Part shown: piece after piece, positions 1 to 64,000 of the stretch
Layout of the letters: each line of letters opens with the position of its first letter
Numbering within the stretch: position 1 is the stretch's first letter
NCBI RefSeq assembly: GCF_032854445.1
Contig: NC_088295.1
Coordinates: 60,989,249 to 61,053,248 of the forward strand
Direction of reading: 5' to 3'
Length of the DNA: 64,000 bases
DNA from: Liolophura sinensis
Taxonomy: Eukaryota; Mollusca; Polyplacophora; Chitonida; Chitonidae
The notes under the pieces: generated by a model
Told to the model about the DNA's origin: nothing
What the model saw: only the letters and a program-made list of their open reading frames with translations
Databases searched by the model: none
Position numbers and translations under genes: made by a program

Positions 1-79
1 AAAATCTAATGTCACGATTGTTTCTATCATTATACGAGCGTAAACGTGATTTAGATTATGACTTTCAGTGTTCGGCCGG

Positions 80-3000
80 GGTGGCCGATAACTTAAGTGA
101 CGAATGCTTCACGTTGTTGAGTTATCGGCCACCACTGTAAAGATCGAGTTTGTTTAAGGTAAATCGGTAATAATTACAGTTGTTGCTAATATTGGATAGT
201 GTACACATGTCCATGCACATGAACACATGTCTATTGTCTGTTTCTGCAATTATACTTTTCAAAATGCCTTCCAACGAAGCCTTAAATTGAGCATCGATAT
301 ATAGGCCTATATTTTATTTATAACACGAAATTGTTTTATTTTTATTCCAGGAAATGTCTCAGAAACTGCAATACGCCGCCCAAAATATGCAGAAAGCCTT
401 GGAGGCTGTTAGAAGTGGATGTAGCCAGCGTTCAGCTTCTCGACAGTTCGGAGTGCCCAGGGCTACCTTGCAGGACAAGCTACTAGGACGATCTCCAGAG
501 GAGCGACGGATGGGGCCTGCTCCAGTATTAACCCCGGAAGAGGACAACAAGTTGGAGAACTGGTTAATTGAACTTTCAAGGGCTGGTTTTCCTAGAAAGA
601 AAGATGATCTTCTCGACACTGTAATGAAGATAGTAGAAGAAGACGGGCGTCCAAACCCATTCATTAATAACAGGCCAAGTGACACATGGTACAGAAATTT
701 CCTTAAGAGACACCCAGCGATTTCAGAGCGTACAGCAGAAACTATATCAAAAGCTAGATCCCTAGTTAATGAAGCCAACATTCGAAAATGGTTTAAGGAT
801 CTGGAGTCTTTCTTACAAGAGAAAGGATGTGCCGATGTACTTTGCGATGGTAGGCGCATATTGAATGCGGATGAAACAAATTTCCAAATGTGTCCTAAGA
901 GCGGAAAGGTTTTGGGACCGAAAGGATGGAAGGACGTTTACGAGATCGCCCCTGGGAAAGAAAAGGAAACTCTAACCGTGTTGGGAACATTTAACGCCAG
1001 TGGAGAAGTCATCAAGGGAATGATTGTCTACCCTTACGCACGACCTCCTAAGGATTTGGTACGTGCTGTGCCGGATAACTGGGCAATCGGACGGTCCGAC
1101 ACAGGATGGATGAAATCGGAGACGTTTTACGAGTACGTGGCAAACGTACTTCATCCATGGCTTAAGGAAAACGAGGTGACTTTACCGGTTCTGTTTATAG
1201 TCGATGGACATAAAACCCATCTGACACACCAGCTGAGTGACTTCTGCTCCAATAACGGAATAATTCTGTATTGTCTCTTCCCAAATGCCACCCACATTCT
1301 CCAGCCAGCAGATGTTTCCGTTTTCAGACCCCTGAAGCTGGAATGGAGAAAAAGTGTTAAATCATGGCAGACAGAAAATCCGGGGAAATCTTTAGCTAGG
1401 AAAGAATTTGCCCCACTATTGGACAGAGCAATGTCCGAAATCACGGCTGACACAATATCCAACGGCTTTAAGGCGTGTGGACTCTTTCCATTCAATCCTG
1501 ACGCTGTCAACTACAGCAAGTGCGTGAACCACATGACAACATCAGTTCATCAACCCACTAACTTACCTTCAACTTCCAGATCTGACGACAGTCTCCAGTC
1601 TGATATCACATTGCAAAAGTCAGATTTCCAGATTGCCGCTTCTGTGATTCAGCAGCTACTAGACGCAGGTCACGAACGGGATTTGGACGCCATTTTAGTG
1701 ACGCTAAAATCGAAGTCTGACGGTTTCTCAGAAATTTCACGTCCAACCGGTTTACTTCAGGGTAATGATCATGAAGATCCAGCAGTCATGGGTGGTGAAG
1801 ATCGAGTTCAAACAGATGGAGAACCTGCCGTTCAGTATGGTGAAATTCGGTCAATCAACGCTATCGAAGACACTCCGACAGTTCAGGGTAGTGCAGGTCC
1901 ATTAGCCATGGATAACATTTTTGATGTTCAGGTGGCAGACAACAGTGATCTGGACATTTCTCTCAGAGCACTTGTTACGGATCTCGGACTGCGTATTAAT
2001 GACCTGGGAGAACTACAAGACCACCTACTTCCAGGCACTTCTGTTGAAATTAGTGATGTCTCGAACTCACAGGACGCCGAAAACACACGCACGCCAGTGG
2101 ATGATCCGGTACAAACCGACGTGGAACAGCTCTTGTTACAAGTGTCAACTGATGAAAGCCGGTCAGTGATAACCGATGATCAGACAATGACAAACGCCGA
2201 TCCCATAGAACAGAATAGCAGTTCTTCATCATCTGATGTGATTGTGCCACGATCAGAAAATGTGTCTCCTGCGTTTGAAAAGCATCTATTCTGGCCACCT
2301 AGGAAGGCTGAAAACAAACCAAATGAAACCAAAAAGAAGACAAAAAAGAAATTACCGTACGCAGTATCGTCGTCTGAGTGGAGAAAAATGATCGAAGAAG
2401 CAGAAGCGGAAACCAAAAGACTTGAGGAGGAAAAGAAAAAAAGAAAAGACGAGAGACAAAGTAAAAAGACACAGAAAGAGATCCAAAAAGCTCAGAAAAA
2501 GACTGGAGAAAGTAAAAAGAGTTCAGCGAAGAAATCTACCGGCAGGAAATCTTCCACGTCGACGTCGTCTGATGCGCACACAGCACCTAATGAATTGGGG
2601 ACGAATCCATCTGGTACAACGGAGGATACCATTGCTGTATCCACTCAGGGAAATGAATTTACCAATGAACCTCCTGTTAACGGTGGCTGCGCGTCCTCTT
2701 CGGGGAAAACAGATCCACCCGTCACCATCTGTTTAGAGCCTTCTTTGGATACAGAGGTGACAAATCCTACTAGTTCGGCAACACTTGTAGCTCCTGGTGA
2801 TCAGGGAGTTGGAATACGAAAGAGAATCCGGGGTGTCCAAATAGAGGAAGCTATTAAACCGAAGCGGGCAAAAGGTGAAAGTAACTCGCTGGATGCACCT
2901 TGTCTGTATTGCAGTGAGCTCTTCAGCCTTTCAAAACCTGGAGAACAGTGGGTTCAGTGCGCAGGTTGTAAAATGTGGGCTCATGAAAGTTGTGCGGACA

Positions 3001-3503
3001 TATCTCTCGATGGATCTTTTGTTTGTGAATTATGCTCACACTAGGATCACGTTATTACTTTCAAAACCGTGCCGATACCAAATCGATGTTTATTTGTTGA
3101 AAGTTCTCCTGTTTGTTTTTAAGAAAAAAAAACTGCTCGTCTATCAGAATACTCGTTTTCTTGTCAATAAGATTAATTCGGAATCTATGTCTTACTCCAA
3201 ACAAAGGAAAATGTGGCGTGGCCAGTCATACGATGGTGCATATGTATAATCGGCCAGGGGGCCGATGGCCCGACGTGGTCTGGCCGAAATTGCAAATTAC
3301 TTGGCCGATTACTTAAAAAAGTGCATGCTTCATGCAAATTTCATGTTTTTGTTTGTTATGTTGAATTTTGACGAAAATATTGTTGTCAGACCTAAAAAGC
3401 AGGTAATTGTTCTTCTATAAATCCTTGTGCATATAAGGTCTGTCGACGTGCGTCACGTATAGATCGCCGCAAAGCTGCTGGACTAGTTAGGTGGCCGATA
3501 ACC
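80..3503 (+). mobile_element. pogo/Tigger-like DNA transposon, possibly complete
   Basis: The transposase ORF is bracketed by copies of a GGCCGATAAC-type motif. On the left, GGTGGCCGATAACT (80-93) and its exact reverse complement (120-133) form a hairpin. On the right the motif recurs near 3251, 3281, 3302 and 3490. The inverted pair 121-133 / 3490-3503 is the best candidate for terminal repeats, but I cannot place the exact ends or a TA target duplication. The intact ORF suggests a young or selectively maintained element. Confidence 0.6.
354..3044 (+). CDS. pogo/Tigger-type DDE transposase with C-terminal PHD-like finger (896 aa)
   Basis: The uninterrupted ORF has the domain order of a pogo-family transposase. 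A psq/CENP-B-type helix-turn-helix lies near residues 5-45, a second CENP-B-like DNA-binding region near 55-135, and a DDE_1 catalytic domain near 165-370. The likely catalytic acidic residues are D173 (NADET), D284 (IVDGH) and D320 (QPADVS), a DD35D spacing. A Ser/Thr/Asp-rich linker and a Lys/Glu-rich charged stretch (about 640-760) follow. The last ~45 residues carry paired cysteines and an H-E-S-C motif like a PHD zinc finger. The family cuts and pastes DNA, usually at TA sites. The ATG lies just after a pyrimidine-rich tract ending in CAG (349-351), so a 5' noncoding exon is possible. No frameshift or stop is present. A domesticated host gene is the alternative. Confidence 0.85.
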   Translation: MSQKLQYAAQNMQKALEAVRSGCSQRSASRQFGVPRATLQDKLLGRSPEERRMGPAPVLTPEEDNKLENWLIELSRAGFPRKKDDLLDTVMKIVEEDGRPNPFINNRPSDTWYRNFLKRHPAISERTAETISKARSLVNEANIRKWFKDLESFLQEKGCADVLCDGRRILNADETNFQMCPKSGKVLGPKGWKDVYEIAPGKEKETLTVLGTFNASGEVIKGMIVYPYARPPKDLVRAVPDNWAIGRSDTGWMKSETFYEYVANVLHPWLKENEVTLPVLFIVDGHKTHLTHQLSDFCSNNGIILYCLFPNATHILQPADVSVFRPLKLEWRKSVKSWQTENPGKSLARKEFAPLLDRAMSEITADTISNGFKACGLFPFNPDAVNYSKCVNHMTTSVHQPTNLPSTSRSDDSLQSDITLQKSDFQIAASVIQQLLDAGHERDLDAILVTLKSKSDGFSEISRPTGLLQGNDHEDPAVMGGEDRVQTDGEPAVQYGEIRSINAIEDTPTVQGSAGPLAMDNIFDVQVADNSDLDISLRALVTDLGLRINDLGELQDHLLPGTSVEISDVSNSQDAENTRTPVDDPVQTDVEQLLLQVSTDESRSVITDDQTMTNADPIEQNSSSSSSDVIVPRSENVSPAFEKHLFWPPRKAENKPNETKKKTKKKLPYAVSSSEWRKMIEEAEAETKRLEEEKKKRKDERQSKKTQKEIQKAQKKTGESKKSSAKKSTGRKSSTSTSSDAHTAPNELGTNPSGTTEDTIAVSTQGNEFTNEPPVNGGCASSSGKTDPPVTICLEPSLDTEVTNPTSSATLVAPGDQGVGIRKRIRGVQIEEAIKPKRAKGESNSLDAPCLYCSELFSLSKPGEQWVQCAGCKMWAHESCADISLDGSFVCELCSH

Positions 3504-3679
3504 GGGTTGGTCACCCTAGAACAAGTCCTTTATTTCCGCCAAATTAATTTTTATATGGATGGCTTTTGATATTTCCATATGTATCTTCGTGGTGAATAAA
3601 ATAAATAAATTTTAAAAAATACTAATAACCTGTGGGGAAGTAGGCAAGATACGTGTAAGCATAAACATCTGTGTTGTTA

Positions 3680-3880
3680 ATGTACAGGATTGATTGATTG
3701 ATGTTTTATTTTTATTTACTCCTCAAGATAAAAACAGAGCTATTTTTGTTATAGACAATTTGACAAGCCAAATTCTCCTGAACAGTGACCAGTGGAAGCT
3801 CGAGAGGCGCAGATGACACGGGGGTCGCGACCAAAACCAGTCAGAGCTTCGGGCGTTCAGCCAACAACCGACCCCAATCC
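3680..3880 (+). pseudogene. ZC4H2: Broken duplicate of ZC4H2 exon 4 with flanking intron
   Basis: This stretch aligns with 14002-14213, that is the end of ZC4H2 intron 3 plus exon 4. Shared blocks are TGTACAGGATTGA (intron), TTTGACAAGCCAA, TCTCcTGAACAGTG, GTGGAAGCT, GCGACC-AAAACCAG and CAACAACC. About 40 bp encoding the alanine-rich segment are missing. In the exon's frame the tryptophan codon of EQW has become TGA. Intron sequence is included, so the copy arose at DNA level, not by retroposition. It sits about 260 bp upstream of the real start codon. Confidence 0.65.
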
Positions 3881-3887
3881 TACCATC

Positions 3888-3990
3888 GCTTCGTCCCAAC
3901 GTGTCTTCGCTTCGCGCCATCGTTTTGTGTCATCGTGCCATCGCTTCGTGTCATCGTGCCATCGCTTCGTATCATCATTCCGTCGCTGGT
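3888..3990. repeat. 21-bp minisatellite (about 4 copies)
   Basis: Imperfect tandem units of the type CATCGCTTCGTGTCATCGTGC lie between the ZC4H2 pseudo-exon and exon 1. The unit length is a multiple of three, which explains the overlapping short ORFs on both strands; none looks real. Confidence 0.75.
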
Positions 3991-4141
3991 ACGATGGTAC
4001 GATGATGGCCTTAGGGGGCTTCCACGCATGAAAGATTGAAAGAGCAAGATCACAAGAGTTCATAGTATCACATAATACACGCTGTACAGATGGAACTCTT
4101 TCGCGTATAGAGGAAAGAATAGTACAATGTAAACAGCAAAC

Positions 4142-4200
4142 ATGGCCGAGGATAAAGACTTTGAGCTCTTACAAAAATTAGAAAACCTGAAGGAATTGCG
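4142..4200 (+). CDS. ZC4H2: ZC4H2 exon 1
   Basis: Begins ATGGCCGAGGATAAAG and encodes [19 protein letters not shown] plus two bases of an Arg codon. The donor is GTAAGA at 4201. It corresponds to the human start MADEQEIMCKLESIKEIR. The phase is exactly complemented by exon 2. Confidence 0.9.
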
Positions 4201-7200
4201 GTAAGACGTTCTGCTGTATGCTTGAAAAAGACAAAAACGCAGATACTCCTGCATCATTTGTGTAATATTTTGAGAGGTTTGCTGTGAAAACTGACCTAAT
4301 ACTTACGCCGTCGCTGCAAGCAGCAGACTTGAACTGGCATCACTTGGCTGACGGATAGCCCTGGATGACTACGCGACGCTTTTTTTTTATTTATTCTGAC
4401 GTACGCGTAGTCATGTCGGGGTCCCCTTTGACGCGGTGGAAAGAATTGTAAAATTTCGGAAAACTGTCGATTATTAACCTACCACGCTCGCTCATTCACT
4501 CCTTTACAATGCTTGGGGCCCTAGGGCACATGACTAGGGCTCGAATCCAGTCAGTAAACCCTATATATGCATATAACAGCCTCTTACATTATAGTAAGAG
4601 GGAAAGGTATGAAATGACTTTCAACCGGCACCATGCAATGTTTCTGAAATAAGGCCTTCAGTCTCCAACTTTTTCCACTTGTTCCTCTACCTGGAGCTGT
4701 TATCTGCTCGAATTTCCAAATCAGTTGTATGTTGTCCCAGTTTCACTTTTATATGTTATTTGAGCCCACTAGACATTGGTCGTGTCTACGTGCCATCTTA
4801 CTTTGCTACGTATATCACATATGTAAAGGGAGGTAATAGATAGAGACAAGTTTCTAGTCTAAGTAAGATGGCGCATGGGCATGCCTGATGTCTAGTGGGC
4901 TCAGATAACACATATAAGTGCCACTGGGACAAAATACAATTAATGTGGAAATACTAATGGCAGATTTGAGCAGGTAGGGAGCCCCAGGTGTAAATATGAG
5001 TGGAAAAGTTGGAGGAATGGAGGTGAAGGGTTTGATTCCTTGAATTTCGGAGGCTTTGCATTGTGCCGGTCACAAGCCTTTTCATACCTTTACATCTTAT
5101 ATATATATGTAAGAGGCTTGAATTTCAGAGGCTTTGTATTGTGCTGGTCACAAGTCTTTTCATACCTTTACATCTTATATATATGTAAGAGGCTTGAATT
5201 TCAGAGGCTTTGTATTGTGCCGGTCACAAGTCTTTTCATACCTTTATATCTTATATATATGTAAGAGGCTTGAATTTCAGAGGCTTTGTATTGTGCTGGT
5301 CACAAGTCTTTTCATACCTTTACATCTTATATATATGTAGGAGGCTTGAATTTCAGAGGCTTTGCATCGTGCCGGTCACAAGTCTTTTCATACCTTTACA
5401 TCTTATATGTATGTAGGAGGCTTGAATTTCAGAGGCTTTGCATTATGCCGGTCACAAGTCTTTTCATACCTTTACATCTTATGTATATGTGGGAGGCTTG
5501 AATTTTAGAGGCTTTGCATTGTGCCGGTCACAAGTCTTTTCATACCTTTACATCTTATATATATGTAGGAGGCTTGAAGTTCAGAGGCTTTGTATTGTGC
5601 CGGTCACAAGTCTTTTCATACCTTTACATCTTATATATATGTAGGAGGCTTGAATTTCAGAGGCTTTGCATTGTGCCGGTCACAAATCTTTTCATACCTT
5701 TACATCTTATATATATGTTGGAGGCTTGAAGTTCAGAGGCTTTGCATTGTGCCGGTCACAAGTCTTTTCATACCTTTACATCTTATATATATGTAGGAGG
5801 CTTGAAGTTCAGAGGCTTTGCATCGTGCCGGTCACAAGTCTTTTCATACCTTTACATCTTATATGTATGTAGGAGGCTTGAATTTCAGAGGCTTTGCATT
5901 GTGCTGGTCACAAGTCTTTTCATACCTTTACATCTTATATATATGTAGGAGGCTTGAAGTTCAGAGGCTTTGTATTGTGCTGGTCACAAGTCTTTTCATA
6001 CCTTTACATCTTATATATATGTAGGAGGCTTGAAGTTCAGAGGCTTTGTATTGTGCCGGTCACAAGTCTTTTCATACCTTTACATCTTATATATATGTAG
6101 GAGGCTTGAAGTTCAGAGGCTTTGCATTGTGCCGGTCACAAATCTTTTCATACCTTTACATCTTATATATATGTTGGAGGCTTGAAGTTCAGAGGCTTTG
6201 CATTGTGCCGGTCACAAGTCTTTTCATACCTTTACATCTTATATATATGTAGGAGGCTTGAAGTTCAGAGGCTTTGTATTGTGCTGGTCACAAGTCTTTT
6301 CATACCTTTACATCTTATATATATGTAGGAGGCTTGAATTTCAGAGGCTTTGTATTGTGCCGGTCACAAGTCTTTTCATACCTTTACATCTTATATATAT
6401 GTAGGAGGCTTGAAGTTCAGAGGCTTTGTATTGTGCCGGTCACAAGTCTTTTCATACCTTTACATCTTATATATATGTAAGAGGCTGGTATATGGCGTAT
6501 ATAAGGTTTACGGACTGGATTCGAGTGCCTGTGCACCTGATTTTACAATGTACTACATACCAAGCAGGTTAGCTTCACCCACTCCTCGGATGAAATCGTC
6601 AGTGTTGGATGCAGAAAAACTTGCATCATGACATAAGGCTTTAGAAATGCATTATAATAAGGAATGGTCTGGTATATTTATATTTAAACAACGAGATCAA
6701 ACCAATTTGAGCATTTCTTCATCTTCATTCTGTAGGTTCTAGTTAATATATATATAGTAAATACATATTTTTTATCGCCATTATCTCCATTTCCGGGAAG
6801 AAAAGCCTTGTTCCTATTGGACATAACTGTGGAATCTCCTATAATGTCATGTGACATGAGCTCGCAGGTCTTCCCACGCAGTTCAAGCCTAATTTTGCAC
6901 GAGGAACTCACAGAAGAATGAAGATGTTCACAAATGGCTGAGTTTGAAAAGTTGTACTGTTGGAAGTTCTAACCAAGTTGCTTTGTCTAGTATCTACATG
7001 TTATCATGTTCTCTATGTTCTATGTACCTGAATATGTATGAGATACTACTTAAGCCACCTGCTTATTAATCCAGCTGATGATATACCTCATTGGAATTCC
7101 CAAGTCATGTGACGGTGAGAATGGCCTACTTCGTTCTGTGTGATTTCTGCCAGGTTTGAGTGTGACACTGCACTGCTTGGTATGTTAGTACATCGTCATG

Positions 7201-10200
7201 AACATGTGAAACTGGAATACTGGGGAAGCCGCTCCCCAAATCATATTATCTCCACATCACTGCAGCAACTCACTTTGAACGAATATCTCCCACTAACTGA
7301 ACTGAACAGTTCTCCGAACGCCATATTGTCATTTTCACAATTCAGGAATCGCCATATTCTGTGTGATAGAATACATACATGTACTTAGTCATTTTTGCCA
7401 TAAGTGCATCCTGTACCATGAACAGAAGTTGTTCTTCTCTAAGGTGAACGAATGGGAGGTATTTCATTTGTAGTTTCTGAAAATGATTAGAGAACAGGCC
7501 TCTACAGTGTTTCTGCTTCAGTTGGATCAACACCTGACTTTAATCGAAAAGTGCGGGATGAACTTCCAGCTTTGAACAGGGTACAATATGTGAAAGTGGT
7601 ATGTGTTTTAGTTCATTAACTGTTAGAGCAGTTGTGGCTGGGCTGACAGGCTGGCTATCACTTAGGCCAGGGTCTCGAGCAGCACAACTTACACTACTGA
7701 CCGATCCTAACAATATACTCTACGCTCATCTTGATCTGATGTGGGGTGGATCCGTGTTTTGCTCGCATGACTAGACCATCTAATGAACAACATGCTCATG
7801 TCTTCACTTTTCTGAAAGACTGGTAAAGAAATGTAATATTCTTCTTTCCACTAATATCTGTCTCAAATTTTAGAAGAATTATGGTATCTTCAGTTTGCTT
7901 ACCTGGCAAGGCAGGTGTGGTGATGAGAAAAGTCTGAGTAAATGGTCTTATGGTAAATGTCATTCGCCTAACTCCGACTCATTCAGCCAAGTAAAAAGCT
8001 GATCTAACCCAATGCACGACTTTTGATTTTTGCTTTCTCGTTTCGCAAGAAAGTTGATAAGTGTCAGCAGAAATGTGAAATCGTAACCGCATTACTGAAG
8101 AACCGGATTTCTTGCCAAAAGCTGTACTAATATTATAAATGATCTATTTGTGGTGCCTAAATTATCATGCATCAATTCTGTTATAACTACGAACTATATT
8201 TAGCACTTAAATCTAATTTCTCAGAAAATTTTGCACTGAAGAAAAATGTGTATTGCAGGTTATGGTTTTTTAATTATGTCCAGGAATAACCATCGCCGAA
8301 TAATTTCGGAAACAGTCAAAACTGGATCTGCATATTATCATGATCATGTGTGAATTTGTAACCATGTTGGGAACAAGACCATTTGTGAATAATTTTTTTT
8401 ATTCCAAGAGAACAAACAGAGTTGGTGTTGAACAACGCGGCATGTGTGAATTTGTAACCATGTTGGGAACAAGACCATTTGTGAATAATTTTTTTTTATT
8501 CGAAAAGAACAAACAGGGTTGGTGTTGAACAACGCGGCATGTGTGCATTTGTAACCATGTTGGGAACAAGACCATTTGTGAATAATTTTTTTTATTCCAA
8601 GAGAACAAACAAGGTTGGTGTTGAACAACGCGGCATGTCTGAATATTACTGTATGTTGTAAATGACCTGATGGTCGGGTCCTGCACCTATCATACATGAA
8701 CTAAAACATCTGTTATTTAAGTTACCAAAACATGATGTGCATGCAGACAGAGAGATTCGCAAACAGAATGGAAGCTGGGAACCATAGTAGTCATGCTCTT
8801 GTAGCAATAAACAACACCAATAGTGGAAACTTCAGTGATCTTTGAGCTGTGCTGCTCATTAACTTTTTTGTTCAAGTCGATTTTCGTTATGAAACTAACA
8901 AATATTAAATGCTGTAGCAAGGAAAGTCCTCGAAAGAGTAGTGCTACTCTAGATCCCAATTCAACAACATGGTGATATTGGTTCACAATCTCGAGTCTAG
9001 TTTGTGTTGGTTCAGTTGAGTCATTAAGTGAGAAGCTTGGCATTTATCATACAAAGAAGAGCATTTTATGCTGAACATGTATTTCAGCACCCATAAACCA
9101 GTCAGATCATCAAATTCAAGTACAAAATTTTTGAGGAATGCAACAGTCGGATTCATTCATCCGTATGAAGATCAACTTTCAGATTTTCTTACATTTATTG
9201 TAACACGGATTCAATCCCTGGATCTCAAAAAAAAAAAGAAAAATATGATAATAATTTCCAATCACCAGCTAGTTTCAGTGAGGTCCATGCTACAAACAGC
9301 AATGAAAATGTAATAGTTTTCTGAAGAATTTCATTGCCAGAACTCGGTTACATTTTAGAAACTACAGGTACATGTAGGGCAAGAGACTTTTGAAATTGGG
9401 TGTTGAGAGTGAGATGTTAGGTGTACCGTCACAGTTTTAGCATTTAATGTGGCCACGAAACAGGAAATTAGTTAGTTTCATTGGTGACGGTAGTAAATTA
9501 AGAAGGTACAGTAGTATTTAAGATTAAACCAGAAAATGACATAAAGAACAAAAGCAGGTGAGCTTGAATGGCAGATATGGCAGAAGTTGGAAGAACATTG
9601 GAGTTTGAAAGAGAACCAGGGATGGACTCCTGTCTTCATGTTACTGTGAATATCAGAATTTTGAAATAGCACACTGAGGCTGTTACATGGACTACAGTCA
9701 AGTGAATAAATGTAAGTTTGGGTTTTTTTCACAGGAAGTTTATGCTCTTCCTTTTTGAGTGAAGGTCTTGATAGTGGTTTGCATTCAGTCCTTATCAGTT
9801 TGACTTTTAGACATGGGTCTTTCTTCTTCAGGTCGAGAACCATTCATCTCGAAAAAGTCAAGTCAAGGCTTCGTCAAGAATTTGAAGCAGCCGAAACTGA
9901 AGAGAAATGCTTGGAAGATTACAAGCAGGAGATGGAACTGCTCCTGCAGGAGAAGATGGCTCATGTGGAGGAGCTAAGACTGATTCATGCTGATATCAAT
10001 CTGGTATATGTAGTGTAGTGCATGGGATAACTTAGTTGTTATCACACAACGTGTATGCTTGTTAGTGCTTGATCACAGTGGTGTTTAATGTCACTTTCCA
10101 CTAGATTTTGGTCATATCACAATGGTGTCACCAAGTATCTAGTTGGTGGATCCCAGTGTTGATATACTGACAGTGCTGCCTCAGTGAAATTCCCTGCCAA

Positions 10201-13200
10201 AAAGAAAACAAAACACACTACACAGGCACTCAGCTGGTATGGAAGACACACCAGCGGTATATCGCTGACACAGTAAGGATGTACAATATTCACACACAAC
10301 AGATATAGCAGACACACCAGAGGTACATCACTGGCACACCAAGAAGGTACAGCAGGTACACAACAGATATAGCAGACGCACCACGGGTATATCACTGGTA
10401 CACCAAGGATGTACAGCAGGTACACAACAGATATAGCAAATACACCAGAGGTATATAACTAGTACACCAAAACTGTACAACCGACACACCAAAGGTATAT
10501 CGCTGGCACATCAAGGACGTACAACAGACATAGGAGACGCATCAGGGGTATATCACTGGCACACCAAAAATGTACAACAGACACACAACAGATTTTACAG
10601 ACACACCAGGGGTATATCACTGGCACATCAAGGATGTACAACAGGTACACACAACAGACGCACCAGGGACACCACACAAGCACACCCCAGACACACTACA
10701 GACACATCACATACACACAACAGATATACATGTAGAAGACACACTAGTGGTATATCATACCACAGATACATCATGGACTCAAAGGAAACAAGACACACCA
10801 AAGACACATCACAGACTCATAACAAACGACTGACACACCAAAGACACATCACAGACTCATAACAAACGACAGACACACCAAAGACACATCACAGACTCAA
10901 AACAGACACACCAAAAGACACATCACAAGACTCTCAACAGACAACATACACACCAAAGACACATCACATAACAAACGACAGACACACCATTGACACATCA
11001 AAGACACATCACAGACTCATAACAAACGACAGACACACCATTGACTCACCAAAGACACATCACAGACTCATAACAAACGACAGACACACCATTGACACAC
11101 CAAAGACACATCACACATTCACAACAAACAACAGACACACCACTGACACACCAAAGACATATCACAGAATCAAAACAAATTACAGGGCCTCTGTGGCTCA
11201 GTTGGTTAGCGCGCTAGCGCAGGGTGATGACCCAGCGGTCTCTCACCATTGCGGTCGCTGTGAGTTCAAGTCCAGCTCATGCTGGCTTCCTCCCCAGCCG
11301 TACGTGGGAAGGTCTGTCAGCAACCTGCGGATGGTCATGGTTTTCCCCCGGGCTCTGCCCGGTTTGCACCCACTATAATGCTGGCCGCCGTTGTATAAGT
11401 GAAATATTCTTGAGTACAGCGTAAAACACAAATGAAATAACTAAATATATAAATCAAAACAAATTACAGACACACCAAAGACACATCACAGACTCGCTGT
11501 GATTTCAAGTCTCCTGCTGGCTCCCTCTCTGTCTGTACATGGGAATTTCTGCCAGCAACCTGCCAGATTTTTCTCCAGGCTCTGGCTGGTTTACTCCCAT
11601 TATAGTTCTGGCTCGTGGTATAAGTGAAATATTTATTATGCTGTAAAACACCAATGAAATAAATGAATAAATCAGCCCAATATCATTGTTGACATGTGGA
11701 ATCAACAAAAAGCATGTCAACTGAACACATCAGTGTTTTTGGGTGTGAAAACCAACATGTAACTCAACAGAAATTTTGGCTGATTTTTGCAGATGGAGAG
11801 CACTATCAAGCAAGCTGAAGAAGAGAGGTGCCGAGCTCTGGAGGGTGCCAAAAGGCTGTATGATGAGTATAAGCCTGTGAAACACCAGGTGGATGTCCTG
11901 AGATGTGGGATGGGCCTGGAAAAGTTACCTGGCCTTCAAGATGAGGAGGAGAAACTCACACCTGAGTAAGACATCTCTACGTGCCATGCTAGGTGTTTCA
12001 TGTAGAAACACTCGTCTACATGGACCTGTACCTTTAAAAATGCTGCTTGTGGAGTCTATGCGACAATAAACAGTCGACGATGCTCCTGTGGCTGTTTGAG
12101 CAGTTCATTGAAAAACACTTAATTGGCGTCCACCAGTATAGTGTTCATAACTGTACATCACAAGTAGGACAGTTGGTCATTAACTTGCCAAAGGTCACTG
12201 GTTATGCTGGATATTCCATGGTTTAACCAGTGACCACAATAGCAAAACTGGAAAAGTGTTAAGCGAGGTGTTTAGCAACTATCAAATAAGTGAATAAACC
12301 AATAACTTTAGACATGATGCACTTTGGCTTATGTTCACATGCATTGGTCATACCAGTGATTGAAGGGTTGAGAATTTTGTTCTTAAAACATTTCCAAATA
12401 AAGTGATAGGCACATGTTACATTGCATTCACAGTAAGGCCCTTCCCCAAACCTATCAGATCTTGAACCTATCGTGTTGCACTTTCTGGTTTGGCTGAGCC
12501 CTTAACTAAGGTTTATCAGGTACCTGTTGAGGTGCTGTGGTTTTTTCCAGGCTCTATCACATTTCCTCTGCCCATAAACCTTGGTCACTTAAATGAAACC
12601 TTCTTTATAGCATATAATTTATTTTTTTGTTAGAGTTGTCTCCCCTCCTCAAGCTGACTGTACAGGTTTGTGTTGGGTTTTAACTGCACTCCTAAAAAGT
12701 AAGAATGCCTGAAACTGATAAAAATAATATTTAGATAATGAAGGAGAAAAAAATTTAAAAAAAAAAACAGAAATAAAACAAAAAAGATAATTAGTTAAGA
12801 GTTCATTACCATTCCAAGCCTTTGGAATGTAGTTGGTCTCAGTAATATGGTATCTTATGAACTACCTAAGGATCATTATAATGAGTTTTAATAAATTTTT
12901 AGGTAATTGCACACCTAAGTAATAATGTGAAATGGAAAATATAGTCTCCATAACCCACCTCAAAACCTTAGAAAATCATTGCTTTAGTTGGATTTTATTG
13001 GTAAATAAAGAAATGTAAAGAAAAAAATATAATGTTGAACACAGTTCTCTTTTGCCTATTCTTTGCTTATTATTTGGACTGCTATGTATACATATAGGTC
13101 AGCTGCCAGTTTACATGAAATCCCAATGTAAGCTTTATTTTCTAAAAGATTTTATGCTTGGTTGACAGTTTTCAGTACAGCTTCAGGAATATTAATGTAC

Positions 13201-16200
13201 AATCAAAATATATTCATACATCAATGTATTAATGAATCAAAAGGAACAAATAGAAGTCAGTCATTATTTTGGACTTCTGTAGATTGGTGTGAAAATGGCA
13301 GAGCAAATGCAAAAACTTTGTTTCCCTCTGCACCCATATAGACACTTGTCTGCTGTAAAACAGCTGTGCATGGGTCCCTGGGAAAGGAGCACTTTTAAAG
13401 CAGGCAGTTGGTTGTCATCTGGCTGTATTAGTCAATATGATTGACACTTTGACAGGTGACTTGTAATATTTGTAATACTTTGAATTGGTGTCGACCAAGG
13501 TTGAGTGTTGTGATGGGAGCATGTTTCAAAATATGTATTTGTCAGATGGGTCAGTGTTCAAGATTATATCTACATATACTGTAGTAGAAAAATCTGAAAA
13601 ATAATAAAATAGTGCTTGACTGTGGTTAAATCTCAACTCAAATGTTCAATATACTTAATAGGTGCAAGTACATGCACATGTAACTGAAATTCACAGGTGT
13701 GGTCTGATTTGTAGCAGTTTTGTTCGTTATTACAAAATACACTGATTACAGATACATAATTATTACATAAGATCGTACAGAAATTACATTGTACATGTGT
13801 TAACGTACCAATCTTATTTTTCTGGTATAGTTGATGATGCACTTCATCCAAAAAAAAAAGCATTTCTTCAAATTTAATATACCTACATGTTGAGTGCTTT
13901 GTTTATGTAGAAAACCAGTTTTAACCCGGTTGGTACTTGTATTGTACTTTTCAGAATATGTAAGTGTACCTGTGGACCTGATACATATGTATGCATTCGT
14001 GATGTACAGGATTGAGGGAATGATCAATTTAATCCCTTATTGTGTTTTAGATATTTTGACAAGCCAAGTTCTCATGAACAGTGGCCCGTAGAAGCTCAGG
14101 AACCTCCCATTCCCCAGACGCTGGTTGCAGCAGCTGCAGCTGCGCAGCAGATACAGGTGCCGCGACCGAAAACAGAGCGCCAAGCCTTCAGGCAACAACC
14201 TCCCCCAATGAAAGTAAGTGGCTGTAGTGCAAATATGTCTTCCTGTTGTTTGGTTATGTTGAAAATATACACCATTTAAGTTCCCTAAATTAGGCCTGCC
14301 GTCGTCATATAAGTGAAATATTGTTGAATACGGCGTAAAACACCATTCAAATAAATAAATAAATAAATAAATTTATTTGATTTGTGTTTTACACTGTAAT
14401 GTAGAATATTTGCTTTACAACTGCAACCAGCATTATGGTTTGAGGAAACCCACACCACCTGACAACCACCAGGAGGTTGGTGGCAGACTTAAACCAACAA
14501 ATTTATGCTCAGTCTAATTTGTATACTGTAGTACATGCACTTAATCAGTATGTCCATATGGAAGTTGATTTACAAGGAAACACTTGTTGGCTCAATGATT
14601 TAAGAAATAATTCTGAAATTTTACTTAGCCAGAAAGGGTTCCTTTGTATGAGTGTTTAGATCCCACAGAAATGTCCATTTCAGAATAGAGTTATCCCCCC
14701 TTGACCATGTGTAAAGAACGTAATCACAAAATATCCTAGTCACTGACCGACTTTCATTACACCATTCTGCGTGTACCTCATCCCCATGTGCTTATCACAG
14801 AATACTGTATATCACTCATAAATAAAATATCTCAACACAAAACACTATTGATAGTATTAAAAACCTGCATTGTACATTGTACATGTTTGTGCACTGTTGA
14901 CACAATTAAAGAAGTATTCAGGGATTCATGGAAGGTCAGATTTTACAAAGTAGAACTCAAAACTTGATTATTTTTTTTTACAAATTGAGCTAAAACAAAA
15001 TATTCTGACCAGTTTTCCAGTCCATATTGAGCTCAAATATATTTCACAAACTGAGCCAAGTTTTATTTTGTATTATGCCATTATTTATATATTTCTGATA
15101 ACATCAATTTTACATCTTGAAATGTAGGATATGTAAATACAATTAATAAAGCAGCTTATTTTGAAAAAATAACACGTTTGTTAGATTTTCTGTGATTCAT
15201 GTCAACATATAGCCTACAAATAATATTTTTATTTTACTTTTTTTCCTTTCAGCTTTAAATACTGTTTATTTGATACTGCACTTTTCTTTTAAATATACTT
15301 TTTCTGCTTTATTTTACATGAGAAAATGACATTTTGTTCAGCTTAACCTTCTCACCTCTATATTTATTTTTTGCCTAATTTGAGAGGGAGTCACATTAGG
15401 CTTCCTTCAAAGTGAGGTTGTTTATTCGACAGACAGAATAGTAAAAATGTGTACAAGATCTTTACTTCAGCAGATTTCTTGCCTTGCTTTTTCTACGCAA
15501 GTGAATAAACTGATCTGAATGGAATTTCTCATGATTCTGACATGTTGACAAGATTACGCCTGTCTGACACAGCTAAATCTTACTACTGACAGACCCACCA
15601 AGCATGCATAATGTGGGGACGACTGCAAACACCGCCATCTATGATGTCACCTCCACACACTTAATGAATGATTATGGCTGAAGGCCACAGCGGCAACCTT
15701 AGATTCACTGTGTTTTAGCCCTGCTTTGGTTTTACTTGCATAGGTAAAACACTGCAAGCCAATGCAAAAATGAACAGAAACCAAGACACCATCTCTGTTT
15801 AATACATAATGACCGAGTTTATTGTTAAGAGCCTCAGTAACATTTGTGACAGCCAAGTGCTTGAGAAACGTTTTCAATTTGTTTATTAAGGTTAGCTGTA
15901 TGAATTCAGTTTTCTTACATTCCGTTTATATCGGCAAGTAAATTGAGTATAGTTATTTCTTTCTTTCAGATTTTTTTAGTGAAAATATTCAGTTTTTTGA
16001 CAGGCTATCATACAGGGATTGACGGCTAAGGTTTTTATTTTAACTCTTGTTGGTTAGGTTTCCATGGTCCAAAGGGTTAATAATGACCCCGATGCCACCC
16101 ACCAATGCCTCCCACCAATGCAGTCGCTCAGTTAAAGTCTAGCTCATGCTAGTTTCCTCTCTGGCTGTATGTGGGAAAGTTTGCTACGGATGGTTGTGGG

Positions 16201-18202
16201 TTGTGGGTTTGGATGGAAGGTTAAGCTTTTTTTTTTAGTTCTTGTGAAATGGGCACCCTTTTTTTGCTCTCATGCTTAAGGGATCGTGGATGGTGCTTAC
16301 ATTTTTCTGTTTTGTGAACTCGCTCTGTTCTGCTGTAAACACAGGTTTCTGTCTATATTTATTTATTTATCTGAGTGTTGTTTTATGCCATACCTGCATG
16401 GTACTGGAGAATATTTCACTTATAGAATGGCAGTTCTGTATATAAGCCTTCCATGTAGGGCTACAGTTTCTAGTGCAAGCATCTATATAGAGAAGCTTAT
16501 TGTCTCTATACTTATACATCTTGTATGTGTACTTTAACATATTTATGGAGTGTCAAAGTTTATATTATTTTTGAGCTTCATTTTCTCTGGTATACACATT
16601 ATCTGCAGAAGTTTTCCACTTTTTGTACTAGGAGCGTATGACCATAATGACACTGACTGCCGCATTTGCCCTCCTAGACTGCAATGGAATGGTTAAACCG
16701 TCCATAAACATGTAGTCAGTGTCTGTTGTCCACTGGGTATTTGCTCAGAAAAACATAGGAATTTGCAGTCACAGTACATGGATTGCCATATAGCGTTTTG
16801 CACATCAAAGACAACTCAAGCAAGTTTGTGCTCAAACTCCGTACAAAGAAGTTATTTTTCTACCGTATCTCATCATTTGCTCAGTCATTCACAGGGTTTG
16901 CCACCCATAGTGTATGAATTGCCAAATGCTGTTTGTGATTTACACCCGAGACGATTTGCAATGATATACATCATCCATAACATACGAGTGAGTGATTGCT
17001 TGGGGAATAATATCGTGCTTAGCAAATTCACAACCTATTATTTCGCTGCTCTGCAATCTTTATGCATATGATAAACAGTCATTTGTGACGGTGTAATAAG
17101 TGTGACCTTTCTTGTTAATTTAGTGGCAAGATCTTAGCACTGTCTTATAAGAGAATAATATCTGTGTATGACTGTGATTCTGCTTTATTTTGGTTTAGAG
17201 GTCAGTAGTGAACGTATCAGCTCACTTTTGAACATTATGCAGTTTTACGAACTGCTCAGTCAGGCGAGGCATTGGTGTTCTATAAATGCCTCTTAGGTTA
17301 AGTGTACAGTTTCTGCTTGGAAATAACAAGAAAAGACTAACTTAACATAGATGTACCCCCGAAATGACAGAAATCTAAACTACATTTACATGTACACCCA
17401 AAATATACCCTCAAATCAACAGAATGATGGCATGCAACATTTACATGCACTGTGTAAAGTAATACACCTCCCATTCATTAGTCTTCAAAAAGTACCTGTC
17501 TTTTCTGGGAGCAAATGATTAGAGATCAAGGTACCTTTTTCTCGCCTCACACACACTTAATTTCTCCAAGCTGTCAACTTAATCCTTTCCCCACTTGTAC
17601 ATGTATAAGTAGATGTTTGTAGTTTCAAGCTTTTCTTTTCTGTCAGGAGTTGTGTTACTTTTCAGTCATACATCTCCTGTCATCAGCTATTTCTAGGTTC
17701 ATACGCATTTCTCCTATCATCAGCTGGTAGTATGTCTGTACTTGTCCCTCCTGTCATCAACTGTTTGTATGTCTGTACTTTTCTCTCCTGTGATCAACAT
17801 TTTGTATGTCTGTACTTGTCCCTCCTGTGATCAACAGTTTGTATGTCTGTACTTGTCCCTCCTGTGATCAACAGTTTGTATGTCTGTACTTGTCTCTCCC
17901 TTGATCAACAGATCATATGTCCATTCTTGTCTCTCCTGTGATCAACAGTTCATATGTCCTTACTTGTCCCTCCTGTCATCAGCTGTTTGTATGTCTGTAC
18001 TTTTCTTCTGCCATCAGCTGTTTTGTAGTTTTATTCTTGCCTCCTGTTTTCAGCTGTTTACATGTTCATATTTTTTTTCTGTTTTCAGGCTTGTCTGTCC
18101 TGTCATCAGCAAATCCACCGCAATGCACCAATTTGCCCATTGTGTAAAGCCAAGAGTCGATCCAGAAATCCCAAGCGTCCAAAGAGAAAGCAAGAGGACT
18201 GA
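4142..18202 (+). CDS. ZC4H2: ZC4H2 zinc-finger protein gene, five coding exons, complete (226 aa)
   Basis: The spliced product closely follows vertebrate ZC4H2 (about 224 aa) from end to end. Exons are 4142-4200, 9832-10003, 11793-11965, 14051-14213 and 18089-18202. All introns are GT-AG and the phases match, giving 681 nt. Residues about 8-105 form a charged coiled coil ([18 protein letters not shown]). Next come a PPIP motif and an alanine run. The C-terminal C4H2 finger uses C191, C194, H195, H199, C205 and C208, and a basic tail ending KRPKRKQED is a likely nuclear signal. Vertebrate ZC4H2 is a nuclear factor in neural development that is reported to stabilise RNF220 and Smads; the role here is inferred by orthology. 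Introns 1 to 4 are rich in repeats. Nothing is truncated. Confidence 0.95.
4363..4414. repeat. Short hairpin in ZC4H2 intron 1
   Basis: ATGACTACGCG and its exact reverse complement CGCGTAGTCAT flank a T-rich loop of about 30 bp. No function is evident. The rest of 4201-4500 shows nothing recognisable. Confidence 0.5.
4505..6560. mobile_element. Foldback (palindromic) element with a satellite amplified in its right arm
   Basis: The left arm (about 4530-4805) and right arm (about 4860 onward) are imperfect reverse complements. Matching blocks, left versus right reversed, include CGAATCCAGTCaGTAAACC, AACAGCCTCTTACAT, AAAGGTATGAAA, ACCGGCACcATgCAA, CCAACTTTTTCCACT, TTGTCCCAG and GAGCCCACTAGACAT. 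The left arm holds one copy of a ~76-bp segment; the right arm holds about 19 tandem copies, after which the palindrome resumes at about 6475-6515. No coding capacity is seen. The outermost boundaries and any target duplication are unclear. Confidence 0.65.
5034..6486. repeat. 76-bp tandem satellite, about 19 copies
   Basis: Units run GAATTTCAGAGGCTTTG, YATTGTGCYGGTCACAAGTC, TTTTCATACCTTTACATC, TTATATATATGTARGAGGCTT. Copies are nearly identical with shared variants (GAAGTTC/GAATTTC, CACAAATC, ATGTTGGAGG, ATATGTATGTAGG). Unit length 76 is not a multiple of three, so the many ~68-codon ORFs are artefacts of the repeat. It lies within ZC4H2 intron 1. Confidence 0.95.
6561..7769 (+). other. ZC4H2 intron 1, unannotated part
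   Basis: Single-copy-looking AT-rich sequence. I see no exon, RNA gene or recognisable repeat. Confidence 0.5.
7776..7895 (+). repeat. Dispersed repeat, copy 1 (second copy at 44308-44432)
   Basis: Shares blocks CATCTAATGAACAACAT, CTCATATCTTTACTTTTC-like sequence, TAGTAAAGA and ACTAATATCT in the same order with 44308-44432. Family unknown; no coding potential. Confidence 0.6.
8345..8640. repeat. 96-bp tandem repeat, 3 copies
   Basis: Units start at 8345, 8441 and 8538 (95-97 bp) and share TTTGTAACCATGTTGGGAAC, AAGACCATTTGTGAATAA and GGTTGGTGTTGAACAACGCG. A fourth unit breaks off at 8640. ORFs on the minus strand here are repeat artefacts. 7896-8340 and 8641-9830 hold nothing I recognise. 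Confidence 0.9.
9832..10003 (+). CDS. ZC4H2: ZC4H2 exon 2
   Basis: Follows a TTCTTCTTCAG acceptor and encodes the main coiled coil from [10 protein letters not shown] to HADINL; the donor is GTATAT. The Met codon at 9755 upstream belongs to the intron and is not a start. Confidence 0.93.
10200..11170. repeat. CACACCA-rich minisatellite in ZC4H2 intron 2
   Basis: The first part (10200-10660) has units of about 65 bp with GACACACCAGAGGTATATC, ACTGGCACACCAAGGATGTA and CAACAG. The second part (10800-11170) has shorter units with CACACCAAAGACACATCACA and GACTCATAACAAACGACA. All share an AC/CA-rich core. The apparent Cys/Tyr/Leu-rich minus-strand ORFs are translations of this array and are not genes. 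Confidence 0.85.
11186..11451 (+). mobile_element. Full-length tRNA-derived SINE with 18-bp target duplication
   Basis: The tRNA-like head has an A box (TGGCTCAGTTGG) and a B box (GAGTTCAAGTCC). A body (GGGCTCTGCCCGG, AATGCTGGCCGCCG) and a tail (ATAAGTGAAATATTCTTGAG, then AATAA units) follow. It is flanked by a perfect duplication AATCAAAACAAATTACAG at 11168-11185 and 11452-11469, so it inserted into the CACACCA minisatellite. It is probably mobilised in trans by a LINE; family name not certain (MetaSINE/Deu-like is possible). Confidence 0.9.
11494..11675 (+). mobile_element. 5'-truncated SINE copy, same family
   Basis: Begins at CTGTGATTTCAAGT (B-box region) and continues through CAGCAACCTGC, TCCAGGCTCTGGCTGG, GTATAAGTGAAATAT and an AATAAATGAATAAAT tail. 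It lies just downstream of the full-length copy. Confidence 0.8.
11793..11965 (+). CDS. ZC4H2: ZC4H2 exon 3
   Basis: Follows TTTTTGCAG and encodes [11 protein letters not shown] through EEEKLTP plus two bases of Glu; the donor is GTAAGA. It continues the coiled coil ([17 protein letters not shown]). Confidence 0.93.
12500..12615 (+). mobile_element. Decayed SINE body in ZC4H2 intron 3
   Basis: TGTGGTTTTTTCCAGGCTCT, TTTCCTCTGCCCATAA and CACTTAAATGAAAC follow the SINE body in order with many substitutions. The rest of intron 3 (11966-14050) shows nothing recognisable. Confidence 0.45.
14051..14213 (+). CDS. ZC4H2: ZC4H2 exon 4
   Basis: Follows TGTTTTAG and encodes [21 protein letters not shown], the alanine-rich stretch and FRQQPPPMK; the donor is GTAAGT. 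A decayed copy lies at 3680-3880. Confidence 0.93.
14289..14372 (+). mobile_element. SINE 3' end
   Basis: CCTGCCGTCGTCATATAAGT, GAAATATTGTTGAATACGGC and GTAAAACACCATTCAAATAA match the SINE tail. It ends where an inverted copy begins. Confidence 0.75.
14373..14490 (-). mobile_element. SINE fragment, inverted, tail-to-tail with its neighbour
   Basis: TTTATTTGATTTGTGTTTTA, GAATATTTGC and CAGCATTATGGTTTGAGGAA are the reverse complement of the SINE tail and body. It shares its A/T-rich tail with the plus-strand copy at 14289-14372, so their transcripts would form a hairpin. 14491-16095 holds nothing recognisable. Confidence 0.7.
16095..16215 (+). mobile_element. Decayed SINE fragment
   Basis: CCACCAATGCAGTCGCT, AGTCTAGCTCATGCTAGTTTC, CTCTGGCTGTATGTGGGAAAG and CGGATGGTTGTGGGTT follow the SINE head-body junction. 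Confidence 0.6.
16352..16440 (-). mobile_element. SINE 3' fragment, minus strand
   Basis: TTTATTTATTTATCTGAGTG, TTGTTTTATGCCATAC and GGAGAATATTTCACTTATAG are the reverse complement of the SINE tail. 16441-17640 holds nothing I can identify. Confidence 0.65.
17660..18110 (+). repeat. ~37-bp minisatellite related to the start of ZC4H2 exon 5
   Basis: About a dozen units of CTGTSATCAACAGTTTGTAT plus GTCTGTACTTGTCCCTC run up to the exon 5 acceptor. The unit segment ACTTGTCCCTCCTGTCATCAG matches the exon start GCTTGTCTGTCCTGTCATCAG at most positions, and late units carry CCTGTTTTCAG like the acceptor itself. Translated units read CLSCDQQF or CPSCHQLF, mimicking CLSCHQQI of the zinc finger. These ORFs do not splice in and are not coding. 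Confidence 0.8.
18089..18202 (+). CDS. ZC4H2: ZC4H2 exon 5 (C4H2 zinc finger)
   Basis: Follows CTGTTTTCAG and encodes [19 protein letters not shown], a basic tail and a TGA stop at 18200-18202. All six zinc ligands of the family are present. Its first ~21 nt resemble the minisatellite unit that fills the preceding 430 bp. Confidence 0.95.
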
Positions 18203-18555
18203 TTGATGCAGTTTGGGGACATCATATCATCTTTCTTCTACAAGAGTAACCAGTGTTTTTATTTCATACCCATATTCTTATTTATTAAAGTGCTTCAGGC
18301 AAGGTGTGTAGGTGATGACACCATCATCAACATCAGGGATTTCCTCTTACAAAAATGTAAGTGTTTAAGTTTGTTGACACTGGTTATCTCTCATACAATG
18401 CCCAACAATTAGACATACTTGAAAATGTGGCTGTAACCCCTAACCTACAAACAGTTGAAGAGGACATCCCGTTTTTTGTTTTTTTTTGTTTATATATGTG
18501 AAAAGATGTATGAGCACTTCATATACCCTCTAAAGAACGAACCTAACCAAATGTG
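18203..18555 (+). other. ZC4H2 3' UTR and flank
   Basis: Sequence after the TGA. No clear AATAAA is seen close by and the transcript end is not determined. A T-rich run (18474-18500) is the only notable feature. Confidence 0.4.
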
Positions 18556-19050
18556 GTAAATTACTTAAAGTAAAAGAAAGCTAAAATATGAAGTAAGGTT
18601 TATCATATAGACAACTGAAAACTATACGTAAAAATACTTTTATTTAGTTTTTCTTAGAGTGTTGGAAGACATTCAGATACATGTATTTGAATACTATGGT
18701 GGGCTTTATGAGCCATATTGACTGTATCTGGGAACTCTGACATCACATCACCTTTTTTCCAGACGGAAGGAATTTTTGGGAGCAGTATTTCAGTAATCCT
18801 TTACTCTTAGGTGAAAAGAGTTATTCCAACATTCAGTGTCATAATTAGAGCTGGAAAAGCTTTCTGTTTTTATTCCTAAACTCTGATAATATGGTCCATG
18901 GAGCCCTCCTTAGAATTCAAATGTTTGAACGCCTTTTACTCTCTTCACAAAAGCCTAAAAAAATAAATGAAAGTATATTTATGCATAGTTTTAAGTGGTG
19001 TATTTAGTGATGTCAAATTTGATTTTTAGAGGTTTTTACCTTTAAGATAT
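18556..19050 (+). repeat. Dispersed repeat, copy 1, with internal insertion (copy 2 at 49388-49700)
   Basis: 18568-18660 matches the start of 49388-49700 (GTAAAAGAAAG, AAATATGAAGTA, CAACTGAAAACTA). 18912-19050 matches its end (TTAGAATTCAAATG, CTAAAAAAATAAAT, GATTTTTAGAGG, TTTACCTTTAA). About 250 bp separate the two blocks here and only about 40 bp in the other copy. Family unknown. Confidence 0.6.
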
Positions 19051-21650
19051 TACTGTAGATGCTGAATTTTGGTAGTAGAATGTAGTCCATTCTTCCAAAC
19101 AAACCAAAAAACACCATTGTAAAACATACATAGAGTTTTCAGGATCAAGTAAAATGTACAACTTACTCATGGGGGAATTTTTGCCAGTATTAAAATCATT
19201 TACCATAGTTTGTGAATACCCAATTTCTTCTCACTTTAAAGACAGATATAAATAGTGCTGAAACCAAAGAATTACATTTCTCTCTCAGTTTTGGGGGAAA
19301 GTAAAGATAGGAATATGTTGGTCATTAAATGGACTAACAGTGTGAAAAAAGAAACTAAATATTCCTGCTACAATTACATGTATATTGGTTGAAAAGAGCA
19401 GACCTGGTGTCCCACAAATTAGAAGAAACAGGGTAAACAGTGAGTTTTGTTTAAAAAATGTTTGATCCTGTTCCTGCTTCTATCTTTGCTGACACAAACC
19501 AGTAGATCAACAGGATTTTCTTGGATCTTCTACACTGTAAGTGGACAGTTTTCAGGACACTGAACACAAATGTTTACAGCGTCACCTTAAACAAGCAAAT
19601 AGGCCATTTCTTGGAATGTTAACAAACTCTCAGCATATTGAAAAGAGTTAGAATTGGTTACTCCAACGCCCATGCTACTCAGTGGTCAAGCAGCACCATG
19701 TAGGGTTATTTACATTCTTAACGATAAGTCATGAAGTTCTGTATTGTGCAACAGGGTGTGACACAGAGTAGTTTTCCACTGTTTCCAGGCAACAGGAAAC
19801 TCAGTTTTATATTACCTCTAAATACAACATACAGTAGCGAAAGTTTCCAGCTACTACTCCAAGGCTAATTCCAAAGCCAGACCAAAGTTAGATGTAAATG
19901 TTAAGGACTCACTTTCCAACTCATAATCTTTAACAACTCCATTTAAAATCTCACAGCTTTGTGGACACATTAACGGCCAGAACTTCAATTGCATGAGCCA
20001 GTCTTGTCCCATAATAATGAAGGAAATGCATTGTGACTGTTTTGGCCATTAGGAGATGTGAATGTAATGACGGGTCTAGTGTCAAAATGTATGAAGCTCT
20101 TTTAAAATATACCAAGGAATTACAAGATGTGCATTTCAGAAAACGGTTGTTTATGTTATGTTATGTTTCGTTGTTTTCTTCACACTGTCCTGAAAATATT
20201 GCAAGACATTTGAGGGTATGAACAAAAACAAGATGAAATAATTTTGTTAGCTTTTTTCAAAAAATATTCTGTTCATCTGTTTTGGATGAAATTGACCTGA
20301 TTCATGGAACAGTGGGTACAAAAGGTCAGGAAATCAGGATTCCCCCCCCCCCCACCCCACACACACACACACATCTAAACCAAAACAGTTAAATTACAGT
20401 GTTCTTTAAAAATGCTTTGTCAAAAGTGACATTTTTTTTTTGACCTGAATACATGGACCTGAAGTTACTTACATGTACATGCTTGGAGGGAGATGTTCTT
20501 TTAGGTATTGTGACAGGAACGCCTATCAAGATGTCATGTTTAAGTAAGAGAGGACTATTTGTATGTGATAGGCATTATCAGCTGTTGTGTATTTTGTAAT
20601 GGGCTTTATTTGTACATTCACCTTTGATTTATTTCACACCATTTTATATCAACCATGTTTTAATTAATTGGTGATGTGGTTGGAATTGTGCAAGAGATGT
20701 TGTAAGTATTGTGGAGAAGAGTAAACTCTGTTACTATAGTGTATGATTCTTTTTTCACTCATGAAGATTATCTCCAAATTATATAATAGTAGATGTCTGT
20801 GGGTTTTCTTTTTTAAATGTGATTATATTTATCATGTTCATACAAGAATTAACTGTTCAGTGGTGTGTAAATCAGGGCCGACTGTTATAAGGTTCTGCAG
20901 TCCCAGGTTGAGATTCACATTTTCTATTTTTGGGACTGTAAAGTCCGGTCAGAGTTGGTAAGCATGGTGAACTGAAAATCTTACCAAGGTTAAATTGCTC
21001 CCACTCTTTGCACAATACCAACAAATTGTTGCAAGAGAACGCAGGTACACATTAATGTTGAGACTGATTTGTAGCCATTGAGCTAGGTCTGCTGTTACTT
21101 AACTGTTCTCCATTCTTCTAGACTTCATATTAAATTCCCATCATTCTCACTGTTGTGTATATTTTCATGCCTTATTTTTTGTGCCATGCTAACTTAACTG
21201 TTGACATCAAGAACAATTATTATACACACATTCACATGACCGTAACAGTCTTTTTTCAAATTTTCATTTCATTTTATTGCAACATTCAGCTTGTCAGGAA
21301 TAATTATTCCGGCTGAGATATCCATCTTCATATGCATTTTGCTGTGAGGAAAACTGTAAAAGTGTTTATCATTGTGATATTGTTAGCAGTCATGTAGTGA
21401 ATTAAATTATGTATCATCATAGATATGTGTATACTGTATATACGCCTACATATTGATGTATATGGATATAAACGGACCATAGATGAAAAATAGAGTCTAG
21501 TGAATCTCAACTTGTGGTAAAAATTAAAATTTCCGTAAATCTGGAATCCTAATGGTTTCTGTGTCGTTGACGTAATATTAGGTCTAGTTATTTGCTATAG
21601 GCCAAGTAGGCCAAGTTTTGAATGTTACTAGACTCACTAGTGTGAATGAA
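19051..21650. other. Gene-free stretch
   Basis: No exon, RNA gene or transposon is recognisable. A simple repeat of C(12-13) followed by CCCACACACACAC lies at 20342-20372. Confidence 0.5.
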
Positions 21651-21662
21651 AGTTCACCTTGA

Positions 21663-21830
21663 GAGGCTAGATTCCACATCACTTGAACTGGATTCCGCAT
21701 TACGTGAACTGTATCCCGCATTTCGGGAACTGGATTCCGCATTGCGTGAACTGTATTCCGCATTGCGTGAACTGGATTCTGCATTGCATGAACTGGATTC
21801 CGCATTACGTGAACTGTATTCCCCCAAATG
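21663..21830. repeat. 21-bp minisatellite, about 8 copies
   Basis: Units TGAACTGGATTCCGCATTACG alternate with TGAACTGTATTCCGCATTGCG. The 21-bp period keeps frames open on both strands, giving a seven-residue ELDSALR repeat on the plus strand and SSRNAE-type repeats on the minus strand. There is no evidence of a gene. 21931-22470 is unannotated. Confidence 0.85.
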
Positions 21831-22471
21831 GCTTTGATACAGATAGTCTTGAAGATGCATATTTAAATAGGTGAAGCTGGCGTTTGACGATTTGATTGAT
21901 AGCTGCTTGTTGTTTGAAGCCATACTTAGTTTTTACTTACACCTGTGGGTGAAGGTTACCGTAGTGGACGGCATTGCCCACGGACCTTTGGCAAGTTACA
22001 TAATTAGCAAGTCTGATCACAACTTTTCCAGATATCTTTTCTAACAAACATATAATGCTCACAAACATTTCTTTCTAATGGCTTCTATTACAAAAGAAAA
22101 AATCGAAATTTGGATGTCCACTTGGACCTAGCGGAGGGTCTGTGAATCTAATGCCTCTATGAATCTATCAGTTTGTAGATGTTGTGATGCGCACACAGTG
22201 CATATAAACATATGTTCTTCTAAGAATGGGATTACGGAAGTATGTTGATATTGTAATTTTACATGAATTTTAAAGCAAAGTGAAAAATGAGCATGGCATA
22301 AACACAATCATGTAAATATATTTTATGTAGGCCTATACTTATAAAGGCACTTCCGAAGAAAATAAAAGTGAATTCAGTATTTAAAGGGTGTTTAATAAGA
22401 ACAAACTATGCCCTGAAACGATTTTACAGTTTAAGTTTTTGTCATGTATATTGTTGTACTATTAGTATTTA

Positions 22472-22711
22472 GGGGGCCGAGGTGGTTAGCCTGACAACAC
22501 TGCGCACTGGTCCAAGACGCTCTCGCTAATGTGGTCGCTGTGAGTTCAAGTTCAGTTTCTTCGATCGGACGTACATGTTGGAAGGTCTCCCAGCAACATG
22601 CAGATATGGTCGTGGGTTTTCCCCGGAATCTGTCTGCGTTTCCCCCACTATGAGTGATATATTTTTGAGTACAAGGCGTAAAAGACCAATGAAATAAGTA
22701 AATGAATAAAT
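22472..22711 (+). mobile_element. Full-length SINE
   Basis: Diverged tRNA-like head (GGCCGAGGTGGTTAGCCTGA), B-box region (GTCGCTGTGAGTTCAAGTTC), body (CAGCAACATGCAG, GTGGGTTTTCCCCGGA) and tail (TTTTTGAGTACAAGGCGTAA) in order. 22712-23400 holds nothing recognisable. Confidence 0.8.
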
Positions 22712-23419
22712 TTCGAAAGACTATGCAAACATTTAGTCAGCTCGCACATTCTGTTTTTTCGCCACTTGCCGTGAAACCTGCCATTTACCGCGTGTGGAAA
22801 GGCTGTCTTCTAATTGCCGTTGTGTACCTCTCATAGCCCCGGGCTCAATCGCCTACTAATAATTTATAGGCTGATAAACCTACCCTTGATCATATAGGTA
22901 AAATATTCATCAAGGCAATCAGAAATCATAAACAAGACACCCATGTATACGTAGACTTGTACGTGTATTTGCATCTATATATTCTTGATTATATTGACAT
23001 TATGGGTGCCATATCTCTGGGCCTCTCGGGATCTTGAGGCGACAACATGGAAATGCCTGCCCGTAGGCCTGCCGGTACTTCACAAAGGCGCATACTCATT
23101 TCCCAAGGCTTATTTTATATCTGTTACCAACATGAACTATATAGGCTAAAAAATTCAGCGCGGAAAACGCCAATTAAGCTCGTGAGAGGAAGAGATATCA
23201 AAAATCCAGAAAACAATTCGAAGGACATTTTTATTGAAAATGTTTATTACAGATTCGTTTGAGAACATGGGTGACTAAATTAGTGCATGTTATACAAGAC
23301 CCAGTGCGTTTTCAAGCCATCGTAGTACTCGCAGCGTTGTAGACGCCAAAAATAGCGTTGTCCAGAACATGCTCTGTAAACTATATACTAGCAAGGAGAA
23401 CTTGTTTTCCGTCTTTAGG

Positions 23420-23570
23420 TTGATCGGTCCGGTCGTCCATCCGTCCGTGCGTCCGTCTCTCAGACAGTATAGGTGTGTCAGTTCGACGGTCGGTCGGTTG
23501 GACGATCTGGTGGACGGACATCCATTTGGTGAATGGAACGGTCAGTCGGCCGGTCGGTCGGTTGGTAGAT
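23420..23570. repeat. Low-complexity GGTC/GTCC region
   Basis: Clusters of CGGTCGGTCGGT and its complement CCGTCCGT. An overlapping 158-codon plus-strand ORF (23369-23845) is mostly a translation of this and matches no family I know. 23850-24300 is unannotated. Confidence 0.6.
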
Positions 23571-24309
23571 TGGCATACGCATATCGATCAGTCCATCCGA
23601 TCATCTGTTTAAGTCATCAACAGACAGAACGACCTACTTTTAGAGCTTCTGATTCGCAGCAAAAACCTAAACTTAACGAGAAAGAAAACAGCAAAATAGA
23701 TCATGTCTGCATACAAACCGCTCCAGCTATAGTCAACGCCGACAGCCGTAATTATAGGTTTTATAACAGATATTCAGACGACACCATTAACGTTTTTACT
23801 GAGCTGAAGATGAAAACGATTTTACTTCATATTGTTCATATTTGACGTTACCGCACTCCTTCGCCTTTTATGTGTGCCTATAAAGGCAAAGGTGAACACG
23901 TTGAGTTAATCAGACGTATATGCACTTCAGCGATAAAACCACGTGCTTCGGGCGACATGGCATAATAGATTACGCTCAAAGGCGTTTCTCATTCATATTT
24001 CTATGTAAGCTTATCCACAATTTGAACTCCATGTCCCTAGTACATGTACATGTATATGTGTGTAGATTATATGTTCGTATAGATGCTGGGCATCGCTTCT
24101 AACAGTCCAGCACACGTGCATATATGTATACAGGTTGGAGTTTCATCAGTAAAAAGTCCTAGATGTGTATTGATTGGGTTGGTTTCTGATTCGCGTCAAT
24201 GGTGTTGTGTATATGGAGCCAGGAGCTCGCGGTGCCTGTTGGTGTCTTGAAGGTTATCTATTAACCATATATACAGTTATGATAATAGACTGCATGATCT
24301 AACACTAAA

Positions 24310-24409
24310 ATCTCTTCACTCTGGCCGGCGGAGGAATACGGGATGACTGCATTGTGCAGGAAACGAGGCACCTCAGATACAGATCGAAGACACAAGGAGT
24401 AATACTAAG
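24310..24409 (+). other. Candidate noncoding first exon ending in a strong donor
   Basis: GC-richer sequence ends CTAAG|GTAAGT at 24409/24410 with no ORF. It could be a 5' UTR exon of the globin gene 3 kb downstream. This is inference only. Confidence 0.2.
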
Positions 24410-24538
24410 GTAAGTTTATGGATATATAGATACATAGGGTACATGTGTGGTATAAACGTATCATGAAATTTGATCGTTCGGAGAAAAGTTCATTGGTTTG
24501 GTTACGTGGCTGTTAAATTGAGCGGAAACAAGAGCATG

Positions 24539-24680
24539 TGGGCCCAGTTTCACAAAGCGGCGTATGACATTTTTCCATTGTACATTTGTCGTGCGATATT
24601 TGTATGTCACTAAAACCATGTCATTGTCTTATATGTGCGATTATCGTACATGTACGACATTTTTGTGAAAATGGTCCCGG
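24539..24680. mobile_element. Short MITE with GGGCCCAGTTTCACAAAG-type ends
   Basis: The left end GGGCCCAGTTTCACAAAGC and the reversed right end GGGACCATTTTCACAAAAAT form imperfect terminal inverted repeats around about 100 bp of noncoding sequence. A similar element is at 50370-50588. Confidence 0.5.
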
Positions 24681-24934
24681 AGATCGGTTGGCCATGGTGA
24701 TGGTCACAACATTGATATTCATAATGATGATGTTGAGGTTGATGGCAATACGTTGTCATCGTTTCTTTGTGTTCCAGTCCACACAAAAAACAAACTGGGA
24801 TATGCCATCGTGCGGCGTTGTTTTTCCACGAATATTGTCTCCAAATGCAGGGAAAATTGGCAATTGCAAATCACAACGTCTTTACAATAATTAAAGCTGT
24901 CAGGATATATGTGAAAATACCAATGTATATGACA

Positions 24935-25415
24935 ACAATTACGTGGGGAGAGTATTGCCAATACAATGTATAAAACACCAAACACGTGGGGAGAGAATTG
25001 CCAATACAAAGTACAAAACACCAACCAAGTGGGAAGAGTATTGCTAATACAATCTATAAGATACCAACCACGTGGAGATAGTATTGGCCATACAATGTAT
25101 AAAATACCAACCACGTGCAGAGAGTATAGCCAGTACAATGTATAAAACATCAACCACGTGGGGAGAGTATTGTGAATACAATGTATAAAACACCAACCAC
25201 GTGGGGAGAGTATTGTCAGTACTATGTATAAAAACCCAACCACGTGGGAAGAGTATTGCCAGTGCAATGTATAACACACCAACCAAGTGGGACGTTATTG
25301 CCAATACAATGTATAAACACCAACCCCATGGGGAAAGTCTTGCCAATACAACGTACAAGACACCAACCACGTGTTAAGATTATTGCCATTACAATATATA
25401 TAACACCACTGACGA
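24935..25415. repeat. 43-bp minisatellite with CACGTG in most units
   Basis: About 11 units of ACCAACCACGTGGGGAGAGT, ATTGCCAATACAATGTATAA, AAC. CACGTG (or CAAGTG) recurs every 43 bp, for example near 24983, 25026, 25069 and 25112. The 187-codon minus-strand ORF across it is a repeat artefact. Confidence 0.9.
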
Positions 25416-25543
25416 AATATATTGTTAATCGGGGAGGCTAAATCAATTAAGAACAATGTTTTTTTAACCGCATTAGCCGAATATGGTTCTCGCCATTCTA
25501 CTTAATACAGCTGTGCATGTTTTTTTTACAGTCAGATACCTTA

Positions 25544-25958
25544 AGCCCCGTTCAGACTATCCAACATTACTCAACTTTTGTTGGCTCAACAAGAGTTAAC
25601 TTGAAGTTGAGTCAACAAGAGTCACCAAAGTCACCAAAGGCAAAAAAGAGAAACTGGTCTGTCGATGAGACAGTTTCGTAGATACAGGAGTATGAAAAAT
25701 ACCCTTGCTTGTACAATGCTCTCTCTAAAGATCACAAAGACAGGGACAACAGAAAATCATTGTGTCTAATGCATTGGAGAGAAAGATGGAAATTTCTCTA
25801 TCGATAGTTTGGTTAAAAAATACAGCTCAACACACAACAACAGCCTTGGACAATGTTGACCTATCTGATTTTGTAGTGTGGACGGACACTCAACTTACCT
25901 CAGCAGCATTCAACTTGCTGTTGAGTCAACAAGAGCAGTGGATAGTCTGGACGGGGCT
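25544..25958 (+). mobile_element. PIF/Harbinger-like nonautonomous element (415 bp) with MADF relic
   Basis: Terminal inverted repeats AGCCCCGTTCAGACTATCCA and AGCCCCGTCCAGACTATCCA (reversed right end) differ at one position. Both ends are flanked by TTA (25541-25543, 25959-25961), the target duplication typical of PIF/Harbinger. Internally a plus-strand frame reads NWSVDETVS, a stop (TAG), then IQEYEKYPCLYNALSKDHKD and a further RDNRKSL segment. This is like the N-terminal half of a MADF (Myb/SANT-like) domain, which Harbinger elements often encode beside the transposase. There is no transposase, so the copy is nonautonomous. Confidence 0.7.
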
Positions 25959-25961
25959 TTA

Positions 25962-26900
25962 TGGTACATGTGCATTAGGTGCTGTATTTAGAAATATGCC
26001 TATGAGTCTAAGTAATGTCCAACAAATGTATAGACCATAGATTTTTCTGCGGGAAGGACGGTTTTTGGGGGTTTTCTGGCAAAAGCAATTTGATCTTACT
26101 ATCTCAAAATTCCCAGTATCCAGTTTTGTTAGCCTTTAAGAACTTGATTACAGTTCTTCTGCTATATTTTTTTCCTTACAGAATACAAAAATCCAAAATG
26201 TGTAAGGATAATTATCTTTTTTTCACATTTGGCTTTTTTGACAATTATTAAACGGATATGTTCATTTAGAAGCCATACCGTCGTATAGGCAAAACTGGAT
26301 AATCGGAGGCAGAAAAAATAGCGCACATATCAGCGTGAAAATTCTCAAAGACATTGTTATGGAAGAGCACTGGTACAGGTACAGATTTTAGGTCAATCTG
26401 GTATTTTTACAAACAAACGGTATATAACGTTCAAACATGGATACATGCAAATGTGCTAGTATAAATGTTCTCAGCAGGCATTTTCAGCGTCAAGGTCTTA
26501 TTAAAAGGAAATCAATTTTCTTCTGATTTGCAAGCATTATTACTCTCAGCCAATGACTAATACAGTGCTCAAATCGAACTCTTGCTTCCTAGTGTGACTC
26601 CTTACAAACCTGTATGAGGCGATTGGCCATATTCTTGTATATGCTACTTCTTACCAGAAACCAACCCTATGATGCACACGTATATATAGAGCTACAAATG
26701 CTTTCAAAACTCTGATAATCTCCAGTCCGATATAATCGGTGCTCACGATTTTTATTTCGCAAATCTTTTATCTACACATGTAGCTCTGAATTCTTGGTTT
26801 TGTGCTAAGTTATTAGGCCTAGCGTTTGTAAGGATTTTTATGACATGTCTTATTCCTGATTTAATTCATCACACGCATAACTCTCGCTATCCAGTCATTT
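25962..26900. other. Gene-free stretch upstream of the globin gene
   Basis: AT-rich sequence with no feature I can name. Confidence 0.4.
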
Positions 26901-26920
26901 AATGACGAGACTGATCACCA

Positions 26921-27056
26921 TATATAAAGGCTTTATATGTATATGTTGTTGAGAAACCTGCTGGTAATCATCTATCTTCGCACATTCAGTACTCAGCAGG
27001 CAAGAAGTGCACAAGTATAAAAAAAAGCCGATCGGAATTGGTGGAGCATCCTGAAG
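26921..27056 (+). promoter_or_regulatory. Candidate globin core promoter and 5' UTR exon
   Basis: TATATAAA at 26921-26928 is followed by a possible initiator in CACATTCAGTACTCAGC (26981-26997). A possible donor lies at 27057 (GAAG|GTGCGT). Splicing to the acceptor at 27475-27476 would join this to the globin coding exon. No transcript evidence is available. Confidence 0.3.
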
Positions 27057-27485
27057 GTGCGTCAAAGATCAATCGCCACTGCAGGATGGAAATAGCTTGA
27101 GGCGATCTTTGATGGTGGAAATAATGATGACATACGGCCAATCTATTGATTGCTATTCACAGATAATTGGCCACTGATAAGCGTGGCATATAGTCAACAT
27201 CTCCAATGTAGGGATTCCCTACAAACTAGGCCAAGTGCCCATTCTCTCACCATCAAGTATCTGAAGTACTGATACATGTCCAGATATTGTATTGACACCA
27301 CGAATAATTTCTTTACCTATACCCTTTGTTATTTTTCAACAAAATACTGGATAATTACATATGTTCATGCATATATATTGCCACTTTCTAACGCTTCAAC
27401 GATTAGTGGACATTTCTGTTGTTTCATCAATTATACTTCGATTTGTTTTCTGCTTTTTTTTTTTTTTGTCTTTCAGACCGCTGTA

Positions 27486-28055
27486 ATGGGTTGTGCAACG
27501 TCTGTTGCACTGCGCACTATACAGATGCGTGGTCCCGGGAACGCCAAAAACCATCATTCAAATCTGCAGATCAGTGATGAGCAGAAGCATGTGGTGAAGA
27601 AAACGTGGAAACTCTTATCAAACGACATGGCAGGGCACGGCTCGGAGGTCTTTCTGCGGATTTTTCAGCTGTACCCACATGTCAAACAGCTATTCCCGTG
27701 TCGTGATGCCGAGGGTGAAGAGTTGCTGCACCATCCGACATTTAAAGGGCACGCTTCCCGTTTCATGCAGGCCGTCGGAGCTGCAGTGGATAACATTGAC
27801 GATCTGGACGAAGCCTTGCGGCCTTTGCTTATTGGGCTCGGTAGACAGCATATTCATTTTAAAGGATTCCGTCCGGACTATTTCAATGCTTTCACCGAAT
27901 CGATGATGTATGTATGGCAACAGGAACTAAAAGAAAAATTCACAGACTTCGCGAAAGAAGCGTGGAAGACGGTGTTTGACTTCATAATGGGCACTCTGAA
28001 GGAAGGCTTTTTCTTGGCCCTCGACGAGGCTGGCATGACTGTTGATGATGTATGA
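27486..28055 (+). CDS. Globin, globin X/neuroglobin-like, uninterrupted coding exon (189 aa)
   Basis: The ORF encodes a full globin fold with the key heme-pocket residues: Phe CD1 at F70, distal His E7 at H89 (FKGHASRF) and proximal His F8 at H122 (GLGRQHIHF). Such proteins bind O2 or other gases or take part in redox chemistry. The start at 27486 was chosen because a T-rich tract and TTTCAG acceptor (to 27476) end just upstream, so the longer in-frame extension to 27276 is intron. The N-terminus MGCATS has Gly2 and Cys3, a pattern for myristoylation and palmitoylation as proposed for globin X, suggesting membrane attachment. No intron interrupts the coding part, although animal globins commonly have introns at B12.2 and G7.0. 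Ends with TGA at 28053-28055. Confidence 0.9.
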   Translation: MGCATSVALRTIQMRGPGNAKNHHSNLQISDEQKHVVKKTWKLLSNDMAGHGSEVFLRIFQLYPHVKQLFPCRDAEGEELLHHPTFKGHASRFMQAVGAAVDNIDDLDEALRPLLIGLGRQHIHFKGFRPDYFNAFTESMMYVWQQELKEKFTDFAKEAWKTVFDFIMGTLKEGFFLALDEAGMTVDDV

Positions 28056-28094
28056 GGCAACTGAATATATTTTAAAATTCATTCCGTTCTTTAA

Positions 28095-28694
28095 AGGTGA
28101 AGAAAACAAAAAAATGATGCGAAAATCAGAGGAAAGAACTTGAAAACTTATTTGCAGATACAGTCTTCAATATTTTTTAAAATTTTTTTCTTTCAGGAGA
28201 AAAGGGTACTTAAAAATATTTTTAAATGGTGGGTATTTGGGGCCACCTCTTAGTATTTATCGTCTTTGTGTAATAATGTTCTAAATTAAGATGCCAAGAA
28301 TGTCTAATTACTTTATTTGAATGTAAATTTGTTGTTTATATCCAAACACATGTATGTAATCTTAAGTATAATATTATCTACGACTGTATGAAAAGTATAA
28401 ATATCATCAAAATCCAAATATGTTCAAAACTGAACCCATTTGTTAGCTGGAAAGACCAAATTCTAATGCAAATATATTTATTAAACATGTGTTAGATTTT
28501 CATTTATAACATTCTCACGTAAAGGCAATATATGTACCAAAGGTTAACCCAAATACCCACCACACAAAAATTATTTTCAAGTGTCTTTTTCTCTTTAAAG
28601 AAAAATTAAAAAAAAATATTTAAGACCACATTTACAGGTAACTTTTGGCACTGTTTCATCTGAATTTTATGTACTTTTTCTGTTAGTTTCACCT
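28095..28694. mobile_element. 600-bp palindromic MITE with ~150-bp terminal inverted repeats
   Basis: The left arm (28095-28245) and reversed right arm (28546-28694) share AGGTGAA, a GAAAA/ACAAAA tract, ATATTTTTTTTAA-like sequence, TTTCTTT, GAGAAAAG and GTGGGTATTTGGG in order. Both ends abut TTAA (28091-28094 and 28695-28698), which could be a piggyBac-type duplication. The terminal bases AGGTGAA are not the usual piggyBac CCY start, so the class is open. It begins 36 bp after the globin stop codon and probably contributes its 3' UTR. Confidence 0.6.
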
Positions 28695-29440
28695 TTAACA
28701 GACTAATAGGTCATCTTTTCCCGTCCAGTGACGATTCGGGTCGACGGCGAAACGGCGATTGTTTTTTTTTTTCAGTACAACGTAACCAATTTGCTCACAA
28801 ATTACTTTAGGTGGGAAAGATAACATATTAAACACCCCAGAATACGTGAATATTTTATCACTGAGGGAATTAAACGTGCACTTCGTTTCAAACAATTTAC
28901 ACCGTGCTTTTTTCGGGCACTGTTTACACATTCGTTGGACATTTGCATGATCAAGTCGGAGGGAAGGAGACATACACGAATCAGAAAGTCTCTTGCGACA
29001 ACCGCTGCTCTTCTTCACCCTGCAGTGTTCTGTATGAAGATATGTGATTTTTCATAGCATGTTGACGGATTGATGAGTTCCTCTTTCGTAGTTTGAAAAA
29101 TACAAAATGAATATATATTGTATCAAAACATTGTGGTATCGTTTAATTTCTTAAAATTTACTCTCAAAATATATAAACTGTGTCTCATATTTTGCTACTA
29201 AAGTTGTTGGTTATTAAGTCGCATATATTTGTGTTGAAAATCGAAACCAATAATCAATAACTAACTGTCATAAGAGTCCCGGTATTTATATTTTGTATTA
29301 CGTGTTTGGACGGCGGTTCTCTGATATGTCGAGCGTCTGATGACAAAGAACATGCAGTCTGTGATGAAAAGGCGGCAGTATACTAAAACAAACCTGAATG
29401 TATGAAATATTTAAACGGAATTCTGAAACTCTTCAGTCGC

Positions 29441-29568
29441 ACGTGGGAAGGTCTTGAAACAACCTGCTGACGGTTCCTGTTTTCTCCCACCATAAAGCTG
29501 GCCGCCGTCGTGTATAGGTGAAACATTCTTGAGTATTGCATAAAACCAATTAAATAAATAAGTAAATA
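29441..29568 (+). mobile_element. 5'-truncated SINE with 15-bp target duplication
   Basis: ACGTGGGAAGGTC, AAAGCTGGCCGCCGTCGTGT and GTGAAACATTCTTGAGTA are followed by an AAATAAATAAGT-type tail. A perfect AAACTCTTCAGTCGC duplication is at 29426-29440 and 29569-29583. Confidence 0.85.
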
Positions 29569-29876
29569 AACTCTTCAGTCGCCCTGAAATATAAAAAAAA
29601 TAAAAGTTGTGTGTTATTCTGAAACACCCATGCTGTACGCTCATAAGCGACTCTGTCCTTAACCTACCAGGAATGACAATTTGTAAACGACTCGAACAAT
29701 AAATGGTTTTGTATAAGTAGACCCCTATAATACATATCTGGAAAGGCTTCCTAGCAAGTAAGTAGAATTGCTTCGATGGAAACCAAGGGTCTCATTTTAT
29801 AGATGTGTGTGGGAAGCTGTATATAAAACAAAAGCTGGATATTAGGCAAGGGGTTTACCGACCCCGTTTAAAAATT

Positions 29877-30142
29877 AATTTATTTATTTATTTGTTTGGT
29901 GTTTTACGCCGTACTCAAGAATATTTCGACTTATACGACGGCGGCCAGCATTGTGGTGGGAGGAAACCGAACAGAGCCCGAACGAAACCCACGACCATCC
30001 GCAAATTGCTGTCAGACCCTCCTACTTACGGCCGGAGAGGAAGCCCGCATAAGCTGGACTTGAACTCACTGCGACCACATGGGTGAGAGGCTCCTGGGTC
30101 ATTACGCTGCGCTGGCGCGCTAACCAACTAAGCCTCGGAGGG
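29877..30142 (-). mobile_element. Full-length SINE, minus strand
   Basis: The reverse complement carries the tRNA head (CGAGGCTTAGTTGGTTAGCG, CGCCAGCGCAGCGTAATGAC), GAGTTCAAGTCCAGC, the body and CGTAAAACACC. This is one of the best-preserved copies. Several short ORFs across it are not genes. Confidence 0.9.
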
Positions 30143-30383
30143 TGGGATCATGGAGATCAAAAGAATCAAGAGTGACAGAAGGCATTTCAAGGGAGACAAC
30201 TCGTTTAAACAAGAGCAGAAACATACTCCTTACAGCGAATGTGTCGCTCTCTACCTTTCGCTTTACATCACTGCCACCATCGGGTAACCTTAAGCTTTGG
30301 GTGCCTGTGAGACACAAGCAGACGTGTTTATCGTCGCAGTGTCCACCCGCGGAACTGTTTAATCAGCATTAATCAACACAATT

Positions 30384-30675
30384 GTTTTAGGTTTTGGTTA
30401 GAATCATATTGTACACACTCAAGATAAAGAGAATGCATGTGCATAAGGTACTGATAAAGACAAAGGTTGAGACTATGCGCTGTGAAGAGTATACAACGGA
30501 TTTCCACAGCTCTTTATCTAGTGCTGCTTCACTGAGAAGGCAAGTTAGGCTCCCTGCCCGAGGCTTTATACTGATACGGGTCAACCAGTCAATCTTCATG
30601 CTGAACGCCAAGCGTGGAACTTACCCCTCCCGACGCGGACGCTCTACCAGCCGTGCTATCGGGCCAGGTCATATC
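30384..30675 (-). mobile_element. Possible second SINE family with tRNA-Pro-like head
   Basis: On the minus strand GGCCCGATAGCACGGCTGG, TAGAGCGTCCGCGTCGGGAG resembles a tRNA 5' half: an A box, then a CCGC-loop-GGGG anticodon arm containing CGG. The B box is weak (AAGTTCCACGC) and no CCA end or full cloverleaf is seen, so a decayed SINE is likelier than a functional tRNA. Confidence 0.35.
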
Positions 30676-30919
30676 GAATAGAAAGTGAAAGAAATTCAAT
30701 ACACGTTGGACAGCTCAGACTGTCGAAACTGTCGGAAGACGTTCTTGTAGCGTTTGTGAACGGCTTAAAGACGGTAAGTATATGTCAGCAATGTAGAAAT
30801 ACCTTCTTTCAGAGGCATTTAGGAATTGGGAATGGTATAGATTGACAGAGGCATTACTTATGGATAACAATTCCTGGATTTATTGTGTTGGTGACACAAC
30901 CCATAGGGAAGAACCCAAA

Positions 30920-31258
30920 GGATCTGTGTACTGCATTAATTGTGATTGTCAACAGTAATACATTGGAGAAACCGGTAGACCACTCAATATCAGAATTGCA
31001 GAGCACAAGGCCTCAGTAGAAAAATTAGATGGAAAATCAGCTCTCAGTGACCACATCAGAGCCCATCCAGAACACCAACTCCAATGGAACACAGTTCATA
31101 CCCTACAAAACAACCAGTCAGACTATAAAAGAAGGAAACTGCTGGAAGTCATCATGATCCGACGACACAATCCTCAGCTTAACCGAGACAGCGGGTACCA
31201 CCTACCGAGCGCCTACAATGACCTCATCAGATTAGACAGTGACCGCCTTAAACCCTGA
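30920..31258 (+). pseudogene. GIY-YIG endonuclease domain of a Penelope-like element, interrupted
   Basis: The frame reads GSVYCINCDCQQ, a stop (TAA at 30956-30958), then YIGETGRPLNIRIAEHKASV, a KRRKLLEVIMIRRHNPQLN segment and a TGA at 31256-31258. The paired cysteines before YIGETGR, the conserved R and E(H), and the downstream EVIMIRRHNPQLN block are typical of the domain, which nicks target DNA. The single in-frame stop indicates decay. Confidence 0.8.
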
Positions 31259-31366
31259 AGCCATTATTAACACTGAAGTTACTATCTATGTTACATTGTT
31301 GCCTGTTTTTGACACCACTCACTCTCTTACTGTATATATGTTGTCTTGTATCTCTGTATGTTCATA

Positions 31367-31408
31367 TGGTTTGATAACGACGTAAGAACCTACAGCGAAA
31401 CGTCACCA
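31367..31408 (+). ncRNA. Degenerate hammerhead-ribozyme-like motif in the Penelope fragment
   Basis: TGGT (31367-31370) can pair with ACCA (31405-31408) as stem I. TTGATAACGA sits where CUGANGA is expected, and GAAAC plus GTC (31397-31404) fit the other core strand and cleavage triplet. C3 and G8 positions are altered or an insertion is present, and stem II is poor. Hammerheads are known in Penelope-like elements, so this is probably a decayed one. Confidence 0.35.
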
Positions 31409-31469
31409 ACACAATAAATCCAGGAATTGTTATCCATAAGTAATGCCTCTGTCAATCAATATAGAAATA

Positions 31470-31890
31470 CTCATGAAGATTGCTATTGAAAATGTATTGA
31501 TTGACCTAACCCAGGCCTACATGAACAAGTAGGCTACATGTACCCGTAAGCAATATGTGTCTGAATGTACGCCGTAGATCTCATTAGGTGGATTACAATA
31601 TGTCTTCACTTTAAACCCAACAAATTATTAACTCATGTTTATTAAAACTAAGCCAATTCTGTTATACATAGCATTTCTTTATCAATTCGTGACAATCTTT
31701 AATCAGTTAGGATGGCAATCAGCGTTATAGGGTATACATCTGGACATGTATAAGCCTATATGTTACACTCCCAATACGTTGCAAATATGCCACGTCTGCT
31801 AACTGTCCTTAGTGACCTACAGAATGAAATATAGATATGACATTCATGTATGTGTACGCATATGTGCGTATACATAAACTTGGCAAGGTT
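31470..31890. other. Gene-free stretch
   Basis: No feature recognised. Confidence 0.4.
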
Positions 31891-31898
31891 AAGCCACA

Positions 31899-31927
31899 TA
31901 TATAAAGCGTGTCTCAGTGTATTCAGT
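31899..31927 (+). promoter_or_regulatory. TATA box with initiator-like sequence before a minisatellite
   Basis: TATATAAA at 31899-31906 is followed by TCAGT motifs at 31914 and 31923. The later one lies within ATTCAGTTCTCAG, similar to ATTCAGTACTCAG upstream of the globin gene. No convincing ORF follows, so any transcript would be noncoding or spliced. Confidence 0.25.
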
Positions 31928-31974
31928 TCTCAGTTCAGAGGTCTGTTTGTGTTTCTCTTTTCGTGTATACCGAG

Positions 31975-32700
31975 TTCTCAGTTCAATCCCATCATGCTGG
32001 TCAGCTCGGAGATGGTGTCTCCGGTTCTTTATGTGCCAATCCCATTATGCATGTCAGCTCGGAGATGGTGTCTCCGGTTCATTATGTGCCAATCCCATCA
32101 TGCATGTCAGCTCGGAGATGGTGTCTCCGGTTCATTATGTGCCAATCCCATCATGCATGTCAGCTCGGAGATGGTGTCTCCGGGTCATTGTACTTCTGTC
32201 CCGTGAGGTTCTCAGCTCGATAAAAGCTGGTGTTTCCTGGCCACATTGTACGCCTATCTCTATCTTTTCAGGTCCTCGAAAATTCGAAACTGGTATCCCT
32301 TTGTGATTTTTACATGTATCCCGCCATGTTCTATGCTCCTCACCTCGAAGGTTGTGTCTCCTGGTAATTTCTACATGTATACCGCCAGGTTCTCTGCTCC
32401 TCATCTCGAAGGTGGTGTCTCTGGGTGATTTCTACATGTATCCCGTCAGGTTCTCTGCTCCTCGCCTAAAAGCTGGTGTCTCTGGGTGATTTCTACATGT
32501 AACCCGTCAGGTTCTCTGCTCCTCACCTCGAAGCTGGTGTCTTCTGGTGATTTCTATATGTATCCCGCCATGTTCTTTGCTCCTCACCTCGAATCTGGTG
32601 TCTCTGGGGGTGATTTCTACATATATCCCATCAGGTTATCTGCTCCTCATCTAAAAGCTGGTGTCTCTGGGTGATTTCTACAATCCCGTCAGGATATCCC
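31975..32700. repeat. Minisatellite with 53-bp then ~61-bp units
   Basis: Four 53-bp units (CAGCTCGGAGATGGTGTCTC, CGGTTCATTATGTGCCAATC, CCATCATGCATGT) start at 32002, 32055, 32108 and 32161. They grade into about seven ~61-bp units (CTCCTCACCTCGAAGCTGG, TGTCTCTGGGTGATTTCTAC, ATGTATCCCGTCAGGTTCT). Both types share a CTCGrAGvTGGTGTCTC core. Overlapping ORFs are artefacts. 32701-33480 is unannotated. Confidence 0.85.
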
Positions 32701-33481
32701 GTCATGCGTAAGACATGTATGCATGTAGTTCTGACTAGGTCTACCAATATAGACTACCTTTAATGTTTATACAACGTTAGTTTCCTGCTATTACTTGCCG
32801 GAGAGAGAGAGCTAGTAAAACTGCACCTACGCATTTAGTGTTTAACAACTGGGATGTGCATGTACAGTGACGGTGCGTATTCAAGGCGTGATGTCTGACA
32901 TAGGCCTTTGGGACACACATGTACAAGTTAGGCAAGTATGAAATATTGTGTTTTACACACATAGGTATACAATGAAGAGCTATACATGTATACATGACAT
33001 TTACGTCAAAGCACAAAATATTGTACACGTATGAACAGGACGATCTCAACGGCAATCTCCTCCTACGACTTGAAAGTTTAACCGGATTTTGAGATCGTTC
33101 TGTTCCTATAGTCCGTTAGGTTTTAAACAGATAATTTTGTGATCGGAGCACTAAAATTTTCACCAATGCCACGAAACCAGACACTCTTGTCCAGGAACAA
33201 GTATGTTTTGGGTAAATCTCTATTGTTCGTATAATCGTGGGAAATGAATGGAAAAAGAACCCGTTCTTTTTGCAGTGGCCGATGGCCGTAATTCTCGGAC
33301 TCCAGATAGTCAAGGGTTAAAGATTACCTCTGTCCACGCCGCTGAAACCATTCAATTACGTATGAAATAGGCCAAGGCGTATTAGGCCTAGCTTACAGGC
33401 CTTGTTTTTAGGAAGACAGTCCTTCCTGGGTTCGTCTCTTATATCGCATAGAAAGTGAAAGAAAGTCAGTACACGTACGTG

Positions 33482-33766
33482 TTAGTGCCTGGCGACATGC
33501 GGTAATTCCATTCTGGCTATTGTTTGATTTCTTTCACCCATAAAACTGACCTTTGGATTCGTGATCATTGCATAAATGAAAGGTGCTACAAAAAACTGTG
33601 TATTTAGAAAGGAATAAACATCAAACAAATACTCGCCATGCAACAGCCTATGAAGTTGCGTCCCTTTGACTGCAACTGGCGATATATCACACCAGCATAC
33701 AAGAACGTGGGCGATTCTCTTTGGCTTCGTTACAGAAGCAACCTTGACTTTAGTGAAACATTTCAA
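33482..33766 (-). pseudogene. Possible rhodopsin-type GPCR fragment (TM6-TM7)
   Basis: The frame contains KPKRIAHVLVCWC (TM6-like), FDVYSFLNTQFFVAPFIYAM and TNPKV, resembling TM7 with a changed NPxxY (APFIY). No start codon, no earlier helices and no splice context are found. It is probably a relic exon or pseudogene; chance resemblance is possible. A ~35-bp segment just downstream (AGAAAGTGAAAGAAAG) is also found near 30674. 33780-34600 is unannotated. Confidence 0.3.
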
Positions 33767-34606
33767 AATTACGGGTAGTTACATCTGGTACCAGTTACAG
33801 GATAGCCTTGAATATACCTGAAGGTCTTTCTACTCGGAATGTTCAACATGTTGGGCCAAGGATGGCCCCAAACCAACGTTTGAGCGAGCTCCAATTTGAA
33901 ACATGATGGAGTTATCTGAACATGTACTTGTCAAATATGTGAAGGCCGGCAGTACAGAGGACCACTTCAAGCATTAGCCTACCAAAGAATCTACCCGCGT
34001 TGCATGTTCTTGATCTGTGTGCAGCTTACTGCATAGTGGTGGGGGTGTATAGCATAGTGGCTACATGTTAAAAGCTGTTAGATGAACAGCTATATTCTGT
34101 CGGAAATTTGGTCTTCAGTGCTTGTTATGTAGGACGACTATCGGTTAAACCGCAAAGAAAAGTTTTAGTTATCTATTGACCAGTGCCGGATTTATCTTTC
34201 TCTTGTAGGACGACGGTCATTTATACAATAATGGATGCAGGAGATTTTATATGTGCAAATAAAATTTCCATTGTGGATATGTACATACAGGTGTTTAACT
34301 GAATGTTACGCTTGAACATTCACTACATGTACATGTATATAGGCCTATATAAAACAGTCCAGAGGCGAAATGCCAACGTGTATGAGCCATGCATAGTCAA
34401 GGCTTTACTCATCCAATACAGGTGGAGCCGTGTTTTTGATGACGTCATTATTTGCTTTTTAAGCAGCTGTTCAATCGTGTTTACCTTCCCCAAGTGTGAG
34501 TTTTCCCCAATGATACCACACCAGTGCAGGTTAGAACATCACCATTTTGTTGTTTATCTCCATGCATGTTATATTTCAGTAGCGAGCAGATAATTTAATA
34601 TCGACA

Positions 34607-34650
<44 letters not shown>
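34607..34650. repeat. (AT)n microsatellite
   Basis: An uninterrupted AT dinucleotide run of about 44 bp. Confidence 0.95.
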
Positions 34651-34658
<8 letters not shown>

Positions 34659-34966
34659 ACATGTACGCGAAAATGTACAACTCAATCAACGAATCAACTG
34701 ATCAGCGAAATGATCTGGTACTGTATATATGTATATGAAGAAATAGGGACAAATCCCCTAGAGGAGAATTTACATAGGAAAGAAATAATAAAACGCCTTC
34801 TTGACTTTCTACGTTCTGTTATATTCCAACTGCAGTTTCAAACTTCATGTTATTTTCATGGGATATGAATGTCCACAGAGGTCTTTATATAGGATATATG
34901 GATAAATTGATGCTGGGAACAAGATCTTACATGTATAAAGCTGTTAAGTAGCGAACAAGAGAAAAA

Positions 34967-35017
34967 TCAGTACCTAAGAGTGTCTTTATTAGCAAATATT
35001 TGTACATTTAAAATGAG

Positions 35018-35094
<77 letters not shown>

Positions 35095-37906
35095 CGGCTC
35101 TTGCTGGCTTAAAATCTGCTAGAAAATCCAGAATCCCATTCAATTCAGCAGTAAATATCCATACTGCATCTGTAAGTCTAAACGCCTTACTATGGTGAAT
35201 TTCTGGGACACAAAATGCACAGCCGGTTTTGTCAGTATCCGGGCACTTTGAGGCATCTGTAAAAGCCTGTAGATAGTGGCTCCACGTTCTGGCAATATAA
35301 TCCCTAGAGAAAAGGGAGACAAACTCTGAGTTATCTGGCTTTTTCACTTCTCTGTGTAACGCTTGTGAAATATTCGGTAGACGTAACTTCCATGGAGGGA
35401 ACGCAGGAATAAAATTGTACCAGATTTGAATGCCGGCGATCTGCATTGTGTCGTACATACATTTCGCTCGTACACTAAAAGACTCTCTTTTATGGCGATG
35501 TTGAAGAGAGTCGGTGATATTACGCTTCCCTGGGGCACCAGGGAACCGTAAGAACACCAAGAAGAACAGGATGGGAATAGGTTCTGCCAATACGTACCTG
35601 AATTAGCCGGTCAGACACAAAACTTTTAACCCAACCAAATAAGTTACCACCAAAACCAAGGTCTCTCATCTTCATCAACAGGCCGTGTTTCCATAGCATA
35701 TCATAAGCTTTCTCGATGTCCAAGAAAACTGCAAAGACGGACTCTTTATTGGCAAAGGATCTAAGAATGGTTGATTCAAGCGTGACAATATGATCAGTGG
35801 TGCTTCTGTTTGCTCGAAATCCGCTTTGGGTGGGCGAATAAATGTTGTTTTTAATCAGAAACCAAACCAACATGGAATTCACCTTAGTCTCCAAGATTTT
35901 ACAAAGACAAAACGTCAGTGAAATTGGTCGGTATGATGACGGGAGCGATGCGTTTTTTTCCAGGTTTGGCAGTTGGTACTACTGTTGCCCTCTTCCATGC
36001 TAAGGGGAGATACATTTTATTCCACACAGAATTGTACAGAACTAACAAAACGTTCGAACATTTATCTGGCAAGTTCTTAATCATTGAGTAACTTATATTG
36101 TCTTCTCCGGCAGAGAGTTCTTCTTAGCTGAAGGAGCTTGTTTTCTCAGGGGGCGAAAACTCTTCATTTATTGTCAAATCATCAAATAATACATTTTCAA
36201 TAGAATTGGAGTTTTCCATGTTTTCCTTGTGTTCCCGAAATTCCAGATCGTAGTTATCCGAACTTGATATATATGCAAAGTTATCTACTAAAACATTGTA
36301 TTTTTCTTTGTCTGTAACGGAGCATGTGATATCAGTACTCAGCGTAGGAATAGTTTAGTGCGTACGATTTCCGCTGACTGCTTTCACCTGGGATCATACG
36401 GTCTTAAAAGAAGTACCATTGGTGAGATTTGAGCTATATTTACGCCAATGGGCTTTCTACCTTTGCTTAAAAACACACTGTGCAACAGCCTTACAACGTT
36501 TATATTCATGATATCTTCACAGAGACGCGTACGACATGCCCTATACTTTGTCCGGTTCCTGTCCCTTATAGCTGAGCTGCATTCCTCGTTCCACCATGGA
36601 ACTGGTGTCTTTCCTAGACTAGGGTTCCACTGAGGAATAGATTTCTTAGCTGCAAAATTGATAGCATCTACAACGTTTGAATTAAAAGTATCAATATCAT
36701 TGTCAAAAGTAGTTTCAAAAAAGCTCGTCTCACATTCCTTACAATATTTGTACCAGTTCTTCAATTTCCATTTAGGGAGGCCTACTCCAGAGCTGCAATG
36801 CGGTAACAAGGGGAGACATTGTCCACGTTCCAAGTGAAGGCAGGATATAGATCTGCAGTACAGATGGTAAGATCAAGTGCCGATACTTTGCCAGTACGGA
36901 TATCAAGTCCAGTACCGGAACCATCATTTAGGAGAACTAGATTATTTTCATCTATAAACTCAGCAACTGTACTGCCATTAATATCTGTGTTGTCATTTCC
37001 CTATAGTTCGTTATGAGCGTTAAAATCTCCGCATAATATTACTGAACCGTCCAATGACTCAAGTACTTTGCTCAGGTCACGTGGTTCAATCTTATTGCAG
37101 TGATTGTAAAGATTTACAATGTTCACAAAACGTTCCTCACACAATGCAATTTTGTAATACTGACATTCAATTGACTGCAGAATAGGTTGCACAACTTCTG
37201 TAAAAGACAAAGAATTCCTAATAAACGATACCAATCCTCCTCCAGCACGATTGACTCTATCAGCACGGAATATTCCATAGTCAGGGTATGTGAAGTCTAG
37301 ATGGGGTTTTAAAAAGATCTCCTGTAAGCAAACAACATCTGATTTATCTGTAAGCGATGACAGAAAAAATTTAAGTTCTTGACCATGTGAATATAAGGAC
37401 TGTATATTCTGATGAAGGAGATTGAAACCCATAATTATACAAAGAAGACCAATCAGAAGATGTTTAACTCGTACCTTATAATCCATTATTTCGAGCTTTT
37501 TTCTGTACTTTAACATATTCGTTAACTCAGCGGAGTCAATTATATCCGTGCCAAGGTGACGCTGAGCACACTCCGAAAGATATCTGATTATGTCAGAATT
37601 CTTAGGTATTTTACAGCAATGAAACAAAATCTCGATGAAGAAAGCAACTATGTTCGCGAGTACATCAGGCGCAAGACTATCGGTTTGTACACTCTCATTG
37701 TTTTCTGTTTGAGTTTCAACAGAACACATTTGGGGTGTCGGTCTTGGTGGGTGGTATTGATTCATGACAGGTATATTATGCTGTACTATGGCTGTATTTG
37801 ACATAACTGCCCAATTTTGGACACAAGCGAACATTATTTTATCCAAACTTAAGAGTTCGAAACTCGAACTTGACCTGAAACTCTTTATGGTGAATCCATG
37901 TAGCAA
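34967..37906 (-). mobile_element. Dead I/Nimb-like non-LTR retrotransposon (LINE)
   Basis: On the minus strand, fragments of one polyprotein occur in order. An AP-endonuclease domain lies at 37001-37906 (HQNIQS, VCLQEI, AGGGLVSFIR, CGDFNAHNEL). A linker with TPVPWWNEECSSAIRDRNRT lies at 36384-36833. The reverse-transcriptase start is at 35520-35894 (SGFRANRSTTDHI, AVFLDIEKAYD), with PQGSVISPTLFNI at 35475-35538. An RNase H-like segment (QAFTDASK, FTAELNGI) is at about 35105-35300. The pieces are in different frames with stops, and the segment carrying the catalytic Y-x-D-D is missing. An RNase H after the RT points to the I group. The 3' end runs into TA repeats. Confidence 0.85.
35019..35093. 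repeat. (TA)n microsatellite at the LINE 3' end
   Basis: Two TA runs separated by AAATAA. They directly follow the RNase H segment and may derive from the LINE tail. Confidence 0.95.
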
Positions 37907-38060
37907 GTTTCACATCAACACGATGAACCCCTTTTTTAGTAAAAAAAAAAATTGCGGGAAACTGTCATAGTCTAAAACCATAATAATTTTGTCCAAATTG
38001 GATTTACGGGAAACTTGAAGTCATGTACCAAGTTTGAAATGAATAGGACGGACAGAAACA
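37800..38060. repeat. Possible repeat flanking the LINE 5' end
   Basis: Two related halves (CCAAACTTAAGAGTTCGAAA with ATGTAGCAAGTTTCACATC; TCCAAATTGGATTTACGGGA with ATGTACCAAGTTTGAAATG) suggest an internal duplication. The function is unknown. 38061-38740 holds nothing recognisable. Confidence 0.35.
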
Positions 38061-38742
38061 CTGGCTTAACGGTTTGACAGAGGCGGAACAACGTGACCCC
38101 TTACCGCCACCCCCAGCACACCAGCTTGACTGTTAAGTGTGGCGCTTAGGATGGTTACCCATGTCACAATGTCTATATGTTGGACAGGAGACAGCAGCAA
38201 TTTGCGAAGGAGAGTTGATATTAAAACGGCATAGAGACTGCCACTGCCTGAAAATGAAAAGTCTCCGTTGCATATATATTCTTTAGCTAACCCATATGGG
38301 TTTATTAAGGAAATGTTTCTCCCAATAGTTCGGCGGGAAAGAATCTGTTCATAACAATGTCATGTCCTCTGCTTTGTCCGGTAAATTGCCTGCATGGTGT
38401 GTACAGCCAGCCATAATATTCGATAAGGTAATGCATCTTCTATATCTTAGCATGCAAAATGAGCTGTGCATCAACTCTTGAGGATGTTGGGAAAGTAGCT
38501 CAAAGTAAAAGAATCTTAACCGGATTGGGATAAGTTAGCGCGTATACATTAATATACGCACTAACTATACAAATTTGCCATTAATACCATCTGTAGATGG
38601 GAGAAATATGCCATTCAGGCCGTTTAAATAAATTCATTGTAGGCATCAAATCCGCTGCATCTACGCTATTTCCCTTTCTGGATGTTACTCTCACTGGATC
38701 CCAAGTTAAGCGATACACCGCTACACGGACTGAGGGGAAAGC

Positions 38743-38746
<4 letters not shown>

Positions 38747-38805
<59 letters not shown>
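38747..38805. repeat. (AT)n microsatellite
   Basis: An uninterrupted AT run of about 59 bp; the Tyr-Ile ORFs across it are artefacts. Confidence 0.95.
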
Positions 38806-38807
<2 letters not shown>

Positions 38808-38899
38808 CTAGCACAATCAATAACGCCGGCGAGGTGATATTTAAAAAGAACATGTTATACCACTCCGATGAAATACGAAGCACTGGTATTAAAAATGTA

Positions 38900-38950
38900 T
38901 TTGATTTGATCAATTTGTGTTTCACGCCATTCTCAAGGATACTTCAAACT
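38900..38950 (-). mobile_element. SINE tail fragment, minus strand
   Basis: TTTGATTTGATCAATTTGTG, TTTCACGCCATTCTCAAGGA matches the reversed SINE 3' end. 38951-41920 contains no gene I can identify, only a short 13-bp direct repeat (TTCAATGTCAT) at 39868-39905. Confidence 0.5.
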
Positions 38951-41927
38951 AAAACTTTGTCCAGATAACCTGTCCAAAATTTTTCCGTATGTATATATAG
39001 ATATATTTAGGATATGGATAATTCATTATGAGCAATGGGTGTTAAGAGCCATAAATAAAAATCTGAAGTAATGTGTACCGAATACTGCTGAAGAAAAAAT
39101 GACAAAAACTTTGTGATCAATTAACAAAAAATATATATTTATATAGCATGATGATTCGTCGATCCCCAAGGGGTATTTCATCACATATGTTTACTGTATT
39201 TTGTGTAAAAATCCATCACTGAGCACAAAAAATGTTCGATATATACATCTGTTAAGCGAACATTCTGTATCCCATGCATTTACTCAGAACTGACCATTAA
39301 AGGTCGATATTGTCAGTGATATTGTTACCGTTGACATCAGTAAAAACAGTTTGAGTCACAACATACACTGAAGATGTAATGTTAAAAATACATATACATA
39401 TTTCATTTTTACCATGATCATAATAAAATATTCATGGATTACGCATTTTCTTTATTTGGAATTTGAGAGTACATTAACATAATTCACAATAAATGTACAT
39501 AAATAAGTCTAATAACAAACCACTCAAATGACCCATGCAGAGTTTTCCATTTAGCAATATTTTTACCAAGTTACGGGTTAGTCTAACCCAGGCCATCCAG
39601 TGGCATCTCTCAATGCATATCTTCAGTCAAATGTTGCCCTCATTCGATGTTGTGCGATGAAATTAAGTCCGCCTTGCACACTTTTGACAGACACTCCGGT
39701 TGGTTTCAACGTGGAGGTAGATATTCTGTTCAACATACACCGTTTGAACAGTTCCTTTTGATCTATTATTTCATTGATCGAAACAGGCTACATGTATTTG
39801 AACTGGTCACGAATTGGCAAAGATGCTAGAGTCTGTATACATGTATATCCACTGATATCACATATTCTCAATGTCATTTTCAATGTCATATTCAATGTCA
39901 TTATCGTGCATGGAGTCTCACTTTAAAGTAGGCTGGTTGATATAATTTATTAGTTCCTATACGACCCAATGTTTCTATATTAGTCCACTAATGTCATCGG
40001 GGAGTCACCCGAACTACATCATGGTCGCAATGTTATCATACTTACAGCGATTTTAGTCCTATTATGTGCAGTTATGTAAAATAACTGTATATGAAAATGA
40101 AACATCTTGGACTGTGCACATCAGAGATATTTTCATACATTATGAATTCCGACTGAAGGGAATAAATTACGAAAACGTTTCCCTTCAAGGTTTATGAAAA
40201 TAATGATGTACCAGTGTTGAGCGAACAACACTACATGATGTAATTACAACTACGCGACCACTTCATTTGACAGCAGCGGAGCCGATGCATCAGTGGTGAT
40301 GTCAAGCAATGGTTCGTCTGACTTCCGGCGAGCGCGGGCACCTGTCTCTCCTTTGTTTATTTGGTAAGAATCTTGCCTGGGATACCGCTGTAACAGGAAG
40401 TGAAAGTAAAATGTAAGATGAAGACCTGAAAGCTGAAAAATTCATTCCTACGCTTTTCAAACGACATTTCGGTAGACATCGGTGGCACAACGATGATGTG
40501 GTCTTAAATGCAGTAATTCACACCATTCATTCGCTCAGTGAGAACACCAAGTCATTTGGAAGTACAATAATATGACGTTGGCTATGTCTATAGGTGGGTG
40601 AAATATCAACATTTCGTGGAATCGAGGACATTTAGGCTTTATTTCGTGACGCTTTATCGTTATTACAAGCAGAGCAATATTGCTGCAAAAAAGAGCTTTC
40701 AAAATAAACAAAAAAACGTACAGCCAGAAAAAAATTAATTTCATAATGGGGGAAAACGACCCTGTTGTCGACTGAGACATCAGTTGGGTAATGGTTTAAA
40801 GGTTTTCATTTCACTTCTGACGAAATACAACTCATACTCAGCAGACATGGAGTACATGACCTACAGCCATGCTTTGCGAAAGTGAAAGTAAAAGTGAAAT
40901 ACCTTTAAAGTCATACAGAAAAGCTATTTCTCAGAGATCACAGCATCAGAATTCACTGGTGAGAATCCTGAATTAATCCAGAATGCATCAATCTAAGGTG
41001 AAAGCATGGGATACAATACATCTGCTGAGAAGAACAATACTCTTGTGTCGGACTCAGAAAGCACGTGAGTGAAAATTTCCAGATTTCACTACTAGTAGTA
41101 ACTATCATAGCTTAAACAATTAAACTGTGATCAGAAATGGTATATTTAAGAAATAATGTTCGCGTCAGGGTAGTCTAATGGTAGTTTGACATCAAATCGA
41201 TGTGGAAGAGTTTACAAATTTTGACCTAAAACGACAACAAAAGTGGGGAGTTCAACTGACAAAAAAAAAAAATAATTGAAACACACACAAAATTAGGTCA
41301 ATCTGATACTGAATTTTATTTGGTTTACTTGTGTATATGCTTTGCGGTCGTGTTTTATTCTGTATTAAATTCATAAGCACTAAGTAACGAATGTTGAAAT
41401 AATGGAACACTTCAGTTCACATTTTCAATTCAATGTTAATTTCTCAACATATGTTGATTAATTACAAAACAATAACAGCATCATAGATGTGTGTTTAAGC
41501 TTATTATAAGTAAGCAAATAAATATATCATCATTTATATGTCGAAGGTATCATGAGAATAAATATGATTTACGTTTATAGTATTGTGAAATGCAATGGAT
41601 GACTATCACAATTTAAATTTGTAATGACGCAATGTGTACAAAGTTATATGTACATTAAACCAGCCCCGTGCACATGTTTCACTCAGTGCGCCGTACCAGT
41701 TACGTAAAATATACGCGTCACACTCATACATAAAGGTCACATGATGTACCACATTTGAAGATCTGGGTCAACGGCAATATATTGGCGGCAGTCAGACAAT
41801 AGCGTTCGCAGAGAGAAAACATGAGTAAACGGACTGAACATTGTGCAAAAAAAAACAACAACAGTTGAACCAGGATAAACATCAAACAAGGATTGGGAGT
41901 TGAAAAGGACGATCTGCAGCCAGTCCG

Positions 41928-42600
41928 CTATCGTGAGGATGTGAAGTTGATGTGAACTGTGCTGTTAGTTATTGTTGCATTGTTGAACAACCCCCTAAAA
42001 CTTTGAGGCGTGACTGAGAACTGAGATTTTGCCACATGGATGGTATTGCTACTGTTACGAGTAACATTACAGTCGACAGCGTCGGGCATTTGCACTGAGA
42101 GTGGCGTGACTGACATGGGAGAATTTTCACTCATAACACACTTGAAGCATGCAGAATATTGCTGATTTCACGGCGTTTTGAAACGGACGGTTTGGTGACT
42201 CCCTACACTGGATTCATTGCGGTGTCCTGTCACAGACATAACGTCCATCACAGAAACCCCGGCATCAGCAAGAACTGTGGCTGTCGTAGCCTGGTCGCAG
42301 TGATTTGTGTACCGGCGGCTAAGTTTTGCATCGCGGGAAATATCAGACATCATGGATCCGATCGTTTTGTGACCCATTGGTTGATTGCCATACCATGGTT
42401 TGTGGTCAACTGGGACGTTTAGGAGAGGCCGCTGAAAGAAAGACTCGCAGGAAGAATTTCTTTTCTCCAAATACAACTTGATACTATGTACAGGGCGCCT
42501 ATCATCTCCCGAAGCATACATTCGTGGATGTTATTATTTTCTCGGCTGTTGATGCCTTTGTGATTTTTGTCACTTTCATTAAAAGCCATTTTGACGATCT
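41928..42600 (-). pseudogene. Crypton-type tyrosine recombinase (DUF3504-like), inactivated
   Basis: From 42521 leftward the frame reads MYASGDDRRPVHSIKLYLEK, SSCESFFQRPL, KPWYGNQPMGHKTIGSMM, YTNHCDQATTATVLADAGVS and VTGHRNESSVGSH. It then meets TGA (42168-42170) and continues in frame to the family's usual tail (NNATITNSTVHINF). Upstream, NESDKNHKGINSRENNNIHE lies in another frame, implying a frameshift near 42521. This is the Crypton-derived tyrosine-recombinase fold also found in ZMYM2/KIAA1958-type host proteins. The HxxR arginine is Gln (NHCDQ) and the tyrosine nucleophile is His (GHRNESSVGSH), so it cannot be catalytic. The N-terminal part is missing. Confidence 0.75.
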
Positions 42601-43068
42601 GCTTTATTCAATGTAAACAACAACCTCTATCCACCCAGAGAACTACAATAGACCCGTCCAGAAGACAAACGCTTCGGTCTCGTGATCGGGGCATCCAACG
42701 ACTCAGATAATGTACACTTAGCACAATGCCAAATAGTGCGTGGTATGTAACAAAAAGGAATCGAAGGGTAATAGAATAATACTTCTTCTTACCTTGATGA
42801 AACGTCATATGCATAATTTCTGCATGTTTATTCTAATTCATAGAGGGGACAGTGGTGAGAAGGAAACAACAGAAAACTGTCTCATCGAGATAATTTGATC
42901 CTGTCTGTTTGGTTTAACGGACATCGGAAAATGTCTGTATAGGATAATGGTCATACGTGGGTCAGATTGCGGTTTGAAATAATCGTTTATCACGGATAAT
43001 GGCCAGGGGAGATTATCTCCCTGAAATAACCTTCATGAGGAAACTGCATGTCTGGAATAATGCTTAGA

Positions 43069-43321
43069 TTTATTTATTTATTTGATTGGTGTTTTACGCC
43101 GTACTCGGGAATATTTCACTTATACGACAGCAGCCAGCACTATGGTGAGAGGAAACCGGTCAGAGCCTGGGGGAACCCACGACGATCCGCAGGTTGCTGA
43201 GGGACCTTCCCACATACGGCCGGAGAAGAAGCCAGCATGAGCGAGACTTAAATTCACAGCGACCGCATTGGTGAGAGGCTTCTGGGTCATCACGCTGCGC
43301 TAATGTGCTAACCTATTGAGC
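43069..43321 (-). mobile_element. Full-length SINE, minus strand, 13-bp target duplication
   Basis: Reversed tail (TTTGATTGGTGTTTTACGCC, GTACTCGGGAATATTTCACT), body and tRNA-like head (AGCGCAGCGTGATGACCCAG) are all present. AATAATGCTTAGA is duplicated at 43056-43068 and 43322-43334. 42601-43055 and 43335-44300 hold nothing recognisable. Confidence 0.9.
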
Positions 43322-44307
43322 AATAATGCTTAGAGGGGAAGGTCCTAAAATCACTAGGAATATAACTATCTGTGATTCTCAATGAGATCACATAAAGAGC
43401 AACACCTGGAATGGTATAGTTCCAAATTCTAATAGGATCGTCTGTTTTTTGCTAGCTTCTTATATTTAAAGGAGAGAAAACCAGCAAACAAGCTGTCCAT
43501 CCCCTACTACTGTCGATGTCTAACATCCTACATTCTGTTTTTTTCGTTGAAATTTGTGGATTATTCAATGGCTTGAAAGTATTAACTACCAAAAATGTGT
43601 GGAAATATTATCCAAATTGTACATCAATTCAAGCGCTGCCAAACTGGGCCAAGGCCACATGATGTGGGTCAATAAGAGGAACGAAAAACCTGCACACTAA
43701 GCCAATGTGAAATTAAATCGACAAATGGCAATATTATTTATTAACTATCTATAGATGTTTATATCAAGAAAAAAGCAGATAAAAATTGTCACCCATTTCA
43801 ACATTACCTTCCCCAAGAAGACTGACATAGCCTATCAGATAGGAGGAAATGTAACTTGATGCATTGTGAAACATCGTTTTGGGAATTGGCCTTGCTGTTA
43901 TTGACCAGGAACCTCCATTTTGGTTGATGGTTGGTATACAAATGTTGGTTTCCACGTGCCAGGGGTTTTGTCAACAAATTAACATGTTGAAAAAAAATTT
44001 TGTTTTTGGGAAAGTTGGTAAGGAGATTTTTGGTTTTTTCAACAGTCACGGCCCACGTATTGGTATCAATCTCTTGAGGTAAAATGCAACCTTTTGAGGG
44101 CAAATGATTTCTCACTAAAGGAGTGCATGCAATACATCCATGTGCTTTAAGGGAGATGATTTGTTATGTTTACTGCCACTGGTTAATCGGTGGGTGAAAT
44201 ATGAATATGTAAGTAGTGTTTGGGAAACTTGTTCTGCTCATATTTGGCAATATATATGCACCTTTAGCAGGAACACTGAGTTTCTTTTTTCTCAAATGGT
44301 TATATCA

Positions 44308-44432
44308 TCTAATGAACAACATACTCATATCTTTACTTTTCCAAAAGGCTAGTAAAGATATGTAGTATTCTACTTTCATCACTACTAATATCTATCCCAA
44401 AAACTGGAAGAATTAAGGTGTAGAATCCGAGT
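44308..44432 (+). repeat. Dispersed repeat, copy 2 (see 7776-7895)
   Basis: CATCTAATGAACAACATACT, CTTTACTTTTCCAAAAGGCT and ACTAATATCTATCCC match the copy in ZC4H2 intron 1 at roughly three-quarters of positions by eye. Confidence 0.6.
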
Positions 44433-45052
44433 CAAGTTAACTACATCAATCCAAATCTACCAAACGGTGCCAACATGATGAATGCATATCTGGCTAGAGA
44501 TCCAATAGCATGAATAGGCTTATGTCAAACTTTCTACCCTAAAAACTAAGCCAAAATATTATGAGGAAATATCCTTTCTCAACTATGTTCCAGTATAAAA
44601 CTATCACAACTTTTCTTTATTTTGCAAAGAATGTCTACAATGATTATGGTTAGTTTTAGTGATGTAAAATACTACATGTATCAAGGGACAAAAAGGTTTT
44701 GAACCGTAGGCGTGAAAAAATATTGGCTTTTTTTACTTTTTTGTTTCCATATCGGGTTTCAAAATGAAAATCTGGCTAGTCCTGACGGTGATTGGAGCCC
44801 TTTCCTCCCTATTACCTGTTTATCAATAACATCCGATGCTAATGATTGCTGAGAACCAATGATCTTTGACAAAGGTGCAGCTGCAAACATGTAACTCTGA
44901 TATGACTGGCACAGCCATGCGAGTTACAATGTGAAATGAGAGCAAAAGTGTTGCATGTGCAGGATATTTTACTCCATCTCTGTTCAGTTTTGCAACTACA
45001 TGTAAAATCAAGGTCTTAAGAAAGCATATATTGTATCTATTTCATGTAAATG

Positions 45053-45125
45053 TCACCATAATGCTGGCCGGTGTCGTGTAAGCGGAATATTTTTGAGTAC
45101 AGAAGGAAACACCAAATAAATAAAA
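45053..45125 (+). mobile_element. SINE 3' fragment
   Basis: CCATAATGCTGGCCGGTGTC, GTGTAAGCGGAATATTTTTG, AGTACAGAAGGAAACACC match the SINE tail. 45126-46105 contains no recognised exon, although the missing last exon of the CNNM-like gene should lie here or further left. Confidence 0.75.
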
Positions 45126-46105
45126 TACTTATACTTATACTTTATGGGATATTTATAATATCTCATAAATGTTTACTTTCCAGGTAATAAAGGCATGACA
45201 TATCCTTTTGATATGCACCACGTGTAATATAAATTCCGCCATTTTGATTGGTCTGTTTATCTTTTCATTCATCAAATCAACCAATCAAAAGTTACATCTT
45301 GGCTGTACAGGCAATACATTTGTTTTACAACATTTTCTTGTCGTCTGCAAATGTTAACATGGCTGACTTTTGACCAGGAAATATCGTAAAATTAACAAAA
45401 AATTAATGATAAATTGTAAAATGCAAACTTTTGACATGTCTATCCTATAAAAAGGTCGTTATGTTAATAATTCTGTCTGTACTATATTATACTCCGCCAC
45501 GTACGTCACTTACTGATGAAGCTTCACTTGACCCATATATGTGATATCACTTCACGGTTAGACATCAGTGCTGTTTCAAATCATAATGATTTTTTTCACC
45601 ATAAATTTACAATAAGGCATTTATGGAATAAATAGGATATGAAATTTGTGATCCTCCATATCAAATTTATTGAACTCGAGTATTAGTTTTCATTTGTTCT
45701 GAGCCTCTCGTTTAATACATTTGATTTGATTTGATTTGGTCCTCGGTATTTGCCAGAGGATCATCACGACAACAATAGTGGTCAATAATCGCTGAATAAC
45801 ACAAATTGGGACCGCTAAAAGGCAACAAGAGAAAAGTGCATGATGGAGACAATGGTCACATCACACATGCCATTCTGCTGCCAACTACGGCTATCCTCGC
45901 CTAACTTCTTTAGTGATGTCATGCCACACCTCCAACTTTGCACACACACTATCTGGCATCAGCCAATACAACTTTCAATTTAGCCAATACAACTGGTCAA
46001 AAATAGTCTCTTTTTTTTTGTTTGTCTGTATTGTTAAAAAATTAATAAACTTGCAAAATACTGAGAAATAAGTACAGACCTATTAAAATATATGCAGACA
46101 CTTAC

Positions 46106-46270
46106 GCTTGACTCGCCGAGTTCAGGTGGGCAGCTCACTCGGCGGGCAGCTCTTGCCCTGGCTACACGTATTCTCTTCTGTACATCCACAAACACATCTG
46201 TCTCATCGATTATCTCCTCCTGGATGAGCTCTTCAATCACGTCTTCCAACGTAATTATGCCAACCACTTC
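46106..46270 (-). CDS. CNNM-like exon 10 (CBS2 end)
   Basis: Follows CTCTCCATAG and encodes [37 protein letters not shown] and CPPELGESS; the donor is GTAAGT. The donor shows that at least one more exon follows to the left. Confidence 0.92.
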
Positions 46271-49200
46271 CTATGGAGAGCGAAGATTTTTGTTACAACC
46301 GAAACATTTTCAAGTAAATATGGTAACATTTGTTTGCACACTAATAAATGTATCAATTATCATTTGGTTCAATGTTCATTTCAAAATTCTGATACTTCTT
46401 AGAATGTGAAAATCGATGTTGTTTGAGGGAGATAACTGTATCCAAGAAGCTATATCCACAAGCACCTGTGACTTGCATCTGGCATGACGGCGGCCATGAA
46501 AATGCAGCCCGGCAGCTTTGTGTCTGTACAGTTATCTTCATTATAATCATATTGTTATGGGCGTTAAGCCATTCATGTAAAATTTAAAAGCTGCAAACCA
46601 TGTACAAAGCAACTGGAGTTGTACTTTTATACTGATACAGTAGATATACATGTACGTAAACTGACAATCTGGTTATTACAGCACCCTCAGACACCGACAA
46701 ACGTCAGGCGCAACATAGATCACGTCTTTGGTGTAACAGATCATATGTCTTTGGCACAACACAGATCACATGCCTTTGGCGCAACACAGATCACGTCTTT
46801 GGTGTAACACAGATCATGTCTTTGGTGTAACACAGATCACGTCTTTCGCATAACACAGATAACATGTCTTTGGCGCAACACAGATCACGTCTTTGGAGAG
46901 ATTATTAATCATTAAACCTAATTTCAGAGCACACACTGGCCGAATGACTTCTGAGGAGAGAAATTAACTTAAATTAACCCTCACCTCCATTTAGCTGACA
47001 TTAACTGTTTACTGTCATATGTTAAAATCTAATGATTGTCTTCACCGTCCCTACATGAAGAGAAACACATCTCGTAAATATAAGTAAAGGACACAAATGT
47101 GTTGCAAGATATTGTTTTTGAAGTATTTAGGTCTAAAGTTCAGTAAGTTAGGTGTGGCTGATTCATGAATTGCAATACCTACTTCTTTTTACAGACGGCT
47201 GCTGCACCCCGTTCACGCCACGCCTTCAGCTAAAGCATGAAGATATTTTATAGTCAACCCTAACAGTCCTTCCAGGATATTGCCACATTCTTCTTGTTTT
47301 AAGGAGTGTATTCATATAGGCCATATAAACTTTTCTTGAGATAACAACACCTTATCTGAACAAAGCATGCTTATATTCTCAAATCCTGGTTTCTAACCTG
47401 AGTGTCAGTGTCAATATCCTGGCTGTCTGAGTTCACATTTAAACCATCCACCTCCTCTGGTGATGTGCTTCGAGTCACCAAACACAGATGACCTGTCGAT
47501 TACCAACAACACATGGTATGTTAATAAGTGTTATGTAAGCATATGGATTACGGTCATAATAATCATATATAATGGCCACTTTAGGTGTGAAAGTTCTGTT
47601 AGTCTCTCTCTCTGTCTGTGTGATAAATGTTTGACACGTTCTCTTTTTAACATGGGCCATTCACTTGAAAGGTGCCTGAGTTCAAGACGAATTCTGGTTC
47701 TTTTAGGACATTACAGCTGTTGGGAGTTTGTGCTTGTTGTTCTTACATGTACATTTTTGAAATAGCCAGTGTCTGGTTAACACATGCGCAGAGTATAACA
47801 AAGGGGAGTGGATGGTTTTACCTACACATTACACTCCACATTACTGGGTTAATATTATCCAATCACAGAAGAGAAAACACAGTAAATCATCCAATGAATC
47901 CACAGAATGAAGTATAAAATCTACATATTTCACATGCCCCCCCCCCCCCCCCCCCAACAAATTAAAACCTATTATCAACAGCAAAGTTATGACTAGTAGT
48001 TGGTGAAAAACTCCATGACATAATCATTGATTTGTTGTTTGTATTTAAACTGAATATATTAAAGTAAATATTACAATTCTTCACTGTTAACAGTTCAGGC
48101 AACACGCACTCACCACTGGCAGCATCATGAGCCTTCAATACCTTGATTAATACAACATTGAAGCAGCGCATAGAGTATTAGGTGTTCACAACAACAAAAA
48201 ACTTACTTTTACCAGTCTGGAACAAGTTGAGCAAATCAAAAAGAGCCATGTCATGGGGTACTGAAGGCACTTTACGGAAGCAGTTAGGGTCACGGATAAG
48301 CTGGGATATGGGTGTGGCATCCTTGGGGCTCAGCTTTATAAGCATCTTCACAAGAATCAGACCAATCACATTGTGTCGTGACTCACAGTAGACAGGGATG
48401 CGAGAGTGAGCAGCTGCCAGCACCTGCAGTGGACAGGTTTCAAAATATAATTGTTCTCTTCAAGTCGTGACCTCAGCAAAAAGTGCTGTCAATCATTATG
48501 GAGTAAAGGTGTCAAATGTATTAGATTATATTTACGTCAAGGTAAAGCAACACTGAAAATGATGAAATATAGCAATCATTTATGAACCCAAAATTAGAAA
48601 TATTTGCATGATATTTTATCATGACCTGGGCATGATTTGAGGGTGCCATTTTTCTTTTGATCTCTTAAAAACTAGCAACCTACCAAACACTTTGACCTCT
48701 GTAACCTTCCATATATTATGCAAAAATTATTCTAATTATTGCTATTATATGAAGTACCATTTTAACTTTACACATTCTCTTACAGGGGACTGAGTCTGAT
48801 GTCCTACTGCACCACGAGATGTGTCAAAAATGTTAGGTAACAGTGTTGATTACGTTTACCATAAGACCGAGGACTGATGAAAATTCCACAAAACAGGATA
48901 CTCAAACCAGACGAATGATGGAGAAAAAAAAACGAGGAAGTGAACATTTGTGAACCTGAAATAATGTCATGTACCTACAAAACATGGTGAGGTAAGTGAC
49001 GGGTAAATTAACATCAACAAAAATTCCATAACACTTTTACGAGTCACATGATGATACAGCAGAACATTTATTACCTTTAGCAACAAAAGAGTGAAGGGCT
49101 CAAAAGCTCCCTAGTCTTCCCATCAGTACACCACCACAAATACCATATACATGTTTTTTTTTGTGTCAAGTATATAGATTTATTACCAGTGTATAACAGT

Positions 49201-52200
49201 AAAATTCATCGTGTGTATATTTCATCTGATGTTATACACTTTTAGCAGAAGTGTTTTAATACCTCGGATTTGTTGTTTCCTAACCATACACATAAATGCA
49301 TATATATTCCTCTTTATGCACCACTGTTAATTTTCATATCAAAACTGTGTGTTTGGTTTAATGGTTATTAGCATGAATAATCCAGAAAGTAAAAGAAAGT
49401 TGAAATATGAAGTAGGGTTCATCATACAGATAACTGAAAACTACACCCTACCTACTGTCATTTATTTTTAGCCCTTATACCTTTAGAATTATATCTTAGA
49501 ATTCAAATGCGCTTTAACTCTTTTCAAAAAATCTAAAAAAATAAATCAAAGCATATAAATGCAGAGTTTTAAGGGGCCTATTTTGTGATGTTCTTAAGGG
49601 GCCTATTTATTGATGTTTTTAAGGGGCATATTTATTGATGTTTTTAATGGGCCCACTTGTGATGCCTACATCGATTTTTAGAGGCCTTTACCTTTAACCT
49701 AAACTACATAGACACTTTGCTGTCTCCAAAGTGTCAAACCTGTATGCCACAAAAAGAGGTGTCCTGTCCTCTTAAAAGTAATTCTGAAGTCATATCACTT
49801 CATTATGTCAGAATAATAAAGACAATAACATCGCAAATAATCGCATTGCAAAATGTAACCGCCGAGCCCACTCGAACAGCCACAGAACTTCGCAAGCCGC
49901 CATTTCCAAATCACGTGACTCGGTTGCTAGGGTGGACTCAGCTGCTCTTCCCAAAATTAAAATCATCTTTTTTCACAATATAACTGATTACAGTTCATTT
50001 CTGTTCATTATTAACACACAAATTAAAGTTGAGATTCCAAACAAGCCCCCTTTATACGGTGAACATCCCATCGGTTTCAATGAAATCATTCCATGAGTTT
50101 ATCTTTTTTTGAAAGATGCAGAGTGCTGCCGACTGGCGGTTAGCAAAGTCTGGCTCACTGCCAATGTAACAGATACACTTGTGCTAATTGTGACATTATG
50201 GTCTTAATTATTCATGAATAACTAGGTGATATGGAGAATTAATGAGGGATTATAGAAAACATGTTGACATGTTGAGGACAGCATACTCGAAAGCACTGAC
50301 TTCCAAGCTAGTGAGCAGAAGAGTAGAGATCTGTATTTCTGAAAAATAAGCCGGGAAGAATGAAACAGTGGGCCGATTCCACAAAGACATTTCTCTCTTA
50401 AATCAAAATTTAAAACCTTCTCACAATGTTTAGTTTTGGGTTTTAGATGTTTAAATTTTTGACACATTCATCTGAAAATAACACTGATGAGGTGGTCAAA
50501 ATTTTAATTTACAGGGCTGGAAAATAAGCTCTAAAATCATGTTTCAAATTTTGGCTTAAGTCAGTGCTGGCTTTGTGAAGTCGGTCCCAGCCCTCAGATC
50601 TGAGGTAAGTGCGTGCAAGCAAGCTTGACTCAGCTTGTGTGTATGTATACACCTACATACATACATGGATGTAGACTTCCACAGAAAACAGGATCATGTT
50701 AAGTTTATATGGTGGATGAATGAAATGTGTCACTTTACAGTACAATGTATGATACACAATGGTGTAGGTGTACATACTTGGTGCTGATGCATATATACAT
50801 GGTTCTCTGAATAGAACCTGCACTTAACATGCTTTATAACTGATATCCTACCATTTTAAAGCATGTTTGTCAAATTGAAACTAGGTCACCTACATGTACA
50901 TGAAGTCTTATACATTACCCAAAAGCTACAGGATATTACTTACTGCTTACTCACCGCTTACTTATTGCAGTAAAGTCATTCAAGGATACTAAGGCAGAAA
51001 TTCCCTCCTCACATGACGGCAAACTAATGCTTTATCTTATTTTCCGAACAGCTGTTTAGCACAATATATAAATGTCATTCATTGATTCGTCCTTTTTATA
51101 CACAGCCCTGACAAACCATGTCTTCATTATTAAATGTATTTATTTCAGATTTGAAAAAGTAATCTGTAAAGTAAATACTTATTTCACTTTCTGTAGTTTG
51201 TCACAAACTCAAATACTGAATTTCAACTCCTTCAGGAATATTGTATGGCATAAGAGAATGACATCTGTTAAACAGAAACGTGTCTGCTGGCCATGTAATG
51301 GGTTTAACTCCAAACCCGAAAGGTCTTGCTACTGTTCAGCTTAATACAGATTTATACATAATTTCAACCAAAAACAAAGAAATCCAATATGTAAAGTAAA
51401 CTTTCCACTCACTGAATCCATGGTCTCCTGATCCAATTTACTGTCCAACTCCAGCATGTAAACATCTTTTATAGGCAACATGGCATCCTCAACGACTTTG
51501 TCCTTCATGTCCAGAGCACCCTGTAAATTAGAAACAGTAAATACAACATGGCCATACTCACCACACAAATAACTGTAGCCCTACAATCAATACTGGAAGT
51601 ACTTTAACAAATACCAGTTATATTCCAAAAAAGAGGTACGCATGACAAATACTGTTATTTGACCTAAAGTTTACTATTTTTCAAGTGACACATTTAGATG
51701 GATTCATCCACCTTATAAGGTCACTTAGGAGTTGTTTTTTATGAAGTTTGATTAATTTCTTATCAAGAACACTTTGCAGTTAACATCAAAAGTATCATTT
51801 TAAAGCCTTTATGTGCATCTGAAAGTTTTTTTCACGCCCCAAATTTCAGGTAAAATACCAGTACATGTACAGAACAAATGCACTTCTGTATTCCGGCACA
51901 GCATGGGTGTATATGCAATACATATGCTTTGATGACTAGTCCAGATATTTTCTTAAAACACAAAATTATCCAGAACATTACTGCAGCCGTATAATACTAT
52001 CATGATGGCAGTTTACTAATTTATATGAAGTGGAGAAATTACGTTTAAAAATGCATTGTAGTACATTAATCTATGATAATGATAACATTAACCATAAATC
52101 AATGTTTTTAATGGCACATGCACAATACAACTACTGTAATGCAACATACATTTACAATTACCAGGATCTCTTTTATGAGAAAATGTGTTTTTGGTCTGAT

Positions 52201-55200
52201 AATGAGAAAAACAGATTAAATAAAATATATCACCATTCTTAATACAGCTTAAATAAAAACGTACACTAGCAGCACTCAGATAACACTCAAAAACCACAGT
52301 AAAGTATTTGAAAAAAAAATAATGCAGAAAATTGTCGATAGAAATGTAGGACATCCTTTTTTTATGATATACATGCAGGCCTTTAAATAATGAACGACAA
52401 ACACCTCCGTCTGCAGGTGTTTTTCTGTCTGTTTTTCTCACCTTAATGATAAGAACCTCATCTACTGTGAGGTGATCTGGGTCGCTCTGTGTTGCATCGT
52501 CACTGACGATAGCACTCTCCACCGGGCCGTGCAAGTCCACCAACACCTTAAGCTGGGCGCGGCGGTAAAATGTGTCATGTTCCTTCCCCAACAGACAATC
52601 CAGCAGCTTGGACAGAGGCCAGGCCACCACAAATAGAAGGCCCATCAATAAATACACAAACCTATATTCATAAACGACACATAAAAAAGAAAAATTATTA
52701 AAGAAATCTTACTGTATTTGACCATAAGTTTAGAACAGGTAAACATAATTGTACTTTAAGAAGCACCTAAAGGACTTTGAATGATTATACTTTGATGTCA
52801 ACACTTTATGTTTTTTAGATAACAAATTAATCGAGCTTTACAAAAAAAAACAAAAAACATACAAGTGGCCCTATTATTAAGGTGAATGCATCAAAATGAA
52901 GCAACATGTGTGCGTGGCAAAAAGCCAAACTTTATGTGAAAAACAGAATACATGATTCATGGTTACTGTCAACAGCAGTATTATAGATTAGTATTCTACA
53001 GCCTGTTTTCTCCACTTCATAAAATTTGTGAACTGCCACCATGATAGAGAATTACGAGTTCTACAATTACAAGTATTCATTCATGATGACGCCATTATTC
53101 ATGCATAAATTTTCTCTTTGCATCTCCTAATATTGCTTTATACAGGTTAATTAAATGTTTGCCTATTAAACTGATTAAATGGGACATACCTTGACAAAAA
53201 AAAAAATCTGTTTATAAAACTCTTAAAAATGCAAATCAAACTGATGCTCTTAAAGCTCCTTTATTTAACGAATGAAATCCACAGGAAAACCAAGCATTTT
53301 AACAGAAAACCATCACAGTTGTGTTTTAATTACTTATTACTTTTAATTCACATTTATTTAATTAGTTTGAACATTCAAATGTTTTACAGAAAACAGCTTT
53401 AGATATTGAGTGATGCATTATCCAAACATACCATGTACATTTATCGATGAAGCTGTGATTGACTTTACATACATGTAAAGGATTTTCTACATGTACATGT
53501 AAATATATGTGACTTACGGTGCAAGGGTCGCTCCAATAGCCAATCCAAATCGTGTGCACAAAGCCTGGGGAAACACCCTGCAACAAGGAAGCTAAATCAT
53601 CACTGAGTCAGACTAAAGTCTCAGTCTGTACCAAATTATCACATTCCCTAATAAAGGGAGGTAACTGAGATGGGCAAGGTAAATGTAGGATAAAATGTAG
53701 GAAGTTGGTACTTAAAAAACAAAAAGGTTAAAAACACATGTTGTAAATATTCCAGTATATCTTGTAGACTAAGCCAGCCCAACTTGTTGCTGCTTCACTT
53801 TTCACTCAGCACTGAGAGCAAGGAAACGTGACTGGTTAATCCGGCGTCAGAATAATGTGACTGAGTGGGGTGTCGTGTCTGATGTCTTTGGCATGATACT
53901 TCAGCTGGGGCAGCACTTTGGCGGCAATGCCACCAGAAGACACAGTAAATGTACATACGCCTAATGACTCCCTGTCATCATATAAATGAAAAACTGTTCT
54001 GTACGATGTTAAACCCAAAGCATATAAACATAAATATATATGTCTCTAAAATACTAAACCGTGTGTGAGCAAATAATTACAGAACTTCTATATTTTTCTG
54101 AGCTTTAATAAACCAGTGATAGGAGCGTTATCCAGGAGTTTGGGTATTAATATAAGCAAACAGTCAAAGGTGCCAAGTAGCTTTGATTCTAGGTTTTACA
54201 GGAAATTAATGTCTAATATACATGTAGCTTATATGTATGTTAGTATCTTAATAGTAACATACACATGCTACTATTATCTACGTGTACATCTATATGTAAG
54301 TATTCGGATGAATGTTGATATGATTACAATTTGAACACAAGCCTTTAAAATTTGATTATGGTTTTTACACTGCAGATAAAACTTTCAAGAAATTCTGAAG
54401 AAGTCTTATATGGGAGACATGAGTCATAAGGATACATGATGTATAATTTGTACCACTGAAATGAGAATAATATGTTTCCTCAATAGAAAATCTTTGCTTG
54501 TGACTAATCAATGTGCAATTTACCCACTGAATGTGAACTAACCAAGTTCCTGATTTTACATGTATGCGGAGCGAGATACATGAAAAATTCCTGTTAGGTA
54601 ATTTTGGGGGGTGAGGAAGTGAACAGTGCTTGAGTGTAGATTACCATGTGGGACTACACAAGTAGATATCAAAAAGTGATATCATGCCATAGTTGAAGTG
54701 GAGCAAATTTTGTTTCCCTAGTGCAAGGTCTCCCAAGGCTTTCAAAAAGAGTCCAAAAATCCATAATGCCGGTATCTACATGTATCAATCCAGACCTTTC
54801 ATTTGGCCTTTCTTATAACATGCAAGACCCTTGAATCCACAGCAGCTCTTCAAATTTGAAAGCATTGTACTTGGTCTGCATCCAGGAACCAGTTGTTATC
54901 AGGTAATATCTGTATTAAGTGACATCAAAAATTTACAACTTTAACAATTTTTTAAACCAATGATCAATACAATTGTATAGAGTCCAGATGGAACAGCAGC
55001 AGGTTTAGTTCATATTTTATATACTGTTAGACAATTTTTTGATGGCCAAATACAAAACTGAAGTCTTGGCTTAAAGTGAAATCCGGTATGAAGTCATAAG
55101 ACTGTTTTGAACAGCCTGGTCCTTATGTTTTCACTGTGATATAATTTACGAAGTGTGAATATGTAGTCTCTTTAAAGTGGCTGCAGTAATGTAAAACATA

Positions 55201-57477
55201 AAACAAAAACAATACCCACTCTCCAAAGAGCAGAACGGCACTGACAGAAACACAGATGGCAGTTATGGGGTCAGAGATACGATCCAGGAATATGGGCATG
55301 GCTTCAACAGCAGCAGCATTGGCCAATAGTAAAGTGACTAGCAGCAGATGGTGTCTTTGCACAACTGGTAGGATCCTTGCGGCATACTTCTTCTCTTTAG
55401 GTGACCCTCCCTCCTTTAGGATTTTCAGAGTCATCATATCCAGAGAAAGAAGGCCCATTGTAAGCCCAGAAACTAGCCCTAAAACATTCATAAAAGGAAC
55501 AGAAGAAACATGAGAGCTAGACAGTAGAGATCTACATATCACAATTTCTTTGTGTCTATGATAACTGTGATTATTCACAATCCTAAACAAACGCACATGT
55601 ATGTAAATGAGATGAGCTCAATGAAATTCCTCATTTTGGATGGTATGGGATGGCTTTTGTGTGAGCAAGTTACACTTTAATGCTCTGTGAAAATCAAACG
55701 AGTCAGTAACGGTATCAAAGCTAAATGTAGTAATGAGTACTTCAGTACTGTACAAAATTTTATAAACTGAAAAAATTTACTTTTTCTAAAAAACAAAAAA
55801 ACAACATATTTGCAAGATTATATCAATATAGTACTGTGCAAGATTATATCAATATAGTACTGTGCAAGATTATATCAATATAGTACTGTGGTACCATATG
55901 CATGTACTTACAATTCAGTCGAAGTTAAGAGTTGGGTATTTTAAAAAACTGACTTGCTGTGAGAAAATCCCATTTTCAGGCATCAACAAACAAAGTGTTG
56001 TTTTTTAACCCTACATGTGCATGTACACAAAGGAGAAAATCCTGAAGCGTCTTTGCCTTTTACATGTAACTACCTGTCACTGTGTGCCGTGTACCTGTAC
56101 ATGTGAATGAATACATACATTCAATATCCATTCAATATCCATTCAATGTGTGTGTGTATTATTAACTTGACTACATGTATGCACTACACAGAAACTTGTG
56201 GGAAATAGGAGAAATTATAAAGTGCGCCTACAATTACATCCATGTTTGACGCTTTTCAGTTGCATCCACCAATATGAACAAATTTGTATGTGTAAAATCA
56301 TGACAATCCAGCTTACCAATATAGCTAGCTAGAAATTATAAAGGGTAAGTGGAAAGGTTCATTCCTCAAAAAAGGGACACCTTAGCAAAAACGGACACTT
56401 TAGCAAAAATGGCAGAGGGAACATTTTTGGGGCCAGGTACTGCATCCTTCTAAAAAAGTTTAGCTAGGGACGGTTCGCAAATAACCATTACCCCAGTATA
56501 TGCTTTTTTTTATGTGCATAAAAATAATTAACAAACTCACCTGCCAACAAGACCAGGGCAACATATATCCCCAGATATATCCAGAACCACTCATTATGAT
56601 AGTTCAGTTTCTCCTCGGGCAGCACATAGAGGGTGCCATTACACATTATACCCTCCTCGCCTACAAATGTACAGTTCACAGTTTCCTCCTCCATGTCCAT
56701 ATCCTTAAATTATTGTGTTCATAAACTGAACAAGTTGACTTCATACAAAAGCTGTCGTTATAACCACAAAATAGCAAGTAACTCAACTATTTGGCAGTTA
56801 GTTGTTTCATCATTTTATCTGTAAAAAAAAAAAACAAAGAAAAAAAACAACATGTACCATGCAATGAAAAATCATTGTTTACGGTTTGCTACAATGTACA
56901 TGTCCATTATTAAGATTAAGATCACCTTCATTATCTAGAACATCGACGCATGTCTTGAGGACTGACTGAATATTTCAGTTCAATCATGTCAGTGATTAAA
57001 CGTTTGAGGCAGGTAAATATCACAAGTTGCAACAGACCCAAACACTCAATTCATTTGAACTAAAAGTTTCCTCTTTGGCTACGATATTCTGCCAGCCATA
57101 TATAAATTAAAAGAGGAGTTGAAATGGTCACCTGGATGATTTCTAGATGATTTGAAATGTTTGAATTTTGGACTTGAAACGATGAAACGATTTATCAAGT
57201 ATGTGAATACAATGTTTCGGATTTTAGGCAGGCAATGTTATTTTAGCCACAGAGGAGGATACCAACTTTGACGTTTTCTTTTCATTCGTGACTTAAAACT
57301 GCAATGACATATGACGAAAAACAGATGATCGGCTGACTAGTTGAACTATCCAGTGACCAGTTTACGAGCTTTTCGGCACCAGTACTGTACATGTAAACTC
57401 CGCACATAATAAAAACACCACCACCACCATACCCGTACTAACTCCGTTAGTGTCGCAGAAGGCAGATTTGAAGGCAT
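46106..57477 (-). CDS. DUF21/CBS-domain protein of the CNNM (ACDP) family, ten exons seen (457 codons), C-terminus missing
   Basis: Minus-strand exons, 5' to 3', are 57439-57477, 56541-56703, 55220-55478, 53518-53577, 52442-52661, 51413-51520, 48190-48423, 48114-48141, 47398-47492 and 46106-46270. All junctions are GT-AG with matching phases. The N-terminus has two N-glycosylation sequons and two cysteines before TM1 ([17 protein letters not shown]). The DUF21 membrane domain follows ([51 protein letters not shown]). A CBS pair follows ([40 protein letters not shown]). The arrangement is closer to the plant DUF21-CBS/Mam3 type than to vertebrate CNNM2. CNNM proteins handle Mg2+ or other divalent cations at membranes; the substrate here is not shown by sequence. 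The final exon after ELGESS was not found. Confidence 0.85.
46706..46896. repeat. 23-25-bp minisatellite, about 8 copies
   Basis: Units CACAGATCACGTCTTTGG plus TGTAA or CGCAA in an intron of the CNNM-like gene. Confidence 0.85.
47398..47492 (-). CDS. CNNM-like exon 9
   Basis: Follows AATCGACAG and encodes [29 protein letters not shown], an acidic loop within CBS2; the donor is GTTAGA. Phases fit both neighbours. Confidence 0.75.
47936..47956. repeat. Poly-C tract
   Basis: A run of about 20 C in an intron. Its length is likely to vary or be misread. Confidence 0.9.
48114..48141 (-). CDS. CNNM-like exon 8, 28-nt microexon
   Basis: Follows AATCAAG and encodes VLKAHDAAS plus one base of Gly; the donor is GTGAGT. 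The product [14 protein letters not shown] fits the beta strand after the GKS motif of CBS2. The upstream intron would be only 48 nt. Confidence 0.6.
48190..48423 (-). CDS. CNNM-like exon 7 (CBS1 end, CBS2 start)
   Basis: Follows CACTGCAG and encodes [19 protein letters not shown] to [13 protein letters not shown]. The end is placed at donor GTGAAC (48189) because this joins in frame to the next exon. A better-looking donor GTAAGT at 48206 lacks a compatible acceptor nearby. Confidence 0.75.
49388..49700 (+). repeat. Dispersed repeat, copy 2, with 28-bp sub-repeat
   Basis: Homologous to 18568-19050. It contains about four tandem units of TTAAGGGGCCTATTTATTGA with TGTT (49567-49660), absent from the other copy. 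It lies in a CNNM-like intron (48424-51412). Confidence 0.6.
49858..49932. promoter_or_regulatory. Cluster of promoter-type motifs inside a CNNM-like intron
   Basis: Within about 60 bp are GCCGCCATTT (YY1-like), TCACGTGA (E-box) and GGTTGCTAGG (RFX X-box-like). The local base composition is GC-richer than the surroundings. It could be an internal promoter or enhancer; chance is possible. Confidence 0.3.
50370..50588. mobile_element. Short MITE, same type as 24539-24680
   Basis: The left end GGGCCGATTCCACAAAG and reversed right end GGGACCGACTTCACAAAG form imperfect terminal repeats. The interior has further A/T-rich inverted segments (AAAATTTAAA / TTTTAATTTA). Confidence 0.5.
51413..51520 (-). 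CDS. CNNM-like exon 6 (start of CBS1)
   Basis: Follows TAATTTACAG and encodes [20 protein letters not shown] through DQETMDS; the donor is GTGAGT. 36 codons, phase 0 at both ends. Confidence 0.9.
52442..52661 (-). CDS. CNNM-like exon 5
   Basis: Follows ATGAATATAG and encodes [40 protein letters not shown] and [11 protein letters not shown]; the donor is GTGAGA. Contains the last membrane helix and the linker to the CBS pair. Confidence 0.9.
53518..53577 (-). CDS. CNNM-like exon 4
   Basis: 60-nt exon after TTGTTGCAG; encodes [19 protein letters not shown], the conserved segment after FGE; the donor is GTAAGT. Confidence 0.88.
53842..54035 (+). mobile_element. Decayed SINE-like repeat of another type
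   Basis: GACTCCCTGTCATCATATAA, ATGAAAAACTGTTCTGTACG and ATGTTAAACCC resemble a SINE 3' end with a GTACGAYGTTAAACCC tail. The assignment rests on memory of similar mollusc repeats and is uncertain. Confidence 0.35.
55220..55478 (-). CDS. CNNM-like exon 3 (DUF21 core)
   Basis: Follows ATGTTTTAG and encodes [20 protein letters not shown] through SVSAVLLFG plus two bases of Glu; the donor is GTGGGT. The strongest family match in the gene. Confidence 0.9.
55811..55890. repeat. 26-bp tandem repeat, 3 copies
   Basis: Three identical units TGCAAGATTATATCAATATA plus GTACTG in a CNNM-like intron. The remaining introns of this gene hold nothing further that I can identify. Confidence 0.95.
56541..56703 (-). 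CDS. CNNM-like exon 2
   Basis: Follows TTTAAG and encodes [13 protein letters not shown] through the first membrane helix ALVLLAG; the donor is GTGAGT. Confidence 0.8.
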
Positions 57478-57620
57478 GGTCGCAAACACACTGACAAGAA
57501 AACACTGACACAGCTCTCCGATCTAGCATGTGTTAGTGTCAGCCATGTCTATGCAGCGAGTTGCCGGTAGTTTGACGTCAACTTCCGCAATGTAACAGGT
57601 CATAGTTCTTTTCTGTCGTT
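57420..57620 (-). promoter_or_regulatory. Probable promoter of the CNNM-like gene with CRE and ETS sites
   Basis: TGACGTCA (57573-57580), a perfect cAMP-response element, is directly followed by ACTTCCGC (57581-57588), an ETS-type site. The region is richer in CpG than its surroundings. It lies about 100 bp upstream of the proposed start codon. A GTGAGT donor-like site on the other strand near 57625 leaves room for divergent transcription. Confidence 0.5.
57439..57477 (-). CDS. CNNM-like exon 1 (start)
   Basis: ATG at 57475-57477 gives [13 protein letters not shown] with donor GTACGG, in phase 0 with the next exon. A seven-codon upstream ORF (MADTNTC) precedes it at about 57522-57545. The alternative start is Met15 (56700) in exon 2. 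Confidence 0.5.
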
Positions 57621-58690
57621 GTGGGGTGAGTGTTGCAAGAGTGGGGAGAGGTTTGTAGCTTTGTGATGCATAAATAAACACACATATTTCAGTTAGGCCC
57701 ACGATGCTTCTTTATGTCCCCATATCGCCGTTTCGATCTGCAATTGTTACACATGTTCGTTCATTGCGCTTGGCCACTTCAGTTAGTGTTCGGAGAGATC
57801 TCAGCCCGCTGTTGATTGGCTAAAATGTGTTCAAGTTCATTGCAGGGCTTACATGACCTTGGCGTAATGTTACACCAGCCCATTGATGTTCCTTACCCTT
57901 TATGTAGCAGATATGTGAACTTCAACTCAAAAAATTACACCTCAAGTCTTTGCACAATTCATGTCATACCGGTTCAATATAAAGGTTATAGGCCTGCTTT
58001 TCTCTACAAAATATCAGACATTAACATTCAGTTACATGTAGCATAACTATCGGTATATTTTTCAGCTATTGATGACGGAAGTGACCCAGAGTGTTAAGCA
58101 TTAATTCTGTCACCCTGGTAACGTTTGGGGTGGGTGTCTAATCCAGGCAATTAAAATTCTGATATATTTTATTTAGGTGCAAAATAACAGTATAAATATC
58201 ACAAACTTACAATATCATCCAATCAGTGCCCCTACAGTATTGTTCGCAACTTGTAAACAAACGAAGCGCCGTACGCCTACTGCCTGCCTTGCTGTGGTCG
58301 TGAGTTTATTTATTGAGGTAGGCATAGACAACAATTATTACTGCTTATGGTTTCTTCATTCAAAAATATCAGGTTTAATCACATCTGAATGAAATTAGTC
58401 TAGTATAGAGAACTTCTATATTTATTTTGTGTTTTAGTAATGTTGTTTGAATGATTTGTTGTTGGAAACGCGCTTTTGTATAACTAAATGACATCAGTTA
58501 TATAAATAGGTGGTCTACTCAGATTTACCTCCCTTTGTACTAAAACTTTTTCGTAATACCGGCGCGGACAATTTCACTAAAAACAAAAAAAAAACAAAAA
58601 AATCGGCTCGAACCCTACCTTATTTTGGCTATCCTCTGATTCCCTGATATGAATAAACCGTAAACATCTCGAAGCCGGCATCGGTAAACC
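57621..58690. other. Gene-free stretch
   Basis: Short ORFs only, none resembling a known protein. Confidence 0.4.
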
Positions 58691-58699
58691 ATCTTTCAA

Positions 58700-58985
58700 C
58701 AGTAATCCAGCTATGTAAACTTTTGAGTCGGGCAAACCAAACTACCGTCCGTCATGGCCCGCGAATATTTTATATGACCCAACATTCTGTTCACAGCAAT
58801 TGCATTTTTTTTTCAAGTGCAGTTTACATACTAACGTAGCAAAATATATTGAACATTTAGTATGGAAGTAAAGGCGTTGGGGTTGTCCTGTAAGAATTGC
58901 ATTCCCCATAAACAGAATGTTGGGTAGGATAAAAATTTTCGCGACCCATCACCCTGCCCGAAGGTTTAAAAGAAAAACATGATTG
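58700..58985. mobile_element. Foldback repeat with ~85-bp arms
   Basis: The left arm (about 58706-58806) contains CGCGAATATTTTATATGACC and CAACATTCTGTT. It pairs imperfectly with the right arm (about 58885-58985), which reversed reads CGCGAAAATTTTTATCCTAC and CAACATTCTGTT. No ORF is present; it is probably a MITE-like element. Confidence 0.5.
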
Positions 58986-61900
58986 AAACAGATCAATACT
59001 CCCAGTAAAAAAAATGTTATCAGTTGTAGACTCAAGGGCGAAAAGGGGGAGAGGCACGGAAACCTTGCAAACACTTATCCATGTTTAGGCCTACATGTTC
59101 CGTAGGTGGCTCTCGAATGATACACATCGGCAGTAATGAATGGACCTGCAAAGCATTATAACTGCCATGTCATTTAGGAATTATTTTCACGTATATATGT
59201 ACTATGTCTGTTTGAGTGAAGCTGTGAGTAAAAATTTAGATCTGTGGCAAGTGATTGCGGACGTGAGCGGTTTCGAATATGTACTTGTGGATCGATTCCT
59301 GTGTTTTGTACTGTTCGATATTTACATTAATTTATTATTTAATGCAGTATGGTGTTCATTTTGTTTGAACAAACTGTCGTATATATTTTATGTGGTGCAT
59401 GGTGTTGTAACTACAAAAGCAATACGGGGTCTTGTTTCGTCCTGCTAAATAATTCTTATTATCACATCTGCCGTGCACAATTTGAGGCTGTCTTAATACG
59501 GTGCAGCGAAGGATGTGAAAACTCGAACATTTAATGGGAAAAGAACCGAAGTAATAACAGCAACTGAAAACGCAACTTCGTTTTATACATCTCCATTGTC
59601 CTTTTCTAGGCTATAGCAGATAAAACTTTGAAATAAATGCAAAACACATCGGCAGTCTTTTTCAAGCATTATATCTGTTGTGACATAAGTGCGAAAAAAA
59701 GACCATAAATGAACTACACAGTCCGTGATGACATTACTACAGCGCCATACAGCTTGGAACGAAATCGTTTGTTTCGTAAATAGTTATATTGACATATTCA
59801 GAATATATATTAAAGTCTATTAAATTTTTATTGCCATATCTTTGCAGACTCCATTCTCAGAGAGTGGGTGAATAGCTGGATGTATGGATCTTTACGTTCT
59901 GATGATATTTATGAGGAACGAATTGGATAACTACCACACCGAGACTGGATCAGATCTCTGGCATCTCATGCAAAAGGAGTCACCCACAGATACGTCTTGG
60001 TCAAAAAACAGTATCGGCCGAAATAGGTACGAAGCGCATTGTATTGTTTCTTTTTCAGAAAGGAAATGTAGCCCTGCATACCTAATTCAGAAATCCTAAA
60101 TGCACAGGTAAGCTTTCTTTAAAATGAAAATCAAAAATGAAAGTTTCCCCATCACACAAGTTTGATAACATGACGTCCAATACAAAATTTTCTTCTCCAG
60201 AGCATAATTTCTTGCCCATGACCCATCAAGACCCTGAGGATTTGTTCAAGAAACCACGTGAATATTTAAGAAACCACGTGAGCCGAATTGTTGCACTTTG
60301 GTCAACTGGATGTCCCATTCATTGGTTACAAATATTCAATATTTCTTTGACGTCTTGATGTCACAGTTGCTTTCACTGAGAATGAAGTTGAAAGTAACGC
60401 TGTTACGATAATGCTGGGATGCTGGGACATCCACAGCGAAGTAGCTGTATCTGACAGGCTAGACACAGGGGTCATTCATCGGCAGGAGGAATGATTGGAA
60501 AGTGCTTTTTTTATCCAGAGGCATGCACTATTAAAAATGCACTTTGATATCAAAAGCCCATGTGATGGAGCTCGGACGGGTTTAAAATCTTTTAACCATG
60601 CTTGGCCATCGGTATTGTGGAGTGCGGGGATGGAATTCGGACATAATTCTTATCGCACGTCTCATCAGCTGGAAAATAACGATCATTTTCACGTCAAAAT
60701 TCTCTGCAACAAGAACTCAAGGGAGGTGATAAAATACAACATATGTTTCAGAATGTTGACGCAAAGTTGGAAAACCGGAAAGTAGTGAAGCACATCAAAT
60801 GTGTACAATACATACGCATGATAGTATCTGGACTATTGGTAACCTAAATGACATAATAACAACGTGCTCTCATACATTGTATTACAATACATTATTTTAG
60901 GTATGTACAGGCAACAATGTGTCTAAATCAGTGCACCACAGGTTATGTCATTCTGCAAAGTTCATATTAACTTAACCATGGATTCAAAACTATTTGATGG
61001 ATTTGATGCTTTGATGATGCTACAAATCTTGAGAGCGTACAGTGCACATTGGTCTTAATTTTGGCTGAAGAATCCACCATCTGCAAAACGTGGTAGAAAT
61101 ACATGCATCCATTAAGTCTATCGTTTCGAGCATAAAATCTGGGTTACTTTGTCTTCCTGTTTAAGCATCCACCATGCTCTTTCTTGTAAAGAAACTTCGA
61201 CTCCCTTTCGTCCGAGAACAAAGCAAAAGACTATAGACACTATAATGATCCATCGAACGCCTGACGGCCGGACCCTCAGTAAACCGTAAGATTTCTGCGC
61301 TGACTTCAACGTTCATTACCACACATAGGCCTACATCATGTCTATCGTCAGTCGACGTCCTTGGAAGGGCAAGTTGCTTTCATTCTGAAGTTTTCATGTT
61401 TGTGTGTGTGTGTGTGTGGGGGGGGGGGGGGGAGCTCCAGGGTCCTAGACGGCTGGAGATGCAACCACGCAATTACAAAGCGACTAAAATTCTACTGCCA
61501 AAAGACATCTTTTATGACACCGTGCACCGAAAAAAAATTCCCACAAAAAGGATTACGATTTACGTCAATCGGTCGGATTACGTTTTTGCTCCGCGCTTTT
61601 GTTGAAACACTCATGTATATAACACTATCATTGGATGATTATCTTGGGGCTCGAGATAACTGAGTCGGGCTCAGGCATAACCAGCCAATCATTTGGCTGC
61701 AGTACATCGCCATTTAGACGAAACCACGAACCAAGTTGTAATCCCATTGGCATTTTATATCCGGGCCCAAGATCTTTTTACCTTTCCACACTCGATTTGC
61801 AACTCTGTCATACGCTAACTCATGGATTAATGAGATACCGACTGGCTGCCAATGTGTCTGACAAGTGATCTAACGACGCACAAAGCTACACACGTGCACT

Positions 61901-62340
61901 GCTGCGATAACTCAGGCAGTATTCGGGTTGAGAATATATCTGAACCATCTAAACATTTCAAACTCATTTATTCTCGCATATGCAAGAGCTATGTAAATTT
62001 CCGGTTAATCCTCGGCATTCCAACTACACCGTTCGGTCAGTTAATACAATAATAACATAGGAAGGATTTGAACTTTTGAACAGTAATAATCTGCAAATCT
62101 ACAAAGGAGTCTATATTGTATTAAATGGTTGTTTTATGAAAACCAGATACCGAGCTGTTGCTTTTATGTTGTAGAGTCTTAACAAAATGACGCTTTTTAT
62201 TTCTCAAGTACTGAACCATGGGCTTAAGGGAAATCGGGGAAAACATTTTTTGGCTTAAAATGTCACACATGTACGTAGGAATTGGTCCTCGTTCTTTTTT
62301 ATATTATTTTTAGTCCTACACTCATGATTTTGCCTCGTTT
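58986..62340. other. Gene-free stretch
   Basis: Contains a (GT)n-G(15) simple repeat at 61400-61432 and a duplicated AAGAAACCACGTGA at about 60247 and 60268. None of the ORFs resembles a family I know. Confidence 0.4.
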
Positions 62341-62359
62341 TCTCTTCGTGTTTTTGGGG

Positions 62360-62500
62360 TTTTGCCATGCATTTTCGACTCGAAAATGCGAGGTTAACTT
62401 CGCTCTTTCACCCCTTCGAAAAGGTCGGAAATCTCGGGCTTTTACCTTGTACTTTCGCGCTTCGCCCTTTCGTGTTTTTGCTTTTTCAGTGTTTTATTTA
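62360..62500. repeat. Hairpin-rich TTTCG/CGAAA sequence
   Basis: Near-palindrome GCATTTTCGA-CTCGAAAATGC (62369-62389) is followed by TTCGAAAAGG, CTTTCGCGCTTCGCC and CCTTTCGTG. Probably a decayed tandem or foldback repeat. Confidence 0.45.
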
Positions 62501-64000
62501 TAAGGTTAAAAGTGAGAAAACGCGAGTGGCCGCAACCGGCTTCCATAATATAGTGTAGGCTGTGTTTCTGCGCACCTGGAGATTGTTCTAAACGTATGTT
62601 GGTGCAGCTATTGTAAAACAAATTACTCTCCACACCCATTGTTCAGCATGCCACTTGTATCCGAATAATTATGACGTCATCAGAGGCGATGAGCGCTTAG
62701 TGCTCAAGCCATGCTGGCTTATGGACTGTAACATTATGATTTAGAAAAAGTATTATAGCTGCATTTTCCTTGCATTAATATAGATGTTTACAGCTTGTGG
62801 TGGTTAGCATACTGCGTCGATTACGCGTCGGATATGGGCAGCGTTATTGGGGCCGCCAATATAATATAGTATAGTTACCATCTGGGCTGAGGAGATGGGG
62901 GAAACAAGTCCACTTATTAGATTGTGACGTGACTGGTCCGTCCCGCCAAATCGGACAAATGGTCGACGCGTATGTTCCTGCGCGAATTTGGTTGAGGTCC
63001 GCGTGCACCAGCGGTTGAAAAACTGCATGTGTTAAAGGTAGCAGCTGGGCGTAAGACAACACAAGAATATCTCCACTGGCCATGACAAGCGTATATGCCT
63101 GGTCCAGCTGCAAAGCTTGAACATATATGTGCCTTATTTCGTGATCATACATATATCGTTTTTCATAATTCTTCTGAACGAATTTTCAACAAAGTAATAC
63201 ATTTGCTTGCTTTCTTTGAATTTGTTTTTCTCTTTAAATTTCACACTATATTTACATTACCAGAGGCTTACTGATATTATAAAAACAAAAAAAAAGATCA
63301 TCTGCGGTATACGCCATCGCGGGTGCATACACACTAGGCGAATTTTTAGACATTCACAAAATATGGCCGTACGATGTAAAAATACGTCTGGTGTATCCAC
63401 GACTTTATAAGACAGTGAACAAATCTGCATTATTCCCAAGATTGTAAAATATATCCATTGTTTCATGGGTTAATGTCTAATGTGCTGTGTAATAATCAGC
63501 ACAAATCCAATAATGTTATGATCAGATAAAATTAAATCTACTAACAGGTATAACTAAAAAATATATGTACACTTCATATTTTATTCACTTCTGCAGTGAA
63601 TGGTTCAGGAACATTAAAGGAATATATCAAAAATGGATAACAAATTTTTTATACAATTTGTAAGTGGATTTAGGCAAACCTATAACTAACTTTATAAATG
63701 ATAAATTTTATGATTATGTACTCTAATGTATGCATACAGTAGGAATGTAATATGTAGAAGTATACAATATATCAATGTTAAAAATCAGCTTTAACTTATA
63801 TATATATATTTTTAAGACAAAGTGAAAATTACTTTAAGATATACATAAAGTACATATACATGTCTGTCTGAAAACTTTAATTACAATGGTTTATTTAAAT
63901 GTAATAAAATATTTTATATCTTAACCTTAAAGTAAGCTTGACTTTTAACGCATACCTTTCAGAAAAAAACATTTACAATTTTTTACACAACTTTTAAAGA
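62501..64000. other. Gene-free stretch to the window end
   Basis: Two overlapping minus-strand ORFs (62804-63028 and 62844-63152) match nothing I recognise. The last 500 bp are very AT-rich. Confidence 0.4.

Follow-up and report, generated by a model that had tools for sequence, protein, structure and literature searches.

The ZC4H2 locus

The window, by which we mean the whole 64-kb stretch of chiton DNA that was analysed and in whose coordinates all positions are given, carries the gene ZC4H2 on its plus strand. A long imperfect palindrome sits at about 4523-6538, with a tandem array interrupting its right arm. The first-pass annotation had put this element inside an intron of ZC4H2, and the splice sites, together with the Pfam zf-C4H2 matches, identify the intron as intron 1. 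The first coding exon, 4142-4200, presumably resembles vertebrate ZC4H2, and exon 2 begins at 9832, directly after TTCTTCAG. Matches to zf-C4H2 were found in the frames 9716-10015 (E 2.4e-22) and 18059-18154 (E 3e-12), and a weak match, under the curated cut-off, in the frame 14016-14276 (E 1.5e-4). Just upstream of ZC4H2, a 906-aa open frame at 324-3041 encodes a transposase with DDE_1 (E 1.9e-15) and HTH_psq (2.6e-8) domains, which we take to be of the pogo/Jerky-like subfamily. The features of the gene and of the element are as follows.

4142-4200, plus strand: first coding exon of ZC4H2, read from its translation and splice sites; the last codon is split and the donor, GTAAGA, stands at 4201.
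4201-9831, plus strand: intron 1 of ZC4H2, within which the element lies; donor and acceptor were read, and the exon 2 frame matches Pfam zf-C4H2.
4503-4511, unstranded: left copy of TTTACAATG, an uncertain candidate for a 9-bp target-site duplication, separated from the matching end of the arm by about 11 bp.
4523-4803, plus strand: left arm of the palindrome (self-comparison, blastn, arm alignment).
About 4578-4653, minus strand: the one match to the 76-bp unit in the left arm; its identity to the 19 array units is 77-80% in every case.
4804-4860, unstranded: 57-bp centre between the arms (self-comparison and arm alignment; DNA folding of 4700-4965).
4861-5040, minus strand: inner part of the right arm (self-comparison and arm alignment).
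5041-6486, unstranded: 19 tandem units, the first of 78 bp and 18 of 76 bp (TRF and unit listing).
6487-6538, minus strand: outer part of the right arm, in which the palindrome resumes (arm alignment; E = 2.8e-8 to 4540-4575).
6542-6550, unstranded: right copy of TTTACAATG, the same candidate 9-bp target-site duplication, here separated from the matching end of the arm by about 3 bp.

Structure of the palindrome and its array

Self-comparison, the check proposed for the claim that the arms align, found inverted arms on both sides of the array. Three inverted pairs were recovered: 4712-4803 with 4861-4952 (92 nt, 82% complementary), 4570-4648 with 6416-6494 (79 nt, 78%) and 4540-4570 with 6495-6525 (31 nt, 90%). 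By blastn against the whole window, the segment 4480-4870 matched 4861-5118 (E = 7.5e-27) and 6416-6525 (E = 2.6e-26) on the minus strand. When 6487-6541, beyond the array, was searched alone, its best non-self match in the 64 kb was the left arm at 4540-4575 (E = 2.8e-8), and the palindrome thus resumes past the array as had been proposed. For an alignment of the complete arms we kept one array unit and left out the remaining ones: 230/270 aligned positions are identical and 40 are mismatches, while gaps take up a further 49 or 51 positions, according to which unit is kept. The alignment scored 288, against a maximum of 69 for the left arm with 288 random segments of the window. The arms were originally described as matching over several hundred bases; the alignment upholds the match, but each arm spans about 280-310 bp with one unit kept, mismatches make up 15% of the aligned positions and there are many small indels. 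Similarly, the range first given, 4505-6560, does contain the element, but the aligned element occupies about 4523-6538, and the wider range takes in most of the flanking 9-bp repeat. The inner arms and their 57-bp centre (4700-4965) fold as DNA with -63.6 kcal/mol (z -11.2), a value that 0/200 shuffles equalled.

We compared the inverted similarity of the flanks across 12 TRF arrays of the window, merging overlapping rows by hand and leaving out three dinucleotide runs and four short arrays (16092, 39864, 56118 and 56369). With permissive gap costs and 200 controls, the flanks of the element scored 69 against a control mean of 80, and the element was not separated from the controls. With blastn-like costs and 400 controls, its inverted flanks scored 50 against a control 95th percentile of 28; the other 11 arrays scored 18-25, leaving the element alone among the 12 above that percentile. 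The control tail in this stricter test extends to 71 at the 99th percentile and 115 at the maximum, with 1% of controls at 71 or more. A palindrome produced by chance was ruled out by the self-comparison, blastn, the alignment score against random segments and the flank test.

TRF reports the array at 5039-6486 with a period of 76, 19.0 copies and 96% matches, and blastn finds one copy of the unit in the left arm, confirming the earlier description of a 76-bp segment that is single on the left and present about 19-fold on the right. Outside the array and the left arm, blastn found no 76-bp unit in the window at E 1e-3, and the left-arm unit shows no trace of an adjoining second unit. Pairwise identity among the 19 array units averages 95.6% (92.1-100%), and the Jukes-Cantor distance is 0.045 among them versus 0.165 between the arms. 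Because the units are 95.6% alike and only 77-80% identical to the left-arm unit, those now in the array share a source later than the split of the arms. Either the array arose after the arms had diverged or it has been homogenised since, alternatives that one locus cannot separate. The left-arm state GTAAGAGG is kept by the first three units of the array and by the last, and in its place the 15 middle units carry GTAGGAGG, GTTGGAGG or GTGGGAGG. Such a distribution, with GTAAGAGG at the edges and other bases in the middle, is the pattern of an array growing inside. At 19 local units and 1.45 kb, the array has the scale of a minisatellite-like array; the first-pass annotation had spoken of a satellite being born, which goes beyond what the window shows, a single array of the unit with no second one.

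A six-unit higher-order structure was considered and rejected. At lag 6, 4/12 unit pairs show a single difference or none, which 1053/20000 shuffles match at that lag; over all lags the pattern is non-significant, the same fraction being reached at some lag from 1 to 9 in 5369/20000 shuffles. A single 76-bp unit makes a weak hairpin (z = -1.46), and 23/200 shuffles fold equally well.

Origin of the element and its array

The element has the form of a foldback or long-inverted-repeat element: long inverted repeats at its ends enclose a short centre, and tandem repeats lie inside the inverted arms (19 in the right, one in the left). We infer from this form that it is likely to have been mobile. 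There is no transposase inside the element, and blastn found no second copy of it within the 64-kb window. A shared 9-mer or longer occurred in 66/20000 random pairs of 36-bp flanks, but the 9-bp repeat TTTACAATG does not abut the matching ends (about 4523 and 6538), unlike a clean target-site duplication. Elements of the Mutator superfamily make target-site duplications of 8-11 bp; measured against the traits of that superfamily (transposase or terminal sequence, and the 8-11 bp duplication), the element shows only the uncertain 9-bp repeat.

A second palindrome (28091-28698; 67% over 622 columns, E 1.8e-35), AT-rich and about 600 bp long, lies a short way downstream of a globin gene. It has TTAAAGGTGAA at both ends, TRF found no tandem array in it, and it is possibly a MITE with TTAA target sites. 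Its comparison with the array-bearing element gave no significant match (best E 0.82). Its matching TTAAAGGTGAA ends suggest that this genome is a usual host of inverted-repeat elements.

With a probability of roughly 0.7, we regard the element as the decayed relic of a non-coding, non-autonomous foldback (long-inverted-repeat, MITE-like) transposon, in which a segment of the right arm was duplicated in tandem and then expanded locally. Without the extra units, the relic in intron 1 of ZC4H2 is about 0.65 kb long. A 76-bp segment of its right arm would then have been duplicated in tandem, probably via replication slippage or a template switch during repair, through very short homology at the ends of the segment. 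Slippage or unequal exchange would have raised the array to 19 units, and the left arm would not have been converted to match the right. At the array borders, the present right arm has only CT in common, which counts against this account; in the left arm there are a few more bases of possible border homology (AAGGCC|TT and AGAGGCT|GT). The border sequences would suit an origin by slippage or template switching that needed very little homology, with unequal exchange afterwards, although they are no proof of it. In favour of the relic we count the alignment of the arms on both sides of the array, the closer likeness of the units to one another than to the left-arm unit, the placing of GTAAGAGG at the array edges, the 9-bp repeat near both ends, the score of the element in the stricter flank test and the precedents of Tetris and Galileo; against it stand the lack of a sister copy in the window, the misplacement of the 9-bp repeat, the failure of the permissive flank test to separate the element from controls and the 1% of controls that score 71 or more in the stricter one.

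We infer expansion rather than contraction of the array, and its low unit divergence could also stem from later homogenisation of an old array. The corresponding alternative, which we judge unlikely, is an ancestral element with tandem units in both arms, as in some copies of Galileo and Tetris, of which the left lost all but one and the right was homogenised later. Such homogenisation would give equally low divergence among units, and the repeats in the two TIRs of Galileo F are described as expanding and contracting independently (PMC3573991). That the left-arm unit bears no trace of a neighbour, and that a single unit is the simpler ancestral state, speak against it, neither point being decisive.

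The missing second copy in the 64 kb and the unclean target-site duplication would also fit an origin without transposition, in which the palindrome came from a local inverted duplication and one of its arms later gained a minisatellite by chance. The 9-mer common to both outer flanks, at the frequency of 66/20000 given above, and the matching TTAAAGGTGAA ends of the window's other palindrome, 28091-28698, argue against this origin and make it quite improbable in our estimation. That the array or its unit count is an assembly artefact is scarcely credible: unit counts in assemblies can be wrong, but the units differ from one another in their substitutions, and diverged arm sequence adjoins the array at either border.

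The array is most likely neutral intron DNA without a function of its own. It is very unlikely that foldback elements of this lineage repeatedly amplify this segment in one arm only and that other satellites of the genome have been seeded by the 76-bp unit; if this were true, the longer single arm would break the symmetry of an unstable palindrome, so that the element survives in a gene.

Comparable elements and other features of the window

Among the closest structural likenesses, judged from published descriptions, are two elements of Drosophila. Tetris of Drosophila virilis is described as a non-autonomous foldback element with tandem repeats within its inverted arms, target-site duplications of 8-10 bp and alleles that differ in left-arm repeat number (three versus four); its arm repeats seed a satellite, the unit making longer arrays elsewhere of up to 66 copies (PMC4079207). 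The foldback form and the tandem repeats in the arms are shared. As described, Tetris differs in having units of about 220 bp, arms of up to 1,735 bp and several known copies, whereas the chiton element has 1 versus 19 units of 76 bp and one known copy. Subfamily F of Galileo, in Drosophila mojavensis, is reported to carry tandem repeats in its TIRs, the two arms of a single copy differing in how many they have (PMC3573991), and the difference in repeat number between the arms is, by its description, the point of likeness. Unlike the chiton element, Galileo is described as belonging to the P-superfamily, with an identified transposase, two or three repeat units that each measure about 210 bp, and 7-bp duplications (PMC3573991).

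The Xenopus miDNA4 and Xstir MITEs are covered in two reviews (PMC12628747 and PMC9659126). According to these, the miDNA4 satellite unit occurs as a single monomer or in arrays whose copy number varies, and short homologies have been put forward to explain this (PMC12628747, PMC9659126). The element here resembles miDNA4 in that its unit is single or arrayed; the descriptions drawn on here mention no unit that is present in both arms yet amplified in a single one. In bivalves, the pearl or DTC84 elements are described as small and modular; the short satellite-like arrays inside them reach six monomers (PMC5139131). The chiton element is similar in its small size and short internal satellite-like array, and differs in that the array occupies one arm of a long palindrome rather than a modular element with up to six monomers. 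The process itself has already been published, as far as the accounts of Tetris, Galileo and miDNA4 describe it, and the present element is more extreme (1 versus 19), yet of the same kind. Here, the left-arm copy of the segment provides a built-in control that shows how it looked before it was amplified, both borders of the array are intact, and unit divergence can be compared with arm divergence at the same locus, making this a good teaching case for the birth of a tandem array in an inverted-repeat element.

The window as a whole gave no Rfam match at gathering scores and no tRNA by ARAGORN. Two patterns sought in viral and prokaryote contig collections gave no matches, a result uninformative for an animal repeat. 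A globin domain (E 3.5e-21) lies in the frame 27273-28052, which also has an internal MGCATS start that could be a lipid-modified N-terminus. A dispersed repeat of about 270 bp, SINE-like in size, is present in three copies that are 82-84% alike (11188-11454, 29874-30141 and 43049-43321), with shorter pieces near 14300 and 22500. An inverted pair of 60 bp, 98% identical (30836-30895 and 31402-31461), flanks the open frame 30959-31255, which may resemble a GIY-YIG endonuclease. Two further inverted pairs, 51731-51826 with 52753-52851 (75%) and 51997-52101 with 52953-53047 (72%), surround a frame on the minus strand whose CNNM match is weak and under the cut-off, and the region 51731-53047 is perhaps an old inverted duplication. 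On the minus strand, 35523-37909 holds the remains of a non-LTR retrotransposon, where one frame matches RVT_1 (E 1.8e-15) and another Exo_endo_phos (6.1e-7).
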